From an uncultured Paracoccaceae bacterium (GTDB lineage Bacteria; Pseudomonadota; Alphaproteobacteria; Rhodobacterales; Rhodobacteraceae): DNA of 64,000 bases. Every line of letters starts with the position of its first letter. Within the stretch, counting starts at the first letter, position 1. The notes beneath the pieces are model-generated. The model made no database searches and was not told the origin of the DNA. It saw only the letters and a list, made by a program, of their open reading frames with translations. Shown here piece by piece: positions 1 to 64,000 of the stretch. The translations under genes were made by a program, and so were the position numbers. The stretch covers positions 186,001 through 250,000 of the forward strand of contig CANMPD010000001.1 of NCBI GenBank assembly GCA_947499635.1. The letters run 5' to 3'.

Positions 1-1261
1 TGATATGCATGAGGAGCTTAGCTTCTATATAAGACGGGTAAAGGTTTTCACCTGCCCGAACTATCAGTCGCTTCTTGCGGCCAGCGAAAAAATAGAATTG
101 ATCACGCCGCTGGAATATGTCTCCGGTTCTGATCGTGTCGGTCGTATTGCCAAATGCGCTAGCGGAACCCACTGGGTCATTGAGGTATCCCAGCATGGCG
201 GTCGGTGTCTGAACCAGTAATTCCCCATCGTTTGCAGCTAAGGACAAATGCACATCCCGCATTGGTGTGCCAAGCGGTACGGCTTGATAATGTTCGAGCT
301 GTTCCGCATCCAAAAGCGCGCTTGCAACTCGAGGACCAGCCTCGGACAGGCCATAGGTTGAAAAGATTTGGGCTTGTGGCGCATCATACAACAAGCGCCG
401 CGCTTGCGGCGCGTGCAGGTAATCCCCGCCAACTGTCAGTACACGCAGACGGCGTAGTACATGCGGATTATAGGTCGATTGGGCACTGCCGGGCGTTATC
501 ATACCTACTGTAAGGTTTTGAGCGGACAAAAGTTTGAGGGGATTCTGCCGGTGCGTGTCGATCACTACTCCAGTGGCCCCGGCAAGAAGCGTACTAAACA
601 GCCCTGCCACCAGTCCGTAGCTGAAATAGAACGGCAAATTCAAGGCTATCCGATCAGATGCGCGCAAGCCGATCGCCTCCATGTGCATTTGGGCATTACG
701 GATCACGTTGGCGAAGGAGTGCACGATGACTTTTGGGCGCCCTGTCGTACCGCTAGACAAGATCCCTAAAAGAGCAGCGCCAGAGTAGTGTCCGGAATCC
801 ATCTGAGCCGTTGATAGAAGGCTGAGCCCCCCGGGTAGCGGGCGCCGCGTGTACAGCTTTTGGACGTGATAACTACCAACGGCGCTGGTCGGAACAACCA
901 TCAGACCACCCCGGCCTTGGAGTAAGGTTTCGAGCCGGACAGCCGCTGGTGTGGTGGGCTTGATCAGGATCGGAAATAGCCCAGCCACGCTCGCTCCGAG
1001 CAATAGTACAACCGAAGCAAGGTCATTGCGCATCGGGATTAGGATTGGAGTAGACGGAGCTACGTCCAAGTTCTGGAGCATCTTGGCCCACTCCACCGCC
1101 TGTTGTGCAATCTCGGGCCCTCGCAGGATCGCTTCGTTTGCGGGGTCGAAAATTTGGCAATGTCCAGCCCGATCATTTTGCTGGCTCATCCAAGTCAGAA
1201 GACCTGTGGGATCGACCTTATTCAGCAAAGCCAACGAAGTTAGCGTGGGTGCCTTATGCAT
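1..1261 (-). CDS. AMP-dependent acyl/aryl ligase (ANL superfamily), 3' end cut by window start
   Basis: Read on the minus strand from an ATG at 1261 that overlaps the stop of the upstream gene (TAATG), the frame stays open for 420 codons to the window edge. It carries the adenylate-forming hallmarks in order: SSGTTGRPK at residues 169-177 (phosphate loop), STYGLSEAGPR (A5-like), an RTGD motif (A7), and AGRKKRLIVRAGENLYP (A8 hinge). The family activates a carboxylic acid as an acyl-AMP and transfers it to CoA or a carrier-protein thiol. As the most downstream visible gene of a coupled operon with a dedicated ACP, it may load a starter acid on that ACP or activate the finished acid; this is inference. 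The C-terminal catalytic lysine region lies outside the window. Confidence 0.85.
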   Translation of the reverse strand, partial: MHKAPTLTSLALLNKVDPTGLLTWMSQQNDRAGHCQIFDPANEAILRGPEIAQQAVEWAKMLQNLDVAPSTPILIPMRNDLASVVLLLGASVAGLFPILIKPTTPAAVRLETLLQGRGGLMVVPTSAVGSYHVQKLYTRRPLPGGLSLLSTAQMDSGHYSGAALLGILSSGTTGRPKVIVHSFANVIRNAQMHMEAIGLRASDRIALNLPFYFSYGLVAGLFSTLLAGATGVVIDTHRQNPLKLLSAQNLTVGMITPGSAQSTYNPHVLRRLRVLTVGGDYLHAPQARRLLYDAPQAQIFSTYGLSEAGPRVASALLDAEQLEHYQAVPLGTPMRDVHLSLAANDGELLVQTPTAMLGYLNDPVGSASAFGNTTDTIRTGDIFQRRDQFYFFAGRKKRLIVRAGENLYPSYIEAKLLMHI

Positions 1262-2049
1262 TAGACTACCGCAGTGTGGTGGAATCCGCCATCCGCGAAC
1301 AATCGTTCGCCTGTGATAGCCGTAGCCTCTCCGGATAGCAAAAATAAGGCTAATTTGTTGACCTCTTGGATGCTAGGCACGCGCTTTGCAGGTGTTGCTT
1401 TTTCATAGACGGTTACCAAGTTTCGAAAATTTGGGTGGCTCATCGCCGCGCTGCTGGCAACTGGCGGAGCGCTAAGGGTGTTAATCGTAATTCCCTGCGA
1501 GGCTAGTTCCGGTGTCATTTGGCGCACTGCGCCCTCTAGTGTGGCCTTGCACAGGCCAAGGAGTTCATATCCCGAAACCAGAGTATCGCTGCTTAGGAAA
1601 CTGTAGGTTAGGATTGTGCCACCTTCCTGCATCAACTCGCGGGCGTGACCTGCAGCGTCGATCAAGCTGAAAGCACTGATGTCGATGGCTCGCAGGAAGT
1701 CCGCGCGATTGAGGTCGGTAATCGGGAAGGGACCTTTAGCAGTAGGAGCCGCTGCTATAGCATGCACCAAAAAATCTATTTTTCCAAAAATTCCAGAAAC
1801 TTGAGAAAAAAATGAATTGACACTCGCCGGATCCGAAGCGTCGTAGGGCAGAAGGTGATCCGCCGCGAGGGTGGGCAGCGCTTTTTGAGCCATCACAAAT
1901 CTTTTAGCTTTCGGGTCATCATTCTCGGGCAAATAACTGCATATCAAGTCCGCACCCGACGCCAGCAGCTGGTTCGCGCAGTCTGCTGCAATCGAGCGCT
2001 TGTTCAGGACGCCGAGAACGACCCCTTTCTTACCTTCGAAGTTAATCAT
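1261..2049 (-). CDS. FabI-like enoyl-[acyl carrier protein] reductase (SDR family)
   Basis: This 262-residue protein has the FabI layout. It starts with a GKKGVVLGVLNKRSIA cofactor loop in place of the usual GxxxGxG, followed by a VHAIAAAP segment and the Y-x6-K pair (YELLGLCK) of the enoyl-reductase active site. The second conserved tyrosine of FabI (the 'SY' ten residues before the catalytic Tyr) appears as Phe here. The family reduces trans-2-enoyl-ACP to acyl-ACP with NAD(P)H. The start overlaps the preceding stop by four bases (ATGA), so translation is coupled. It probably supplies the saturation step of the cluster's ACP-bound chain rather than housekeeping fatty-acid synthesis. An SDR with another substrate is possible. 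Confidence 0.8.
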   Translation of the reverse strand: MINFEGKKGVVLGVLNKRSIAADCANQLLASGADLICSYLPENDDPKAKRFVMAQKALPTLAADHLLPYDASDPASVNSFFSQVSGIFGKIDFLVHAIAAAPTAKGPFPITDLNRADFLRAIDISAFSLIDAAGHARELMQEGGTILTYSFLSSDTLVSGYELLGLCKATLEGAVRQMTPELASQGITINTLSAPPVASSAAMSHPNFRNLVTVYEKATPAKRVPSIQEVNKLALFLLSGEATAITGERLFADGGFHHTAVV

Positions 2050-2630
2050 GAGAGTAGCGGTTCCTTGGAGTCCAGTAGGATGAGGTTCAATAGATCGACC
2101 GGTGGCAGGCCGTCCGGAAGGCTTGAAGCTTTGTAAAGGCGGCGCGAGCGTTCGGTTACGGCGATGACGCTGGCGCGATGTGTGGTGTTATCGTCATCTG
2201 CTGCGATCAGCACAATGCAATCGCAGTTACGAGTCTGCGTGAGCGCTGTTGCACTGGCAAAAGCCAGGCGCAGAGCGTCAGTGCTTCCGCTTAGCGCAAA
2301 GCACGGCCCATGAGACTGTACAGCCATAGCAGGATAGCTGGCCAGCATAGTATTACTCGCACGTGCAAAGAAGGCTTGCCGAGGGCGCTGTGCGCGAACG
2401 CTGTCGAAAACACGATTTAAATGCGCCGTACATCCCCGGTCTGTCAACGCTATGTGCGCGGTACGGGGTGTTGTCGGAGCAACCCGCGCGGCAAAAGTTT
2501 CTAACGCATGCAGCGTTACCCCTACCAGTGGATCAAAACGTTTGTCCTTCAGCACAAAGGCCGATTTCGGGATTGGCTCAACGCGAGGCACGGAAACAGC
2601 TACACCCAATCCTGGAACGCATTCAAGCAT
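2046..2630 (-). CDS. short beta-ketoacyl synthase-like protein without active-site Cys (chain-length-factor-like)
   Basis: At 194 residues this is about half the length of a ketosynthase. The stretch GPCFALSGSTDALRLA resembles the nucleophile-elbow region of ketosynthases, but the nucleophilic cysteine is absent and no HGTGT or GHxxGA motifs follow. This matches the N-terminal-only ketosynthase-like proteins (Ketoacyl-synt_2 type) that accompany the ketosynthase in aryl polyene and related type II systems, where they act as chain-length factor or scaffold. It starts in a TAATG overlap with the ketosynthase gene and ends in an ATGA overlap with the reductase gene. Pairing with the adjacent ketosynthase is inferred from this coupling. 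It could also be a degenerate second ketosynthase. Confidence 0.65.
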   Translation of the reverse strand: MLECVPGLGVAVSVPRVEPIPKSAFVLKDKRFDPLVGVTLHALETFAARVAPTTPRTAHIALTDRGCTAHLNRVFDSVRAQRPRQAFFARASNTMLASYPAMAVQSHGPCFALSGSTDALRLAFASATALTQTRNCDCIVLIAADDDNTTHRASVIAVTERSRRLYKASSLPDGLPPVDLLNLILLDSKEPLLS

Positions 2631-3754
2631 TATGCGGCCTCTAACAATATCGCGGAATTAACCCCCCCAAACCCTAATGTGACAGACGCAGCATAGGGTT
2701 TGGTTGAAGGGCTCGCAACGCGGAGCAAATTTAGGGTGATGTCCGGATCAGGCGTGACTAGCCCATATACAGGAGGAAGTTCGCTGCGTTTGAGAGCGTT
2801 CATTGTCACAACTGCCTCCACAAGCCCGGTTGCACCTAAGGTATGACCAAGGGCTCCTTTGGTGCTGCTAACGGGAATTTTCTTGGCTTCTGAGGAAAAC
2901 GCCAGTTCAATGGCTTTGGTTTCAGCCAAATCATTCAGGCGAGTGCCACTGCCATGAGCGTTGATATAGCCAATGTTACCGGGCTCTACGCCAATACAGG
3001 CGCGTTGGAGCGCCTCGGCAACATAAGTCCCGTGCGGGTTGGGTGCGGTGACGTCATGAGCGTCAGCTGATGCACCATAGCCAACAACTCGACCCATAAT
3101 CGGCAGTTTCAACCGGGTTGCAGCGTAGCTGTTAGCAAGGATTTTACAGGCACAGGCCTCTCCGAACGAAGTTCCACTACGAGAAGTGTCAAAGGGCCGC
3201 GCTCGATCGCGGCTTTGGGTACCGAGCGCTACATGTTGCATCAACTTTCCGGCGCCAAGGCTATCGAAGGCTAGGATTCCAACAGCACTTGCTAATCCGG
3301 TAGAGAGCGCTTGAGCCGCTAGAGAGACGGCATCAGTGCCGCTGGAGCACGCACTGGAAACTACAACGTGGGGCGGGACAAGTCGTGTCGGGGGACAATG
3401 CCGAGATAGGGACCGAGACAAGGCTGCCCGGGGGTTGCCTGCGTCGTCGCCCACAAGATCGCCAACGCTGCAGGCACCAATAATCAGATCGCACGACCAC
3501 AAGGCTGACGGAATAATTGTAGCGAAGGCCAGTTCAAAAATTTGGCCAAGCCGGTCCTCTCCTGTCACTTGTGGCAAGATACCGACATGTCCGCCGTGTT
3601 CGTCAATCGCCGGATGATCAAACACGTCGCTGGCTACGCTAAGACCCGATCTGCCCATGTTGAGCGCGTTGAAGAGCGCATCTCCATGACCGAGGCAGGT
3701 GAGAGCGTCGGCATGTAGGACATAGTAATCATGCGAACTGTTGCGCACGTTCAA
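2630..3754 (-). CDS. beta-ketoacyl-ACP synthase (FabF/KAS-II-like)
   Basis: This 374-residue condensing enzyme has the full Cys-His-His set: SSACSSG (Cys about 136), INAHGSGT (His about 267) and SSTKGALGHTLGATG (Lys about 299, His about 304). The C-terminal SVTLGFGGVN block is also typical. The family performs decarboxylative Claisen condensation of malonyl-ACP with an acyl-ACP. The reading frame opens with TTG, overlapping the dehydratase stop, with an AGGGA about nine bases upstream; a GTG two codons on is an alternative start. It is slightly shorter than the usual 400-415 residues. It lies directly upstream of a Cys-less ketosynthase-like gene, suggesting a KS/CLF-like heterodimer specific to this cluster. 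Confidence 0.85.
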   Translation of the reverse strand: MNVRNSSHDYYVLHADALTCLGHGDALFNALNMGRSGLSVASDVFDHPAIDEHGGHVGILPQVTGEDRLGQIFELAFATIIPSALWSCDLIIGACSVGDLVGDDAGNPRAALSRSLSRHCPPTRLVPPHVVVSSACSSGTDAVSLAAQALSTGLASAVGILAFDSLGAGKLMQHVALGTQSRDRARPFDTSRSGTSFGEACACKILANSYAATRLKLPIMGRVVGYGASADAHDVTAPNPHGTYVAEALQRACIGVEPGNIGYINAHGSGTRLNDLAETKAIELAFSSEAKKIPVSSTKGALGHTLGATGLVEAVVTMNALKRSELPPVYGLVTPDPDITLNLLRVASPSTKPYAASVTLGFGGVNSAILLEAA

Positions 3755-4380
3755 AACCCGATCCCTGCATAAATGCGACGTTTGACCCGATTCAACTCGG
3801 CACTACCTTCCATGGCCGGAGAAAAGGTGATGCCCAGATCGTTTTTGGTTTCGTAGTAAGGGAAATCCCGCACACGCAGCTCAAAATCAAATTTGATGGA
3901 ATGAATTCCACGCCCGCCTGTGCGCCAGACGGCAATATCCAGCAGCGTGCCAGGTGGAACGGGATGGCCAAGCTTGATATTTACATCCGATACGACGGTC
4001 ATTTCTTGGCTATTGCCATCGCCTTTAAGCGGACGAGTCGTGCCGAGAAACATAGCGATACCAAGCTGGATCGTGTCCTGCATCATGTTTGTTCCGGGAT
4101 AGATCCCAGCATCTTCGAAATGTCCCTCGAATGCTGGATGAGAGCAAGATACCGCCCGAACAGCATGCATCCAACCCGACTTGAAATTGTGCGCTAAAAC
4201 CTGGTCCACACCGAGCATAGGGTGTTTGTGGCGTAAGTAGCTCTTGAGTTGAGTATGTGTAATTGGTCCATTGTCGTCTTCGCGCGTGTGGTTGACGATG
4301 CTATCATACGAGAAAGCAGACGCCGTTTCCTCCGAAGCGGGTGCATCTTCGATAATGGAGTCGTGGGGGAATTCAGTCAT
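3751..4380 (-). CDS. FabA/FabZ-like hot-dog dehydratase with altered active-site acid
   Basis: This 209-residue protein shows the FabA/FabZ pattern: RHKHPMLGVDQVL, then HPAFEGHFEDAGIYPG (the GHF histidine), then a helix reading PGTNMMQDTIQ. In FabZ and FabA the seventh residue counted from that proline-glycine is the catalytic Glu or Asp; here it is Gln, with Asp one place later. An extra N-terminal segment of about 40 residues precedes the domain. The family dehydrates beta-hydroxyacyl-ACP. With the changed acid it could be a slow or shifted dehydratase, an isomerase, or a non-catalytic binding protein. It is coupled by ATGA overlaps to both neighbours. Confidence 0.7.
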   Translation of the reverse strand: MTEFPHDSIIEDAPASEETASAFSYDSIVNHTREDDNGPITHTQLKSYLRHKHPMLGVDQVLAHNFKSGWMHAVRAVSCSHPAFEGHFEDAGIYPGTNMMQDTIQLGIAMFLGTTRPLKGDGNSQEMTVVSDVNIKLGHPVPPGTLLDIAVWRTGGRGIHSIKFDFELRVRDFPYYETKNDLGITFSPAMEGSAELNRVKRRIYAGIGF

Positions 4381-4772
4381 TTTGCATCGTCCTTGTAAGA
4401 GGCAAGTGAAGTTCGAAGGTCCGGAGCAAGCGCAGTGGAATTGCCCGTATCACGATCAATGGCGGCCAGCTTGACGCGAACATTTGCACATAACGCGCCG
4501 TTGGATGTGATCGTTGCATCAGCCACCAGGAACGAGCGCCGAACCCCGGAGAAATCCAAGGCAACTGCGAATTGATCGCCGAACCGGATTGGGTGGCTGT
4601 ACTGAGACGTCACATCTGTCACCGCAAAGCTGTGCGGCAGCGTCTCCATCGGCAGGTCGAGAGCCGTCAAAGTCTCAGAGAAGGCCTCTTCAAAATGGCG
4701 AAGATAATTAGAGAAGTGACACACCCCATCGCTGTCAGTTTCGTGGTGGAACAAGCGTCGTTGATAAGTCAT
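4377..4772 (-). CDS. YbgC/4-hydroxybenzoyl-CoA-type acyl thioesterase
   Basis: From ATG 4772 this gives 131 residues. A strong GAGGAGAG ribosome site lies 5-12 bases upstream, so I prefer it over the in-frame start 15 codons earlier, which lies inside the aminotransferase gene. The N-terminus HHETDSDGVCHFSNYLRHFEEAF matches the D-x-D/G-x-x-x-x-x-N-Y hot-dog signature of YbgC-like thioesterases, with the catalytic Asp in the ETDSDG stretch. The family hydrolyses acyl-CoA or acyl-ACP thioesters. In this operon it probably releases or edits the ACP-bound chain. It is separated from the aminotransferase by 17 bases and overlaps the dehydratase by four. Confidence 0.8.
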   Translation of the reverse strand: MTYQRRLFHHETDSDGVCHFSNYLRHFEEAFSETLTALDLPMETLPHSFAVTDVTSQYSHPIRFGDQFAVALDFSGVRRSFLVADATITSNGALCANVRVKLAAIDRDTGNSTALAPDLRTSLASYKDDAK

Positions 4773-4789
4773 AGGAACTCTCTCCTCGC

Positions 4790-6196
4790 TCAGGCAGACT
4801 TCAGCGTCTTTGCGCACTGGGAAATACGCGACATGGCTTCGGTCAAAGTGTCTTCGTGGATCGTGAGCGGAGGAGTTAGGCGGATGGTCTCATTAATCCG
4901 AGCCTCTTTAGGCACCTTGCGGTTAAATAGACCACTTTCGGTTTCAGTTAGAACACCGTGTCGCACGAGCTCATTACGCACCAGATGGCCTTTGCGGGCG
5001 AATGCTTTTGAAAGCTCCAACCCTGCAAACAGGCCTTGACCGCGGGCTTCCTTAAAGACCTCCGGATGTTCTGCCTGCACCGACTTCAACCCATCCAGTA
5101 GGAAATGACCTAAGCGAGCGGAGTGTTCAATGAGCTCGTGGCGAGCGATATAATCCAACCCAGCGTTCACGGTAGCGGCCTGAAATGGGCGCGCATTGAA
5201 TGTGCGTACACCAATCCCGGCACGAAGACGCAGGCGATCTTTGCGCCATGCCAGCGCTGACATCGGGAAAAGACCAAACCCGAGCGCTTTGCCTAGCGAA
5301 ATACAGTCCGGTACACGCCCTTTTGGCAGAGCCAAAATGTTGCCTGTACGAAAACCTGTCAGAATTTCGTCATCAAAGACCTTTGCGTCCTCAGCTGCGG
5401 CATGTTCGAATAAGCTGTCCCACCACGCGTCCGAGGCGGGAATAATCCCGCCATCGCCAAGGATACCTTCCACGAACACGGCGCGAATTCGACCCTTATA
5501 AGTCTCGAACAGCGTTTCTAGATGATCCATGTCTCCATACACCAGATACGCGGTCTCGACCGATTGTACGCGGGGCAACCCATCAGTAAATTGACGGCGG
5601 TCAAGCATCTGGTTGGTGCCAAGTGACCAGCCATGCCAGGCGCCATGACAGGCGATGATAACGTCTTTCTCGGCCCGCGTATCGATGCCCCGTGCTAGAT
5701 CAAACCCATCAAGGCAAGCAAGTTGCAGCGCGAGGTCCATGGCTTCAGACCCGGTGCTGGTAAAGGTAATTTCCCAGCTATCAGGGGACGTTGCGGTATG
5801 CGCACCAATCATACCTTTGATGTTTCTCACCAATTGGCGACGCTCAAGAGAATGGAACTCGTCGTTGGTGGTTGTGCTTTGAACAAGAAAATTAGGTAAT
5901 TGCTGGCCGATTTCCGCGATTTTGTCGCCAAGAATTCCGGTACCGTAGCCGCAAGACATATTAATCACATCACGTGCTTGGATCACACCGCTGTCAGACA
6001 GCTCCAGAGTCAGAATACGGGTGTCTTTCTGGTTGAGAAAGGTAAAATTGGTGCGCCCACCATAGTGGTCGGCGACCTCGTCACCTTGCTCAACGCAAGT
6101 CCGTAAGGTTTCCGGCAGCAAGTCCGGGTCGACTATCTGATTGTCTCGGGCTGCGTCCCAAAGGTCGTCATGTGTCAGCGGCAAACGCTCCAACAT
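4790..6196 (-). CDS. class III PLP-dependent aminotransferase
   Basis: This 468-residue fold-type I PLP enzyme has GSEAMDLALQLA (cofactor phosphate region), DDEILTGFRTG (the Asp contacting the PLP ring nitrogen) and SLGKALGFG (Schiff-base lysine), the three marks of class III (omega) aminotransferases. Relatives include GSA aminomutase, BioA and the aminotransferases built into lipopeptide or polyketide lines. Its ATG overlaps the ACP stop (TGATG), so it is translated directly behind the carrier protein. That order suggests it aminates a carbonyl on an ACP-bound or released chain, giving an amine or amino acid product. The substrate cannot be read from sequence. Confidence 0.85.
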   Translation of the reverse strand: MLERLPLTHDDLWDAARDNQIVDPDLLPETLRTCVEQGDEVADHYGGRTNFTFLNQKDTRILTLELSDSGVIQARDVINMSCGYGTGILGDKIAEIGQQLPNFLVQSTTTNDEFHSLERRQLVRNIKGMIGAHTATSPDSWEITFTSTGSEAMDLALQLACLDGFDLARGIDTRAEKDVIIACHGAWHGWSLGTNQMLDRRQFTDGLPRVQSVETAYLVYGDMDHLETLFETYKGRIRAVFVEGILGDGGIIPASDAWWDSLFEHAAAEDAKVFDDEILTGFRTGNILALPKGRVPDCISLGKALGFGLFPMSALAWRKDRLRLRAGIGVRTFNARPFQAATVNAGLDYIARHELIEHSARLGHFLLDGLKSVQAEHPEVFKEARGQGLFAGLELSKAFARKGHLVRNELVRHGVLTETESGLFNRKVPKEARINETIRLTPPLTIHEDTLTEAMSRISQCAKTLKSA

Positions 6197-6453
6197 CAGG
6201 CTGACTCCGCCACTTTGTCGGTAGCACCCACGATCACCGCGAGAATTTCCGCGATTGTGGTCATTGGCTTATCCATATTTTCAGAGCCAAGTCCTTTGAC
6301 GGAGAATTCCTCTTCTAGGAATACGCGAAGTTCAGTCTGATCCAGACTGTCGAGGTCGAGTTGATCGTCGTTGGAAGCCTCTTCGACTTCGTCCTTCATC
6401 ATGTCATCCAGAAGGAATACGCGAAGTTTGTTTTCTGCGGTTTTGAGGTCCAT
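6196..6453 (-). CDS. acyl carrier protein, first gene of the lipid/polyketide-like cluster
   Basis: Starting at ATG 6453, preceded by AAAGGA six bases upstream, the protein has 85 residues. It is strongly acidic and contains LDLDSLDQTEL, where the DSL serine is the expected 4'-phosphopantetheine site. An in-frame ATG ten codons upstream lies beyond the ribosome site and inside a palindrome, so I do not use it. ACPs carry growing acyl chains for the condensing, reducing and dehydrating enzymes. Being the promoter-proximal gene, it sets the stoichiometry of the operon. A separate ACP gene lies at 15.9 kb, which supports a dedicated role for this one. Confidence 0.88.
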   Translation of the reverse strand: MDLKTAENKLRVFLLDDMMKDEVEEASNDDQLDLDSLDQTELRVFLEEEFSVKGLGSENMDKPMTTIAEILAVIVGATDKVAESA

Positions 6454-6467
6454 TTGATGTCCTTTCA

Positions 6468-6483
6468 TTGGGTCATGACCCAA
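6468..6483. promoter_or_regulatory. perfect 16-bp palindrome in the acp leader
   Basis: TTGGGTCATGACCCAA is its own reverse complement. It lies 15-30 bases before the acp start codon, just upstream of the AAAGGA ribosome site. A dimeric repressor could bind here to control the whole biosynthetic operon. No regulator gene is visible in the cluster part that lies inside the window. Confidence 0.45.
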
Positions 6484-6821
6484 ATGCGTATTGTTGTTGA
6501 GATACTTAGCTTAACAGTAACTTGGCTAAACTTGCGCCGGGATGCACTATGTCAATTCTTCGGTATTGGAGAACACCGCGAAACGCGTATTTATTGCATT
6601 CGGGTTTGAAGAGGTGATTATCAAAACTCGGACCAATTATTCAGCTGGATCTGCGGATAAAGGGCCTGATCCAAATTGAAGAAACGAAACAAACATTGCT
6701 TCGTCCAGCTTGTGCTAAACAACATTTTCAATGTTCCGCGACTGGGTCCGAAGATCAAATACGAAACGATACGTATCATTGGTGTTTATTTCTATGTGGC
6801 GATGAATTTCGGGCAAGACGA
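6484..6821. other. divergent intergenic region between acp and the M20 hydrolase
   Basis: About 340 bases without a convincing gene. It must hold the promoters of the minus-strand biosynthetic operon and of the plus-strand hydrolase. I could not pick clear -35/-10 pairs. The in-frame extension of the hydrolase frame up to 6696 is rich in Cys, His and Trp and does not look like protein-coding sequence of this family. Confidence 0.4.
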
Positions 6822-8024
6822 ATGCAGAATAACAGTCTGGTCGATGCGCTTTCGCACTCACAGCTTGATCACTATGTTAAGCTGAGGCGGTATTTACATC
6901 AGCATCCAGAAATCGGCTTTGAAGAAGAGCTGACGTCATCGGTTGTGGCCCGCGAACTCTCCGACATCGGCCTTACCCCACATACCGGCATAGCGAAGAC
7001 CGGCGTTGTCGCAACAATAACTGGAACGATGGGACAGTCAGACAGAACAGTTGCTCTTCGGGCAGATTTGGACGCGCTTGCAATCACCGAGGAAAACGAT
7101 TTGCCCTATGTCTCAAAACATCCTGGGCGCATGCATGGCTGTGGTCATGATGGACATACCGTGATGCTCTTGGCGGCCGCGCGTCTCTTGGTTCAGCAAC
7201 AAGAACGATTTTCTGGAACTGTTGTCCTGATCTTTCAGCCCGGCGAGGAGGGCCATGCCGGCGCGCGCGCGATGCTACAGGACGGCCTGCTCAAACGTTT
7301 CCCTTTTGATGAGATCTATAGCTTGCACAACTGGCCAGGCCTTAACGTGAACCATGTGGCGCTTAACCCGGGGCGAATGATGGCTGGCATCGACCGATTT
7401 ACCATCAAAATACGTGGTAAAGGTGGGCACGGAGGTCACCAATACCAAACCAATGATCCTATTTTACCGATGGTCCAACTTGTTCAGTCATTGCAGACGA
7501 TTGTGTCCAAGAATGTAAGCGCCTTTCGGGAAGCAGTGGTTAGTTTGAATCTTGTAAAGTCTGGACACGAAGGCGCCCTTAGCGTCGTTCCAGATTCTGC
7601 TGTCATCCAAGGGATGACCAAGTGGTTTGATGAAGACATAAGCCGCCTACTACATAATCGAATTGCTGATCAGATCGAAGGTACGGCCAAATCGTTCGAC
7701 GTCGTGATCAACGAGAAGTATGAAAAGCTGTATCCACCGACAATCAACCATAGAAAACAGGCCGAGTTGGCTTTGAAAGTCGCCCAGAGAGTTGTTGGTT
7801 CAAACCGAACATATTGGGGCGTAGGGCCGAGTATGGCCTCGGAGGATTTCGCTTTCTTCTTGCAGGAGAGACCGGGCGCTTTCTTCCGTCTAGGTATAGG
7901 AGAGAACGCGCCGCCTCTTCACAGTCCAAGATATGATTTCAACGATGAAATACTGTCAACAGGCGCTCGGTTGCATGCGCTGATCGCAATAGATGCCTTA
8001 AAGGAGGGCACAGCTGCTCAGTAA
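6822..8024 (+). CDS. M20 family amidohydrolase (hippurate / N-acyl-amino-acid hydrolase type)
   Basis: From ATG 6822 the protein has 400 residues, the normal family length. An upstream in-frame start would add 42 residues of atypical composition. Metal-site motifs are present: ALRADLDALAI, then MHGCGHDGH, then FQPGEEGHAGA, then GKGGHGGH, and a late ASEDFAFF with the last acidic ligand. The family uses a two-metal centre to hydrolyse N-acyl amino acids, hippurate or auxin conjugates. It is divergent from the biosynthetic operon, so it could deacylate a related amide or be unrelated. No signal peptide, so probably cytoplasmic. Confidence 0.88.
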   Translation: MQNNSLVDALSHSQLDHYVKLRRYLHQHPEIGFEEELTSSVVARELSDIGLTPHTGIAKTGVVATITGTMGQSDRTVALRADLDALAITEENDLPYVSKHPGRMHGCGHDGHTVMLLAAARLLVQQQERFSGTVVLIFQPGEEGHAGARAMLQDGLLKRFPFDEIYSLHNWPGLNVNHVALNPGRMMAGIDRFTIKIRGKGGHGGHQYQTNDPILPMVQLVQSLQTIVSKNVSAFREAVVSLNLVKSGHEGALSVVPDSAVIQGMTKWFDEDISRLLHNRIADQIEGTAKSFDVVINEKYEKLYPPTINHRKQAELALKVAQRVVGSNRTYWGVGPSMASEDFAFFLQERPGAFFRLGIGENAPPLHSPRYDFNDEILSTGARLHALIAIDALKEGTAAQ

Positions 8025-8069
8025 CAAAGACTTTCATCACCACATGATGACGCCACGGGATTGATCAGC

Positions 8070-8125
8070 CCCACCTAAGTGGTCCTCCGCTATGTTTAGG
8101 AAAACGGAGGACCACTTCAGTGGGG
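8070..8125. repeat. long inverted repeat near an IS remnant
   Basis: The arms AAGTGGTCCTCCG (8077-8089) and CGGAGGACCACTT (8105-8117) match perfectly. With a two-base mismatch they extend outward into CCCCAC/GTGGGG, giving about 20 paired bases around a 15-base loop. There is no T-tract, so it is not a typical terminator. It lies 46 bases after the hydrolase stop and directly before the IS3-like remnant, and could be joined IS ends or a remnant of another element. Confidence 0.55.
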
Positions 8126-8456
8126 GTGACCTGCCCCCCCCCCGAAACCTCCCGCACTTTAATGTAGAGTTTGCTCAACCTTTTGAAGGAGTAAACAGAT
8201 GCGAAAGAGCCGATTTACAGAAGCGCAGATTATCGGAACGATCAAAGAACAGGAAGCCAGGATGCCGACAGCGGAGGTGTGCCGTCAGTATGGCCTGAGT
8301 CAGGGCACTTTCTATAAATTTAAATCCAAGTATGGCGGCATGGATGTGTCTGACGCGACCAAGCTGAAGGCTTTGGAAGATGAGAATGCCAAGCTGAACG
8401 TCTGCTCGCGGATCAGATGCTAGAGCGTAAGGGTAGCCATCTGCTGACCAGTATTT
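8126..8456 (+). mobile_element. IS3-family insertion sequence remnant, left end and orfA only
   Basis: A C-rich segment (TGACCTGCCCCCC, 8127-8139) resembles the left ends of IS3-group elements. It is followed by an orfA-like gene preceded by GAAGGAG at 8185-8191. No orfB, with its DDE catalytic domain, follows. Coding resemblance stops shortly after 8430, so the element is truncated. It marks this stretch as a site of repeated insertion. Confidence 0.6.
8199..8423 (+). pseudogene. frameshifted IS3-family transposase orfA
   Basis: The 74-residue frame starts with MRKSRFTEAQIIGTIKEQEA, the classic IS3 orfA helix-turn-helix opening. It continues through CRQYGLSQGTFYKFKSKYGG to LKALEDENAKL. Where relatives continue KRLLADQMLE, the frame breaks near 8398: the same codons (CGT CTG CTC GCG GAT CAG ATG CTA GAG) resume one base out of register, which fits a single-base deletion. 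The protein then ends in an artificial SRIRC tail. OrfB is missing, so the transposase cannot be active. Confidence 0.8.
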
Positions 8457-8666
8457 ATTCATTCACGCCATGACCTTGAGGCTTTCAGCCACTTCTTTCT
8501 TTAGTCGGGGAGGCCGAGCGGCTTTGCCTCTTCTCTCCCCGAAAGAGAATTAGATCGAAGAGACGCTTGTTTTGTCGGTTCCTCCTGAAGGTTTCCCCCA
8601 ACAAAACAGAGCCTCTTTCGCCGATTTCTCTTTTCCCCTCCCATCTCCACTCTCGCCGAGGGGCAA

Positions 8667-8684
8667 GGGTTGCAGGAGCAACCC
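8667..8684 (+). repeat. small hairpin upstream of the methyltransferase gene
   Basis: GGGTTGC and GCAACCC form a perfect 7-bp stem around an AGGA loop, 24 bases before the methyltransferase start. The rest of 8457-8708 is pyrimidine-rich and holds no gene I can support. The hairpin could affect translation or mark an element boundary. Confidence 0.35.
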
Positions 8685-8708
8685 CTAAACCATTGGGGAT
8701 ATTAGAAA

Positions 8709-9371
8709 ATGAAAAGGAATTTGATTATTGAGGGCGATGCCGCCCATGTGTTGAACACTTTGCCAGAGGGCTGCGTTGATTTGGTGATCACCGATCCGCC
8801 GTATCTGGTGAACTATCAGGATCGCTTGGGTAGTAAGCTCAAGAATGATGACAACCCCGAGGGTGTTTTACCTGTGTTTGCACCGATGGCGCGGGCGATG
8901 ACGCAGGACAGCTATGCAATTTGCTTTGCGGGCTGGTCGGCTTTGCCGCAGTTCACCGCCGCGTGGGAGGCGGCAGGCTTGCGGATTGTGAGCCAGATCA
9001 TCTGGCAGAAACGTTATGCTTCGCGCCGTGGTTTTACGCAGTATCGCCATGAGAGCGCCTATGTGCTGGCAAAGGGCAATCCTGCGCGGCCTAAGCAGCC
9101 TGTGCCAAGCGTGATGGAGTGGGTCTATTCGGGTAATCGGGCACATCCGACAGAAAAGGCCGTGGAAATCCTTGCACCACTGGTGCGTTGTTTTTCCAAA
9201 GCGGGGGATTTGGTCTGTGATCCGTTTTCTGGCTCTGGTTCGACCTCGGTTGCGGCAGCTTTGAACGGGCGGGATTATCTCGGCATCGATATTGATCCCA
9301 AACATGTGGCGACAGCACAAGCGCGGCTCGCGGGCGTGGCACGCTATCAGGCAGGGAGGGTTGCGGCATGA
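8709..9371 (+). CDS. orphan DNA (adenine-N6 or cytosine-N4) methyltransferase
   Basis: This 220-residue protein carries DPPY at residues 29-32 (motif IV, catalytic) and FSGSGST at about 173-179 (motif I, S-adenosylmethionine binding). DPPY comes before FxGxG, as in beta-class enzymes. An AHPTEKAVEIL block before motif I is typical of N6/N4 methyltransferases. No restriction nuclease gene is adjacent, so it is an orphan enzyme of the kind found on prophages and integrative elements. It overlaps the next gene by four bases (ATGA). The target sequence cannot be predicted. Methylation could protect the element or alter gene expression. Confidence 0.85.
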   Translation: MKRNLIIEGDAAHVLNTLPEGCVDLVITDPPYLVNYQDRLGSKLKNDDNPEGVLPVFAPMARAMTQDSYAICFAGWSALPQFTAAWEAAGLRIVSQIIWQKRYASRRGFTQYRHESAYVLAKGNPARPKQPVPSVMEWVYSGNRAHPTEKAVEILAPLVRCFSKAGDLVCDPFSGSGSTSVAAALNGRDYLGIDIDPKHVATAQARLAGVARYQAGRVAA

Positions 9372-10006
9372 ATGCGTGTTCCGATCAACTCGGCTTTGAC
9401 GCGCTGCTACAGAGCGCAGAAACAGAAAATGCGACACGTCAGTTTGATCACGAAGTGGCGCATCTGCCTGCGGATATGGCGGCGGCGATTGCGTTTCATC
9501 GGGATCAGATTGCGGCCCATCACGAAGCAATGCTGGCCAGTGACTTTGAGAAAGCCTTGGCCATTCGCGAAGAGGCGCATCTTTTGGCGCGCAAGCTCAA
9601 TGGCGGCAGGCATGGGATTATCGCGCATGATGATGCCCCAGGCTGTGTGCTTGCGAAGGCATGCGCCGCCCCAAACGGCGCAGTACCGCTTTGGGGTCAA
9701 GACGGCATGTTCACGACCTGCGCCGCAGGCATGGAAATGCAGGTCACCATGGGCGGCATGTTTGGGATTGGCGCAACGGCAATGCCTTATCTCGGCTTTT
9801 GCGTGCGCTCGGTGGACAAGTCGCAGCCCTTTTTAAGTGACACAGGCTTTCGCAGCTTTCTGGGGGCTTCATTACCACCGCAAAAGGGGCGAACGCCCGA
9901 GGGGTTTGCTCGGGATGTGGTGCAAGAACATGTCCGTGCGCAGCTTAAGGGGCGTTTGGTGTTGATCCATCCAGATTGGCGCGGGCGACATGCTGAATTA
10001 TGGTAA
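9368..10006 (+). CDS. unknown protein of the recombinase element
   Basis: I do not recognise this 212-residue protein. It is translationally coupled to the methyltransferase (ATGA overlap). The first third is helical and charged (FHRDQIAAHHEAMLASDF, ALAIREEAHLLARKL). A middle segment is glycine-rich (MQVTMGGMFGIGATAMPYLGF), and the last third ends RLVLIHPDWRGRHAELW. It has no signal peptide or clear membrane span. Its context is an integrated element, so it may work with the methyltransferase or serve element maintenance; that is inference only. Confidence 0.6.
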   Translation: MNACSDQLGFDALLQSAETENATRQFDHEVAHLPADMAAAIAFHRDQIAAHHEAMLASDFEKALAIREEAHLLARKLNGGRHGIIAHDDAPGCVLAKACAAPNGAVPLWGQDGMFTTCAAGMEMQVTMGGMFGIGATAMPYLGFCVRSVDKSQPFLSDTGFRSFLGASLPPQKGRTPEGFARDVVQEHVRAQLKGRLVLIHPDWRGRHAELW

Positions 10007-10020
10007 CTAATTACGATCAT

Positions 10021-10065
10021 TTGACATTTTTGGAATTTTGCACTACATTTAGGACAACATTCCTA
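10021..10065 (+). promoter_or_regulatory. sigma-70-like promoter with overlapping inverted repeat, before the recombinase genes
   Basis: TTGACA (10021-10026), 17 bases, then TACATT (10044-10049) forms a good -35/-10 pair. An inverted repeat TAGGA-N6-TCCTA (10050-10065) lies at the expected transcription start. A second small hairpin (CTGATC/GATCAG, 10175-10190) lies in the leader. The rest of 10007-10239 shows no gene. This region probably drives the small ORF and the recombinase, under possible repressor control. Confidence 0.5.
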
Positions 10066-10239
10066 GAAATCCGTCTGCATTTTGTCGTGGTCTCAATCGT
10101 ATTTGAGGGCCGTCAAATCCCTATGCGCCCGCAGCCAGCCCAGCTGCGGCCCGCCTCTGTGCGCGCGGACGGCTCTGATCCTCGGATCAGAAACAAAAAT
10201 TTGCGTCCCTCTGGCGAGGGCCGCAGGAAAGCATCCATT

Positions 10240-10470
10240 ATGACACTAAATTTTGACCACTACCGCGCCGCTGCGCGGGCTGCTGGCGACCACCGGCACT
10301 ATACCGACGCCGAGATCCTGCGCCTTTGGGGCTTTGTCGATTATCTGGCCACACGGGCCATAAAACAGGCTTGTCCACATCTTATTGCGCAAGACCCAGC
10401 GGCAAATACGGCGATCTGCGACACCTTTGCACTATACTCTAAAGAACCACAAAAGGAGGCCAAAACATGA
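10240..10470 (+). CDS. small unknown protein coupled to the serine recombinase
   Basis: From ATG 10240 this gives 76 residues. The frame is open further upstream, but that part covers the promoter and a hairpin, so I reject it. The protein has a charged N-terminal helix (FDHYRAAARAAGDHRHYTDAEILRLWGFVDYLATRAIKQ is the overall character, split here as FDHYRAAARAAGDH and DAEILRLWGFVDYLAT). Its stop overlaps the recombinase ATG by four bases. Possibilities include a directionality factor or regulator for the recombinase; nothing in the sequence proves either. Confidence 0.55.
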   Translation: MTLNFDHYRAAARAAGDHRHYTDAEILRLWGFVDYLATRAIKQACPHLIAQDPAANTAICDTFALYSKEPQKEAKT

Positions 10471-12083
10471 GCACAGCCGTCATTTACACGCGCGTTTCCT
10501 CCAAAGCGCAGCTTAAAAAGGGCGATGGCCTCGCCAGTCAGGAAACCCGCTGCCGCGAGTTTGCCAATTACAAAGGCTATGAAATCATCAAGGTTTTCAA
10601 AGACGAGGGCATCTCGGGCGGTCTGGTGGACCGTCCCGCCATGCGCGAGATGCTTGGCTTTTTGCGCAAACACAAAGACAGCGAGCCGGTGATCATCATC
10701 GACGACATCTCGCGGCTGGCCCGCGACTTGGATGCACATCTGAAACTACGCGCCGCCATCGGCTCGGTCGGTGCGCGGCTGGAAAGCCCCTCAATTGAGT
10801 TTGGCGAGGACAGCGACAGTCAGTTGATTGAGAATATGTTGGCCTCGGTCAGCCAACACCATCGCCAGAAAAACGCAGAGCAAACGCAAAACCGCATGCG
10901 TGCGCGGTTGCAGGCAGGGTATTTCTGCTTTTGGGCTCCGACGGGCTATACATACGTTAAAAGCGCCTCGGGTGGCAAAGTTCTGAAGCGCGACGAGCCC
11001 GCCGCCAGCCTCATTCAAGAGGCGTTAGAGGGCTTTGCCTCGGGGCGGTTTCAAACCCAGGCGGACGTGCGCCGATTTCTTGAGCCTCATCCGATTTTTA
11101 GCCGCGACAAGAACGGAAATATCCACCCGCAGCGCGTCAAGAACATGCTGACCAACAAAATCTACGCGGGCTATTACGAACACAAACCTTGGGGCATTCC
11201 TCTCACCAAGGGCAAGTTTGAACCAATCATCGACTGGGCCACATTCGAACAGATCCAGACCCGCCTTGAAGCCCGCACAAGCGCACCGCAAAAGACCACC
11301 TCCGCCGCAGATTTCCCGCTGCGCGGACATATCGCTTGCGGCTGTTGTGGCCACCCTATGACGGGGTACTGGGTCAAGGGGCGCAGCAAGCGCTATGCCT
11401 ATTACGAATGCTTTCAGAAAGGATGCCCCGAGCGGCGCAAATCCGTGCGTCGTGCCGACGCTGAGGCGCACTTTGTCGGGCTTTTAAATCAGTTGCGCCT
11501 CAGCAACGGCCCGCTTGCCATGGCAAAACTGATGTTCAAAGAGCTTTGGGACAAACGTATCACCGCCCATTCAGGGCATCGCAAAGCGCAAAAGACCAAT
11601 CTGACTCGTCTGGATACAGACATCCGCAAAGCAACGGAACGACTGATCAGCACGGACAGCGAAGCCACCATCAAAGCGCTAGAGGCACGGCTGGATAAAC
11701 TGGAAAAGGAAAAAGCCCTGATCGCCGAAGATCTGGCAAAAACCAAACCAAAGCCCAAAGACTTCGATCAAAGTTTCCGAACCGCGATAGATTTCCTCGC
11801 AAACCCCCGAAAACTCTGGGAAACAGGCCGCATCGACGACCGCAAAGCCCTGCTAAACTTGGTATTTACAGCCCCAATTCCATACACACGAAACAAAGGT
11901 TTCCGAACCGCAAAAACCACTAGTGTTTTCAATGTGTTGAAGGGGATCTCATCAGGTGAAGATGAAATGGCGGACCCAGAAGGATTCGAACCTTCGACCT
12001 TCGCCTTCGGAGGGCGACACTCTATCCAGCTGAGCTATGGGTCCGGATGCTATAGAAGCACTTATGCTATATCTATGGTTTGA
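10467..12083 (+). CDS. large serine recombinase (integrase) reading antisense into tRNA-Arg
   Basis: This 538-residue protein has an N-terminal resolvase domain with YTRVSSKAQ (catalytic serine at about residue 11) and the GISGGLVDRPAM region. A recombinase domain follows at about 155-260. A zinc ribbon, CGCCGHPMTG with a later CFQKGC pair, lies at about 285-320, and a coiled-coil tail at about 375-430. These enzymes integrate and excise elements by serine-based strand exchange. From about residue 501 onward the reading frame passes antisense through the tRNA-Arg gene and its promoter, so the last 38 residues (starting MADPEGFEPS) are tRNA-derived. That tail is probably supplied by the host attachment site. 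Confidence 0.88.
   Translation: MSTAVIYTRVSSKAQLKKGDGLASQETRCREFANYKGYEIIKVFKDEGISGGLVDRPAMREMLGFLRKHKDSEPVIIIDDISRLARDLDAHLKLRAAIGSVGARLESPSIEFGEDSDSQLIENMLASVSQHHRQKNAEQTQNRMRARLQAGYFCFWAPTGYTYVKSASGGKVLKRDEPAASLIQEALEGFASGRFQTQADVRRFLEPHPIFSRDKNGNIHPQRVKNMLTNKIYAGYYEHKPWGIPLTKGKFEPIIDWATFEQIQTRLEARTSAPQKTTSAADFPLRGHIACGCCGHPMTGYWVKGRSKRYAYYECFQKGCPERRKSVRRADAEAHFVGLLNQLRLSNGPLAMAKLMFKELWDKRITAHSGHRKAQKTNLTRLDTDIRKATERLISTDSEATIKALEARLDKLEKEKALIAEDLAKTKPKPKDFDQSFRTAIDFLANPRKLWETGRIDDRKALLNLVFTAPIPYTRNKGFRTAKTTSVFNVLKGISSGEDEMADPEGFEPSTFAFGGRHSIQLSYGSGCYRSTYAISMV
11968..12044 (-). tRNA. tRNA-Arg (anticodon CCG)
   Basis: Read on the minus strand, the 77-base gene starts GGACCCATAGCTCAG, has a D-arm, an anticodon stem TCGCC/GGCGA with loop CTCCGAA (anticodon CCG), the T-arm signature GGTTCGAATCC, and ends GGGTCCGCCA with CCA encoded. 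The acceptor stem GGACCCA/TGGGTCC is perfect. It reads CGG arginine codons. It lies at the end of the recombinase gene, whose coding frame covers it in antisense, so it is the likely attachment site of the element. The gene itself appears intact. Confidence 0.93.
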
Positions 12084-12094
12084 AAGCGGTGCAA
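12066..12094 (-). promoter_or_regulatory. promoter of tRNA-Arg(CCG)
   Basis: On the minus strand, TTGCAC (12094-12089), 17 bases, then TATAGC (12071-12066) lies about 22 bases upstream of the tRNA 5' end. This gives a short leader, as expected for a tRNA. The end of the recombinase reading frame (12083) falls inside it. Confidence 0.5.
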
Positions 12095-12152
12095 CGGGTA
12101 ATCTTCATGATTCAATATATGAAAATCACCCCACGTCCATATGTCGAAAAAC

Positions 12153-12719
12153 CTACCCGCGCCAGGTGCGAATATCACCACAATCCATATGTACAAAATT
12201 TGACCCGTAGTATCGTCCCACACCGCCTGCGTGACATGATTGCGCTGCATTTGCCATTTGCGAAACGGAACGCGAGGATAGCCGTAGATCGGCCGCTTGC
12301 CCTTTAATATGAAGGGAATTTTTGGCAACGGCGCGTGAACTATTACGCAGCTGCGCATTCGTTTTTGGGCTACGATAACCAGAAAGAAGCAGATAAGGCT
12401 CTGACGCATTCATCAAATTGTGAGATGCAGCCATAATATCGATTGTGCGGTGGTCGATTTTTTTGATGCTATTGGTACGCCAGTCCCGCATGAAAGTATT
12501 GATTTCATCCATAGCGTCTTTGATGTATTCACCGTCGACCCAATAGACCATATTTAGATGTTCGCCTGTGCGCCCTGAGTACATTTTAAGGCGACGAATG
12601 TCTCCGCTGCCTTTTAAGAACCCAGCTGCATTTGCAAACGTTGGTGCTACGGTAACTGCTGTTGCAGCAAAAGCCTGTAATAATGCACGACGGTTTAAAC
12701 CGCTTTTTTGATCTGCCAT
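12153..12719 (-). CDS. DUF882 / YcbK-type murein peptidase-like protein, Tat-exported
   Basis: This 188-residue protein begins with a twin-arginine-style leader (NRRALLQAFAATAVTVAPT, cleavage near ANAAG). The mature part holds SGYRSPKTN, HIKGQAADLRL and FVHMDCG, the metal-ligand motifs of the M15-like DUF882 family. E. coli MepK (YcbK) of this family cleaves L,D-cross-links in peptidoglycan. It is divergent from an L,D-transpeptidase, so the pair could make and cut the same type of cross-link. The fold and zinc ligands support a periplasmic amidase or endopeptidase; the precise bond is inferred. Confidence 0.82.
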   Translation of the reverse strand: MADQKSGLNRRALLQAFAATAVTVAPTFANAAGFLKGSGDIRRLKMYSGRTGEHLNMVYWVDGEYIKDAMDEINTFMRDWRTNSIKKIDHRTIDIMAASHNLMNASEPYLLLSGYRSPKTNAQLRNSSRAVAKNSLHIKGQAADLRLSSRSVSQMANAAQSCHAGGVGRYYGSNFVHMDCGDIRTWRG

Positions 12720-13089
12720 GTTACGCGTTGTCCCATACGCTTATTGCTAAGGTGCTTCTGACGTTGCAGGAGCATTTTAACGTTTTGAAACGCTACGTAA
12801 TGTATTGCATGACATTATGTGTCTGCCAAGATTTGCTTTGATTTTGCTGTGAAAACGCAGGTTTTTAGGCAAAATTTCGCGCAAATGAGGAAAAACCCTA
12901 TACTTTCCCCCTTTATTTTGAGGATTTTTACGTCGTTACACTACTCGTATGATAACATTTAGTTTACGTGACGCCTTTAACTGATGGGGTGACCTGTTCA
13001 TAGAAATGTGAATAAGCATATCCACAGCATTTTTACCGACTTGGTATATTAAGTGATCCTGTAAGGATGTTTGATTTTTGGAGAGCGCA
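12720..13089. other. divergent intergenic region with paired DnaA-box-like sites
   Basis: About 370 AT-rich bases between two divergent cell-wall genes. TGTGAATAA at 13007-13015 is the complement of the perfect DnaA box TTATTCACA. ATATCCACA at 13018-13026 differs from a box by one base and faces it. They lie about 70 bases before the L,D-transpeptidase start. An in-frame TTG at 13078 precedes the chosen ATG at 13090. Confidence 0.4.
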
Positions 13090-14709
13090 ATGCCTTTAGC
13101 CCGTTTGTTATCCACTGTAACTTATGTAAAGCACGGGATTTTTGCCTGTGTTCTTGGATCAAGCGTTATAGGGGCTAATCTTGCTGTCGCAGACACTGTG
13201 GGATTTAGACAAGCTGTCGCAGAAATGGCGTGGGAAGACGACACCGTCGCCAAGTTTTACCGTGAGAATGGATATCAAGCGATATGGACAGCGGTAGACG
13301 AGGCTGGACAAGCGCGCCGGAACGCACTGTTTCAAGCTTTAGGCGAAGCGCGTTTCCATGGCTTGCCTGACATGTCAGCACAGGCACGTGACATTCTGGA
13401 ACAGCTAAAGGATATCACGTCCACGCGGGATTTGGGCGCGGCCGAGGTGGCGATGAGCCGTGCATTTTTAGAATATGCGCGTGATATCAATACTGGGCTT
13501 TTAACCCCAAGTCGTATCGACAGCGAGATGGTGCGTGAAAAGCGTAAACTGGACGAAACAGCGCTACTTAATGGGGTCGCGACAGGCGCGCCTCATCTCT
13601 ATTTGCAGAATTTAGCACCGCGCTCGTCTCAGTATCGGGCATTGATGCGCGAAAAGATGAACCTCGAAGCACGTATCGAACGCGGAGGGTGGGGCCCGGC
13701 GGTTCACAGCGATAAGCTGGAGAGCGGCGCGCGCGGTGAGCATGTTGTCAATCTGCGTAATCGCTTGATTGCTATGGGATACCTTGGGCGCAGTGCATCT
13801 ATCGAATATGATATTAAGCTTGAACAGGCCGTCCAAGCCTTTCAAGAAGACCATGGACTGGAGCCGGATGGAATTGCCGGTGCGGGAACTCTTGCCGAGA
13901 TTAACCGCCCAATCACGGACCGCCTAAAGGGTGTCATCGTCGCAATGGAGCGTGAGCGTTGGCTAGAGCCTGAGCTTGGCGAACGCCATGTATTGGTCAA
14001 CCAGACAGATTTTACGGCTAAGATTATCGATGAGGGGAAAGTGACCTTTCAAACACGTTCGGTGATCGGGAAAAACAGTCATGACCGCCGCACGCCAGAG
14101 TTTTCTGACGTGATGGAGCATATGATCATTAACCCAAGCTGGTATGTCCCAAGGTCAATCGTGACAAAAGAATACCTGCCCAAGCTCAAAAACAATCCAA
14201 ACGCACATGATTATATGGTCCTTACGGACAATCGAGGTCAGGTCATCAATCGCGCGTCTGTCGATTTCAGTCAGTACACGGCACGGTCATTCCCTTATGC
14301 GATGCGTCAACCGCCAAGTGCACGCAATGCGTTGGGGCTGGTTAAGTTTATGTTCCCCAATAAGTATAATATCTATTTACACGATACACCTGCTAAGTCA
14401 TTGTTTTCACGCGAAGCGCGCGCGTTTTCGCATGGGTGCGTTCGATTGGCCGAACCGTTTGAATTTGGTTATGCATTGCTGGCAAAACAATCAGATGAAC
14501 CTAAAGCGCTGTTTGACCGTATCCTGAACTCGGGGCACGAGACGAAAGTTAAACTGGATGTGCAAGTTCCGGTCCACATCATCTATCGTACCGCTTTCGT
14601 TGACGAGGAGGGTCAGCCGCAATTCCGCCGTGATGTATACGGTCGTGATGCGAAAATTTGGGCTGCTTTGGAGGAGGCAGGGGTGGTGCTTCCTGGATAT
14701 CAAAGTTAA
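13090..14709 (+). CDS. L,D-transpeptidase (YcbB/LdtD type)
   Basis: From ATG 13090, with GGAGAG six bases upstream, the protein has 539 residues. It has an N-terminal signal-like hydrophobic segment (GIFACVLGSSVIGANLAVA). An alpha-helical region leads to a peptidoglycan-binding repeat (LRNRLIAMGYLG to DGIAGAGTLAEIN, about 220-275). The catalytic YkuD domain ends in SHGCVRLAEP, where the Cys attacks the cross-link donor. The family forms 3-3 cross-links in periplasmic peptidoglycan, bypassing beta-lactam-sensitive transpeptidases. Its partner across the divergent promoter is a DUF882 hydrolase. Confidence 0.88.
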   Translation: MPLARLLSTVTYVKHGIFACVLGSSVIGANLAVADTVGFRQAVAEMAWEDDTVAKFYRENGYQAIWTAVDEAGQARRNALFQALGEARFHGLPDMSAQARDILEQLKDITSTRDLGAAEVAMSRAFLEYARDINTGLLTPSRIDSEMVREKRKLDETALLNGVATGAPHLYLQNLAPRSSQYRALMREKMNLEARIERGGWGPAVHSDKLESGARGEHVVNLRNRLIAMGYLGRSASIEYDIKLEQAVQAFQEDHGLEPDGIAGAGTLAEINRPITDRLKGVIVAMERERWLEPELGERHVLVNQTDFTAKIIDEGKVTFQTRSVIGKNSHDRRTPEFSDVMEHMIINPSWYVPRSIVTKEYLPKLKNNPNAHDYMVLTDNRGQVINRASVDFSQYTARSFPYAMRQPPSARNALGLVKFMFPNKYNIYLHDTPAKSLFSREARAFSHGCVRLAEPFEFGYALLAKQSDEPKALFDRILNSGHETKVKLDVQVPVHIIYRTAFVDEEGQPQFRRDVYGRDAKIWAALEEAGVVLPGYQS

Positions 14710-14752
14710 AGCCATTGGGTAGTGAACCTACAAACATCAGGAGTGCTACCCA

Positions 14753-15826
14753 ATGTACAGTGTACATGAGATTGCGAAGACTTTAGACGCGCAATACGCA
14801 GGGGATAAAACCCTTGTGGTCACTTCGGCGGCAGAGCCACAAGATGCAAATCTTGATCAAATTGCGATAGCCACATCTCCTAAATACGCCGAGAGTCTTG
14901 CCTTGGGAAAGGCACGTGTGGCGCTGCTTTGGGAAGGTGCTGATTGGCAAAGTTTTGGCTTGGAGGCTGCGATATTCGCTCCGCGCCCACGTATGGCGAT
15001 GGGTGGTATCACCCAATTGTTAGACAAAGGGCAGGGGGCTGGTTCCGGAATTCATCCAACCGCGGTTGTTGATCCTGATGCTTTGATTGGCGATAACGTA
15101 TCTATTGGTCCGTTGACGATAGTAAGTGCGGGTGCGCAGATCGGTGCAGGATCGGTGATTGGTCCACATTGTTTTATTGGTCAAGACGTACGAGTCGGCG
15201 TTAATGCAGTGCTACGCGAAATGGTCTCTATTGGTGCACGTGCACAAATCGGGGACAGATTTATTGCACAACCGGGTGCGCGAATTGGGGCGGACGGGTT
15301 TTCATACGTTACCCCCGAAGTGTCGCATGTCGAAAATGCACGCAAGACGTTGGGTGATACGCAAGATGCGCAGGGCCAAAGCTGGCTTCGCATACATTCT
15401 CTTGGTGCCGTAGCAATTGGGGATGACGTCGAAGTTGGCGCGAATTCCACGATCGATAACGGTACGATCCGCAATACGGAAATTGGGAATGGGTCGAAAC
15501 TCGATAACCTTGTTCACGTAGGTCACAATACTCGTATTGGTTGTGATTGTCTCTTATGCGGCCAAGTTGGTATTGCTGGATCCGTAGATATCGGAAACAA
15601 CGTAGTCCTAGGTGGGCAAGTTGGCGTGTCGGATAATATTCAGATAGGCGATGGTGTTGTCGCGGGCGGTGGTAGTAAAATATTATCAAGGGTTCCGGCA
15701 GGGCGCGTCATCCTAGGATACCCTGCGGTAAAGATGGAAACGCAAACCGAAATTTACAAAGCACAACGCAGACTTCCGCGTATTTTGAAAGATATTGATG
15801 CGCTGAAAAAGGCTGTTTTCAAATAG
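14753..15826 (+). CDS. lpxD: LpxD-like UDP-3-O-acylglucosamine N-acyltransferase
   Basis: The 357-residue protein has an N-terminal uridine-binding-type domain. A long left-handed beta-helix of hexapeptide repeats follows (IGDNVSIGP, IGAGSVIGP and IGNNVVLGG are examples), then a C-terminal helix. NLVHVGHNTRIG contains the histidine equivalent to the catalytic His of LpxD. The enzyme adds a 3-hydroxyacyl chain from ACP to UDP-glucosamine in lipid A assembly. It is not beside bamA, fabZ and lpxA as usual; instead an ACP and a ketosynthase follow. It may be a second LpxD for a specialised acyl chain. AGGAG lies 10-14 bases before the start. Confidence 0.85.
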   Translation: MYSVHEIAKTLDAQYAGDKTLVVTSAAEPQDANLDQIAIATSPKYAESLALGKARVALLWEGADWQSFGLEAAIFAPRPRMAMGGITQLLDKGQGAGSGIHPTAVVDPDALIGDNVSIGPLTIVSAGAQIGAGSVIGPHCFIGQDVRVGVNAVLREMVSIGARAQIGDRFIAQPGARIGADGFSYVTPEVSHVENARKTLGDTQDAQGQSWLRIHSLGAVAIGDDVEVGANSTIDNGTIRNTEIGNGSKLDNLVHVGHNTRIGCDCLLCGQVGIAGSVDIGNNVVLGGQVGVSDNIQIGDGVVAGGGSKILSRVPAGRVILGYPAVKMETQTEIYKAQRRLPRILKDIDALKKAVFK

Positions 15827-15873
15827 CAGATGACCTATTAAAGCTTGGGATACCTTTAGATCGATTACGGGGC

Positions 15874-16140
15874 ATGAATGTCATGAACGTTAAGCAACAG
15901 GTTATTGAAATCATTGCAGATCAAGCTCTTTTAGACCCTTCAGACATTTCTCTCGACAGCACCTTAGACAGCCTTGGCATTGATAGTCTTGGTCTTGTCG
16001 AGAGTATCTTTGCAATCGAAGAAGCCTTTGATATTTCGATTCCGTTTAATGCGAACGCGCCTGAAGACAGTGACTTCGATATATCCAACGTGGCGTCTAT
16101 CATTGCCGGCATCGATAAGCTGATCGCGCAAAAGGGTTAG
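15874..16140 (+). CDS. acyl carrier protein beside lpxD
   Basis: An acidic 88-residue protein with STLDSLGIDSLGLVES, in which the serine of GIDSLG is the phosphopantetheine site. Its length and helix pattern fit ACPs. It is not the housekeeping acpP by context, since no fabD or fabG is adjacent. It lies between an LpxD-like acyltransferase and a ketosynthase on the same strand, 47 and 42 bases away. A role as carrier for a special hydroxyacyl chain is likely. ATG 15874 or a second ATG three codons on could be the start. Confidence 0.85.
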   Translation: MNVMNVKQQVIEIIADQALLDPSDISLDSTLDSLGIDSLGLVESIFAIEEAFDISIPFNANAPEDSDFDISNVASIIAGIDKLIAQKG

Positions 16141-16182
16141 TGCCCCTTTTCGATTGGTTTCCATAACATAGGAACTGTCAAC

Positions 16183-17391
16183 ATGAAGCGGGTCGTGATT
16201 ACTGGCGCTGGTACGATTAATGCGCTTGGACATTCGGTTGATGAAACCATGAAGGCAATGCGCGAGGGGCAATGTGGTATCGCAGCACTAGATTTTCGTG
16301 ATGTTGACAGACTGGCTATTAAAATTGGCGGTCAGGTCCAAGCTTTTGAGGCCGAAGGTCATTTTAATCGCCAGCAGATAGCGCTTTATGATCGTTTTAC
16401 TCAATTCACACTCTTTGCCGCAGACCAAGCGATTAAGCAATCGGGATTAGAGTTCATTGGTGAACTGGCGGCTCGAACTGGTGTTGTTCTTGGCACTGCG
16501 GGCGGCGGAGTCTCCACGTGGGATGACAATTATAGATCTGTTTATGAGGACGGTAAAAACCGAGTCCATCCTTTTGTCGTCCCAAAGCTTATGAACAATG
16601 CAGCGGCAAGCCATGTTTCCATGGAGTACAACCTCAAAGGCCCGAGCTTCACCGTCTCTACGGCTTGCGCTTCGTCAAACCATGCGATGGCGCAGGCGTT
16701 TCAGATGATACGTTCAGGAATGGCCGAGGCTATGGTGACAGGTGGTTCTGAATCCATGTTATGTTTTGGGGGTGTGAAAGCATGGGAGGGGCTGCGTGTG
16801 ATGTCTAAAGACGCATGTCGCCCGTTTAGCGCCAATCGTAATGGTATGGTCCAAGGCGAAGGCGCTGGGGTTTTTGTTTTCGAAGAATATGATCACGCCA
16901 AAGCACGTGGTGCAGATATTTTATGCGAGATCATTGGGTTTGCAATGAGCTCCGATGCTGCCGATATTGTTATGCCCAGTAAACAAGGAGCTGCACGCGC
17001 AATTTCAGGCGCGCTAAAGGATGCAAGGCTCAACGCCGAAGACGTCGGCTATATCAACGCACATGGCACTGGAACAGCTGCCAATGATAAAACAGAATGT
17101 GCGGCTGTGGCGGATGTATTTGGCCCCCATGCAGATCAATTGATGATATCATCGACGAAATCCATGCATGGCCATCTTATTGGTGGCACAGGCGCCGTGG
17201 AGCTGCTGGCTTGTATTATGGCATTACGCGACAGCATCATAGCGCCAACAATTGGTTACGAAGAAGCTGATCCAGAGTGTGCGCTCGACGTTGTGCCGAA
17301 TACAGCACGGGATGCTGATACGCATGTCGCCTTGTCAAACGCCTTTGCGTTTGGGGGATTAAACGCAGTTTTGGCCCTGCGCAAAGTCTAA
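16183..17391 (+). CDS. beta-ketoacyl-ACP synthase (FabF-like) of the lpxD-ACP group
   Basis: A 402-residue condensing enzyme with VSTACASSNHA (nucleophilic Cys), INAHGTGTAAND (His) and SSTKSMHGHLIGGTG (Lys and His), ending with the usual ALSNAFAFGG block. AGGA lies 12 bases before the ATG. The family extends acyl-ACP with malonyl-ACP. With the preceding ACP and LpxD-like enzyme it forms a three-gene set that could build and transfer one chain to lipid A. It is distinct in sequence from the ketosynthase at 2.6-3.7 kb. Confidence 0.87.
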   Translation: MKRVVITGAGTINALGHSVDETMKAMREGQCGIAALDFRDVDRLAIKIGGQVQAFEAEGHFNRQQIALYDRFTQFTLFAADQAIKQSGLEFIGELAARTGVVLGTAGGGVSTWDDNYRSVYEDGKNRVHPFVVPKLMNNAAASHVSMEYNLKGPSFTVSTACASSNHAMAQAFQMIRSGMAEAMVTGGSESMLCFGGVKAWEGLRVMSKDACRPFSANRNGMVQGEGAGVFVFEEYDHAKARGADILCEIIGFAMSSDAADIVMPSKQGAARAISGALKDARLNAEDVGYINAHGTGTAANDKTECAAVADVFGPHADQLMISSTKSMHGHLIGGTGAVELLACIMALRDSIIAPTIGYEEADPECALDVVPNTARDADTHVALSNAFAFGGLNAVLALRKV

Positions 17392-17431
17392 GACTGCTCA
17401 CGTATAGCGTTAAGCAGTCTTAGGGGATATT

Positions 17432-18040
17432 TTATTGTTGCTTTACTACGTCAACAATATCGTAACCGGAGGTGAAGCCCTTAAGCGACATTTGCGCGTT
17501 TACAACAGTGTTGGGAGAACCAGCAGGACGAACGGACACGATCGCTTGAGAGCCCTGTTTTAACGCGGCAATATCACCATCAGTCAGACCGATCTGAGCA
17601 ACACAGCCTGTGGTCGTGCAATAGTTGAAGCTATAACGCTTACCAGGGGCGCCATCGATCGAAAGAGTTGCACCGGACGCCAGCAGGGTCTCTAGTGGGG
17701 CGACCAGTGTTGCGCCAGCCACGGCTTGACCGCCTGATTGCTCAATGCGGAACAGGGAGACTTCGGCGATAGAGCCGCCGTTTTGATCTTTGAGCAACTG
17801 GAACAGATTACAAGGGTCTTCGCCGCTTTCGGTTTTGATACATACCAAATCCCAATCACCAAGCTTGTCCTTAGAGTAACGCTGGCCGATTTGAAGTGTC
17901 TCTTCGACGGGCTGTCCTAGGTCGAGCCCTTGATCTGGGGCCGGAGCCTCCGAGGGCGCGGCCTCCTGTGCTGTGAGCGGAATTGCGGATAAACATGCTA
18001 TTACTGCATAACAGGAAATCTGATGGAAGGACTTCAACAT
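17432..18040 (-). CDS. invasion-associated locus B (IalB) family protein
   Basis: This 202-residue secreted protein has a signal peptide (CYAVIACLSAIPLTAQEA, cleavage near TAQ-EA), then a Pro/Glu-rich linker. The IalB core contains RYSKDKLGDWDLVCI, with paired cysteines around GEDPCNLFQLL and YCTTTGC. In Bartonella IalB aids erythrocyte invasion; in free-living alphaproteobacteria the role is unknown and envelope-associated. It converges with the ketosynthase gene. It probably acts in the periplasm or outer membrane. Confidence 0.85.
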   Translation of the reverse strand: MLKSFHQISCYAVIACLSAIPLTAQEAAPSEAPAPDQGLDLGQPVEETLQIGQRYSKDKLGDWDLVCIKTESGEDPCNLFQLLKDQNGGSIAEVSLFRIEQSGGQAVAGATLVAPLETLLASGATLSIDGAPGKRYSFNYCTTTGCVAQIGLTDGDIAALKQGSQAIVSVRPAGSPNTVVNAQMSLKGFTSGYDIVDVVKQQ

Positions 18041-18221
18041 GAACGCCTCATTTGGTTAAGTTTGATACGGCGTTTACCATGCAAATTGCGCAGTGTCAGG
18101 CACTTATCTGAGTGAAACACATAAGAATGATAAGCTGGGTTGGTAAGCCCAAGCGTTCTGAACATGAATATGTAAGCGTCACACGTACATAAGCGTATTT
18201 ATTTGAATTGATTATGTGGTA

Positions 18222-18293
18222 AAATAAAAAAGAGAACCACTAAGGCTCTCTTTTTATTTAGTCTCCCCGTCGAACTGGCCGACTTAGTTATTA
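18222..18293 (-). ncRNA. candidate small RNA 1 (about 70 nt)
   Basis: On the minus strand a promoter-like pair is followed, about 7 bases on, by a short non-coding stretch and a terminator. The stretch has a GTCG/CGAC mini-hairpin and an unpaired GGGGAGAC. The terminator is a 12-bp hairpin with T-tract (18259-18224). No reading frame or downstream minus gene explains it, since ialB starts only at 18040 and has its own leader. The terminator hairpin has A and T runs on both sides, so it could also end a plus-strand transcript. Confidence 0.4.
18224..18259 (-). terminator. bidirectional-looking terminator of candidate small RNA 1
   Basis: Stem of about 12 bp with one mismatch around the loop ACTAA, flanked by A/T runs on both sides. 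On the minus strand the stem ends in a T-tract. Confidence 0.65.
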
Positions 18294-18299
18294 GAGAAA

Positions 18300-18328
18300 A
18301 TGTTAGGCGTGAATGCGCTGATCGTCAA
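18300..18328 (-). promoter_or_regulatory. sigma-70-like promoter for candidate small RNA 1
   Basis: On the minus strand, TTGACG (18328-18323), exactly 17 bases, then TAACAT (18305-18300). It has five and four consensus matches out of six. There is no minus-strand gene start close by, which points to a short transcript. Confidence 0.45.
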
Positions 18329-18424
18329 CAGGCAAACATAAAAAACGCTTCCAAGGACCTGATTCGCTTAATCATTGAGCACATTTTAGAATGGGTTACC
18401 CTATTGGGAAATCGTGTTTTGGGC

Positions 18425-18453
18425 AAAAAAAAGGCCGTGCACTAAGCACGGCC
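18425..18453 (-). terminator. strong rho-independent terminator of candidate small RNA 2
   Basis: GGCCGTGC/GCACGGCC (18433-18440 and 18446-18453) form a perfect 8-bp stem with loop ACTAA, followed on the minus strand by eight Ts. Confidence 0.8.
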
Positions 18454-18530
18454 AGTCTGACAGGGAGGAAATACCTACAGCACCAACCGCATTTGGGCTA
18501 ATAGGTATAAGCCCAAGTTTGCAGATAAAG
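18425..18530 (-). ncRNA. candidate small RNA 2 with anti-Shine-Dalgarno stretch
   Basis: On the minus strand the layout is: -10-like TAAAAT (18542-18537), start near 18530, and hairpin 1 (TTGGGCT/AGCCCAA, 18516-18493, 10-base loop). An unpaired TTTCCTCCC (18471-18463) complements ribosome-binding sites, and a perfect GC-rich terminator with eight Ts closes the transcript. This is the classic shape of a trans-acting regulatory RNA, and C-rich anti-SD motifs occur in several alphaproteobacterial sRNAs. No protein gene lies upstream on the minus strand, so the strong terminator needs such a transcript. Ends are estimates. Confidence 0.55.
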
Positions 18531-18547
18531 GTTAAGATTTTATGTTT

Positions 18548-18571
18548 TTTGCATCGTGGAATTTGCATCGT
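18548..18571. repeat. direct repeat TTTGCATCGT before candidate small RNA 2
   Basis: TTTGCATCGT occurs twice, at 18548-18557 and 18562-18571, 14 bases start to start. It lies just upstream of the -10-like element of the minus-strand RNA, in its -35 region, and 20-43 bases before the HerA-like start. It could be an activator or repressor site for either transcript. Confidence 0.4.
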
Positions 18572-18590
18572 AGGAATTGGGGGCTTTAAG

Positions 18591-20138
18591 GTGATAGAGG
18601 ATATTTTCATCGGTGGTGGAGGGGAAAACTACGAAATCCCGCAACATCTCACATTAAAGTACACCAATCGGCATGGCCTCATTGCGGGCGCAACCGGAAC
18701 TGGAAAAACGGTAACACTTCAGGTGCTTGCTGAACGTCTCTCATGTGCTGGTGTTCCGGTGTTTCTGGCAGACGTCAAAGGGGACTTGTCTGGTCTTGCA
18801 CATCCTGGATCCGCGACGTCGAAATTACATGACGCTTTTACAGCTCGGGCTGAAAAAATTGCGCTTCACGATTTTTCTTACCGTGAAAGCCCAGTCACAT
18901 TTTGGGATTTATTTGGCAAATCCGGTCATCCGATTCGAACAACGATTTCGGACATGGGACCGCTTTTGATTGCGCGACTACTTGATTTGACTGAGGCGCA
19001 AGAAGGTATTTTGAATATAGCATTTCGTTTAGCCGATGAAGATGGGTTGGCTTTGTTAGATCTTAAGGACTTGCAAGCCGTTTTGGTTTGGGTCGGAGAA
19101 CACCGCGCCGATCTTTCCTTGCGTTATGGAAATATATCGACTGCATCCATCGGTGCGATACAGCGACGTTTGCTTGTCTTGGAAAACCAAGGTGCAACAG
19201 ATTTGTTTGGAGAGCCTGCCTTAGAGCTTGGTGATCTCTTACGTCACGATGAGAGCGGGCGAGGGATGATAAACATTCTTGCAGCAGATCAGTTGATGGC
19301 TTCTCCTAAGCTCTATGCGATGTTCCTGTTGTGGCTTTTGAGCGAATTGTTTGAAACATTGCCTGAAGTGGGAGACCCGGACAAACCCAAGCTTGTGTTC
19401 TTTTTCGACGAAGCGCATTTATTATTCGATGATGCTCCCAAAGCGTTGGTTGATAAGGTTGAACAGGTGGCACGCCTCATCCGATCCAAAGGTGTCGGTG
19501 TCTATTTCGTCACGCAATCCCCTGATGACATACCCGAAGATATTTTAGGCCAACTGGGCAATCGTATCCAACACGCGCTACGTGCGTTTACGGCTAAGGA
19601 TCGTAAGAAACTAAAATTGGCGGCAGAAACGTATCGAGAAAATCCTCAGTTTGATACCGAAGAGGCTATTCGAACAGTGGGAGTGGGCGAAGCCGTAACT
19701 TCGATGTTGCAAAATAAAGGTATCCCGGGCGTCGTCGAACGTACATTAATATGTCCTCCTCAATCAAAGCTAGGCCCCCTGAGTATAGCGCAGCGCAAGG
19801 CTGTTATGGATGCATCTGTAATGCAGGAAAAATATCAGACGACGGTTGATCGCGAATCTGCGTATGAAATCCTTAGGACGCGTGCGGCTGACGCGGGAAA
19901 GGTTGCAGAAATCGCAGAAAACACTGCAGAGCAAAGTCCGCAACCAATGGCGCGTGAATTTAATGCTGCCCGTCGGTATAGTGGAACACGGGTCAGCAGA
20001 TCATCGTCGCGCCGTAGCTATAATCGCAAAGACAGTTTGTCGTCAGCCCTGTCTGAGGCCGTCATCAAAGAGCTAAAAGGCGCCACCGGGCGACGTCTGG
20101 TTCGCGGTATTCTAGGTGGGTTGTTTAAAGGCAGATAG
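18591..20138 (+). CDS. HerA-like ATPase (DUF853 / YjgR family)
   Basis: From GTG 18591, preceded by GGGGG, the protein has 515 residues and starts [17 protein letters not shown], as relatives do. The open frame up to 18414 runs through the small-RNA region and is rejected. Walker A is [10 protein letters not shown] near residue 32; Walker B is [14 protein letters not shown]. The family belongs to the HerA/FtsK-like hexameric translocases with a DUF853 domain. Its cellular role is unsettled, though DNA processing or helicase activity is expected. A basic, Ser/Arg-rich tail ([15 protein letters not shown]) precedes the end. Confidence 0.85.
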
Positions 20139-20153
20139 GCCTCAGCGAGCTCA

Positions 20154-21158
20154 TTACCCTGTGGCAGGCGATGATTTTGATCCACGCTCCCGATATGGCG
20201 TTGTATTGTAATGCGACCTGTAACATTTTGAAAAATGTGAAGGGCTGGCGAAACCACAAGCAAGCGCGACGTTAATGACACTCATGTCCGTCTGCATCAG
20301 CAAGTTACGGGCTTTTTGCAAACGCAATTCCATATAATACCGCTTGGGACTGCGGCTAAGGTAGCGTCGGAACAAGCGTTCTAGTTGGCGTGTCGACATG
20401 CCAACATCACCTGCAAGTGTTGACGGGCTAATGGGGTCTTCGATGTTCTCTTCCATCATTTTGACCACCTGAGACAACTTGGGATGGCGTACTCCGATCC
20501 GAGTAGGGATCGAGAGACGTTGCGTATCTTGGTCTGTGCGGATTGAAGAATAAATCAATTGATCCGCCACGAGATTTGCAACGGTTTCGCCATGATCGTC
20601 TGCGATGAGCTTAAGCATTAAATCAATCGACGACGTGCCGCCAGCTGTCGACATTCGGTTTCCATCAATAACAAACACGGACTTTGACAGATCAATTTCC
20701 ATAAACTCTTCGGCGAAGCTGTCGGCATTTTCCCAATGTATGGTCGCGCGTTTCCCATCTAAAAGGCCCGATTTCGCCATGACATATGCGCCGGTGCACA
20801 GGCCACCAATACTCACACCTTTTCGCGCCTCGCGACGTAACCAGGACAGCAATGGTTTGGTGGTAGCGGCTTTTACTTCGATCCCACCGCACAACAGAAC
20901 TGTATCTTCACGTTGTAAGTCACACAGATCACCGTCCAACGCAAAACGTGTTCCTGCTGAACAGGATATCGTGTCTCCGCCTTCACCGATTACGCGCCAT
21001 GTGTATATCTCTTTGCCCGCCATCCGATTGGCAATACGCAGGCACTCCATAGCTGCCGAGAAGCAAAGAAGCGTGAAATTATCCATTAGGACAAAAGCAA
21101 AATGCCGTTGCGTTTTAACTCGTGTGAGGTTCGAAAGAAGTTCTGAGTGAGTGTCCAT
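20154..21158 (-). CDS. GlxA/GbdR-type transcriptional regulator (AraC family with DJ-1-like domain)
   Basis: At 334 residues it has an N-terminal DJ-1/PfpI-like domain, with the nucleophile-elbow-like region GLCTGAYVMAKSG. A C-terminal AraC DNA-binding domain follows, with two helix-turn-helix units (LAGDVGMSTRQLERLFRRYL and VALACGFASPSHFSKCYR). GbdR and CdhR of this family activate glycine betaine or carnitine catabolism genes in response to a small molecule. No such genes are adjacent, so the target is unknown. It converges on the HerA-like gene with a 15-base gap. Confidence 0.85.
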   Translation of the reverse strand: MDTHSELLSNLTRVKTQRHFAFVLMDNFTLLCFSAAMECLRIANRMAGKEIYTWRVIGEGGDTISCSAGTRFALDGDLCDLQREDTVLLCGGIEVKAATTKPLLSWLRREARKGVSIGGLCTGAYVMAKSGLLDGKRATIHWENADSFAEEFMEIDLSKSVFVIDGNRMSTAGGTSSIDLMLKLIADDHGETVANLVADQLIYSSIRTDQDTQRLSIPTRIGVRHPKLSQVVKMMEENIEDPISPSTLAGDVGMSTRQLERLFRRYLSRSPKRYYMELRLQKARNLLMQTDMSVINVALACGFASPSHFSKCYRSHYNTTPYRERGSKSSPATG

Positions 21159-21358
21159 GAGTAAGTCCTAACACGCCGCTGGTCTGACGATAGCTTGGCA
21201 CCCAGATTCCACCTGAATGTTACGCATTGAATGACCGTGATCACAGGTCAACAGCGCGGTCAAGTCTTTGCAAAACTAAACTGGCCTCCCCATAGGGGGT
21301 AATGTATAGGAAACGACCAATAACCTTATGAATTCCCCTCGCAAGTGGAGCAAACGCG

Positions 21359-22708
21359 ATGAGCGATTGGCAAAAAACTAACTGGCGCAGCAAGCCGCGC
21401 ATTCAAATGCCGGATTATACTGATTCTGTAGCGTTAGAAGCGATTGAGGCAAAACTCTCTCAGTTTCCTCCTTTAGTCTTTGCGGGCGAAGCGCGTCGCT
21501 TAAAAGCGCATCTTGCGGCTGCGGGGCGTGGAGAGGCCTTTTTGCTGCAAGGCGGTGACTGCGCGGAAAGCTTTGATCAATTTAGTGCGGATGCGATCCG
21601 TGACACGTTCAAAGTTATGCTGCAGATGGCAATGGTGTTGACCTATGGGGCCAAAGTTCCTGTGGTCAAAGTTGGCCGTATGGCGGGTCAGTTTGCTAAG
21701 CCGCGTTCGGCGCCGACCGAAGTTATTAATGGCGTTGAGCTACCAAGCTATCGTGGTGATATTATCAATGAGTTGGCCTTTACGCCAGAAGCACGCAGCC
21801 CGAACCCGTCCAAAATGCTGCAGGCTTATACACAAGCAGCGGCAACCTTGAATCTGTTGCGCGCATTTTCGACCGGTGGCTATGCGGATGTAAACCAAGT
21901 GCACGCCTGGACCTTGGGCTTTACAGAAAGCGAAAAGGCTGAAGCATATCGTGAAATGGCCAACCGCATTACGGATACGCTTGATTTTATGAATGCAGCA
22001 GGGGTTACAAAAGAAACAGCCCATACACTGCAATCCGTCGATTTCTACACCAGTCACGAAGGGTTGTTGTTGGAGTACGAAGAGGCATTGACGCGTCTTG
22101 ATTCAACATCGGGCAAGTGGCTTGCCGGATCTGGTCATATGATCTGGATCGGCGATAGAACACGCCAACCAGATGGCGCCCATGTTGAGTTCTGTTCCGG
22201 GGTATTGAACCCGATTGGTCTAAAGTGCGGCCCGACCACCACAGCAGATGATCTTAAGGTTTTGATGGAAAAGCTGAACCCTGAGAACGAAGAAGGCAAG
22301 CTGACGCTGATCGCTCGTTTTGGTGCCGGTAAAGCTGCAGAGCATTTGCCACGCCTTGTCCAAGCGGTGAAAGAAGTGGGCGCGCATGTCACTTGGGTCT
22401 GCGATCCTATGCACGGTAATACCATCAAATCCGCGACCGGCTACAAAACACGACCATTTGAGCGCGTGTTGGGCGAGGTTCGCGATTTCTTTGCCGTCCA
22501 TAAAGCCGAAGGCACGATCCCAGGTGGGGTTCATTTCGAAATGACTGGCCAAGATGTTACAGAGTGCACGGGTGGTCTGTACGATGTAACCGAGGAAAAC
22601 TTGTCCGACCGTTATCACACAGCCTGTGATCCTCGCCTGAACGCCAGTCAGTCGCTTGAACTGGCATTTCTTGTCTCTGAAGAGCTTTCTCAGCAGCGCG
22701 GAAAATAG
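21359..22708 (+). CDS. aroG: 3-deoxy-7-phosphoheptulonate synthase, class II
   Basis: This 449-residue class II (plant-like) DAHP synthase joins phosphoenolpyruvate and erythrose 4-phosphate in the first shikimate-pathway step. Signature blocks are FLLQGGDCAESF, KVGRMAGQFAKPRS, CGPTTTADDL and TWVCDPMHGNT, and late GGVHFEMTGQDVTEC. The metal-binding Cys, His, Glu and Asp residues lie in these blocks. The start follows GTGGAG at a normal distance. It stands alone, without other aro genes. The symbol follows common usage for this class; aroF or aroH is also used. Confidence 0.92.
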   Translation: MSDWQKTNWRSKPRIQMPDYTDSVALEAIEAKLSQFPPLVFAGEARRLKAHLAAAGRGEAFLLQGGDCAESFDQFSADAIRDTFKVMLQMAMVLTYGAKVPVVKVGRMAGQFAKPRSAPTEVINGVELPSYRGDIINELAFTPEARSPNPSKMLQAYTQAAATLNLLRAFSTGGYADVNQVHAWTLGFTESEKAEAYREMANRITDTLDFMNAAGVTKETAHTLQSVDFYTSHEGLLLEYEEALTRLDSTSGKWLAGSGHMIWIGDRTRQPDGAHVEFCSGVLNPIGLKCGPTTTADDLKVLMEKLNPENEEGKLTLIARFGAGKAAEHLPRLVQAVKEVGAHVTWVCDPMHGNTIKSATGYKTRPFERVLGEVRDFFAVHKAEGTIPGGVHFEMTGQDVTECTGGLYDVTEENLSDRYHTACDPRLNASQSLELAFLVSEELSQQRGK

Positions 22709-22754
22709 TTCCGAGCCTCTTTGGGGGCTTATCAAGACTGACATAATAAAAAAA

Positions 22755-22780
22755 CGCCCGGGGCATTCTGCCGCCGGGCG
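22755..22780 (-). terminator. rho-independent terminator of the PAS-protein gene
   Basis: CGCCCGG/CCGGGCG with inner GGCA/TGCC pairing and one bulged base, followed on the minus strand by seven Ts. The plus side (CTATGTTTTC) is weakly T-rich, so it may also help to end the aroG transcript. Confidence 0.75.
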
Positions 22781-22856
22781 CTATGTTTTCAACTGCTATG
22801 TCCAGTAGGTTGAAATATTGTAAAAGCCTTATCGAATTCTATAAAAATTTTAGATA

Positions 22857-23735
22857 TTAGTCCCGAGAAACCACCAAACGTAGGTGAGATGCCGATTTCT
22901 TGGCATTGCGAGGACGACGTGAGACAAGTTCACCTCCGGTCTTGATCCCTGCATCACGTACAGCCGAAACCACTTCAGATTTAAGTGGGCGCGCACTTTC
23001 TTCGCGGGCGCGGTTCAGTAAGGATCTGGCTTCGTCCATTAAGCTGCCGGGCCGACGTTCAAATGCAGGCTTTTCCTCTGAGAAACCTTTAGCTGTTGTC
23101 GCTTGCGGTGCGACCGGATGTGGCGCACGCGGAGCTTTGGTTGGTTTCTGAGATTGCGTTTTGGCATCGACCTGCACGGGGCGAATATCGCAGCTGTTGA
23201 CGGTAAAGCGCTGTGATACACGGCTTGCGCCACCTTCAGAAACCATAACGCCCAGCGCACGGCTAACATCACCCAGATCTGAACGCAGTGGGAGTAAAAT
23301 CATACGCGCTGTGCGACTGCCACGTGTACGTGTTGCTTCGGATTGTAGTTCCATCTCGATGATCGCAGGTTGTTCGAACATGTTTTCAAGCGCGGCGGAA
23401 ACTGTTTTGCGGGCTTCTATTGTAAAAAATGCAGTAATCGGCATGCCACGTACTTCCATGCCTGCCAATTCATTTACACGCTGACCTGCTAGACGAAACC
23501 GTGCAATGCCAGGGGCCACACGTTCCAGAATAAATGTCTGGCTCAACATGTTTTCCAATCCGCGCGGATCAATCTGTGATCGGCTAGGGATGTTGTTGCC
23601 TGAGCGTAGAGCCGCCCAATAAGCTTCGGCCTGACGCAGAGGAGATACATTGGTGCGTGAGCGGAACCTATCCATTGTTACAATATTACCTTTGTTTGCA
23701 TCGTTATCTGAATTGTTCTGACCACCAAAAATCAT
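22857..23735 (-). CDS. PAS-domain protein of unknown function
   Basis: I start it at ATG 23735, which has AGAGGA 9-14 bases upstream; a frame start at 23786 would add 17 residues. The 292-residue protein holds one PAS-like domain (about 30-160), with RQAEAYWAALR, IARFRLAGQRVNELAGMEVRG and AFFTIEARK. A disordered linker and a basic tail (SRRPRNAKKSASHLRL) follow. Such PAS-only proteins are common in Rhodobacterales and often of unknown role. Two CtrA-like sites upstream suggest control by the cell-cycle/motility regulator CtrA. It ends with a strong terminator. Confidence 0.7.
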   Translation of the reverse strand: MIFGGQNNSDNDANKGNIVTMDRFRSRTNVSPLRQAEAYWAALRSGNNIPSRSQIDPRGLENMLSQTFILERVAPGIARFRLAGQRVNELAGMEVRGMPITAFFTIEARKTVSAALENMFEQPAIIEMELQSEATRTRGSRTARMILLPLRSDLGDVSRALGVMVSEGGASRVSQRFTVNSCDIRPVQVDAKTQSQKPTKAPRAPHPVAPQATTAKGFSEEKPAFERRPGSLMDEARSLLNRAREESARPLKSEVVSAVRDAGIKTGGELVSRRPRNAKKSASHLRLVVSRD

Positions 23736-23804
23736 CTCGTCGTCCTCTGCTGCGTCATGTGGCGCGGTGCAGCAATCGTGCACCATGTGTTAACGCCGAA
23801 TTGG

Positions 23805-23869
23805 TTACGTTGGAGTTAACATGACACAATGTGACTCAACTTTGGACTATTACTTTAATCAATGGTTAA
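23805..23869. promoter_or_regulatory. two CtrA-type binding sites between the PAS gene and yicC
   Basis: TTAA-N7-TTAA at 23855-23869 is an exact match to the CtrA recognition pattern (TTAATCAATGGTTAA). TTAC-N7-TTAA at 23805-23819 is one base off. They lie 70-135 bases upstream of the PAS gene start and also 80-145 bases upstream of yicC. Either divergent gene could be controlled. Confidence 0.5.
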
Positions 23870-23948
23870 TACTTAGGGATAGCTAGGCTGGCCTTGTGGG
23901 GTATAACTGATACCTAAGGTTTAAAAGCGGTTCGCGGAAAGATAGCGC

Positions 23949-24845
23949 ATGACACTGAATTCAATGACAGGCTTTGCTGCTGCACAGGGTGAGTGGGAAA
24001 GCTACAACTGGAGTTGGGATATTAGATCTGTGAATGGCAAGGGCCTAGACGTCCGTTTGCGGGTTCCAGAATGGCTGGATGGTCTTGAGAATATTGTAAA
24101 AAAAAGAGCATCAGATCAATTAGGGCGTGGTAATGTAAACATCACCCTGCGCGTACTGCGGCCTGACAATAAGGCACAAGAGCTTCAGGTAAATGAACAT
24201 ATGCTTGAGGTGTATTTGGCCGCTGTATCCAAAGTTGAGGCACATGCGCAAAAGGCGAATGTTCAGCTTTCTCCTGCGCGAGCAACGGACTTTTTAACAA
24301 TGCGTGGTGCGCTGGAATATGCCGATACCGAACAAGATTATGCTCCGTTGTTGGAGCACCTCCTATCCGAATTCGACTCACTTTTGAACGATTTCGTTAA
24401 CATGCGCGCTGAGGAAGGGCATGCGTTACATGCAATCTTGTCGGAGCAATTGAAGCAAATCGACGATTTGACACAGGCTGCAATCGCCATGAGTTCGGCA
24501 CGTTCTGAACAAATTCAAAAGACCTTGCGTGCAGGGCTCGCAAGAATTGTCGAAAACGTCGATGCCTTAGACGAAGGCAGGATTGCGCAGGAATTGGCAA
24601 TGCTTGCTGTAAAAGCAGATGTCACCGAAGAGTTGGATCGATTGCTTGCGCATTGTGAGGCGGCACACAAGTTGCTGCGCCAAGGTGGGTTGGTTGGGCG
24701 TCGGTTGGATTTTTTGATGCAGGAATTTAACCGAGAGGCAAACACTCTCTGTGCAAAAGCTCAAAATGCTGACTTGACCGCGATTGGCTTAGAACTCAAA
24801 ACCGTTATCGACCAGCTGCGCGAGCAGGTCCAAAATATCGAATAA
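23949..24845 (+). CDS. YicC family endoribonuclease-like protein
   Basis: This 298-residue protein starts [16 protein letters not shown] and contains [20 protein letters not shown], the N-terminal YicC signature. It ends with the DUF1732 part ([35 protein letters not shown]). YicC of E. coli is reported to be an endoribonuclease acting on the sRNA RyhB. The gene is followed at 17 bases by gmk, a very common pairing in bacteria. Its cellular targets here are unknown. Confidence 0.9.
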
Positions 24846-24862
24846 CACAAGGAACTCCCATT

Positions 24863-25504
24863 ATGGCAAACCGTCGCGGTCTATTGATTATCTTGTCTTC
24901 TCCATCTGGGGCCGGCAAATCGACCTTGGCCAAGCGACTTAGGGCGTGGGACGGAGATATCCGCTTTTCCGTGTCAGCAACCACGCGGGCGCCGCGCGAC
25001 GGCGAGGTCGATGGGCAAGATTATCACTTTGTGTCCGTTGAAGACTTCAAGCGGGATGTCGCGTATTCACAGATGCTCGAACACGCGCATGTTTTTGGGA
25101 ACTTTTATGGGTCTCCCAAAGGACCTGTCCAAGAGGCCATTGAAAAGGGCCAAGACGTGCTATTTGATATTGATTGGCAGGGCGCACAACAGATCCGAAA
25201 TTCAGATCTTGGACAACATACGTTGTCGATCTTCCTTTTACCGCCATCAATTCGCGAATTGCGTCGGCGTCTGGAAAGTCGGGGGCAGGATGATGCAGAA
25301 ACGATCCTTCGTCGTATGCAGAAAAGCTGGGACGAGATTTCGCATTGGGGATCTTATGATCATGTGCTGATCAACGAAGACTTGGATAAAACCGAATGTG
25401 ATTTGAAAACAATTATTTCTGCCACGCGTCTGCGTCGCATTCAACAACCGCACCTCATCGATCATGCACGCATGCTGCAACAGGAGTTCGAAGATCTAGA
25501 ATGA
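24863..25504 (+). CDS. gmk: guanylate kinase
   Basis: A 213-residue nucleoside monophosphate kinase that converts GMP and ATP to GDP and ADP. It has the P-loop [13 protein letters not shown] near residue 12, then the guanylate-binding [19 protein letters not shown] and the lid region [15 protein letters not shown]. Length and motif order match the family. AAGGA lies 11 bases before the ATG. Its TGA overlaps the ATG of the carbonic anhydrase gene, so the two are co-translated, and yicC precedes it. Confidence 0.95.
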
Positions 25505-26022
25505 CACTTTATGCGTTAGATCAGGATCGACCATATTTGGCTGATGATACATGGGTGGCACCGGATGCCATTCTAATTGGGAAGGTTGTTATTGAGACCG
25601 CGGCCTCTGTTTGGTTTGGCGCGACACTTCGAGCAGACCACGAGGAAGTGCGGATCGGTCGTGGTTCCAACGTTCAGGAGCATGTGGTCATGCATGTTGA
25701 TGCGGGCTTTCCGTTGACGGTTGGTGAAGATTGTACAATCGGACATAAGGCGATGCTGCACGGATGTACCATCGGTCGCAATACGCTGATTGGCATGGGA
25801 GCGACTGTACTAAACGGCGCGGTGATCGGCGACAATTGCCTGATTGGTGCTGGGGCATTGATCACCGAAGGTAAGCATATTCCAGACAACTCCCTAGTTA
25901 TGGGGGCACCGGGCAAAGTCGTACGAGAGGTCGACGCGTCACTTGCAATGAAACTGACGCAAAGCGCATTGACATATCAGAGCAATATGCGCCGTTTTCG
26001 ATCTGACTTAAGACCATGCTAA
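25501..26022 (+). CDS. gamma-class carbonic anhydrase-like hexapeptide protein
   Basis: This 173-residue protein is a left-handed beta-helix of hexapeptide repeats with the three zinc-ligand histidines of gamma carbonic anhydrases, in VVMHVD and IGHKAMLHG. The family interconverts CO2 and bicarbonate, though many bacterial members (YrdA, PaaY) have low or other activities such as thioesterase. It ends with a short helical tail. It is coupled to gmk by an ATGA overlap, with no evident functional link. Confidence 0.85.
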
Positions 26023-26136
26023 CGTGTTGTTGAAGGATCGTAAAATGACAGTTAAGTCATCTTATGGTTCTTATTGCCATGTAGTGGTTACAATTACGTT
26101 CTACAGAGGCTGGCACAAAAGCGAGTAGGTGGCAAA

Positions 26137-27177
26137 ATGTCTCAAGACCTGATTAATGGCTTTATCGAAGCTATTCCGTTTCCCGCAGTGCTGGTGGATC
26201 AAACAGAACGCTTTATCGCAGTGAATGTTGCGGCCACGACATTACTGGGTACGGCCATTATGGGTCGACATTTCGCAACGATTTTACGCCAACCTAGCGT
26301 AGCCTCTGCAATTGAGAGCAGTTTGCTGGACTATCAATCTCGCCAAGCCCGTTATTTGTCGAATGACGGCGCGCAAGATACAGAGTTTGAAGTGTACTTG
26401 CGGTATGTGCCGGGTATCGGCGCGGTTAGCGGTGGTGCTGTACTTATCAGTTTCGAGGATATCACCGAACGCGAGCAGGCCAGTCAAATGCGACGGGACT
26501 TTGTTGCGAACGTAAGCCATGAACTGCGCACCCCTTTGACGGCATTAATGGGATTTATCGAAACTCTGCGCGGTCCAGCACGCAATGACCCTGAAGCGCG
26601 TGATCGGTTTTTAGAGATCATGGAGGGGGAATCCAGTCGGATGAACCGCTTGGTTGGTGATTTGTTATCCTTAAACCGCGTGGAAAGCGAAGAACGTGTC
26701 AGGCCACAACAAGAAGTGGATATTGTTGCGCATCTCCAGTCAACAATCCGCTCTCTAGCTCCGCTTGCCGATGCCGCGAAAGTCGTGTTGGTAGCTAAAT
26801 TTTCCGACCCTAAGTTGATGGTTCCAGCAGATCCAGATCAGTTACAGCAGGTGTTTACCAATCTAATCGAGAATGCTGTAAAATATGGAGGCGATCAAGT
26901 TCAGGTTCAGGTCGTCTCGCTTGAGCGGTGCCCATCTTTACGTATGCAAGCCGTGCGTATTGAAGTATCTGACAATGGCCCAGGTATTGATCCGCTTCAT
27001 TTACCCAGACTGACAGAACGATTTTACCGTGCAGATAATCACCGCTCACGGACTTTGGGAGGGACTGGGTTGGGACTGGCGATTGTGAAACATATCGTCA
27101 ACCGCCATCGAGGTCGGCTTCGCGTCGAAAGCACACTCGGGCAGGGTGCGACCTTTACAGTTCTCCTACCGCGTTAA
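26137..27177 (+). CDS. phoR: phosphate regulon sensor histidine kinase PhoR, without membrane segments
   Basis: From ATG 26137 the protein has 346 residues; GTAGGTGGC precedes the start. A PAS domain (about 5-115) is followed by the H-box DFVANVSHELRTPLT with the phospho-accepting His. The ATPase domain then shows NLIENAVKYG (N-box), DNGPGID (G1) and GGTGLGLAIV (G2). PhoR controls PhoB by phosphorylation in response to phosphate. E. coli PhoR has membrane spans before its PAS domain; none is seen here, even in the upstream open frame. The pst genes follow, so it is the regulon's kinase. Confidence 0.88.
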   Translation: MSQDLINGFIEAIPFPAVLVDQTERFIAVNVAATTLLGTAIMGRHFATILRQPSVASAIESSLLDYQSRQARYLSNDGAQDTEFEVYLRYVPGIGAVSGGAVLISFEDITEREQASQMRRDFVANVSHELRTPLTALMGFIETLRGPARNDPEARDRFLEIMEGESSRMNRLVGDLLSLNRVESEERVRPQQEVDIVAHLQSTIRSLAPLADAAKVVLVAKFSDPKLMVPADPDQLQQVFTNLIENAVKYGGDQVQVQVVSLERCPSLRMQAVRIEVSDNGPGIDPLHLPRLTERFYRADNHRSRTLGGTGLGLAIVKHIVNRHRGRLRVESTLGQGATFTVLLPR

Positions 27178-27336
27178 ACGACTTTCTTAAAATAGTGTCA
27201 TATTGAGATGACAAAGGGCGCTGTGTTTGTTGCATGCGCGTGATCCGAAAGTCGAAAACATGCGGTTTTCCTAGGGAAACAACCGCGATTTATATATTAA
27301 CGATAAATTACCACGAAAACACCGAGCTTCATAAAA

Positions 27337-27354
27337 CTGTTACAGAACTGTCGC
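27337..27354 (+). promoter_or_regulatory. PHO box (PhoB operator) upstream of pstS
   Basis: CTGTTAC-AGAA-CTGTCGC consists of two 7-base half-sites with a 4-base AT-rich spacer, the pattern of PHO boxes (consensus CTGTCAT repeats). It lies 80-98 bases before the pstS start. Phosphorylated PhoB would replace the -35 function here and activate pstSCAB-phoU-phoB. The upstream part of 27178-27434 also holds TGTCAT/ATGACA (27196-27213), which has the wrong spacing for a box. Confidence 0.8.
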
Positions 27355-27434
27355 AAAAGCCACATGCGCGCCCCGTATGACGAGCGCGAGATCATCTTGG
27401 GGATGGTCGTAATTTTAATCTCATGGAGACTTCT

Positions 27435-28475
27435 ATGTCCTTTGTGAAACTAACCGCATCTACCCTGGCAATTGCTGCCGTATCCGCAACCGCAGCGACA
27501 GCACGTGACCAAGTACAAGTTGCTGGCTCATCTACCGTTCTGCCTTATGCTTCTATCGTTGCCGAAGCCTTTGGAGAAAACTTCGACTTCCCAACACCTG
27601 TTGTTGAGTCCGGTGGATCTTCTGCTGGCCTGAAACGCTTCTGTGAAGGTGTTGGCGAGAACACAATCGACATTGCGAACGCGTCTCGCGCGATCCGTGA
27701 AAAAGAAATCAAAGCCTGTGCGGAAGCTGGTGTTACAGACATCATCGAAGTTCGCATCGGTTATGATGGTATCGTTTTTGCATCCGACATTAATGGCAAT
27801 TCATTCGAGTTTACACCGATTGACTGGTACAAAGCTCTGTCTGCTGAGATCGTTGTCGATGGCAAAGTTGTTGCCAACCCAAACAAAACTTGGGCCGATG
27901 TAAACCCAGCGTTCCCAGCACAGCCAATCCAAGCGTTCGTTCCCGGCACTAAGCACGGTACGCGCGAAGTTTTCGAAGACAAAGTCATCCTCGCCGGTTG
28001 TGAAGAAACTGGTGATTTTGAAGTCTTTAAACATGCAAATGGCGACGATAAGAAAGCAGCTGAAAAAGCATGTATTTCTTTGCGCAACGATGGCCTGTCC
28101 GTTGATATTGACGGCGACTACACAGAAACACTGGCGCGTATCGACTCAAACAAAGACGGTATCGGTGTATTTGGTCTGGCATTCTACGAGAACAACACAG
28201 ACAAATTGCAAGTTGCGACTATGTCAGGTGTCGTTCCTACGACTGAATCCATCTCAACTGGTGAATACTCAGTATCGCGTCCGTTGTTCTTCTACGTGAA
28301 AAAAGCACACATCGGTGTTATTCCGGGTCTGAAAGAATTTGCTGAATTCTTTGTTGTTGACGAAGTTGCCGGTCCTGATGGTCCTTTGGCTGAATACGGT
28401 CTTGTGTCTGATCCTGAGCTGGAAAAGGTACAGGAAACTGTATCAACAGAAGCAACAATGGGCGACAATTCCTAA
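27435..28475 (+). CDS. pstS: phosphate ABC transporter substrate-binding protein
   Basis: From ATG 27435, with GGAGA 6-10 bases upstream; an in-frame ATG four codons earlier overlaps that ribosome site. The 346-residue precursor has a Sec signal (LTASTLAIAAVSATAATA) and then VQVAGSSTVLPYASIVAEAF. The family's phosphate-contact segments, GSSTV, SGGSSAGLKRF and the KHGTREVFEDK region, are visible. The mature protein binds phosphate in the periplasm and delivers it to PstCA. It is the first gene after the PHO box. Confidence 0.93.
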   Translation: MSFVKLTASTLAIAAVSATAATARDQVQVAGSSTVLPYASIVAEAFGENFDFPTPVVESGGSSAGLKRFCEGVGENTIDIANASRAIREKEIKACAEAGVTDIIEVRIGYDGIVFASDINGNSFEFTPIDWYKALSAEIVVDGKVVANPNKTWADVNPAFPAQPIQAFVPGTKHGTREVFEDKVILAGCEETGDFEVFKHANGDDKKAAEKACISLRNDGLSVDIDGDYTETLARIDSNKDGIGVFGLAFYENNTDKLQVATMSGVVPTTESISTGEYSVSRPLFFYVKKAHIGVIPGLKEFAEFFVVDEVAGPDGPLAEYGLVSDPELEKVQETVSTEATMGDNS

Positions 28476-28500
28476 GTTGCTTGCTCACAATTAAATGGTG

Positions 28501-28524
28501 GCCGAGGGGGTAAAATACCTCGGC
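28501..28524 (+). terminator. intercistronic hairpin between pstS and pstC
   Basis: GCCGAGG/CCTCGGC form a 7-bp stem around a 10-base loop, 26 bases after the pstS stop, with only a weak T-rich tail. Such hairpins usually stabilise the pstS message or partly terminate it, so that the binding protein outnumbers the membrane components. Confidence 0.6.
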
Positions 28525-28567
28525 TATTCATTTGATATCTTAACTGCCTCTTGGAACGGAGCATATT

Positions 28568-30046
28568 ATGCCTCTTCTTTGGCTTGTCCTTATTCTGATC
28601 GCTGCTTCGATTGTCGGTTTTTTTCTTGGCCGCCAACGCGCGTTGCACACTGCGGACGGAAACCCTAGGGATTTGCATTCTTTACCATCTTACTATGGGC
28701 ACAACGTTGCTTTTACCGGTTTACTGCCAGCGTTGATAATTTTAGTCATTTGGGTGTTGGTTCAACCGATCATTATCGACAACCGGGTCTCAAACCTCAT
28801 TCCATCTACGGCCATTCCTGAAAACTCGACGCTCGGTCTGGTGATGAGTGATGTGCGCCGCGTTGCCGATGGTCTTGATCATGCAGTATCAGAAGGCAGT
28901 CTGAGCTCAGAGCGCGCGAGTGCTTTGCAAGCTGATAAAACAGATGTGCGTGCTTTATTGGGTGAAAGTGGGATCGCTGTCGGGAATGACGTGCGACCCG
29001 AGATTCTGTCGGCTGCGCAAAAATATCGTAAAATAAATCATGTGGGGTCATCTGTAATGACTGCTTTGGTTCTTTTGATCGCAGGCGGGGGCTTTATTTA
29101 TGCTTACAGTGTTACCCATAAAGATTTCCGCGCACGTAACATTGTGGAGCGTGGCGTTTTAGGCTTGTTGATATTGGCCGCGTCGCTGGCCATTTTGACG
29201 ACCGTCGGTATCGTTTTGTCGATGTTCTTTGAAACGCTCAACTTCTTCAGCCTTCATTCCTGGAAAGACTTCTATCTTGGCACGACATGGGCGCCAAATT
29301 TCCGGGGTGATTCAGATCTATCAATCCTGCCATTATTGTGGGGGACGCTTTATATATCCGTCATAGCGCTCTTGGTTGCTGTGCCAATCGGGTTATTTGC
29401 AGCGGTTTATCTATCCGAATATGCGAATAACACTGTCCGCTCTTTTGCAAAACCATTGCTTGAAATTCTAGCTGGTATTCCAACCATTGTTTACGGTCTG
29501 TTTGCACTGCTGACAGTTGGTCCGGCATTGGTGACTTTCTTTGGCCAAGGCAATAACGGCATTTTAGGTGTCGAGTGGATGGCCGGCGCGACGTCTGTTT
29601 TGACGGCCGGAGTTGTTATGGGCATCATGCTCATCCCATTTGTATCGTCCCTGTCCGATGACATCATCAATGCGGTCCCTCAGACTATGCGTGATGGATC
29701 ATTGGGATTAGGCGCCACTAAATCTGAAACTATTCGTCAGGTTGTTATTCCTGCTGCGTTGCCAGGTATCGTTGGTGCTGTGCTTTTGGCCGCATCGCGG
29801 GCAATTGGTGAGACGATGATTGTTGTTATGGGGGCAGGGGCAATTGCAAAGTTTTCGCTGAACCCGCTGGAATCCATGACAACGATTACGACACGTATCG
29901 TCAGCCAATTGACAGGCGATACCGATTTCGCCAGCCCTGAAACTTTGGTGGCTTTTGCACTAGGGCTTACTCTCTTTGTGCTCACTTTGGGCCTTAATGT
30001 GCTCGCGCTTTATATAGTACGCAAATACCGGGAGCAGTACGACTAA
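28568..30046 (+). CDS. pstC: phosphate ABC transporter permease PstC (long form)
   Basis: A 492-residue inner-membrane permease, much longer than the 319 residues of E. coli PstC. The extra N-terminal part has two membrane segments (LWLVLILIAASIVGFFLG, and LLPALIILVIWVLVQPI) with a soluble stretch. The typical permease domain starts near residue 250 (LWGTLYISVIALLVAVPIGL), with ASRAIGETMIVVMGAG in the EAA-type loop. It forms the phosphate channel with PstA. GGAG lies before the ATG. Long PstC forms are usual in alphaproteobacteria. Confidence 0.92.
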   Translation: MPLLWLVLILIAASIVGFFLGRQRALHTADGNPRDLHSLPSYYGHNVAFTGLLPALIILVIWVLVQPIIIDNRVSNLIPSTAIPENSTLGLVMSDVRRVADGLDHAVSEGSLSSERASALQADKTDVRALLGESGIAVGNDVRPEILSAAQKYRKINHVGSSVMTALVLLIAGGGFIYAYSVTHKDFRARNIVERGVLGLLILAASLAILTTVGIVLSMFFETLNFFSLHSWKDFYLGTTWAPNFRGDSDLSILPLLWGTLYISVIALLVAVPIGLFAAVYLSEYANNTVRSFAKPLLEILAGIPTIVYGLFALLTVGPALVTFFGQGNNGILGVEWMAGATSVLTAGVVMGIMLIPFVSSLSDDIINAVPQTMRDGSLGLGATKSETIRQVVIPAALPGIVGAVLLAASRAIGETMIVVMGAGAIAKFSLNPLESMTTITTRIVSQLTGDTDFASPETLVAFALGLTLFVLTLGLNVLALYIVRKYREQYD

Positions 30047-31389
30047 TGTCCGATACGTCTCAAACCTCTTCGCGCCAGGGCAGTTCTCTTCTTGAGTTGT
30101 CAGAGCGCACAAAGAAACGCAACGCTGCCGAAGCCCGCTTTCGCGGATATGGTATGACAGCAATTGCCATTGGCCTGATCATGCTAATGATTTTGGTCTT
30201 TACGATCATATCAAAAGGAGTTGGCGCGTTTCAGCAGACTTTTGTGACAGTTCAAGTTGAGCTTTTGGCAGACAAACTGGATAAAAAGGGTAACCGAAAC
30301 TTGGATGACATCAAAAAGGTCACCACATTTGGTTACTCTCCGTTGATCCGGGCTGCCGCTGAAACTTCCGTCGAACAGGCGGGGATTGCAACGGACCTTA
30401 AGTCCAAGGACATTGCAGGTTTGCTGTCTAAAAATGCTGCCGCAACACTGCGCGAATATGTTGTGTCCAATCCAAATCAGATTGGTGACACAGTTACCTT
30501 CCGTTTCCTGGCACAAAGCCGCGTTGATGGATATCTGAAAGGCCGTGTGACACGAGAAAGCATTGCAAACGACAAAAATATTTCGGTCGCGCAATTGGAT
30601 CTCGTGGATCAACTTGTCGATGCTGGTGTGATCCAAAAGAGCTTTAACTTAGCCTTTATTTTTGGATCAGATGCGTCCGACGCCCGCCCAGAGGCTGCGG
30701 GTATCGGTGTGTCGATGTTAGGATCACTGTTCATGATGATGGTGGTGCTTGTGCTTGCACTTCCAATTGGGGTGGCGGCCTCTATTTACCTTGAAGAGTT
30801 CGCGCCACAGAATTGGTTGACCGATATTATTGAGGTCAACATTGCAAACCTCGCCGCGGTTCCATCAATCGTGTTTGGTATCCTTGGGCTTGCGGTTTTC
30901 ATCAACTACTTGCACTTGCCAACATCTGCACCCTTGGTCGGCGGCCTTGTTCTTACACTCATGACATTGCCGACCATCATCATCTCTACCCGCGCGTCAT
31001 TAAAGGCGGTGCCTCCGTCTATTCGCGACGCAGCATTGGGGGTTGGCGCATCTAAGATGCAAGCCGTTTTTCATCATGTATTGCCTTTGGCTGCGCCTGG
31101 TATTTTAACTGGTACGATTATTGGCCTTGCACAAGCTTTGGGTGAAACAGCGCCACTTCTGCTGATTGGTATGGTTGGTTTTATCGCCTCTAACGCGCCG
31201 GATGGGTTAGCCAGTGGCTTGTTATCGCCCAATTCTGCGATGCCAGCGCAGATCTATGAATGGGCAAAACGCGCTGATCCGGCATTTTACGAACGCGCAT
31301 GGGGGGGGATTATCATCCTTCTCGTATTCTTGATCACAATGAACACAATCGCCGTGATCCTGCGTCGCCGTTTTGAGCGACGTTGGTAG
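30046..31389 (+). CDS. pstA: phosphate ABC transporter permease PstA (long form)
   Basis: This 447-residue permease starts in a TAATG overlap with pstC. One membrane segment ([19 protein letters not shown]) is followed by a periplasmic region of about 150 residues not found in E. coli PstA (296 residues). The permease domain contains [19 protein letters not shown] and the cytoplasmic loop [15 protein letters not shown]. It pairs with PstC. The extended periplasmic region may contact PstS or an envelope partner; that is inference. Confidence 0.92.
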
Positions 31390-31405
31390 AGCAGGGGGCA
31401 GAGCA

Positions 31406-32203
31406 ATGAATGATATGACAGTTTTGGATAAAGCCGTGGAAATCAAAAACACAAAAATCGCCGCAAATGACGTACATGTATATTACGGCGACGCTCATGC
31501 TATCAAAGGCGTGGATGTTGAAATCGAAGACAAAACGGTAACGGCATTCATCGGCCCATCAGGATGTGGTAAATCCACGTTCCTGCGATGCCTAAATCGT
31601 ATGAACGACACCATTGATATTTGTCAGGTCAAGGGCGACATTCTGATTGATGGCGAAGACATTTATGACAAGCGTGTCGACCCAGTGCAGCTTCGTGCAA
31701 AAGTGGGTATGGTTTTCCAAAAGCCAAATCCGTTTCCTAAAAGTATCTACGATAACGTCGCTTATGGACCGCGTATTCACGGTCTTGCCAAAACAAAAGC
31801 GGACTTAGACGACATCGTTGAAAAATCACTGCGCCGTGGTGCCATTTGGGACGAGGTCAAAGATCGCTTGGATAAACCCGGCACGGGATTATCTGGGGGT
31901 CAACAGCAGCGTTTATGTATTGCGCGTGCGGTTGCGACTGAACCTGAAATTCTGTTGATGGATGAGCCATGTTCCGCGCTTGACCCGATTGCAACGGCAC
32001 AGGTCGAAGAGTTGATCGACGAATTACGAACCAGCTTTTCGGTTGTGATTGTCACACACTCTATGCAGCAGGCTGCACGTGTTTCGCAAAAAACGGCCTT
32101 TTTCCACTTGGGAAATCTTGTTGAGTTCGGAGAAACAGGTAAGATCTTTACCAATCCAGAAGATCCCCGCACCGAAAGCTATATCACAGGCCGTATTGGT
32201 TAA
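31406..32203 (+). CDS. pstB: phosphate ABC transporter ATP-binding protein
   Basis: From ATG 31406, with AGGGGG ten bases upstream, the protein has 265 residues; an earlier in-frame start lies inside pstA. Motifs are [13 protein letters not shown] (Walker A), a Q-loop in [23 protein letters not shown] (signature), [13 protein letters not shown] (Walker B) and the H-loop in [10 protein letters not shown]. It drives phosphate import through PstCA. It also takes part in the PhoU-PhoR signalling complex. Confidence 0.95.
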
Positions 32204-32231
32204 ATTTTCGGATTACGAAGGACATAAGTAA

Positions 32232-32948
32232 ATGAATGAACAACATATTAGTTCTGCGGTTGATCGTGATCTTGAATCTATCCAAGCGCATATCATGAAA
32301 ATGGGTGGTTTGGTCGAGGCTGCAATTCTGCAATCGGCCAAAGCGCTTGAAACCCGTGATGTTGAGTTGGCCAATCAAGTGATTGCAGGTGATGGCGCTA
32401 TCGACGGGCTTGATGACCTAATTAACATGGAAACCGCACGCGTTTTAGCACTGCGCACGCCAACAGCAGTAGATCTTAGGATTGTATTGACGGTTATGAA
32501 GGTGTCCGCGAACCTTGAACGCATTGGGGATTATGCCAAGAATATAGCGAAACGGACTGCATCTCTTACTGAAACAACAAAACCCGTGATTGAAAGTGCC
32601 GCAGCACTGCGGCGTATGGCACGTGAGGTTGAGCTGATGCTGAAAGACGCATTAGACAGCTATATCCAACGTGATCAAGAGCTGGCACGCGATGTTATTT
32701 CGCGCGATGTAGATGTCGATCAGATGTATAATGCAATGTTTCGCGAATTTTTGACCCATATGATGGAAGATCAGCGCAATATTACCCCCTGTATGCATCT
32801 GCATTTCATTGCAAAGAATATTGAGCGCATGGGAGATCACGTCACATCTATTGCAGAACAGGTTGTCTATTTGGTGACCGGTGAACGTGACGAAGAAGTT
32901 CGCGAGAAAGGCGATGTCACATCGACGATCGCGTCACAGGAGGCCTAA
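32232..32948 (+). CDS. phoU: phosphate signalling protein PhoU
   Basis: A 238-residue all-helical protein with two PhoU repeats. The E-x-x-x-D metal-binding pattern shows in VSANLERIGDYAKNIAKR (first repeat) and in IAKNIERMGDHVTSIAEQ (second). PhoU links PstB to PhoR and keeps the regulon off when phosphate is plentiful. Because the visible PhoR has no membrane domain, PhoU and PstB may be its only way to sense transport state. The ATG is 28 bases after pstB. Confidence 0.93.
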   Translation: MNEQHISSAVDRDLESIQAHIMKMGGLVEAAILQSAKALETRDVELANQVIAGDGAIDGLDDLINMETARVLALRTPTAVDLRIVLTVMKVSANLERIGDYAKNIAKRTASLTETTKPVIESAAALRRMAREVELMLKDALDSYIQRDQELARDVISRDVDVDQMYNAMFREFLTHMMEDQRNITPCMHLHFIAKNIERMGDHVTSIAEQVVYLVTGERDEEVREKGDVTSTIASQEA

Positions 32949-32950
32949 CC

Positions 32951-33640
32951 ATGAGTGTCGATCAGCCTGTCGTTCTTGTCGTCGAGGACGAGTTAGCGCA
33001 ACGCGAAGTGCTTGCTTACAATCTCGAGGCGGATGGTTTCAAAGTGGTAAAGGCTGAGAATGGCGAAGAAGCAATGCTTGTCGTGGCTGAAGACATGCCG
33101 GATATTATTGTTTTGGACTGGATGATGCCAAACCTGAGTGGCATCGAGGTTTGCCGGCGCCTGAAAACAAAAGTCGAAACGCGCAATATTCCGGTGATTA
33201 TGCTATCGGCTCGTTCAGAAGAGGTCGATAAAGTCCGAGGACTTGAAACCGGGGCTGATGATTATGTAGTCAAGCCTTATTCCGTTGTGGAACTTATGGC
33301 GCGTGTACGTGCTCAATTAAGGCGTGTGAGACCGGCAACTGTGGGTGTTAGACTTGAGTTTGATGACATTATTCTCGACGCAGAAACGCATAAAGTGTCA
33401 CGGTCAGATCAATCACTGAAACTCGGGCCGACAGAATTTCGACTGTTGTCGACTTTTATGGAAAAACCGGGACGCGTTTGGAGCAGAGAACAACTGTTGG
33501 ATCGAGTATGGGGGCGTGACATATATGTGGACACTCGAACTGTTGATGTTCACATCGGGCGATTGCGCAAAGTACTTACTCAATATGGTGGCACGGATCC
33601 AGTACGTACAGTTCGCGGTTCTGGCTACGCGTTAGGCTAG
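32951..33640 (+). CDS. phoB: phosphate regulon response regulator PhoB
   Basis: This 229-residue OmpR/PhoB-type regulator starts right after phoU with AGGAGG upstream. The receiver domain has the acidic pair in VVEDE, the phospho-acceptor Asp in IVLDWMMP, Thr/Ser in IMLSARS and Lys in DYVVKPYS. The winged-helix domain (LGPTEFRLLSTFMEKPGRVWSREQL, split as two blocks) ends VRTVRGSGYAL. It binds the PHO box at 27.3 kb. A terminator follows. Confidence 0.94.
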   Translation: MSVDQPVVLVVEDELAQREVLAYNLEADGFKVVKAENGEEAMLVVAEDMPDIIVLDWMMPNLSGIEVCRRLKTKVETRNIPVIMLSARSEEVDKVRGLETGADDYVVKPYSVVELMARVRAQLRRVRPATVGVRLEFDDIILDAETHKVSRSDQSLKLGPTEFRLLSTFMEKPGRVWSREQLLDRVWGRDIYVDTRTVDVHIGRLRKVLTQYGGTDPVRTVRGSGYALG

Positions 33641-33668
33641 TTTCTAACCAAATAGATAGCGTAAATTA

Positions 33669-33698
33669 AAACCTTGCTCGTTGAGCAGGGTTTTTTTT
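33669..33698 (+). terminator. rho-independent terminator of the pst-pho operon
   Basis: ACCTTGCTC/GAGCAGGGT stem with a three-base loop (GTT) and one wobble pair, followed by eight Ts. It lies 28 bases after the phoB stop. Confidence 0.85.
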
Positions 33699-34339
33699 AT
33701 GACTTCAGAGGATCTCAAATATGCAAATTAGGAGTGCAAAAACGCATGACGGTCACAGCTTTGCATATTTATATGCATGATCGATGCAGTATCTATCCTA
33801 ATCCTTATAATGAGTGATTGGACATGTTAATAAATACGTTAACCCGCGTTATAAAAGTCCATCAATAATTACGTATTTTTAAAGGGCGTTGTAAATGTAT
33901 CTTAATGCATCTTTGCAAAAGTACATGTTTGCAAATTGAAATAGCGTTATTTGGTTGAGGTTTTGCATAATTGATGGGCAGCTATGTTCACTTTATATTT
34001 CTTTTCATACTGCATAATTGCAGAGCGATGACGTCGAAATTCGAATGATAATTGTCTGCAAGTGCCGTATTCGATGTACCTTAAAAGGGTCATTTCAATA
34101 CTCTATAGTGTACACAGCAGATTCCGGTTTAAATGTAGCGCTCTCAACGCTGATTACTTAAGAGATCAAGCATCATCGAGGATATTAACCCAACCTAGAG
34201 AGTAGCGTATATTGATACTTTTATAATAAGTATTATGTTATAAATTTAAAATGCCCGATTAAGAAAAGTTCAACTCTTAGAGGCTATGGTCCCTCCAGTT
34301 ACGACTTTATAGTTAGGTTTGCGAGAGGCTCCATTTCGT
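33699..34339. other. long AT-rich intergenic region with repeated TTTGCAAA motifs
   Basis: About 640 bases without a gene I can support. It is AT-rich and contains many ATGCA/TTGCA words. The clearest pair is TTTGCAAA at 33912-33919 and 33928-33935, a self-complementary word repeated 16 bases apart. TTAA-N8-TTAA at 33827-33842 just misses the CtrA spacing. The region probably holds distant control elements for the chemoreceptor gene downstream. Confidence 0.4.
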
Positions 34340-35794
34340 ATGTTTTTTCTAAAATCAAAACCCAAAGCAGCAAAGCGCAACGCAGATGCCATGCTTCGAG
34401 AAATGGTTGATCGTTCACAGGCAATGATTGCATTCAAGCCGGACGGTACAATAATCAACGCAAACAAGAACTTCCTAGATACGCTTGGTTATACTTTAGA
34501 AGAGATCCAAGGTAAGCATCATAGTATGTTTGTTTACCCCACCTTTGTAAAGAAAGAGCAATACGCGCAAATGTGGCGTGATCTCGCTGATGGTGAATTT
34601 ATATCAGATCAATTCCCACGCTTGCGTAAAGATGGCTCTGTGGTCTGGATCCAGGCGACTTATGGTCCAATGTTCGATGACGAAGGCAACGTTGACCATA
34701 TTGTTAAAATTGCGATCGATATTACAATGCGTCGTGGGGAAATCCACGATCTAGCTAAGGCACTTGAACATCTGCGTGACGGAAATTTGACACATCGCTG
34801 TGAAGATTCTGATCTAGAAGATATTGGCCGCCTGACCACAGCCTACAACGAAGCCACGTCTACATTGCAAGATGCCATTTCTGCTGTAAATGAAATCGTT
34901 ATAAAGTTGGATAAAACCTCTGACGAGATGAGCTCCTCGTCCTCGGAGCTATCGCAACGAACTGAAAACCAAGCTGCGACATTGGAAGAAACAGCTGCTG
35001 CCGTTGAGGAATTAACCGCAACAGTAAGATCAGCAGCACAAGGTGCTAAAGAAGTTGAAGGAGCAGTTCAATCTGCGCGTACAACGGCAAAAAATAGCGG
35101 CGATGTGGTCCGTGATGCTATCCAAGCGATGTCACAGATCGAAAATTCATCTAATGAGATTGGCAAAATTATCTCTGTCATTGACGATATCGCCTTTCAG
35201 ACAAATCTCTTAGCATTGAATGCCGGTGTTGAAGCTGCACGTGCAGGCGAAGCTGGCCGAGGATTTGCTGTTGTTGCATCCGAGGTCCGGGCCTTGGCGC
35301 AACGCTCGGCAGATGCGGCTGGCGAAATCAAAGGGTTAATCAGTGAAAGCTCACAACATGTTGCAAGCGGAGTAAGCTTGGTTGGACAAACAGGAACTGA
35401 GCTGGAAAATATTATCAGCAGCGTCAATTCTATTTCTGACAATGTGACAAGTATTGCGCGTGGGACTGAAGAACAAGCGGTTACACTCAGTGAGATTAAT
35501 ACAGGGATCGGCCAGCTCGATCAGGTCACACAACACAATGCCGCAATGGTTGAGGAAGCCACAGGCGCAAGTCAAACATTGGCGAATGATGCCAAGGAGC
35601 TAAGCAGGTATCTAGGGAAATTCGACGTCGGAGTCGGTGCTTCAATAAAACAAAGCTCAAATGTGACTCCGATGCCTGTACGCGAACAGACCGCCCCGGT
35701 ACAGGAACAGGCTGAACCAGAACCAATGCGCGCTGCCGTGGGTGCATCTGCTCCTAGTGCGCATGATACCCCTAGTGGATGGGAAGATTTCTAA
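34340..35794 (+). CDS. soluble PAS-domain methyl-accepting chemotaxis protein with C-terminal CheR/CheB tether
   Basis: From ATG 34340 the protein has 484 residues with no membrane segment. A PAS domain (about 20-135; [22 protein letters not shown]) is followed by a HAMP-like linker. The methyl-accepting signalling domain contains the hairpin tip [23 protein letters not shown] (given here in two parts: [14 protein letters not shown] and GVEAARAGE). It ends SGWEDF, which resembles the NWETF pentapeptide that docks CheR and CheB. It likely senses an intracellular or redox signal through PAS and controls CheA. Confidence 0.9.
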
Positions 35795-35802
35795 GATCAT
35801 TA

Positions 35803-35838
35803 GCCCCGAGTGATCAATGTAAACGGATCGCTCGGGGC
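35803..35838 (+). terminator. terminator between the chemoreceptor gene and sufS
   Basis: A 13-bp stem (GCCCCGAGTGATC against GATCGCTCGGGGC, one wobble pair) with a 10-base loop, then ATTTGATTT. It separates two convergent genes and may work in both directions. Confidence 0.75.
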
Positions 35839-35852
35839 ATTTGATTTATCAT

Positions 35853-37073
35853 CTAAGCAAAAAGCTCGTTTGCCAGTTCTAGAGCATCCACAAGCGTATC
35901 TACATCAGTTTTGGTGTTATAAAGACCAAAAGATGCACGACATGTAGCTGTAACACCAAGATGATCCATAAGTGGTCCTGCGCAATGGTGACCTGCTCTG
36001 ACCGCGACACCTTTCTTATCTAGAATTGTAGAAATATCATGGGGGTGCGCTGCACCTTGCAAGGTGAAGCTAAAAATAGCGGATTTTCCGGTCGCTTGTC
36101 CCTGAATATTCAACCAGTTAAGTGCTTTAAAGCGCTGTATTGCATAGTCACGGAGCCCTGCCTCATATTCGGCAATGTTGGACATACCAATTTCCATTAG
36201 ATATGTTAACGCCGCACCAAGCCCGATTGTCTCAACAATCCCTGGCGTGCCGGCTTCGAACATCATTGGTGGATCATTATAGGTGATATGATCTTTGCTT
36301 ACATCTTTGATCATATCACCTCCTCCCATAAAGGGGCGCATTTCATGCATTCGATCAGGATGTACATAAATTGCACCTGACCCAGATGGCCCATACAACT
36401 TGTGCCCAGTGATTGCATAAAAATCACATCCGATATCTTGCACATCAACAGGCATGTGAACCGCACCTTGAGATCCATCGACCAAGACCGGAACACCCTT
36501 TGCATGTGCGCCTTGGGTAATCGCTTTTACGTCAACGACAGTTCCTAACACATTGGAACAATGTGTGATCGATACCAATTTTGTTTTAGGCCCAATCGCA
36601 TCGATCACTGTTTGAGGGTCCAAGCTTCCGTCTTCGGCAACATCCACCCATTTGAGTGTCACCCCTTGTCGTTCGCGCAGGAAATGCCAGGGCACGATAT
36701 TCGCGTGGTGTTCCATCACCGATAAAATAATCTCATCCCCTACTTCCAGTCGGGGCATAGCCCAGCTGTAAGCAACCATATTGATGCCTTCAGTGGTGCC
36801 CGAGTTAAAGATGATATGATCTTCATGTGCAGCATTCAAAAAACGCGCGACCGTTCCACGTACACTTTCATAACGATCTGTCGAAAGGTTCGAGAGATAG
36901 TGTAAACCTCTGTGAACGTTTGAATATTCGTCTGCATAAGCACGGGTTATCGTGTCGATCACAACTTTGGGTTTTTGTGCCGAAGCACCGTTGTCTAGGT
37001 ATGTCAGAGGTTTTCCGTTCACCTGTCGCGATAAAATCGGAAAGTCGGAACGGATTTTTTCGATATCATACAT
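35853..37073 (-). CDS. sufS: cysteine desulfurase SufS
   Basis: This 406-residue PLP enzyme takes sulfur from cysteine for iron-sulfur cluster assembly. Type II features are present: ITGHKLYGPSGSGAIY holds the PLP lysine, VMEHHANIVPWHFL the conserved His, and ATCRASFGLYNT the persulfide-carrying cysteine. It ends the suf operon, 51 bases after a Yip1-like gene. SufE or SufU, its usual sulfur acceptor, is not in the window. Confidence 0.93.
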   Translation of the reverse strand: MYDIEKIRSDFPILSRQVNGKPLTYLDNGASAQKPKVVIDTITRAYADEYSNVHRGLHYLSNLSTDRYESVRGTVARFLNAAHEDHIIFNSGTTEGINMVAYSWAMPRLEVGDEIILSVMEHHANIVPWHFLRERQGVTLKWVDVAEDGSLDPQTVIDAIGPKTKLVSITHCSNVLGTVVDVKAITQGAHAKGVPVLVDGSQGAVHMPVDVQDIGCDFYAITGHKLYGPSGSGAIYVHPDRMHEMRPFMGGGDMIKDVSKDHITYNDPPMMFEAGTPGIVETIGLGAALTYLMEIGMSNIAEYEAGLRDYAIQRFKALNWLNIQGQATGKSAIFSFTLQGAAHPHDISTILDKKGVAVRAGHHCAGPLMDHLGVTATCRASFGLYNTKTDVDTLVDALELANELFA

Positions 37074-37124
37074 GAGGCAGATCCAGACAGCAGAGGAAGA
37101 CGGTTGGTGCAGTTATGAGAAAAT

Positions 37125-37667
37125 TCAGGAGACGAAATACAAACAAAAAAACACCGCGAGAGCAGACATAATAACGACCCCAAAAGATTTTAGCATATTG
37201 TTGAAGCCATGCACTGAATTCACAAAATGCACAAACAGATAGGTGCCATATAGAACCGTTACGATGTGAAACAATGCTGCAATAAACGGCAAAACAATGA
37301 AAAGAGCGACCCCGAATATTTGAAAAACTAAGGCAACAAACCCTAACCAGATGGAGACAATTAGAACATCCTGAAAGCGTCCCTGCCCTTCAAGCCACTT
37401 GCCAAAACCAGTTACTGCAGCAGCGAGGGCAAGCTGCGCAATCGCTTTAATCAAAAGTAAGCTTACTGCCCCTGGTAGTATTTCGCTCAACGCAGGCGGT
37501 ATCGGTAAAATGAGCCGATGCAACATATCAACCAATGTGGAAAGAACCAACACAAGTGCAAGCCCTGTTAGGATAGTTTGCCGATCAGCCTTAATAGCTA
37601 GAACTTTCTCGGCCGCAGCACGCGGGTCAGAAATCGTTTCCAGAGTTAGCTTTTTCACATCAATCAT
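37125..37667 (-). CDS. Yip1-family membrane protein in the suf operon
   Basis: A 180-residue protein with about five hydrophobic segments, including ILTGLALVLVLSTLVDML, LLIKAIAQLALAAAVTGFGKWL and VLIVSIWLGFVALVFQIFG. The YIP1 domain layout matches small alphaproteobacterial members of unknown role. It begins in an ATGA overlap with the preceding gene. It is inside the iron-sulfur operon, so co-expression is certain, but a direct role in cluster assembly is unproven. Confidence 0.7.
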   Translation of the reverse strand: MIDVKKLTLETISDPRAAAEKVLAIKADRQTILTGLALVLVLSTLVDMLHRLILPIPPALSEILPGAVSLLLIKAIAQLALAAAVTGFGKWLEGQGRFQDVLIVSIWLGFVALVFQIFGVALFIVLPFIAALFHIVTVLYGTYLFVHFVNSVHGFNNMLKSFGVVIMSALAVFFCLYFVS

Positions 37668-38149
37668 TTACGTGCCCAATAGCATTGCCACATTCCACAA
37701 CTCCAAAACCATAAAACGACTGCCAACCACAAGGCTCCGATTGCTGTTTTCTCTGGCCCTGGTCCGAAGAAACCTTCAATTAGTCCGTGGATCAGGATTA
37801 AAGGTGTTGCTGAAAACAACGACCAAAATAAGACGAGCCTCGCGTGGTAAGCCGTGCCTCGCCCTTTGCCCAACTTAGCAAAGACATGAATGACAAAAGA
37901 CAAAGCATATAAAATCAAAGGCATGACAAATAAAATTGCCATGAGGGAGCCCGCCAAAAGGGTATTTAGGTCGGTGCCATTGAGATAGGATTCTCTTGCC
38001 CGCACAGGAATTTGTGACACAAAAGTTAATGTGCAAAACCCCATCACAAACGCCAACAGTACGCTTTCATGACATCCTTGAGATAAGAGCCGCGCAAAGA
38101 TCTTGCGCGGGCCTTTGTAAGTCGCAAAAATATCCGAGGTGACGGACAT
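37664..38149 (-). CDS. membrane protein of unknown function in the suf operon
   Basis: This 161-residue protein has four likely membrane spans: ESVLLAFVMGFCTLTFVSQI, LLAGSLMAILFVMPLILYAL, LVLFWSLFSATPLILIHGLI and AIGALWLAVVLWFWSCGMW. It resembles the Yip1-like product of the next gene in design. It follows sufD at three bases and overlaps the next gene by four. I do not recognise a defined family. It may form a complex with its neighbour. Confidence 0.65.
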   Translation of the reverse strand: MSVTSDIFATYKGPRKIFARLLSQGCHESVLLAFVMGFCTLTFVSQIPVRARESYLNGTDLNTLLAGSLMAILFVMPLILYALSFVIHVFAKLGKGRGTAYHARLVLFWSLFSATPLILIHGLIEGFFGPGPEKTAIGALWLAVVLWFWSCGMWQCYWARK

Positions 38150-38152
38150 TTG

Positions 38153-39433
38153 TTAACCGCGACGCGCGAGCCAACCGTGCAGGCGGTCAACCATAGTGGC
38201 GGCAATATCTTCGTCTTCGATTTCTTCTACGGCTTCTGCGAGGAAAGCCAGCGTCAACAAATCAGTTGCTTCTTCAACAGGAACACCACGCGAACGAAGA
38301 TAAAATAATCCCTCTTCGTCAATTGCACCTGATGTTGACCCGTGTGAACAGGCAACATCATCGGCATAGATTTCGAGCTCAGGTTTGGCAAGAAACTGGC
38401 TGTCATCGTCTAACAGAAGAGATTGTGAAATTTGATAACCATCCGTTTTCTGTGCACCTGCTTTAACAAGGATCTTACCTTGGAAAACGCCGGTTGCGCC
38501 GTTGCGGAGGACCTTTTTGTAAACTTGGCGACTTTCACAATTGACGGCATCATGAGTAACAAAAACCGTATCATCATGATGAAATGCGCCGTCACCAACT
38601 GACGCTCCGGCCACATGTGCAACCGCATCATCACCTGTGAATTCAATGATCGCTTCGTTACGTGTCAGAGATCCATTCACTGTCAGCGTGAAGCTCTTGA
38701 AAACACTTTCTTTCCCGAGTCTCGAAAAGATATGTGTCACAGCATGGCGTTCATGTTCACGCCCTTGCGTGCGAACCATATGCAGCTGTCCGCCATCAGC
38801 AATATCGGCTTCCAAAACAGTGTTAAAACGCGCCGCAGCTGGACCATCTTCTAAGATAGTCGCCTGCGCGCCACTGTCGATGCGAACAACATGATGCAAG
38901 ATCGCATCAGAGCTTTCCGAGCTTTGTTTGTAAACGATATGGATCGGCTTGGTGGGCGTGCTTGTCACATGGATCAACACGCCATCTGTCGCAAACGCCG
39001 TATTCAATGCGGCCAGCGGGCGTGCTACAGGGGATTGTCCACGTGCCTCTAGGACACCATAGATCTCTTTTGACCAATGATCATCGCGAGATTTAAGATC
39101 TGCGAGGCGCGTAACATCCACACCTTCCAGTACTGCGGCATCTGATGCATCAGGATCGAATACACCATCAACGAAGACCAGTTTTATACGGTCAAATTCG
39201 TCGAAAATAGCGCTTTCACTGCGATCTGAAACTACGGCAACGGGTGCGGTTGCCTGTGTGAACAGATCCGGCCGGGTATATTTCCAATATTCATCACGAC
39301 GATCTGGAAGACCCGTTACCTCAACACGGCTCAACGCGGCGTGCCGGGCAGCATCAAGGCAACCACCTTCTGGCAATGTCAAACTAGCTAAGCGTGCCTC
39401 GGTTGTTTTTTGTTTAACTTCGGGAAGCGCCAT
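38153..39433 (-). CDS. sufD: Fe-S cluster assembly protein SufD
   Basis: A 426-residue scaffold subunit with a parallel beta-helix core, partner of SufB and SufC. Family-typical parts are an N-terminal helical region (RVEVTGLPDRRDEYWKYTRP), the beta-helix (DGYQISQSLLLDDDSQFLAK), and ADDVACSHGSTSGAIDEEGLFYLRSRGV, which holds the conserved His (shown as ADDVACSHGSTSGA and GLFYLRSRGV). It starts in a TAATG overlap with sufC. SufBC2D builds and transfers clusters. Confidence 0.93.
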   Translation of the reverse strand: MALPEVKQKTTEARLASLTLPEGGCLDAARHAALSRVEVTGLPDRRDEYWKYTRPDLFTQATAPVAVVSDRSESAIFDEFDRIKLVFVDGVFDPDASDAAVLEGVDVTRLADLKSRDDHWSKEIYGVLEARGQSPVARPLAALNTAFATDGVLIHVTSTPTKPIHIVYKQSSESSDAILHHVVRIDSGAQATILEDGPAAARFNTVLEADIADGGQLHMVRTQGREHERHAVTHIFSRLGKESVFKSFTLTVNGSLTRNEAIIEFTGDDAVAHVAGASVGDGAFHHDDTVFVTHDAVNCESRQVYKKVLRNGATGVFQGKILVKAGAQKTDGYQISQSLLLDDDSQFLAKPELEIYADDVACSHGSTSGAIDEEGLFYLRSRGVPVEEATDLLTLAFLAEAVEEIEDEDIAATMVDRLHGWLARRG

Positions 39434-40188
39434 TATTCCACCTCGGCCAAAATGTCAGCGTAGCCGTTGTTTTCCACCTCTAGTGCGAGCTCGGGGCCAC
39501 CGGTTTTCACAATGCGACCATTGGCCATAATATGCACAACATCTGGCTTAATATGGTCGAGCAAGCGCTGATAGTGTGTGATCACAAGGAATGAACGGCC
39601 TTCGTCGCGCAGTGCGTTTACGCCTTCAGAAACCAATTTCATTGCATCAACATCAAGACCAGAGTCGGTCTCATCAAGGATACACATCTTAGGCTCAAGC
39701 ATAGCCATCTGAAGGATTTCGTTACGCTTTTTCTCACCGCCAGAAAAGCCAACATTCACAGGACGCTTCAACATATCAGCATCGATTTTGAGCGTCTTCG
39801 CTTTGGCACGCACAGTTTTAAGGAAATCAGACGCGGACAGTTCTTCTTCGCCGCGAGCTTTACGCTGAGCATTTACGGCTGTGCGCAAGAACGTCATATT
39901 GCCAACACCTGGAATTTCTACAGGGTATTGGAATGCAAGAAACACGCCGAGCGCAGCGCGCTCTTCAGCTTCCAGTTCCAGCAGTTCGTCGCCATTTAGG
40001 CTCGCTGTACCTTCTGTAACTTCATAACCGTCACGGCCTGACAGGACATAGGACAGTGTGGATTTCCCGGATCCGTTCGGACCCATGATCGCGTGTACTT
40101 TACCTGCTTCAACCTTGAGATTGACACCTTTGAGGATTTGCTTGTCTTCTTCCTCAAGTTTCACGTGCAAGTTTTTGATTTCGAGCAT
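39433..40188 (-). CDS. sufC: Fe-S cluster assembly ATPase SufC
   Basis: This 251-residue ABC-type ATPase has GPNGSGKSTLSYVLSG (Walker A), FSGGEKKRNEILQMA (signature, with the KKR variant typical of SufC), CILDETDSGLDVDA (Walker B) and the switch His in VITHYQRLL. It drives conformational change in SufBC2D. GAGGAAG precedes the ATG. It lies 70 bases after sufB. Confidence 0.95.
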   Translation of the reverse strand: MLEIKNLHVKLEEEDKQILKGVNLKVEAGKVHAIMGPNGSGKSTLSYVLSGRDGYEVTEGTASLNGDELLELEAEERAALGVFLAFQYPVEIPGVGNMTFLRTAVNAQRKARGEEELSASDFLKTVRAKAKTLKIDADMLKRPVNVGFSGGEKKRNEILQMAMLEPKMCILDETDSGLDVDAMKLVSEGVNALRDEGRSFLVITHYQRLLDHIKPDVVHIMANGRIVKTGGPELALEVENNGYADILAEVE

Positions 40189-40258
40189 TTTCTTCCTCGT
40201 CTTATATCGGTTGGGGATCGTTCCCCGAATGTCTGATGAGTTAGGAACCTTCGGTGAA

Positions 40259-41779
40259 TTAACCGACTGATCCTTCTAAGCTGATTGCGACAAGCTGCTG
40301 AGCTTCCATCGCAAATTCCATTGGCAGGGCTTGCAGAACGTCTTTGCAGAAGCCGTTAACAACCAAGGCAACAGCCTCTTCTTCGTCCATGCCACGTTGG
40401 CGGCAATAAAAGAGCTGGTCGTCGTCAACCTTAGATGTCGTTGCCTCATGTTCCACGCGAGACGAATTGTTTTTCACCTCGATATACGGAACAGTATGCG
40501 CGCCGCATTTATCGCCGATCAGTAAACTGTCACACTGAGTGTAGTTTCGGCTGTTCTTGGCTTTGGGGTGCATAGAGACCAAACCACGATAGGTGTTTTG
40601 GGCTTTACCAGCGGAAATACCTTTGGACACGATCCGTGACTTTGTGTTTTTGCCCAGGTGCACCATTTTGGTGCCAGTGTCCGCCTGCTGCATGTTGTTT
40701 GCAATTGCGATTGAGTAGAATTCGCCTTGGCTTTCCTCGCCGCGCAAAATGCAGCTTGGGTATTTCCAAGTCACAGCTGAACCGGTTTCAACTTGTGTCC
40801 ACATAATCTTTGCACGGTCCCCACGGCAATCTGCGCGCTTGGTCACAAAGTTATAGATACCACCTTGGCCATTTTCGTCACCAGGATACCAGTTCTGAAC
40901 AGTAGAGTATTTCACCTCTGCATCTTCTTCGATGATAATTTCGACCACCGCGGCATGCAGCTGTGCTGTATCACGTTGTGGAGCAGTACAGCCTTCTAAA
41001 TAGCTGACATAGCTCCCTTTATCTGCGATGATCAACGTGCGTTCAAACTGACCTGTGTTTTCCGCATTAATGCGGAAATAAGTAGACAGTTCCATTGGGC
41101 AACGTACGCCGGGTGGCACATAGACAAACGATCCATCAGAAAACACAGCCGAATTCATAGTTGCGTAGAAGTTATCACTGACAGGAACGACTGTGCCAAG
41201 GTATTTCTTAACGAGCTCGGGATGCTCGCGAATAGCTTCTGAGATCGAACAAAAGATTACGCCAGCCTTTTTCAACTCTGCCTGAAAGGTGGTGCCAACT
41301 GAGACGGAATCAAAGACAGCATCAACCGCGACTTTACGGCCTTCTGCTGGCGCGTCTTCAGCGCCCTCGATACCCGCTAATATCATTTGTTCTTTGAGTG
41401 GAATTCCCAGCTTTTCATAAGTGGCAAGCAGCTTTGGGTCGACCTCGTCCAAGGATTTGGGCTTTTCTTCCATCGACTTAGGACGTGCGTAATAATACTG
41501 GTCCTGAAAGTCGATTTTGGGATAGCTCACCATCGCCCAATTCGGTTCTTCTAGTTTTTCCCAACGTGCAAAAGCGTCTAGACGCCATTGTGTCATCCAC
41601 TCGGGCTCTTCATTTTTTTCGGAAATCAAACGCACGATATCAGGGTTTACACCTTTGGGTGCGTATTCCATCTCGATATCGGTGTTCCAACCGTATTTAT
41701 ACGTACTGACCTCGCGAACCGCATCAACGGTTTCCTGATCAACGCCTTCTTTGGCTTCAAATTGGTCCACAACGGCCAT
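40259..41779 (-). CDS. sufB: Fe-S cluster assembly protein SufB
   Basis: A 506-residue scaffold subunit with the beta-helix core and conserved cysteine in [20 protein letters not shown]. Later RDCxx-type residues appear in [15 protein letters not shown], and the C-terminal part contains [19 protein letters not shown]. It is the site of nascent cluster assembly. GAGGAGA lies eight bases before the ATG. Length and order agree with bacterial SufB. Confidence 0.95.
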
Positions 41780-41808
41780 CGTCTTCTCCTCAAAAACCTA
41801 TAATTGCC

Positions 41809-42849
41809 TCACACTTGGCGGGCACGGTGGGTCTTTTGTTTCTTGCACCACACTTCAGCAAAGCGCAGTACGTCTGTTTCAGTTGTGTCTGGCCCAAGTG
41901 AAACCCGTATGGCTCCTTGAGCGATCTCAGTATCAAACCCCATGGCTGTCAAAACCGTACTGGCTTTGACCTTTCCACTAGAGCAGGCGCTGCCTGCGCT
42001 AATGGCAAACCCAGCGAGGTCCATTTGCATGACTTGCGTTTCGCCCTTCCACCCGGGTGTCGCAAAACACAGGGTGTTTGGAAGGCGCTGTGCGTCTTTC
42101 CCGACTAAGATAGTGTGATCGGCGCCAGCCTCAAGAGCTTTTTCTAGAATAATTCTAAGTTGGGTTACTTTTTCCCATACGCCGTCGTTTAAATCGGATG
42201 CAGCTGCTTGAGCTGCTGCGCCGAAGCCTATGATTCCTAGTGTATTTTCCGTTCCGGAGCGTCGGCCCATTTCTTGACCGCCACCTTTGATTTGTGCAGC
42301 TAGCTCTGTACCGCGTTTTAAGATAACGGCGCCAATACCTTTGGGGCCACCAAATTTATGAGCCGAGATCAACGCCATGTCACATCCCAGCCAATTAAAC
42401 GCCAAAGGTATTTTCCCAAAGGCTTGTGTCGCATCGGTTACGGCAAGCCCTTGAGGGAGAGACTGTATAATTCCGGTTTCGGAATTCGCCAACTGCAGGC
42501 AACTGTGCGCAGGATCGATTGGATGAACCTGTCCTTGTTCATCAACATCCAGATCATTTTTTGCCCATGCGCGTACAGCATCATGCTCAATTTCAGCACT
42601 CGACAAATGACGCCCAGCCAAAGCCAGAGATGCGCCTTCGGTTGACCCCGAAGTAAAGACGATATCAGCACCCTCTGCCCCAAAGGCCGCTGCGATCTGG
42701 CCGCGCGCACGTTCTATAGCAGCCTTGGCTGCACGCCCCTCTGCATGTACAGATGACGGATTTCCGGCGATATGCATCGCAGCAATCATCGCATCTTTCG
42801 CTTCACGACGCAGCGGTGAGGTCGCATTATGGTCTAGATAGACACGCAT
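41809..42849 (-). CDS. cysteine desulfurase, IscS/NifS type (group I)
   Basis: A 346-residue PLP enzyme starting MRVYLDHNATSPLRREA. LISAHKFGGPKGIGAVI holds the PLP lysine, and GSACSSGKVKAS the catalytic cysteine in the mobile loop typical of group I. It comes right after iscR and before sufB. The operon therefore encodes two desulfurases, this one and SufS at the end. Such iscS-like genes at the head of suf operons are common in Rhodobacterales. It is about 50 residues shorter than E. coli IscS. Confidence 0.88.
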   Translation of the reverse strand: MRVYLDHNATSPLRREAKDAMIAAMHIAGNPSSVHAEGRAAKAAIERARGQIAAAFGAEGADIVFTSGSTEGASLALAGRHLSSAEIEHDAVRAWAKNDLDVDEQGQVHPIDPAHSCLQLANSETGIIQSLPQGLAVTDATQAFGKIPLAFNWLGCDMALISAHKFGGPKGIGAVILKRGTELAAQIKGGGQEMGRRSGTENTLGIIGFGAAAQAAASDLNDGVWEKVTQLRIILEKALEAGADHTILVGKDAQRLPNTLCFATPGWKGETQVMQMDLAGFAISAGSACSSGKVKASTVLTAMGFDTEIAQGAIRVSLGPDTTETDVLRFAEVWCKKQKTHRARQV

Positions 42850-42900
42850 CTGACAGTCATCTTTTTCCAGATAAGGGTTATAATTTCGAACGGCGGAGGT

Positions 42901-43359
42901 TTATTCGTCGACAATGTCAAACAAACTGGGAACCGCAGGACAGGGAGCCAGTTCGTTTTCGATCACGTCAGACAGACGTGTTTGGTGCAGGAAAACATAT
43001 ACATGCGCACTGAGCCCTTCCCACAAACGATTGGTCAAGGACTGAGCACGAGAACCGCTCGATCCGCCAGAAGCGCCTGCACCTTTATGCATTGCATCTA
43101 CGGTTTCATCTACAGCGGAGAGCACATCGACAACACGAATTTCTGCTGGCAGATGAGCGAGCTTATAACCGCCCCCCGGGCCACGTACTGACGTGACGAG
43201 GCCTGCACGACGCAATTTCACGAAGAGCTGCTCAAGATAAGGCAGTGAGATATCTTGCCGCTTGGAAATATCCGCGAGGATTACAAGAGTGTCATTTGGC
43301 TGCAAAGCGATATCCGCCAGAGCAACCATAGCATAACGTCCTTTAGTCGAGAGTTTCAT
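42901..43359 (-). CDS. iscR: Rrf2-family regulator (IscR-like) lacking the usual cluster cysteines
   Basis: This 152-residue Rrf2 protein has a winged helix (KLSTKGRYAMVALADIA, SLPYLEQLFVKLRRAGLV, SVRGPGGGYKLA). The segment where E. coli IscR has three cysteines (Cys92, 98 and 104) reads HKGAGASGGSSGSRAQSLTN, with none. A single Cys occurs near the C-terminus (ELAPCPAVPS). Position as first gene of the suf operon supports autoregulation. It may sense iron through another ligand set or through the Irr site upstream. AGGAGG precedes the start. Confidence 0.85.
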   Translation of the reverse strand: MKLSTKGRYAMVALADIALQPNDTLVILADISKRQDISLPYLEQLFVKLRRAGLVTSVRGPGGGYKLAHLPAEIRVVDVLSAVDETVDAMHKGAGASGGSSGSRAQSLTNRLWEGLSAHVYVFLHQTRLSDVIENELAPCPAVPSLFDIVDE

Positions 43360-43452
43360 CCTCTCCTCCTCACAGTTACAATTCGCTAGTCATTGACGAC
43401 CGCCGTGCTAACGCGTATCCCAGCGACACGACGGAAATAACACTTACGTCTA

Positions 43453-43469
43453 TTTAGAACCGTTCTAAG
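43453..43469. promoter_or_regulatory. Irr-type iron control element upstream of iscR-suf
   Basis: TTTAGAA-CCG-TTCTAAG is an almost perfect dyad matching the ICE motif bound by Irr in alphaproteobacteria (TTTAGAA-N3-TTCTAAA). It lies about 95 bases before the iscR ATG and 70 bases before the divergent hydrolase gene. It ties the Fe-S operon to iron status. Confidence 0.6.
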
Positions 43470-43539
43470 ATGTCTGAGGGAATGCGTCAAGTATTTCTCT
43501 GAGGCTAAACTGCAAAATGAGAATAGGATAAACCCACCT

Positions 43540-44196
43540 ATGCCTGAGGTCATTTTTCCCGGACCCGAAGGTCGCTTAGAAGGCCGTTACCACCCCCAAA
43601 AGGAACGAGACGCGCCGATCGCGATTGTTTTGCATCCGCATCCACAGTTTGGCGGTACGATGAATAATAAGGTTGTCTACAACCTTCATTATGCATTTTA
43701 TAATATGGGGTTTACTGTTTTACGGTTTAACTTCCGTGGCGTTGGTCGTTCACAGGGTGAATATGATCAGGGTGTCGGAGAGTTATCGGATGCGGCTTCT
43801 GCGTTAGATTATTTGCAGTCGATGAACAACAATTCCAAGCATTGCTGGGTTGCGGGCTTTTCGTTTGGGGCTTGGATTGGTATGCAGCTGCTGATGCGCC
43901 GTCCGGAAATCACTGGTTTTATTTCAGTGTCTCCACCTGCAAATATGTATGATTTTTCATTTTTGGCACCCTGTCCGTCTTCTGGTTTGATCATCAACGG
44001 TACGGCTGATCGCGCAGCACCGCCGACAGATACCTATAACTTGGTCAATAAGTTACACGAGCAAAAAGGTATCACGGCCACTCATACCGAAATTGAAGGT
44101 GCTGACCATTTTTATCAGAACCCTGATCATATGGACGCGATGATTGGCAATGTCAGCGATTACGTAAAACGTCGCCTAACAGAGAACACACGTTAA
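43540..44196 (+). CDS. alpha/beta hydrolase (COG2945-like)
   Basis: A 218-residue hydrolase with the oxyanion-type segment LHPHPQFGGTMNN, RFNFRGVGRSQG and the nucleophile elbow VAGFSFGAWIG (Ser in GFSFG). Late NGTADRAAPP and EGADHFYQNPDH carry the catalytic Asp and His. The family includes small cytoplasmic esterases of unknown substrate. It is divergent from iscR and couples in a TAATG overlap to a short ORF. The substrate is not predictable. Confidence 0.85.
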   Translation: MPEVIFPGPEGRLEGRYHPQKERDAPIAIVLHPHPQFGGTMNNKVVYNLHYAFYNMGFTVLRFNFRGVGRSQGEYDQGVGELSDAASALDYLQSMNNNSKHCWVAGFSFGAWIGMQLLMRRPEITGFISVSPPANMYDFSFLAPCPSSGLIINGTADRAAPPTDTYNLVNKLHEQKGITATHTEIEGADHFYQNPDHMDAMIGNVSDYVKRRLTENTR

Positions 44197-44429
44197 TGTC
44201 ATCGGTTCACCGTTTGGCTGAAAAGCTTGCGGAAGATACGTTGAAATTACAAGATGCGCTGCAACAAGACCGTCTTTATATTGAGGTCGCTCAGGTGTTG
44301 AGCGCATCGTCCCAATCTCTTGAGGAAGCCTTTTTGACAGAGATTCGCGTACATCTCGCAGAACGCAATGCTCGTGATTTTTTGAAACGAAAACTTACGA
44401 CTGCCAAGCAAGACTCAAAAGAGAGCTAA
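44196..44429 (+). CDS. short helical protein of unknown function
   Basis: A 77-residue acidic protein predicted to be mostly helical (LAEKLAEDTLKLQDALQQ, SLEEAFLTEIRVHLAERN), ending in a Lys-rich tail. It starts in the TAATG overlap with the hydrolase gene, so it is co-translated, and ends before a strong terminator. I do not recognise a family. The coupling argues that it is a real gene. Confidence 0.6.
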   Translation: MSSVHRLAEKLAEDTLKLQDALQQDRLYIEVAQVLSASSQSLEEAFLTEIRVHLAERNARDFLKRKLTTAKQDSKES

Positions 44430-44435
44430 CCCTAC

Positions 44436-44476
44436 AACGAAAACACCCATAGCAAGCAGCTATGGGTGTTTTCGTT
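44436..44476. terminator. perfect 18-bp-stem bidirectional terminator
   Basis: AACGAAAACACCCATAGC and its exact complement flank the loop AAGCA. The T-rich arm and A-rich arm provide T-tracts on both strands. It separates two convergent transcription units. Confidence 0.88.
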
Positions 44477-44497
44477 ACATTGATATATTTTACTAGA

Positions 44498-46090
44498 TTA
44501 ACTCGCCAACCTGTTTTCCGCGTTGTTTTCATCAAATTGATCGGCTGACGTATGCTCGCGGAAATAGGATAGGTTTTCATTCAATGCACGTGCTTGATCG
44601 TCCATTTGCGCACTCATAGCGGTCATTTCTTCAACCATTGCGGCGTTGGTTTGAGTGGCGTTATCCAGCAAACCTAGGGCATCTGCCATTTCACGTAAGG
44701 CCGATGCCTGCTCGCGAGACGTTCCTGAAATTGCCTGAATGAGTTCAGAGGTCTCCGAAACCCGTGCAACGATCTGATCCAATGCTTCACCTGCGTTGTT
44801 GACCAAATCTGATCCACTACGGACTTGCGTCGCACTTTTGCCAATTAAGTCCTTCACTTCATTCGCCGCATCAGCGGTTCGTTGTGCAAGCGCACGAACT
44901 TCGGCGGCAACAACTGCAAAGCCGCGCCCACTTTCCCCCGCACGTGCGGCCTCAACACCAGCGTTAAGTGCAAGAAGGTTGGTTTGGAACGAAATATCTT
45001 CGATAACGTTGATAATCGTAGAGATTTCGCTGGAAGATGCTTCGATGCTTGACATGGCTTCAACTGCAGATGCCATAACTTTTCCGCTCTTGCGTGCATC
45101 GTCTTGTGCTTGATTTGCTGCAGAACTTGCAGATCCTGCATCTTCGGCACTTTTATTGACTGATGAGCTGAGCTCTTGGAGCGCGCTTGTTGTTTCTGTC
45201 AAAGTTGCCGCCTGAGATTCTGTTCGTTCCGAGAGGCTTTGAACAGAGCCCGCAACCTCTTGGGCCTGATCTCTAAATTCGATTGAGGTATTTTTTGCGG
45301 AGCCGACGCGGTCTATCAAAGCGTCTGCTAGAAGATTAAAATCATTTTTAATTTTCGCGTAGGCCCCAGGGAAGGATTCGTCGATTTTACAGTTGAGCTC
45401 ACCACTTGCCATTCGTGCCAGATGGTCACCTGAGATTTTAACGATACGTTCCGCAGTTTCTTGAGCCTCCTGCGCTTGATCTTCTGCCATTGCTGCGGCT
45501 TGAGCTTGCGCCTCAGCTTCAGCCTGACGTTGGGCGAGCAATTTGTCGGCTTTGATGCGCTGCAATTGAGCCGTAAACAGAACTATAAACTCCATGACAA
45601 CAATGGCTGCGTGGACTGCGGTTCGTTCCAAATTCTCTATAAGGTTAACACTTGGATATACGAGCTTGGGTAAGAAAATGCTCATCGATGCGTGATGTGC
45701 TGCAATAAGAACCGTTGCAAAGATCAGCGACTTTGGGTTGTACAAGGACGAAATAATTGCAAGCATCGCAAAGTACAACATGTGCGTGTCGATTTGAAAT
45801 GCATGTCCGGCGAAAACCGCAGTCAAAAGAGCGCAGTGGCCGATTAGGCTGAAACTTATTAAGAAATCGCGCGTGTCTGCTTTAAGGGTTTTCGCGAAAT
45901 AAGCGATAAGACCGAGCACCAGACTGACAGCCCCAGCCAACTCCCAAGGCATGCTGGGATTTAAGAAGAGCACAGTCAATGCGGGCAACGGAATAAAAAT
46001 CAAATTGGTCAGCTGCAGAACTTTAAATTCTGTGCCCAATTCTGCTGGCGGATTATCCGTTTTGGTAGGCGATAATTGATCTAGCGGCAT
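44498..46090 (-). CDS. membrane methyl-accepting chemotaxis protein
   Basis: This 530-residue chemoreceptor has an N-terminal membrane domain of about six segments (for example LTNLIFIPLPALTVLFLN and AAIVVMEFIVLFTAQLQ) with an HH pair in LIAAHHASMSIFLPKLVYPS. A coiled coil of Ala/Glu/Gln follows, then a HAMP-like segment. The signalling domain has [18 protein letters not shown] and [18 protein letters not shown]. The C-terminus has no NWETF-like pentapeptide. It overlaps a small secreted-protein gene by ten bases, which may encode a ligand-binding partner. Confidence 0.9.
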   Translation of the reverse strand: MPLDQLSPTKTDNPPAELGTEFKVLQLTNLIFIPLPALTVLFLNPSMPWELAGAVSLVLGLIAYFAKTLKADTRDFLISFSLIGHCALLTAVFAGHAFQIDTHMLYFAMLAIISSLYNPKSLIFATVLIAAHHASMSIFLPKLVYPSVNLIENLERTAVHAAIVVMEFIVLFTAQLQRIKADKLLAQRQAEAEAQAQAAAMAEDQAQEAQETAERIVKISGDHLARMASGELNCKIDESFPGAYAKIKNDFNLLADALIDRVGSAKNTSIEFRDQAQEVAGSVQSLSERTESQAATLTETTSALQELSSSVNKSAEDAGSASSAANQAQDDARKSGKVMASAVEAMSSIEASSSEISTIINVIEDISFQTNLLALNAGVEAARAGESGRGFAVVAAEVRALAQRTADAANEVKDLIGKSATQVRSGSDLVNNAGEALDQIVARVSETSELIQAISGTSREQASALREMADALGLLDNATQTNAAMVEEMTAMSAQMDDQARALNENLSYFREHTSADQFDENNAENRLAS

Positions 46091-46377
46091 AGTTCTAAAA
46101 CCTTCTGACCGTTAAGTACGAGTAATGCGCCTGCTTCGCGCAGAGCACCGATATCGTTTTGCGTGTTGATTTGCGTGAAAGCGCCAAACGGGGCAGTTTC
46201 AGGACCGATTAAATCAAGGCCTGCTTTTGTTATGATCGCTTCTGGAGAGGATGCTAGTCCGCTGACAACCAATGCTATATCACCCTGGCCTAAAGACGCA
46301 GGGACGGCAGCGACCCCTAATAAGGGAAGCGCCATTATCGCAAATATTGCACAGATTTGGACAACGAAATTTGACAT
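46081..46377 (-). CDS. small exported protein coupled to a chemoreceptor
   Basis: This 98-residue protein starts with a signal peptide (VVQICAIFAIMALPLLGVAA). A compact mature region follows, with GDIALVVSGLASSPEAIITK and PFGAFTQINTQNDIGALREA. I do not recognise the family. Its end overlaps the start of the chemoreceptor gene by ten bases, so the two are translated together. A periplasmic sensor partner of the receptor is a reasonable guess. A short inverted repeat (CCTCT/AGAGG) lies just upstream. Confidence 0.6.
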   Translation of the reverse strand: MSNFVVQICAIFAIMALPLLGVAAVPASLGQGDIALVVSGLASSPEAIITKAGLDLIGPETAPFGAFTQINTQNDIGALREAGALLVLNGQKVLELCR

Positions 46378-46575
46378 TTATAGACCTCTTGCACGAGAGG
46401 TTGACAAAAAATCGTTCAAAAATGTTTTACGGTCGCTTTGTATCTCGTAAATGTGAGCGGAATGTTGAGCAAGATTTTACGAAAATAGGCCTGAAGCGCG
46501 TGAAATTGACCACTACCCTCCGATTCTATCAAGCTATTATAGAGAATCAGAGAGCAGGAATTAAAATGTGGACAC

Positions 46576-47247
46576 TTAAGGTGCCCAGTGTACTTGGGTT
46601 TCATGTAGCACGGCAGAAATTGGTGCCTCTTGTGGCGAGAGTGTCAATGCACGTTCCAAGGCGTCCTTTTTTGCCTCTCCGAAAATAACCAAATGCTTGG
46701 CGAGAGCTCCGTTTAAAACAGGAGCTGATAAGCTCATACGCACTTCGGGCTGGCTATCTGGGCGCAAAACCATGACTTCTGGTGCAGCATCGTGTAAAGC
46801 TTCGGCAAGACCAGACGTACCGGGAAACAGTGACGCGGTATGCATGTCCTCTCCCATACCCAAAAGCGCGACGGTCAAGGGTCTATAAGGTTTGACAACC
46901 GAGCAAAGTTCCTCAGCGGCAGTTTCCGGTGTGTGCCCTTCACGGAAAAACGGTATGAAATTCGCGGCTGCTGCATTTTGAACCAATAACCGTTCGCGGA
47001 TAAGTTTGGCATTTGACCGTTCATGCCCTTGTGGGACCCAGCGCTCATCAGAGGCCATGACGCTCACGCTGCTCCAGTCCATCTCAACGGCACAAAGTTC
47101 ATCAAAAATTGGCCCTGGAGTTGTTCCACCCGCCAACGCGATAGAAGCCTGTTCCTGAGACTGAAGTTGCGTCTTCAATGTTGTTGCAATTTCGTTTGCA
47201 ACCGCCAAGGTCAAAATCTCGCGGTCGGCATAGGTGTTGAAATTCAT
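46576..47247 (-). CDS. pgl: 6-phosphogluconolactonase
   Basis: A 223-residue enzyme of the glucosamine-6-phosphate isomerase-like fold that hydrolyses 6-phosphogluconolactone in the pentose phosphate/Entner-Doudoroff route. It has IALAGGTTPGPIFDELC, VMASDERWVPQGHERSN and ALLGMGEDMHTASLFPG, all family marks. GAGGTAAC precedes the ATG. zwf and pgi are not in the window. 198 bases with no gene I can support separate it from the secreted-protein gene. Confidence 0.9.
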   Translation of the reverse strand: MNFNTYADREILTLAVANEIATTLKTQLQSQEQASIALAGGTTPGPIFDELCAVEMDWSSVSVMASDERWVPQGHERSNAKLIRERLLVQNAAAANFIPFFREGHTPETAAEELCSVVKPYRPLTVALLGMGEDMHTASLFPGTSGLAEALHDAAPEVMVLRPDSQPEVRMSLSAPVLNGALAKHLVIFGEAKKDALERALTLSPQEAPISAVLHETQVHWAP

Positions 47248-47462
47248 AGAAGTTACCTCAAGGGAAATTTAAACGGTTTAGGGATGCGGTCTCGTTGCAT
47301 CATTTTGCGCTAACATAAGCAAAAGAAGCCCCCTGTGCAAAGGGATGCTTCACCAACGGTTTAATGGTTTGCATATCACAGGGAGAACACTTGCACCTGA
47401 TATGTGGTTACTGATAGGATGGTGACACAAAATATTGACCTTAAGAAGAGCAGGCTGCCAAC

Positions 47463-50204
47463 GTGAGCGATACGCCGGAAACTCCTGAGAACCAAGACGA
47501 AAACCGTCCACAGCGTCCAGTATACGACGGTCCACGCGTCTCAATTGAATCCGAGATGAAAACCTCGTATCTCGATTATGCGATGTCGGTCATTGTCAGT
47601 CGCGCAATTCCTGATTTACGTGACGGTTTAAAGCCCGTTCACCGTCGTATTCTTTATGCTATGCATGAGACCGGCAACACGCACGATAAGACATATCGTA
47701 AATCCGCGCGTCCCGTTGGCGATGTAATGGGTAAGTATCACCCACATGGTGATGGCGCGATTTACGATGCGCTGGTGCGAATGGCACAGGATTTCTCTAT
47801 GTCTCTACCACTGCTTGATGGGCAGGGTAATTTTGGGTCAATGGACGGCGATAATCCGGCCGCGATGCGCTATACCGAGGTTCGCATGGATAAGCCCGCG
47901 AGCTTTATGCTGGCGGATATCGAAAAAGAAACCGTTGATTTTCAAGACAACTACGACGGTAAAGATCGAGAGCCAACCGTGCTCCCTGCCCGCTTCCCAA
48001 ATATGTTGGTGAATGGTGCTGGTGGTATTGCTGTGGGTATGGCAACCAATATTCCTCCACACAATTTGGGCGAAGTGATCAATGCAACGCTCGCATTGAT
48101 CGACGACCCTGATTTGACCACTGAACAACTGATCGACTATGTGCCTGGCCCGGATTTCCCAACCGGTGCGCTGATGCTTGGTCGTTCCGGTGCGCGCAAA
48201 GCTTACCTCGAAGGGCGTGGCAGTGTTATTATTCGTGCCAAAACACGTGTCGAAGAAATCCGAAAAGATCGATACGCAATCGTCGTGGACGAGATCCCCT
48301 ATCAGGTCAACAAAGCATCAATGATCGAGAAAATCGCGGAACAGGTTCGCGATAAAAAGATCGAAGGCGTTGCTCATGTTCAAGATGAATCTGATCGCAA
48401 TGGTGTGCGTGTTGTTGTTGAATTAAAACGCGATGCAACGCCGGAAGTTGTGTTGAATCAACTCTATCGCTTTACACCGATGCAAACCTCGTTTGGGTGT
48501 AATATGCTCGCGTTGAATGGTGGGCGCCCTGAGCAGTTGACGCTGCGCAAATTCCTGACGTCTTTCATAGATTTCCGTGAAGATGTTGTTGCCCGTCGCA
48601 CCGCATATTTGCTGCGAAAAGCGCGCGAACGCAGCCATATCCTGTGTGGTTTGGCCGTTGCTGTCACCAATGTCGATGAAGTTGTCGCAACAATTCGTGC
48701 CTCAGCAGATGCAGCCGAGGCACGGTTTAAGCTGATGGAACGTCGCTGGCCTGCTGCGGATATTGCTGGATACATCCGTTTGATCGACGATCCGACCCAC
48801 ACAATGAATGATGACGGGACATACAACCTATCCGAGGCCCAAGCGCGCGCCATTCTTGAACTGCGCCTACAGCGTTTGACACAGATTGGTGTCAAAGAAG
48901 TCACGGATGAGTTGGAAGAACTTGCGCTTAAGATCAAGGAATACCTTGATATTCTGTCATCTCGTGAACGTATCATGGGCATCATTGCGGATGAGTTAAG
49001 CGAAGTGCGTGATGGCTTTGCCGTTCCACGTCGGACTGAGATCGTTGACTGGTCTGGCGACATGGAAGACGAAGATCTCATTGAACGCGAAGATATGGTT
49101 GTGACCGTCACATCTGGTGGCTACATTAAACGTACGCCTTTGGTCGATTTTCGCGCGCAAAAACGTGGTGGAAAAGGCATCTCGGGGATGCAAACCAAAG
49201 AAGAAGATGTTGTCACCAATCTCTTTGTTGCCAACACACACACACAGCTATTGTTCTTCACCACAGATGGCATGGTTTACAAACTCAAAACCTGGCGCCT
49301 CCCCCAATCTGGGCGGACCGGCAAAGGCAAGGCAATTGTGAACATTCTTCCGATCCCAACAGGGGTCTCTATCGCAGCCATTATGCCCGTTGACCGCGCC
49401 GAGGATGAATGGGCTGATCTACAGATTATGTTCGCCACATCAGCCGGCACCGTACGTCGTAACCGTTTGTCAGATTTTACAAATGTCATGCGCAACGGTA
49501 AAATTGCCATGAAGTTTGATGAGGAAAATAAAGATACCAAGCTGATCAATGCGCGTATCTGCTCTGAAGACGATGATATCATGTTGGTGACCAACACAGG
49601 ACGTGCCATTCGCTTCCCATCAACCGAGGTTCGCGTGTTTAACTCACGTAATTCTTTGGGCGTCCGCGGCATTAAACTTGGCGATAGTGATGAAGTGGTG
49701 TCAATGTCGGTTATTCGCCATTTCGATGCCTCACCCGAAGAACGTGTCGCATATCTCAAACAACGTCGTCTTATGGCCGGTGTGACTGAGGAACCTGAAA
49801 CAGACGAAGATGAAGTGGCCGAAGGCAGCTTGTCACCAGAACGCTACGCCGAAATGTCTGCGGTTGAGAACCTGATCCTGACCATCACATCTGGCGGGGC
49901 CGGCAAGCTATCATCCAGCCATGACTATCCTGTCCGAGGTCGGGGTGGCATGGGTGTTACGGCCATGGACAAGGCAATGCGGGGCGGATCTTTGGTTGCA
50001 TCCTTCCCGGTCGATATGGATGATCAAATCATGCTTGCGACCTCCAAGGGTCAATCTATTCGCGTGCCCGTAGATGGTATTTCCTTCCGGTCGCGATCTG
50101 CTGGCGGCGTCCGCGTATTCAACACAGGCGCCGGCGAAGAGGTTGTCTCGGTTGCTTGGATCGCGGAAAATAGCGACGAAGATACTGAGGATAGCGAAGG
50201 TTAA
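47463..50204 (+). CDS. gyrA: DNA gyrase subunit A with Gly at the quinolone-site Ser83 position
   Basis: A 913-residue GTG-started protein. The winged-helix region reads [20 protein letters not shown]; the DNA-cleaving Tyr is in [10 protein letters not shown]. The C-terminal beta-pinwheel holds the GyrA-box RGGKGISG in [13 protein letters not shown]. Together with GyrB it introduces negative supercoils. At the place of E. coli Ser83 (HPHGDSAVYD) this protein has Gly, while Asp87 is kept. Length is slightly above the E. coli value of 875. AAGAGCAGG lies upstream of the start. Confidence 0.96.
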
Positions 50205-50232
50205 TTCTATTAACCCTAAAGATGATTTGACC

Positions 50233-50260
50233 AAGCCGCTCTCGTTTCGAGGGCGGCTTT
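50233..50260 (+). terminator. terminator of gyrA
   Basis: AAGCCGCTCTCG/CGAGGGCGGCTT form a 12-bp stem with one wobble pair and loop TTT. The stem ends in TTTT, 29 bases after the gyrA stop. Confidence 0.8.
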
Positions 50261-50320
50261 TACGGCTTTATCATCTTTGTGATGCAAACTGTGCCTGTTT
50301 CATTGCACGGAGGGCATGGC

Positions 50321-50671
50321 ATGAATCTTTATCACTGCCAGATTGATCTGCATCACGAGGCCAAAGCTTTGGCCTTTTCCAGCGCTGTTGAGCAATGGAT
50401 GGGGTATTTAAAACAACGTGGTGTGATCAGTGAATGGCGTCTGTTACGGCGGAAATTGAACCTGGCCAGCGACTCATGTCGCGACTTTTTGCTTGAAATC
50501 CAATTCGAAGACATGATCCAATTGGATAGTGCGTTCAAAGTCCTTGGCGAACATGACGAAGCGGTTGAGCGTTTATATAACACCGTAACTGCGTTTATCG
50601 CGGCCAGCGATTCTGGACTTTATCGTGTATTTCCTGACCCGGAACGTGCGGAACGGATGGCGCTGATTTAG
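50321..50671 (+). CDS. DUF6614-like small conserved protein
   Basis: From ATG 50321, with GGAGGG before it, the protein has 116 residues. An earlier in-frame ATG would add 14 residues unlike the family. It has QIDLHHEAKALAFSSAVEQW, WRLLRRKLNLASDSCRDFLL and FEDMIQLDSAFKVLGEHDE. Such Dabb/ferredoxin-fold-like small proteins occur widely in Rhodobacterales after gyrA. The function is unknown; the family assignment is from recall only. Confidence 0.6.
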   Translation: MNLYHCQIDLHHEAKALAFSSAVEQWMGYLKQRGVISEWRLLRRKLNLASDSCRDFLLEIQFEDMIQLDSAFKVLGEHDEAVERLYNTVTAFIAASDSGLYRVFPDPERAERMALI

Positions 50672-50686
50672 CGCCATCAAATCCAG

Positions 50687-52159
50687 TTATAAATCGTAAA
50701 GTTCGCCAAATTTACGCTCAAGATACGTGATAAGCGGTGCGTGATCCGGAGCGGAGCCAGTCGCGTGTTCGATCGTCGCACGTGGTGATCGCAACCCGCC
50801 ATGTTGTTGTAGATTTGTCCGCAACCATCCGGTCGCCGCCGACGTGTCTCCGCGTGCTATCTGATCATCAAGATCGGTCACATCGCGCGTTAACGCATCA
50901 TAAAGGCAACCGGAATAGACGTTCCCAAGAGAATATGTTGGGAAATAACCAAACAAACCAACCGACCAGTGCACGTCTTGCAAACATCCATTGGATGGCT
51001 TGTCGACAGCATATCCAAAATCAGCTTTGAACCGATCATTCCACGCACCTTCTAGATCTGAGACCGCCAAATCACCAGACATCAAGGCACGCTCAAGATC
51101 AAAACGCAGCATGATATGGAGATTATACTGTAGTTCGTCAGCCTCTGTGCGAATGTAGCCATTTTGAACCGCGTTAACCGTTGCGTAAAATACGTCGGCA
51201 TTTTCAATTCCAAAATCCCCAAAGCTCGCGCGCATTTGCTCAAACAACCAACCTGTAAAAGCTCGGCTGCGCCCTAATTGGTTTTCGTAAATCCGGCTCT
51301 GGCTTTCGTGAACACCCATCGACACCCCATGACCGAGCGGGGTCAGAAGGTAGGATTGATCGATGTTTTGCTCGTAACACGCATGACCAACTTCGTGAAT
51401 AGTTGAATAGAAACAGTTGAACGGGTCTGTTTCCGCTGTGCGCGTCGTGATGCGCACGTCCAAACCGCTGCCAGAACTAAATGGGTGCACAGCCTTATCG
51501 ATACGGCCGTAGTCAAAGTTATAGCCAAAGGCTGCAGCCAACTTTGTAGAAATTGCCATTTGTTTGTCGATATCAAACGACCCAGACAGTGATTTTACAG
51601 CTGGCTTGTCCAAGACACGTGCCCGTAAATCCACCAATGACGGGCGCATTGCATCAAAGATTTTTGCGATATCTGAACCCGTTGTGCCCTGTTCATAATC
51701 TTGAACCATTGCGTCATAAACATCACCACCCGCAGCGAGAGCCTGACCTTCTTCGCGCTTAAGGCGAACAACTTCCTCAAGAACTGGTGTGAACGCAGCT
51801 ACGTCTTCCGCGGCGCGTGCAGCAGCCCACTTACCCTGTGCCTCAGATGTGACCTGTGCGATGCGACGTGCGAGGTCTGCTGGAATTTTCAAGCTTCGCT
51901 CATAGGATCGGCGAATGTCGCGTAAAATAGCACTGCCACGTTCGTCAGGTGCTGTTGCCTCGGATAACCACTCTGCAATGCGTGGGGCCGAACGGCGCGC
52001 ATGCAACACGCCCTCAATCGCAGCCATTTCCTCACCACGTTGCGGCGCGGCACCTCGTGGCATCACTGTTTCCTGGTCCCAGCCTAAACGCCCGGCGATT
52101 TGTCCAAGTGCCTGCGTGTCGCGCTCAAAGGCAACCAATGCGTCAAATGCAGTCGTCAT
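50687..52159 (-). CDS. carboxypeptidase M32 (thermostable carboxypeptidase 1 type)
   Basis: From ATG 52159 the protein has 490 residues. The frame extends 54 codons upstream into ctaA and is rejected there. The zinc motif HEVGHACYEQ (HExxH) and SMGVHESQSRIYENQLGRS carry the metal ligands and catalytic Glu. The family removes C-terminal residues from peptides in the cytoplasm. It follows ctaA at two bases on the same strand, so the two share a transcript. Confidence 0.92.
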   Translation of the reverse strand: MTTAFDALVAFERDTQALGQIAGRLGWDQETVMPRGAAPQRGEEMAAIEGVLHARRSAPRIAEWLSEATAPDERGSAILRDIRRSYERSLKIPADLARRIAQVTSEAQGKWAAARAAEDVAAFTPVLEEVVRLKREEGQALAAGGDVYDAMVQDYEQGTTGSDIAKIFDAMRPSLVDLRARVLDKPAVKSLSGSFDIDKQMAISTKLAAAFGYNFDYGRIDKAVHPFSSGSGLDVRITTRTAETDPFNCFYSTIHEVGHACYEQNIDQSYLLTPLGHGVSMGVHESQSRIYENQLGRSRAFTGWLFEQMRASFGDFGIENADVFYATVNAVQNGYIRTEADELQYNLHIMLRFDLERALMSGDLAVSDLEGAWNDRFKADFGYAVDKPSNGCLQDVHWSVGLFGYFPTYSLGNVYSGCLYDALTRDVTDLDDQIARGDTSAATGWLRTNLQQHGGLRSPRATIEHATGSAPDHAPLITYLERKFGELYDL

Positions 52160-52161
52160 AA

Positions 52162-53307
52162 TTAATTTCCCTTGAGTGAAGTTGCAATCGGGTAGGCAGA
52201 TAGGAAACGTGCTCGTAGGATGGTAACCCAAAGTCCTACAGCAACAAGTTGATGTAAACTGGCCAAATTTACAGGCGCCCCGTGAAGAACAGTCACGATG
52301 CCCAATAAAACTTGTAAACACAGAGTTGCAAAAACAAGGTTAAACGCAGCACGCGTCTTGGGGTGAGCACTACGGCGACCGCGCAGCCATGTAAGGCAAC
52401 CAAATACACACAGAAGATACCCGGTCACACGGTGGATAAATTGCACCAAGCCTGGGTTTTCAAAGAGGTTTTTCCAACCTAATTCGACAATCCAAACACT
52501 GGGTGGTAATATTTGACCGCCCATCAAGGGCCAATCCGTGTAGGATCGACCTGCATCAATACCAGCGACCAATGCGCCTAAGACGATTTGCACAAAAGCA
52601 AAATGCAACAAACCCGTCGATAGACCATATATCTTGGGTTCTTTCAGGCGGCGGGCCTGTAAAAGCTCACGGTCGGGACGTATAAGTCCTAGCATATACC
52701 AATACAGAACGCCCAATATAATAAATGCGAGACCAAGGTGTGTGGCCAAACGGTAGGATGCCACGGCTGTCATCCCTTCACCCTGCGTGACACCAGAATG
52801 GACCATCCACCAACCAATTGCGCCCTGTAAGCCTATTAGCACACCTGGGACAAATAGGCGCACAGTCCACCCTGTTGGGATAACACGCGTCACAAGAAAG
52901 CCTATAAAACCGACAAGTGCGACAAGACCAGTTACCCGACCCAGCTGACGATGTCCCCATTCCCACCAATATATATTTTTAAAATCAGATAGTTCCATCC
53001 ATTGATTCATAATCTGATATTGGTCGATCGCCTTATATTTCTCGAATTCAACAAGCCAGTCGGCTTGGTTCATAGGTGGCAAGGCACCTGTAAACGGGCG
53101 CCATTCTGTAATGGAAAGGCCACTATCGGTCAGGCGGGTCAGCCCTCCGACAAAAATCATTGCGACGACAAGGACGAACAACAGCCCCAACCAGATCCGG
53201 ATTAGCAATCGTGCATGTCCCGTATCTTTCTCGATCAACCCAGCTTTGGCGGTGTGTGTCGGTTTTTGAGGTTCCGACACCTCTTCAAAAATGCTGCGCT
53301 TGCTCAT
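52162..53307 (-). CDS. ctaA: heme A synthase (CtaA/COX15)
   Basis: A 381-residue membrane protein with about eight spans. It begins with a polar N-terminus, then LLIRIWLGLLFVLVVAMIFVG, GLTRLTDSGLSITEWRP, EWGHRQLGRVTGLVALVGF and later QFIHRVTGYLLCVFG. These hold the conserved heme-ligand histidines. It oxidises heme O to heme A for cytochrome c oxidase. The COX15-like length is typical of alphaproteobacteria. GAGGCC precedes the ATG at 53307; a GTG one codon earlier is possible. Confidence 0.94.
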   Translation of the reverse strand: MSKRSIFEEVSEPQKPTHTAKAGLIEKDTGHARLLIRIWLGLLFVLVVAMIFVGGLTRLTDSGLSITEWRPFTGALPPMNQADWLVEFEKYKAIDQYQIMNQWMELSDFKNIYWWEWGHRQLGRVTGLVALVGFIGFLVTRVIPTGWTVRLFVPGVLIGLQGAIGWWMVHSGVTQGEGMTAVASYRLATHLGLAFIILGVLYWYMLGLIRPDRELLQARRLKEPKIYGLSTGLLHFAFVQIVLGALVAGIDAGRSYTDWPLMGGQILPPSVWIVELGWKNLFENPGLVQFIHRVTGYLLCVFGCLTWLRGRRSAHPKTRAAFNLVFATLCLQVLLGIVTVLHGAPVNLASLHQLVAVGLWVTILRARFLSAYPIATSLKGN

Positions 53308-53370
53308 CACTGGCCTCTCTCGTCGTTAACGTGGCGCTAGGTTCTGTAACACCCTGCGTCTAGGGGACAA

Positions 53371-54120
53371 TTAGTCTTTGCTGTGTTCTTTCCAACGGAC
53401 CATTTGTCGCATGATACCGTGAAGCATTTGCACGTCAGCACGGGTCAGGCGCATGCGGCTCCAGAGATTACGAAACACGGTTTTCATCCCCGGTGCCTTT
53501 TCTGGTGGATAGAAATACCCGGCGTCTACAAGACGGTCTTCGTAATGCGTTACCAAAGCCTCGATTTCGGAGTTGGTTGCCCAATCGGATTTTCCAAGTT
53601 CAAAGGTTTCCTCAGCCACGGTCTCGGCTTGGCGCTTCCACTCGTAGCTGGTGAGCAGCACACATTGCGCGAGATTGAGCGAAGCGAATTCAGGGTTTAC
53701 CGGCACGGTTATAATGGCATTTGCACGGGCAATATCGTCATTTTCCAATCCCGCGCGCTCTGGGCCAAACATCACTGCCACCGTTTCGCCCTTGGCAATC
53801 AGCTCGGCCGCTTTTTTCATCGCACCTTCTGGGGTGAAAACAGGTTTGGTCAACTCACGTGGACGGGCAGTGGTTGCAAATACATAGGTACAGTCAGCAA
53901 GTGCGTCAGGTAGATCCGCGGTCAGCTTTGCCTCATCCAGCAACCGCCCTGCCCCAGATGCCATTGCCACGGATTTTGGGTTTGGCCAGCCATCACGCGG
54001 AGCAACGATACGCATCCGGTCCAGACCAAAATTCCACATCGCACGGGCTGCTGCACCGATATTCTCGCCCATTTGCGGACGTACCAAGACAAATGATGGT
54101 TGCGGGGTTTCGCTGGGCAT
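53371..54120 (-). CDS. trmJ: tRNA (cytidine/uridine-2'-O-)-methyltransferase TrmJ
   Basis: A 249-residue SPOUT methyltransferase with FVLVRPQMGENIGAAARAM, FGLDRMRIV, VAVMFGPERAGLENDD (SAM-binding knot) and NLAQCVLLTSYEWKR. TrmJ methylates position 32 of several tRNAs. ATG 54120 has AGAGG five bases upstream, and a TTG six codons earlier is less likely. It lies 63 bases upstream of ctaA on the same strand. Confidence 0.88.
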   Translation of the reverse strand: MPSETPQPSFVLVRPQMGENIGAAARAMWNFGLDRMRIVAPRDGWPNPKSVAMASGAGRLLDEAKLTADLPDALADCTYVFATTARPRELTKPVFTPEGAMKKAAELIAKGETVAVMFGPERAGLENDDIARANAIITVPVNPEFASLNLAQCVLLTSYEWKRQAETVAEETFELGKSDWATNSEIEALVTHYEDRLVDAGYFYPPEKAPGMKTVFRNLWSRMRLTRADVQMLHGIMRQMVRWKEHSKD

Positions 54121-54285
54121 TCGGACCTCTTCTGACAAAAGTGCACTACGCTCTACTGATCTGTACTGGCTGCGGCAAGGGGATTGCTGCTAAATTCTGA
54201 GGTATTGCGACCCAAATCCTTGCATCAGCCGCAAATCTGGGTAGATACGCGATCAGTATAGGTAAATCACGTCAGGAGATCAGAT

Positions 54286-54918
54286 ATGGACAGCGCAGAT
54301 CAAACACCAGACCAGCCGCAAATCTATCTAATTTCCCCGCCCAGTTTCGATCTTGATCTCTTTCCTGTGCAGCTTGCAAAGGTCTTGGATAGCACAGAAA
54401 TTGCTTGTGTGCGCTTGGACCTCGCTAGTCGAGATGAAGATGACCTGAGCCGAGCAGCCGACGCATTGCGTGAAGTTACCCATCAACGTGATATTGCATT
54501 GGTCATATCTGATCACCTTGTTCTTGCAGAACGCTTAGGGTTGGACGGCGTACATTTAAGTGATGCGTCTCGTTCCGTGCGCAGTGCGCGTAAAACTTTG
54601 GGACCTGATGCGATTGTTGGCTGCCATAGTGCAACCTCGCGGCATGACGGTATATCAGCTGCCGAAGCCGGAGCGGATTATGTGTGTTTTGGTCCTGTTG
54701 GCTCTTCGGCTTTAGGTGATGGCGCTATTGCCGACCAAGATCTGTTTCAGTGGTGGACCGAAATGATCGAAGTCCCAGTTGTGGCAGAAGGTGGTCTAAC
54801 CGAAGATCTGGTGCGGAATTTATCCCCTATCACCGATTTCTTTGGTATCGGAGACGAAATTTGGAAGCAGGAAGATCCTCAAACGGCACTGAAATTATTA
54901 CAAAATGCCATGGGTTGA
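54286..54918 (+). CDS. ThiE/TenI-like thiamine phosphate synthase family protein
   Basis: This 210-residue TIM-barrel protein has ALVISDHLVLAERLGLDGVHL, IVGCHSATSRHDGISAAEAGADY, VCFGPVGSS and PVVAEGGLT. The pattern matches ThiE and TenI, which join or rearrange thiamine precursors. It stands alone, with no other thi genes in the window, and residues differ from strict ThiE, so it may be a TenI-like paralog. GGAG lies before the ATG. Confidence 0.75.
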   Translation: MDSADQTPDQPQIYLISPPSFDLDLFPVQLAKVLDSTEIACVRLDLASRDEDDLSRAADALREVTHQRDIALVISDHLVLAERLGLDGVHLSDASRSVRSARKTLGPDAIVGCHSATSRHDGISAAEAGADYVCFGPVGSSALGDGAIADQDLFQWWTEMIEVPVVAEGGLTEDLVRNLSPITDFFGIGDEIWKQEDPQTALKLLQNAMG

Positions 54919-55015
54919 TATTTTTTAATGCTCTAGCGCGTGCCCTTTGGTCTTGTCCAAGTGCGACGATGTGAAACTCCTTGCCGCAGGAGATAAAAGA
55001 GGTCATGACAAGCCT

Positions 55016-55918
55016 ATGACACAACCAGCCACTCCTACAGATATTCTCTGCATCGGATCTGTTCTTTGGGACATTATCGGGCGCAGTACGACGCAAATGC
55101 ATGTCGGCTCTGATGTTCCCGGGCGCATAAATCGAATTCCCGGTGGTGTTGCGATGAATATTGCAATGACCTTGGCGCGTTTTGGTTTGAAACCTGCGGT
55201 CCTCAGCGCGGTTGGTCGTGACCCTGAAGGAGATGAGCTGGTGGCTGCTTGCGGTCACCTTGGAGTTATTTCGCGTTATATTTACCGGTCTGATGACTTG
55301 CCGACAGATACCTATATGGCCGTCGAAGGTGCAAATGGGTTAATCGCAGCGATTGCAGACGCGCATTCGTTAGAGGCTGCAGGCGACAAAATCCTCTCTC
55401 CATTACAAGATGGAACTTTGGGGCGTGCCGATATGCCATACGCCGGGGCTATTGCATTGGATGGAAATCTAAAAGTTGGACTGTTGGGCGAAATCGCAGT
55501 CAGCACAATCTTTGCAAAGGCTGACCTGCGCGTGGCACCGGCCTCGCCTGGAAAGGCGGAACGATTGCGTCCGTTTATCATTCATTCCCGTGGCACACTT
55601 TATGTAAATCTCGAAGAAGCAGGTATTTTATGTCAGGAAGACTTTGACTCCAGCGAAGTGGCTGCGAAAGCAATGCTGGCACGCGGCTGCGCACGCGTTT
55701 TGGTGACCGACGGTGGAAAATCTGCAACCGAGGCAGACGCTAACGATCTATATACTCTCGTTCCACCAGCAGTAAATGTAACACGCGTGACAGGGGCCGG
55801 TGATACATTCATGGCCGCACATGTCGCTGCAGAGATGCGTGGTGAACCTCGTGAAATGGCACTGGCGACAGCTTTGCGTGCCGCTGCAACTTATGTCTCA
55901 GGAGAAGCTCCAAAGTGA
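55016..55918 (+). CDS. psuK: pseudouridine kinase (PfkB family)
   Basis: A 300-residue PfkB kinase starting at ATG 55016. It begins ILCIGSVLWDIIGRS with the GGVAMNIAMTLARFGL nucleoside-binding block, and ends with VTGAGDTFMAAHVAAEM, the GAGD catalytic motif. It phosphorylates pseudouridine to 5'-phosphate. The role is assigned mainly because psuG follows with a four-base overlap. An upstream TTG (54947) would add 23 unlike residues. Confidence 0.86.
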   Translation: MTQPATPTDILCIGSVLWDIIGRSTTQMHVGSDVPGRINRIPGGVAMNIAMTLARFGLKPAVLSAVGRDPEGDELVAACGHLGVISRYIYRSDDLPTDTYMAVEGANGLIAAIADAHSLEAAGDKILSPLQDGTLGRADMPYAGAIALDGNLKVGLLGEIAVSTIFAKADLRVAPASPGKAERLRPFIIHSRGTLYVNLEEAGILCQEDFDSSEVAAKAMLARGCARVLVTDGGKSATEADANDLYTLVPPAVNVTRVTGAGDTFMAAHVAAEMRGEPREMALATALRAAATYVSGEAPK

Positions 55919-56832
55919 CGTCTATGATCACAATTAAATATTCAGCCGAAGTAGCCGAAGCGCGCAAACAAGGTCGAGCCTTGGTTGCCTTGGAAAGTAC
56001 AATTATTACGCATGGGATGCCGTATCCGCAGAACGTTGAAGTTGCGAGACAGGTTGAACAGGATATCCGCGATGCGGGTGCAGTGCCTGCGACGATGGCC
56101 GTCCGTAATGGTGCATTGCATGTCGGACTTGAAGACAGCGAATTGCAAGATCTTGGCCAAGCCAAGGGTGTCGCCAAATTGTCGCGCGCAGATTTCGCCG
56201 CCTGTTTGGCAACTGGCGGAACAGGTGCAACAACGGTTGCGGCGACGATGATTGCAGCGCGGATTGCAGGGATCTCAGTCTTTGCCACTGGCGGCATTGG
56301 TGGCGTCCATAAAGGTGCCGAGCAAAGCTTTGACATTTCAGCAGATTTACTAGAGCTCGCACAAACATCTGTGACTGTTGTGGCCGCTGGAGCCAAAGCG
56401 ATTTTGGATGTTCCCAAAACGCTTGAAGTTCTTGAAACACAAGGCGTTCCCGTGATCGCATACGGGCAAGATAGCTTTCCGGCATTCTGGTCGGCAACCT
56501 CCGACTTAATGGCACCCCTTCGTATGGATACGGCATCTGACATCGCTAAGTCACATATGACACGACAGGATATGAAGGTCCCAGGTGGCCAGTTGGTTGC
56601 CAATCCAATCCCAATAGATATGCAAATCCCTGCTAAAGAACTGGCACCAATCATTGCACAAGCGCAATCCGAAGCCGATGCTCAGAATATCGTAGGTAAA
56701 GCCGTAACACCTTTCTTACTGCAACGGATATTTGAACTTACAAACGGCCGATCTCTTGATGCAAACATTGCGCTTGTGCGTAACAATGCGCGTCTCGCAG
56801 CTAAAATTGCTCAGGAAATGATCACGCGATAA
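55915..56832 (+). CDS. psuG: pseudouridine-5'-phosphate glycosidase
   Basis: This 305-residue glycosidase cleaves pseudouridine 5'-phosphate into uracil and ribose 5-phosphate. It has VALESTIITHGMPYPQN (active-site Glu), TTVAATMIAARIAGISVFATGG and GGVHKGAEQSFDISADL, and later PGGQLVANPIP. GTG 55915 has GGAGAAG eight bases upstream; ATG 55924 is too far from it. With psuK it makes a complete pseudouridine salvage pair. No dedicated transporter is adjacent. Confidence 0.92.
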   Translation: MTSMITIKYSAEVAEARKQGRALVALESTIITHGMPYPQNVEVARQVEQDIRDAGAVPATMAVRNGALHVGLEDSELQDLGQAKGVAKLSRADFAACLATGGTGATTVAATMIAARIAGISVFATGGIGGVHKGAEQSFDISADLLELAQTSVTVVAAGAKAILDVPKTLEVLETQGVPVIAYGQDSFPAFWSATSDLMAPLRMDTASDIAKSHMTRQDMKVPGGQLVANPIPIDMQIPAKELAPIIAQAQSEADAQNIVGKAVTPFLLQRIFELTNGRSLDANIALVRNNARLAAKIAQEMITR

Positions 56833-56919
56833 GTTTAGCCCGATAAATTAAAGCGGCGCAGCATTGTGGATGTGCCTTTCAATGCCTAGCTTTCAGGCAA
56901 CCAGGATGGTTTTGCACAA

Positions 56920-57600
56920 ATGAATACACCCTTTGACGACGAACACCTACGTAAGCCAGGCATTTTTGCGCGACTAAGATCTTCATTCCTGACAGGGATC
57001 GTTGTGATTTCGCCTGTAGGTCTGACAGTTTGGCTGCTTTGGACCACAATTGGCTGGGTTGATAGCGTCGTTTTGCCGTTGGTTCCTCAAACATTCCAAC
57101 CCGAAAAATATATCGGCATTAACTTGCGTGGTGTCGGCGTTATCTTTTTCTTAATGTTCACCATGCTTGTGGGCTGGATTGCGAAAGGTCTTATTGGACG
57201 TTCCCTTATTGGGTTTGCCGAAAGTCTTGTCCTTCGCATGCCTGTCGTACGATCCATATATTCTGGTATTAAGCAGATCTCGGAAACTGTTTTTGCGCAG
57301 TCTGATCGTAGTTTTGAAAAAGCCTGCTTGATCCAATATCCACGTCAAGGAATTTGGGCGATTGGCTTTATTTCTACGACAGCACGCGGTGAGATCTCTG
57401 ATAAGGCCGAAACCACTGGACGTCTTCAGAGCGTTTTTGTCCCGACAACCCCGAACCCGACTTCGGGATTTCTGCTTTATTTTCCCGAAGACGATATTAT
57501 CGAATTGGATATGAGCGTCGAAGACGCCGCAAAGCTTGTGATATCGGCTGGCCTCGTCTACCCCAATGGACAGGATCCATCGCAAGCACCTGATACATAA
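56920..57600 (+). CDS. DUF502 membrane protein
   Basis: A 226-residue protein with two N-terminal membrane spans (FLTGIVVISPVGLTVWLLW and VGVIFFLMFTMLVGWIAKGL). The DUF502 soluble part contains LRMPVVRSIYSGIKQISETV and VFVPTTPNPTSGFLLYFPEDDI. The family is widespread in bacteria and plants (LIKE COV in Arabidopsis) with no known biochemical function. It stands alone after psuG. An inverted repeat follows its stop. Confidence 0.88.
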   Translation: MNTPFDDEHLRKPGIFARLRSSFLTGIVVISPVGLTVWLLWTTIGWVDSVVLPLVPQTFQPEKYIGINLRGVGVIFFLMFTMLVGWIAKGLIGRSLIGFAESLVLRMPVVRSIYSGIKQISETVFAQSDRSFEKACLIQYPRQGIWAIGFISTTARGEISDKAETTGRLQSVFVPTTPNPTSGFLLYFPEDDIIELDMSVEDAAKLVISAGLVYPNGQDPSQAPDT

Positions 57601-57652
57601 GTATGTGCTTAGCGAGCCGACTATGGTCTGCAGACTGAATAATGTTCTTCAG

Positions 57653-57686
57653 AAAGATTACAGGTTCTGCCCGTCTTGTAATCTTT
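57653..57686 (+). terminator. inverted repeat after the DUF502 gene
   Basis: AAAGATTACA and TGTAATCTTT are exact complements around a 14-base loop, 53 bases after the stop codon. There is no long T-tract, so termination is only probable. The rest of 57601-57795 holds nothing else I can support. Confidence 0.5.
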
Positions 57687-57795
57687 GATGCGATGAGATT
57701 CCCAGTGTGCTTTTATTCGTAAGCTTTCGAAAAAAACAGGGCGTGTAATTCACATAGTTGATTTTTCCGCTGTGCTCATTCTTGCTTATGCGAAT

Positions 57796-57822
57796 AAAAA
57801 AAACGCTGGCACAAGGCCAGCG
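57796..57822 (-). terminator. rho-independent terminator of candidate small RNA 3
   Basis: CGCTGGC/GCCAGCG (57804-57810 and 57816-57822) form a perfect 7-bp stem with loop ACAAG, followed on the minus strand by eight Ts. Confidence 0.8.
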
Positions 57823-57871
57823 TCCAGTCATTGAGGCAGGTTTCATACAGGCAAGAAACCTATCGAGCAGT
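57796..57871 (-). ncRNA. candidate small RNA 3 (about 76 nt)
   Basis: On the minus strand a -10 TATAAA is followed by a short transcript. Hairpin 1 is AGGTTTC/GAAACCT (57861-57838, 10-base loop), then comes a single-stranded GCCTCAATGACTGGA, then a strong terminator with eight Ts. There is no open frame of note and no minus-strand gene nearby that would need the terminator. The layout (7-bp stem with 10-base loop, linker, terminator with 5-base loop) mirrors candidate small RNA 2. Its 5' end is an estimate from the promoter. Confidence 0.55.
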
Positions 57872-57877
57872 GAATTC

Positions 57878-57906
57878 TTTATACGCTGTTTCCCCTTAGC
57901 ATCCAA
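57878..57906 (-). promoter_or_regulatory. promoter for candidate small RNA 3
   Basis: On the minus strand, TTGGAT (57906-57901), 17 bases, then TATAAA (57883-57878). The -10 has five of six consensus bases; the -35 is weak, keeping only the TTG. Confidence 0.45.
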
Positions 57907-57976
57907 GCTAAAAGTTTAAACTCCACCTTGCCCGTATATCGCGGTAGAAAGGCATATAAATAAGGACGTAACAGGA

Positions 57977-59842
57977 TTGGTTCGCAGCGTGAGACAGAAA
58001 ATATTATCTCGCATTTTATGCACGTTTTGGGGAATCGCCTTGGGTTTTCACGGCTCACTTGCAAGTGCAGAATCGGCATTGCAACCGCCACATGGGATCT
58101 CTTCGCATGGAATTTCAATGTATGGCAGCCCTAATCTGCCACCCGATTTCGCATCGCTTCCGTATGTGAATGCTGAGGCACCTAAAGGTGGATCTGTAGT
58201 TCTGGGAAACAGTGGCAGCTTTAATGCGCTCAACCCGTTTGTTCCAAAAGGCACAACACCTTGGCAGATGCGGTTTTGGGGGTATGAGAGCCTGATGGGA
58301 CAATCTCAGGATGAACCATTTACATTATACGGTCTACTCGCGGAATCAATTGTCACACCAGCTGATCGTTCGTGGGTCGAATTCACCCTTCGTCCCGAGG
58401 CACAATTTTGGGATGGTAGCCCGGTCACCGTTGATGATGTGATTTGGTCCTATAAAACTTTGGGCACTGAGGGCATTTTGCGATATCGCAGTTTTTGGTC
58501 AGCGGTCGAAACCATTGAACAGACAGGGCCGCGCAGCCTTCGGCTGAGTTTTAATACCAACAATCGTGAGTTGGCACTGATCGCGGGCATGCGTCCGGTG
58601 TTAAAAAAGTCGCAATGGGAAGGTCGTGCTTTTAGCGATGCGCCCTCTGACGAAGTGCCTATCGGCAGCGGGCCTTATCTGGTGAGCGACTTTGAGATGG
58701 GGCGCCAGATTACATTTCAGCGCAATGAGGCCTATTGGGGGAAAAACCTTCCTCTGCGACGTGGGACAAACAATCTAAACACCATCAAATTAGATTTCTT
58801 TGGTGACCAGACGGTTTTATTCGAAGCATTTAAGGCAGGTGAGCTCTCTGCCATTCGAGAGTTTAATGCTAGCAAGTGGAATCGCGATTACGATTTTGCG
58901 CGGGTTCGAACTGGCAAGATTGTGAAAGCGGAAATTTCAAACCAAGCCCCTTCAGGTATGACTGGACTTGCTTTCAATACACGTCGCGCGACATTACAGG
59001 ATTGGCGTGTCCGCGAGGCGTTAATTACTGCGTTTAATTTTGAGTTCATCAATGATGCCCTGACAGGGGGACAGGTCCCACGAATTTCCTCTTATTTCTC
59101 GAATTCCTACTTAGCCATGAACCATGATGCAGCGTCTGGGCAGGTAGCACAACTTTTGGAGCCATTTTCAGCTGATGTACCGCCAGGTACGCTCCAAGGG
59201 TACACCCTGCCCGTATCAGACGGCAACGCACGGAACAGAAAAAACCTTCGGGCTGCGCGTGAGCTTCTGGAACAGGCTGGCTGGTTTGTAGAGGAAGGCG
59301 TTTTACGCAATGCATCCGGGCAAGCATTCACCCTGAATGTCCTGTTAAAGAACGGTAATCTTGGCGAAGAAGAAATGCAAAAGGCCGTCGATCTATATCG
59401 CCCGGCGCTTGAGCGGCTAGGTATCGCGCTCGAAGTTGATGTTATTGATAGCGCTCAATACATTGAGCGGCAGGCTGCGCTTGATTATGATATGATCTTT
59501 ATACGGCGAGCCTTGTCATTGAGCCCTGGTAACGAGCAGCGTTTGTATTGGGGCAGTGAAACAGCAAACCAACCCAGCAGCCGTAACCTTTCAGGTATTC
59601 AGAGCCCTGCGATTGATGCCATGATTGACACGATGTTAAGCACAACGGATCAATCAGAATTCATTTCTGCAGTGAAAGCTTTGGACAGATTGCTGATGGC
59701 CGGGCGCTATGTGATCCCAATTTGGCATTATGCGGATAGCCGGATTGCGCATGATCAGGCGTTACGGGCGCCAGATACTCCTCCTATTTATGGGGATAGC
59801 ATCTATTATTTCCCTGAGGTTTGGTGGTCTCAAGATTTTTAG
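57977..59842 (+). CDS. peptide ABC transporter substrate-binding protein (SBP family 5, YejA-like)
   Basis: A precursor of about 621 residues, from TTG 57977 (AAGGAC upstream) or GTG 57989. It has a signal peptide (ILCTFWGIALGFHGSLASA). The family 5 core contains GTTPWQMRFWGYESLMG, FTLRPEAQFWDGSPVTVDDV and GSGPYLVSDFEMGRQITF. A late PIWHYADSRIAH block points to the long YejA-like subgroup. It binds peptides or similar compounds in the periplasm. No permease or ATPase genes are adjacent, so the transporter is split or lies elsewhere. Confidence 0.87.
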   Translation: MVRSVRQKILSRILCTFWGIALGFHGSLASAESALQPPHGISSHGISMYGSPNLPPDFASLPYVNAEAPKGGSVVLGNSGSFNALNPFVPKGTTPWQMRFWGYESLMGQSQDEPFTLYGLLAESIVTPADRSWVEFTLRPEAQFWDGSPVTVDDVIWSYKTLGTEGILRYRSFWSAVETIEQTGPRSLRLSFNTNNRELALIAGMRPVLKKSQWEGRAFSDAPSDEVPIGSGPYLVSDFEMGRQITFQRNEAYWGKNLPLRRGTNNLNTIKLDFFGDQTVLFEAFKAGELSAIREFNASKWNRDYDFARVRTGKIVKAEISNQAPSGMTGLAFNTRRATLQDWRVREALITAFNFEFINDALTGGQVPRISSYFSNSYLAMNHDAASGQVAQLLEPFSADVPPGTLQGYTLPVSDGNARNRKNLRAARELLEQAGWFVEEGVLRNASGQAFTLNVLLKNGNLGEEEMQKAVDLYRPALERLGIALEVDVIDSAQYIERQAALDYDMIFIRRALSLSPGNEQRLYWGSETANQPSSRNLSGIQSPAIDAMIDTMLSTTDQSEFISAVKALDRLLMAGRYVIPIWHYADSRIAHDQALRAPDTPPIYGDSIYYFPEVWWSQDF

Positions 59843-59862
59843 ATCACCTAGATAAGAGACAC

Positions 59863-59894
59863 AAAGGCGACATTATCTAGAATGTCGCTTTTTT
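59863..59894 (+). terminator. terminator of the peptide-binding-protein gene
   Basis: AAGGCGACATT/AATGTCGCTTT stem with loop ATCTAG, followed by a run of six Ts in total, 20 bases after the stop. Confidence 0.85.
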
Positions 59895-59902
59895 CTTGCA
59901 TA

Positions 59903-59948
59903 ACGATACCTATTTCCATAATTCATGAAATATGGAAATAGGTATCGT
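59903..59948. promoter_or_regulatory. 46-bp operator-like dyad covering the arsR-arsC start codon
   Basis: The arms ACGATACCTATTTCCATA (59903-59920) and TATGGAAATAGGTATCGT (59931-59948) are exact 18-base complements. The centre TTCATGAA is itself a palindrome, so all 46 bases are symmetric except one A/A pair. The start ATG (59932) lies in the right arm and no ribosome site is visible before it. It is the obvious ArsR operator, and in RNA could fold over the start. Confidence 0.75.
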
Positions 59949-60762
59949 AAATCAACTGTCAGCCCTTGCTCATCCCAAAAGGTTGGATTTGTTCCGCCTG
60001 TTGATGCGGCGTTATCCAGATTCCGTTTCAGCAGGTGAAATAGCGCGAACACTCGATCTTAAAGCAAATACTGCCTCTGTCTATCTGTCTACATTGCGAC
60101 AGGTTGGACTAATTCGTCAGGATCGCGTCGGAGTAAGCCTGTTTTATCAATCCGAAATTTCGGCGATGCGGGATCTCGTTGGAGTATTGTTAAATGACTG
60201 TTGTCAAAACAGGCCAGACATCTGCTTAACTGGCCCTTATTGCGAAGCACGATCAGAGGCCAGCCAACCGCCTTATAATCTTCTATTTATTTGCACTGCA
60301 AATTCTGCCCGTTCCATCATGGCCGAAGCGATCTTGAACAAAATCGGCGCAGATAGATTTACCGCTTACTCAGCAGGTGTGGCACCCGCAACAGGACCAC
60401 AAACCGAAGTTTTGCAGATGCTGCGAGAACAAGGACACGATATATCCGACCTCACAAGCAAGAATGTCGACCAATTTACACAGATCACGGCCCCCAAAAT
60501 GGATTTTGTGATCACGGTTTGCGATCGCGCAGCCAATGATGATTGCCCGATTTGGTCTGGTCAACCGATACAGGCCCATTGGGGATTGCCGGATCCAGTG
60601 CACATCAACGCGACAGCCTCACAGGCGACCCTCGCTTACCGGCAATGTTATGACGCATTGACCACCAAACTCCGCGCGTTTGTTGACTTACCAATTGAGA
60701 CATTGGACCGAGTGTCCCTGCAACATGCGCTTGATGATATCGCACGCGGCATAGCCGCCTAA
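59932..60762 (+). CDS. ArsR repressor fused to LMW-phosphatase-type arsenate reductase
   Basis: This 276-residue fusion has an ArsR winged helix at about 1-90 (LSALAHPKRLDLFRLL, SAGEIARTLDLKANTASVYL). A Cys-rich link follows (C90, C91, C98 and C104; NDCCQNRPDIC). The arsenate reductase domain runs from about 115, with CTANSARS (C121, CX5R loop), VCDRAANDDCP (the two shuttle cysteines) and HWGLPDP. It would bind As(III), leave the operator and also reduce arsenate. CC-x6-C is close to the As(III) site described for Acidithiobacillus ArsR. The start lies inside the dyad operator. Confidence 0.88.
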   Translation: MEIGIVNQLSALAHPKRLDLFRLLMRRYPDSVSAGEIARTLDLKANTASVYLSTLRQVGLIRQDRVGVSLFYQSEISAMRDLVGVLLNDCCQNRPDICLTGPYCEARSEASQPPYNLLFICTANSARSIMAEAILNKIGADRFTAYSAGVAPATGPQTEVLQMLREQGHDISDLTSKNVDQFTQITAPKMDFVITVCDRAANDDCPIWSGQPIQAHWGLPDPVHINATASQATLAYRQCYDALTTKLRAFVDLPIETLDRVSLQHALDDIARGIAA

Positions 60763-60793
60763 GCATCTAACCGTTTACCTGAAAAGAAAAACC

Positions 60794-61270
60794 ATGAATA
60801 TTTTAGTATTATGTACTGGGAATTCCGCACGCTCCATCCTGTTAGAAAGCCTCCTTAATACGCTTGGGGCTGGGCGTGTGATGGCCTATTCGGCTGGATC
60901 AAACCCTTCAGGTCGTGTTCATCCTCAATCCCTCGTTCTCTTGGCTGAAAAACAACATGATACATCAGGTGCCCGATCCAAAAGCTGGGACGAATTTGGC
61001 ACTGAAACTGCGCCGGAAATGGATTTGGTGATAACAGTTTGTGGTTCCGCTGCCCAAGAAGAATGCCCTATGTGGCCTGGTGCGCCATTGCGAACTCATT
61101 GGGGCGTCGAGGATCCCGCAGCAGCGTCAGAACCTGACTGGGATCAAGCATTTCGTACAGCTTACACAGTGCTAGAAAAGCGTGCTCGAGCATTCCTAGC
61201 ACTCGAGTTTGAGCACATGTCCAAAGATGTACTAAACGTCGAACTTTCACGTATCGGAGACATCTTATGA
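60794..61270 (+). CDS. arsC: arsenate reductase (LMW-phosphatase type)
   Basis: A 158-residue enzyme that reduces arsenate to arsenite. CTGNSARS with Cys7 opens the protein; VCGSAAQEECPMW carries the two further cysteines of the relay, and THWGVEDPA the substrate-side residues. It is the second ArsC in the operon, as a similar domain is fused to the ArsR upstream. Its stop overlaps the aqpS start (ATGA). A thioredoxin-type system probably recycles it. Confidence 0.9.
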   Translation: MNILVLCTGNSARSILLESLLNTLGAGRVMAYSAGSNPSGRVHPQSLVLLAEKQHDTSGARSKSWDEFGTETAPEMDLVITVCGSAAQEECPMWPGAPLRTHWGVEDPAAASEPDWDQAFRTAYTVLEKRARAFLALEFEHMSKDVLNVELSRIGDIL

Positions 61271-61932
61271 CCGTGCAGAAACTATTGGTCGAAGGGGTCG
61301 GTACCGCTTTGTTACTGATCGGCGTGATTAGTTCTGGAATAATGGGTGAAACGCTCTCTGACGGAAATACGGCTATTGCACTGTTGGCAAATGCCATCGC
61401 AACAGGTTGTATTCTATATGTTTTAATTACGATCTTAGGGCCGATTTCTGGCGCGCATTTCAATCCCGCCGTGACATTGGCTTTTGCACTGCGTGGTGCA
61501 TTTCCGTTTAAGGACATGCCTTCTTATATTGCCGTGCAAGTTATTGGTGCGATACTTGGTGTTTGGGCCAGCCATATTATGTTTGACCTGTCGGTCTTTC
61601 AGACTTCGACAACGATGCACAGAACCGGTGGCGCGCAGTGGTTTTCAGAAATCATTGCAACCTTTGGACTGCTTTTTGTGATTTTTGGTGGATTATACAG
61701 TCGCCCCGACGCGGTACCAACACTTGTCGCACTCTATATTACGGGGGCGTACTGGTACACATCGTCAACCAGTTTTGCAAACCCAGCAGTTACAATCGCC
61801 CGTGGATTGAGTGATACATTTGCCGGTATTTATCCCGGGCATATCGTCATGTTCATCGGGATGCAGATCTTTGCAGTTGGACTCGCACATCTATTCCTAC
61901 CGTTGATTTTTCCTGATCGCCTCAAATCCTGA
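61267..61932 (+). CDS. aqpS: aquaglyceroporin AqpS-type arsenite channel
   Basis: This 221-residue MIP-family channel has six spans and both NPA loops (GAHFNPAVTLAFA and SFANPAVTIARG). In Sinorhizobium meliloti AqpS in the ars operon lets arsenite made by ArsC flow out, replacing ArsB or Acr3 pumps. The same order (arsR, arsC, aqpS) is seen here, with four-base overlap to arsC. No ArsB, Acr3 or ArsA gene appears in the window. Export would be passive, downhill from reduced arsenite. Confidence 0.9.
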   Translation: MTVQKLLVEGVGTALLLIGVISSGIMGETLSDGNTAIALLANAIATGCILYVLITILGPISGAHFNPAVTLAFALRGAFPFKDMPSYIAVQVIGAILGVWASHIMFDLSVFQTSTTMHRTGGAQWFSEIIATFGLLFVIFGGLYSRPDAVPTLVALYITGAYWYTSSTSFANPAVTIARGLSDTFAGIYPGHIVMFIGMQIFAVGLAHLFLPLIFPDRLKS

Positions 61933-62112
61933 TGTAGAACCGGTTTGCTTTTTAAAGTTTCTCAAATCCCTTTGCGGGCTAGTTTCTCTCTAACGGACCT
62001 ATGCCTAATTTCACTCGTGTCAAATGTTAATATTTTGTAAATATTGGTTACATTTTCAGATTAGTTTGCTAACGTTTCAGCATGTGTACCAGTTCGAACG
62101 TTAGAGAGTGAC

Positions 62113-62337
62113 ATGTTAAAGCCGATGAATATTTCAGATCTGAAAGAATGCTGGCCACGCTTGCGCCAACGTTTCCCTTATATCGCGGAAAAAGACGCCA
62201 GAAATGGTTTTGAAACCCCGGATCATTTTTTAAAATGCGTCGCGGACAAACAGCATATCACGATTTCTGAAGCGCGCGAAGAAGTTGCCGATTTTTTATA
62301 TGTGGAAAGCTTACACGCAGAACTAGATTACAGCTAA
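62113..62337 (+). CDS. small unknown protein, weakly CsbD-like
   Basis: A 74-residue protein with a Trp near the start (LKECWPRLRQRFPYI) and a C-terminal helix EAREEVADFLYV. The spacing of Trp, Leu, Asp and the final EV-DF resembles small CsbD/YjbJ stress proteins, but the match is weak. GTTAGAGAGTG precedes the ATG. It stands alone after a 180-base gap with no other gene, and converges on the regulator gene. Confidence 0.55.
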   Translation: MLKPMNISDLKECWPRLRQRFPYIAEKDARNGFETPDHFLKCVADKQHITISEAREEVADFLYVESLHAELDYS

Positions 62338-62364
62338 CCCGGCACTTCAAGCCGTATCAGCACG

Positions 62365-62988
62365 TTAGGTTAGCGACGTAACCCATAAAACAGTTGCATC
62401 CTCAGCACTGGTAGACACGACATTATGCCCCATAGCGCCATCATAATAGGCACTATCACCGCGGCGCATTTCAACGGGTTCATAAAACTCTGTAAACAAA
62501 CGGATCACTCCGGTCAGAACATATAAAAACTCTTCACCGTCGTGACGTACCCAGCCATCAAATTCATCCATATTACGTGCACGCACGCGCGCCCGGTAAG
62601 GTAACATATTTTTACGCGTTAATCCGTCGGCCAAGAGCTCATGTTCGTAAGTTGTCGTCGCCTGCATGCTCCCTTGACCATCTTTGGTAACGATCATGCG
62701 GCCATTCACTTGCTCGCGTTGTGTAGGGGTGAATAATTGAGGCACCGAAATTTTCAAACCAACAGCAAGTTTTTTCAATGCTTCATAGGTCGGTGACATT
62801 TGTCCGTTTTCGATCTTGGACAATGTCGAACGGGCGAGGCCCACTTGATTGGCTGCGTGTTCAAGGGTCCAATCGCGTTCCTTGCGCAATTCACGAACAC
62901 GAACCCCAAGATCAAGGGGTTCGGGCATAGTTTCATTGCCATTCGCATGGGCGATTGAAATCAGATTCTTTGGGTCACGGTCAGCCAT
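62365..62988 (-). CDS. XRE-family regulator with C-terminal cupin sensor domain
   Basis: From ATG 62988 the protein has 207 residues; the longer frame overlaps the divergent DsbA-like gene and is rejected. The helix-turn-helix (LEHAANQVGLARSTLSKIENG) lies at about 40-60. The cupin follows, with DGWVRHDGEEFLYVLTGVI and RRGDSAYYDGAMGHNVV. Such regulators (PuuR/SutR-like) respond to small metabolites. No ribosome site is clear, so the message could be leaderless. Target genes are not evident; the divergent oxidoreductase is a candidate. Confidence 0.85.
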   Translation of the reverse strand: MADRDPKNLISIAHANGNETMPEPLDLGVRVRELRKERDWTLEHAANQVGLARSTLSKIENGQMSPTYEALKKLAVGLKISVPQLFTPTQREQVNGRMIVTKDGQGSMQATTTYEHELLADGLTRKNMLPYRARVRARNMDEFDGWVRHDGEEFLYVLTGVIRLFTEFYEPVEMRRGDSAYYDGAMGHNVVSTSAEDATVLWVTSLT

Positions 62989-63095
62989 ACTGAACGTATA
63001 TGTGTGCCAGTAGTGGCTTGCAATCTGTGCAATTCCAAAACATGTATAAGGATGATACGGAAACCTCTGACACGAGGGAAGCAAAGGACATATCG

Positions 63096-63752
63096 ATGAC
63101 GGCCATAAAACTGGATATTCTATCTGACCCCATCTGCCCATGGTGTTACATTGGGAAAACACTGTTAGATCGGGCTTTGGCCGAGGAAACTGACCATCCC
63201 TTTGTGATCGAATGGCATCCATTTCAGCTGAACCCAGATATGCCTGTAGATGGCATGGATCGACGCGCTTATCTGGAAAACAAATTTGGCGGTAAAGATG
63301 GCGCCATCAGGGTATATGGTCAAATTGCTGATCATGCCGAAAGCATCGGGTTGCCCTTGAACCTAAGCGGTATCCAACGCACACCCAATACGATTAATGC
63401 TCATCGGTTGATTCACTGGGCAGGGTTGGAAGAAAAGCAAACAGCTGTTGTTGATGGGTTATTCAAAGCCTATTTCGAAGATGGAAAAGACATCGGTAAC
63501 ATCGATATCTTGGTTGAGATTGCCAGCGAAGCGGGTATGGACGCGGCTGTGACACAACGGTTGTTAGAAGGCTCTTCAGATCGCGATACGATTAAAGAAC
63601 GCGACGCGCATTCACGCCAAAAGGGAGCAAATTCAGTCCCGACGTTCGTCATCGCAAATCAACATGTTGTCCCTGGTGCCCAACCCCCTGAATTGTGGAA
63701 ACAGGTCATTGCGGACATTCGTGCGCAGCTGGCACAAGACGACGTAGAGTAA
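63096..63752 (+). CDS. FrnE-like DsbA-family oxidoreductase
   Basis: From ATG 63096, with AAAGGA ahead of it, the protein has 218 residues and no signal peptide. LDILSDPICPWCYIGKTLLD holds the CPWC redox motif of cytoplasmic DsbA/FrnE proteins. GANSVPTFVIANQHVVPGAQ includes the cis-Pro next to the active site. Relatives isomerise thiol compounds or help polyketide formation, as FrnE was first described. It is divergent from the XRE-cupin regulator by about 107 bases. Confidence 0.88.
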   Translation: MTAIKLDILSDPICPWCYIGKTLLDRALAEETDHPFVIEWHPFQLNPDMPVDGMDRRAYLENKFGGKDGAIRVYGQIADHAESIGLPLNLSGIQRTPNTINAHRLIHWAGLEEKQTAVVDGLFKAYFEDGKDIGNIDILVEIASEAGMDAAVTQRLLEGSSDRDTIKERDAHSRQKGANSVPTFVIANQHVVPGAQPPELWKQVIADIRAQLAQDDVE

Positions 63753-63834
63753 CCATTTTATTCTGTGTAAAGTAGGATTGGCGGATCTTATTGGGGCTAT
63801 TGTTAGTTCGCGTTTCATGATAGCCGGAGAGATA

Positions 63835-63866
63835 CCCGTTTGACGAGAATTTTACCGTCAATCGGG
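63835..63866 (+). promoter_or_regulatory. hairpin directly upstream of the efflux gene
   Basis: CCCGTTTGACG and CGTCAATCGGG pair over 11 positions with one T/T mismatch, around a 10-base loop, 19 bases before the ATG and just ahead of AAAGGA. There is no T-tract. It could be an operator or an RNA structure that affects translation. Confidence 0.45.
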
Positions 63867-63885
63867 CATTTCAAAGGAATGTATT

Positions 63886-64000
63886 ATGCCCTTCGTCCGC
63901 CGCTCTGCACCTTCTCAGCGCGAGCTTATTGCGCTGATTGCAATGATGTTTGCAACTATTGCTTTTTCCATTGATGCTATGCTGCCTGCACTGCCAAATA
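63886..64000 (+). CDS. Bcr/CflA-type multidrug efflux MFS transporter, 3' part outside window
   Basis: 38 codons are visible from ATG 63886, with AAAGGAA eight bases upstream. The start (RRSAPSQRELIALIAMMFA, then TIAFSIDAMLPALPN) has the first membrane span with the conserved D-x-x-LPALP motif of Bcr/CflA drug exporters. The rest of the gene lies beyond the window edge. Confidence 0.75.
   Translation, partial: MPFVRRSAPSQRELIALIAMMFATIAFSIDAMLPALPN

What the first reader, a model, noticed from the sequence alone, without database searches (positions are those of the whole stretch)
1..6483. Undescribed type II FAS/PKS-like operon with a built-in aminotransferase
Eight coupled genes encode ACP, class III aminotransferase, thioesterase, dehydratase, ketosynthase, Cys-less ketosynthase-like partner, FabI-like reductase and AMP ligase. 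Almost every junction is an ATGA, TAATG or TGATG overlap. I see no ketoreductase or phosphopantetheinyl transferase in the visible part. The combination resembles aryl polyene systems (KS plus short KS-like subunit) but adds amination and enoyl reduction, which would suit an amine-capped or beta-amino acyl chain. I do not recall a described pathway with this order.
Basis: partly seen in the sequence, partly recalled or inferred. Interest (0 to 1): 0.78.

Follow-up and report, generated by a model that had tools for sequence, protein, structure and literature searches.

The report
Cispentacin-type operon with own reductase
This is a relative of a recently described gene set that builds cispentacin, a small ring-shaped antifungal amino acid, and it appears to carry its own copy of an enzyme that the known version borrows from ordinary fatty-acid synthesis.

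Summary
The genes and overlaps are real, but the pathway is not undescribed. The order ACP, aminotransferase, thioesterase, FabZ-like protein, KS, short KS-like protein, AMP ligase is that of amcB-C-D-E-F-G-H, which makes the cyclopentane beta-amino acid cispentacin from 2-oxoglutarate and malonyl-ACP (Hibi 2023, PMC10698177). For five of eight window proteins the best NCBIfam model is the corresponding Amc model, always below its cut-off: a diverged homologue. The eighth gene is the new part: a FabI-like reductase between the amcG- and amcH-like genes. Hibi found no reductase gene in amc and used housekeeping FabI. A FabI-like gene is in 4 of 7 related loci; three of the four form one clade. 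Both hosts with FabV and no other FabI hit carry one. LuxI, LuxR and a LysE exporter lie beside the operon; the MAG relative has all three, Pseudomonas gessardii the exporter. Most likely product: a secreted cyclopentane beta-amino acid, cispentacin or a close variant. New variant of a known kind.

The parts
6196..6453 (-). Acyl carrier protein (AmcB-like position), 85 aa from ATG 6453; the ORF list starts it at TTG 6483
   Evidence: Weak NCBIfam hits, AmcB 21.4 bits tied with generic ACPs; DSL serine motif kept in 7 of 7 loci; start
4790..6196 (-). Class III aminotransferase, AmcC-like
   Evidence: Best NCBIfam model AmcC 252 bits (cut-off 600), next argD 127; K303 invariant in 7 of 7
4377..4772 (-). 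Hot-dog thioesterase, AmcD-like by position; ATG 4772 preferred (GTG 4817 also open)
   Evidence: 4HBT_2 E 2.4e-10; best NCBIfam model YbgC, no Amc model hit; junction
3751..4380 (-). FabZ-like hot-dog protein, AmcE-like (proposed ring decarboxylase)
   Evidence: AmcE 64.8 bits (cut-off 140) against FabZ 48.9; His87 kept, FabZ Glu position is Gln101 in 7 of 7
2630..3754 (-). Ketosynthase, AmcF-like
   Evidence: AmcF 220 bits (cut-off 325) against FabF 180; Cys136, His267, Lys299, His304 invariant in 6 of 6
2046..2630 (-). Short Cys-less KS-like partner, AmcG-like cyclization factor
   Evidence: AmcG the only NCBIfam hit, 27.6 bits (cut-off 80); model pLDDT 82 with best fold matches 7f28 and the ishigamide CLF 6kxd_B
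1261..2049 (-). FabI-like enoyl-ACP reductase, the extra gene
   Evidence: adh_short_C2 E 8e-56; FabI models best, 194 bits, below cut-off 337; F151-Y161-K168; closest PDB sequence 1ulu E 1.7e-44
1..1261 (-). AMP-forming acyl-ACP ligase, AmcH-like; continues 191 bases beyond the window to C1:185810
   Evidence: AmcH 210.5 bits for the full protein (cut-off 370), next 131; ORF L010:15810-17261
6468..6483 (.). Perfect 16-base palindrome just upstream of the ACP ribosome-binding site; possible operator, role untested
   Evidence: Found; only copy in the genome at up to 1 mismatch

Best explanation
A cispentacin-type type II PKS-like operon with its own enoyl reductase. By homology to the reconstituted Amc pathway: the ligase loads 2-oxoglutarate on the ACP; the KS and its short partner add one malonyl unit and close a five-membered ring; the FabZ-like protein removes CO2 from the ACP-bound oxocyclopentene dicarboxylate; the operon's FabI-like enzyme, instead of the host's FabI, reduces the ring C=C; the class III aminotransferase turns the ketone into an amine on the ACP; the hot-dog thioesterase releases 2-aminocyclopentane-1-carboxylic acid (cispentacin or a close variant). 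The neighbouring LysE-type exporter probably secretes it, and LuxI/LuxR probably make production density dependent. Shown here: gene content, order, homology, catalytic residues, linkage. Inferred: every reaction, the product, export and regulation.
For: Same gene order as amcB-H plus one gene; Amc models best for 5 of 8 proteins; every member scanned hits the Amc models for AmcC (7 of 7), AmcE (7 of 7), AmcF (6 of 6), AmcG (6 of 6), AmcH (7 of 7); catalytic residues kept in KS and aminotransferase; dehydratase Glu lost; CLF-like fold of the short partner; FabI-like gene in 4 of 7 loci, three of them one clade; LysE beside 3 of 7 and LuxI beside 3 of 7 loci.
Against: All Amc scores are below the curated equivalog cut-offs. 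The ACP does not prefer AmcB, and the thioesterase has no Amc hit. The window's genome has two other FabI-type genes, so it need not depend on the cassette copy. The L025 FabI-like protein lies outside the clade and lacks the Tyr; two relatives (L021, L023) have none. No second IleRS as self-resistance; no lux-box-like site above shuffles. No enzyme was assayed.
Confidence: 0.72

Rival explanations
1. Same chemistry, different product: another oxo-acid is loaded, or a later step is changed, giving a different cyclic beta-amino acid or another stereoisomer. This overlaps with 'close variant' above.
For: Every Amc score is below its cut-off; the FabZ-like protein is longer than the 153-position AmcE model, with a C-terminal part conserved in 7 of 7; the FabI substrate loop differs in the window, L020 and L024.
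Against: AmcH is the best ligase model by about 80 bits and AmcC the best aminotransferase model by about 125 bits; order and content are as in amc.
Confidence: 0.22
2. The FabI-like gene is not the ring reductase: it is a passenger or does another reduction, and the host's FabI reduces the ring as in Hibi 2023.
For: Two other FabI-type genes in the genome; the window has F151 where most have Tyr; the L025 copy has His and Phe at the two Tyr positions.
Against: Tyr-x6-Lys is kept in the window, L020 and L024, which form one clade (support 99 and 100); 1 of 34 non-cassette FabI in the same alignment also has F-Y-K; P. gessardii and Pseudoalteromonas show no other FabI hit at E 1e-20; ATGA and TAATG coupling to its neighbours.
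Confidence: 0.2
3. An aryl-polyene or other highly reducing type II PKS that extends a chain several times.
For: KS with a CLF-like partner; the partner's fold matches include the ishigamide CLF and ApeC.
Against: No ketoreductase recognised nearby; the FabZ-like protein has lost the Glu; AmcF, AmcG, AmcE, AmcH models fit best.
Confidence: 0.02
4. A duplicate of housekeeping fatty-acid synthesis.
For: Fab-like Pfam families.
Against: Aminotransferase and AmcH-like ligase in the operon; other FabI genes exist elsewhere; absence of the short partner from all other sampled genomes of the family, 393 of 394.
Confidence: 0.02

Closest known systems
amcB-amcH cispentacin genes of the amipurimycin cluster (Streptomyces sp. 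SN-C1; Hibi et al. 2023, PMC10698177)
   Same: Same seven functions in the same order; Amc models best for five proteins
   Different: A FabI-like gene sits between the G- and H-like genes; scores below equivalog cut-offs; exporter and LuxI/LuxR beside it instead of the amipurimycin genes
cfa1-cfa5 coronafacic acid genes of Pseudomonas syringae (as described in PMC10698177)
   Same: ACP, AmcE-like, KS, AmcG-like and ligase homologues; the window FabZ-like protein matches the coronafacic acid dehydratase at 31 %
   Different: By Hibi's typing the CFA type has no amcC or amcD homologue; the window has both kinds of gene. No type I PKS was recognised in the ORF lists nearby
Aryl polyene and ishigamide type II PKS
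   Same: KS with a CLF-like partner; fold match to 6kxd_B and 6qsp_B
   Different: No ketoreductase recognised; FabZ-like protein has lost the dehydratase Glu; ligase and aminotransferase present
Housekeeping FabI enoyl-ACP reductase
   Same: Tyr-x6-Lys and overall family
   Different: Separate clade with L020 and L024; changed substrate loop; in a biosynthetic operon

Membership tests
Cispentacin-type cluster (Hibi 2023: homologues of all seven amcB-H) | Homologues of amcC, E, F, G, H | tested here: met
   Best NCBIfam model is the Amc one for each
Cispentacin-type cluster (Hibi 2023: homologues of all seven amcB-H) | Homologues of amcB and amcD | tested here: inconclusive
   An ACP and a hot-dog thioesterase stand at the right places, but AmcB ties with generic ACPs and the thioesterase has no Amc hit
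Amc equivalogs (NCBIfam) | Score over the curated equivalog cut-off | tested here: not met
   AmcC 252 of 600, AmcE 65 of 140, AmcF 220 of 325, AmcG 27.6 of 80, AmcH 210 of 370, AmcB 21 of 80
Cispentacin-type cluster (Hibi 2023: homologues of all seven amcB-H) | 2-oxoglutarate loading, single extension with cyclization, decarboxylation, release of cispentacin | not testable with these tools
   Needs enzymology
KS-CYF type II PKS subfamily | Active KS with a short CLF-like partner without KS motifs | tested here: met
   KS residues invariant in 6 of 6; 194-aa partner, AmcG its only hit, CLF-like fold
Aryl polyene / highly reducing type II PKS | Ketoreductase in the cluster | tested here: not met
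   None recognised by eye in the ORF lists; no profile search was run
Aryl polyene / highly reducing type II PKS | Active dehydratase | tested here: not met
   Residue aligned with FabZ Glu is Gln in 7 of 7; that this Glu is catalytic is recalled
FabI enoyl-ACP reductase | Tyr-x6-Lys active site and family match | tested here: met
   Y161 and K168; adh_short_C2 E 8e-56; FabI structures the best PDB matches
FabI enoyl-ACP reductase | Score over a FabI equivalog cut-off | tested here: not met
   194 of 337 bits for the best model

The most novel reading that the evidence does not exclude
A mobile, self-contained cispentacin-type cassette in Proteobacteria that has captured its own FabI, so that it also works in hosts whose fatty-acid synthesis uses FabV; it makes a secreted, quorum-controlled cyclopentane beta-amino acid that may not be cispentacin itself, and it is kept under purifying selection in leaf-nodule symbionts of plants.
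Probability: 0.35. Interest if true: 0.65.

Novelty: new variant of a known kind. Interest (0 to 1): 0.5.

Why it matters
The paper that defined this PKS subfamily found no reductase gene in the amc cluster and reported no common gene near amcG-type clusters that could replace FabI; it read this as crosstalk with fatty-acid synthesis. Here a FabI-like gene sits inside the operon and recurs in 4 of 7 related loci, which makes a dedicated reductase directly testable. The loci also name candidate makers of a cyclopentane beta-amino acid, among them leaf-nodule symbionts, and suggest secretion and quorum control.

Tried and rejected
Aryl polyene and housekeeping duplication were considered and rejected (see rivals). 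A second IleRS as self-resistance was sought; G000 has one gene over the model's cut-off; ProRS was not tested. Lux-box search: nothing above shuffles. Promoter scan of 6300-7000: no sigma-70-like site. Rfam over 1-14000: only the tRNA. Plasmid search with the aminotransferase: 1447 records, all below 60 % identity, the 20 rows shown at 24-28 %. Plasmid search with the FabZ-like protein: 10 records, 9 Pseudomonas annotated as coronafacic acid dehydratase and one Azospirillum, 30-34 %. Empty-site test: three same-genus genomes (G012, G011, G002) share the FMN dehydrogenase of the left flank; in the stretches fetched there was no LuxI, LuxR, LysE, AT or recombinase hit, but the right flank was not found there either (one M20 hit at 42 % in L075), so an empty site was not shown. 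AmcG model in the class: 7 of 385 genomes at E 1e-3, none over the cut-off; of the six others, L013 and L015 matched the KS and L014 nothing; L016-L018 were not examined. FabZ-like profile in 249 genomes of the Pseudomonas genus: P. gessardii itself and one weaker hit, G1193, 79 bits, not followed. Naming the organism by plasmid similarity gave only short hits to Paracoccus and Leisingera; LuxI and recombinase searches on plasmids added nothing decisive. A paper search for leaf-nodule metabolites found two papers that I checked for terms: PMC8599487 had none of them, PMC8362603 had 'polyketide' once, in the introduction.
Full report
What is there. The eight genes and their tight overlaps are confirmed. 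The window lies at C1:186001-250000 of a 3.6 Mb genome. The operon runs leftwards and ends 191 bases outside the window, at C1:185810. Next to it comes a convergent LysE-family exporter (C1:185143-185808), then a LuxR regulator (184353-185087) and a LuxI autoinducer synthase (183648-184283); positions, families. Upstream and divergent lies an M20 amidohydrolase gene (window 6696-8024). It had no hit in the six related loci at E 1e-3, so it is probably not part of the system.

What it is. NCBIfam gives Amc (cispentacin) models as the best hit for the aminotransferase, FabZ-like protein, KS, short KS-like protein and ligase. For the ACP, AmcB ties with generic ACPs; the thioesterase has no Amc hit; the FabI-like protein hits FabI models. 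I read parts 1-4 of 8 of the main text of Hibi et al. 2023 (PMC10698177: abstract, introduction, results, discussion, start of methods); its supplements could not be read. [quoted passage not shown] The window has the same functions in the same order with one gene more, the FabI-like one, between the G- and H-like genes. All scores are below the equivalog cut-offs, so this is a diverged homologue, not an established equivalog. Hibi also reports that amcG-containing clusters occur in more than 150 species, with cispentacin-type clusters in myxobacteria, Bacillus cereus and Ignavibacteriae; some of the loci below may be in its lists.

Relatives. One scan of genome contigs with the aminotransferase gave six loci out of 33 stretches that matched a pattern: Pseudomonas gessardii (L020, 61 % identity), the leaf-nodule symbionts Ca. 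Paraburkholderia calva, Ca. Burkholderia humilis and Ca. B. pumila (L021-L023, 58-59 %), a proteobacterial MAG (L024, 52 %) and Pseudoalteromonas amylolytica (L025, 48 %). All carry ligase, ACP, aminotransferase, thioesterase, FabZ-like protein and KS; six of the seven loci, window included, have the short partner, and L022 is cut off inside its KS. Every member scanned hits the Amc models: AmcG 6 of 6, AmcE 7 of 7, AmcH 7 of 7, AmcF 6 of 6, AmcC 7 of 7; members also hit generic models, and only for the window protein does the output show that the Amc model is the best. In single-sequence searches the short partner was found in 1 of 394 genomes sampled from the family and 1 of 398 from the phylum, the window's own both times. 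With the aminotransferase 55 of 61 related genomes gave hits, the best outside the window being 32 % identical over residues 145-445; I read these as generic aminotransferases.

Catalysis. KS Cys136, His267, Lys299 and His304 are invariant in 6 of 6, aminotransferase K303 in 7 of 7, and the ACP serine motif in 7 of 7. In the FabZ-like protein His87 is kept, while the residue aligned with FabZ's Glu is Gln in 7 of 7. That this His and Glu are FabZ's catalytic pair is recalled. This fits Hibi's decarboxylase role and speaks against a dehydratase. The short partner was modelled at pLDDT 82 (the five models ranged from 82 to 52) and matches the short KS 7f28 and the ishigamide CLF 6kxd_B best.

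The FabI-like gene. Hibi found no reductase gene in amc, showed that E. coli and S. albus FabI reduce the ring, and reported no common gene near amcG clusters that could substitute for FabI. Here a FabI-like gene is in 4 of 7 loci: window, L020, L024, L025. L021 and L023 have no hit; L022 is cut off and cannot tell. In a tree of 38 sequences (4 cassette copies, 5 other copies from cassette hosts, 29 from a sample of the phylum) the window and L020 group at 99 and these with L024 at 100. L025 falls outside and has H-F-K where 33 of the 34 non-cassette sequences have Y-Y-K; the remaining one has F-Y-K, like the window's F151-Y161-K168 (that InhA also has Phe there is recalled). The substrate loop reads SAGPI(K/R)T in 29 of the 34 non-cassette sequences and is different in the window, L020 and L024. 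At E 1e-20 the window's genome has two other FabI-type genes, the MAG one, and the genomes of L021 and L023 one each, while P. gessardii and Pseudoalteromonas have none beyond the cassette copy. Exactly these two have FabV (2 of 6 genomes). So a captured FabI may free the pathway from the host's reductase type. Six genomes are few, and the window's own host would not need it.

Surroundings. LuxI lies beside the window operon, L024 and L022, and LysE beside the window operon, L024 and L020. Only selected ORFs of the relatives were scanned with Pfam, and L020, L022 and L023 lie at contig ends, so absence elsewhere means little. Secretion of a free amino acid under density control is inferred from this linkage alone. 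The operon lies between a recombinase remnant (41 % over 126 aa, C1:182549-182926) and a large serine recombinase ORF whose 3' end overlaps a tRNA-Arg gene. GC is 0.53-0.56 over the operon and 0.52-0.58 over window 8-12 kb, against 0.44-0.53 in the other kilobases printed. This suggests an island, but the empty-site test was inconclusive.

Leaf-nodule symbionts. In L021-L023 the cassette genes have no stops inside, and 15 pairwise comparisons over seven genes give dN/dS of 0.11-0.26, so the cassette is under purifying selection there.

Literature. Searches for cispentacin with biosynthesis (18 papers, all listed), with quorum sensing, Burkholderia, enoyl-ACP reductase or LysE (9,015 papers with two terms, 8 listed), with coronafacic acid terms (2 papers), and a first search (703 papers, 15 listed) showed, in titles and opening lines of abstracts, no paper on a cispentacin-type operon with its own FabI or LuxI. 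Besides PMC10698177 I saw only passages of PMC8241756 and PMC5877770 (cispentacin as an aminoacyl-tRNA synthetase inhibitor and proline-like compound) and term look-ups in PMC8599487 and PMC8362603. Subscription journals are mostly not in the library.

Verdict. Real, coherent, and largely explained by a pathway published in 2023. The new part is the reductase inside the cassette, together with the exporter and quorum-sensing linkage.

Noticed in passing
L021, L022, L023 (cassette genes): Leaf-nodule symbionts of plants keep an intact cispentacin-type cassette under purifying selection (15 comparisons, dN/dS 0.11-0.26); two of the papers on leaf-nodule metabolites that I checked for terms do not mention such a product.
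   Followed up: partly
L025:9252-9746 and 16351-19945: In Pseudoalteromonas a tRNA-editing-domain protein (PF04073) lies directly upstream of the ACP, a possible self-protection against a proline-like amino acid, and two ATP-grasp proteins and a HlyD-type protein follow the cassette, which suggests a peptide product.
   Followed up: partly
window 6468-6483: Perfect 16-base palindrome just upstream of the ACP ribosome-binding site, the only copy in the genome at up to 1 mismatch; possible operator.
   Followed up: partly
window 10467-12083 and 11968-12044: Large serine recombinase ORF whose 3' end overlaps a tRNA-Arg (CCG) gene on the other strand; possible edge of an integrated island.
   Followed up: partly
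window 8709-9371: ORF that looks by eye like a DNA methyltransferase, between the M20 gene and the recombinase; not scanned.
   Followed up: no
L010:12200-13700 (C1:182.2-183.7 kb): Recombinase remnant followed by what looks by eye like an insertion-sequence transposase remnant, left of the LuxI gene.
   Followed up: no
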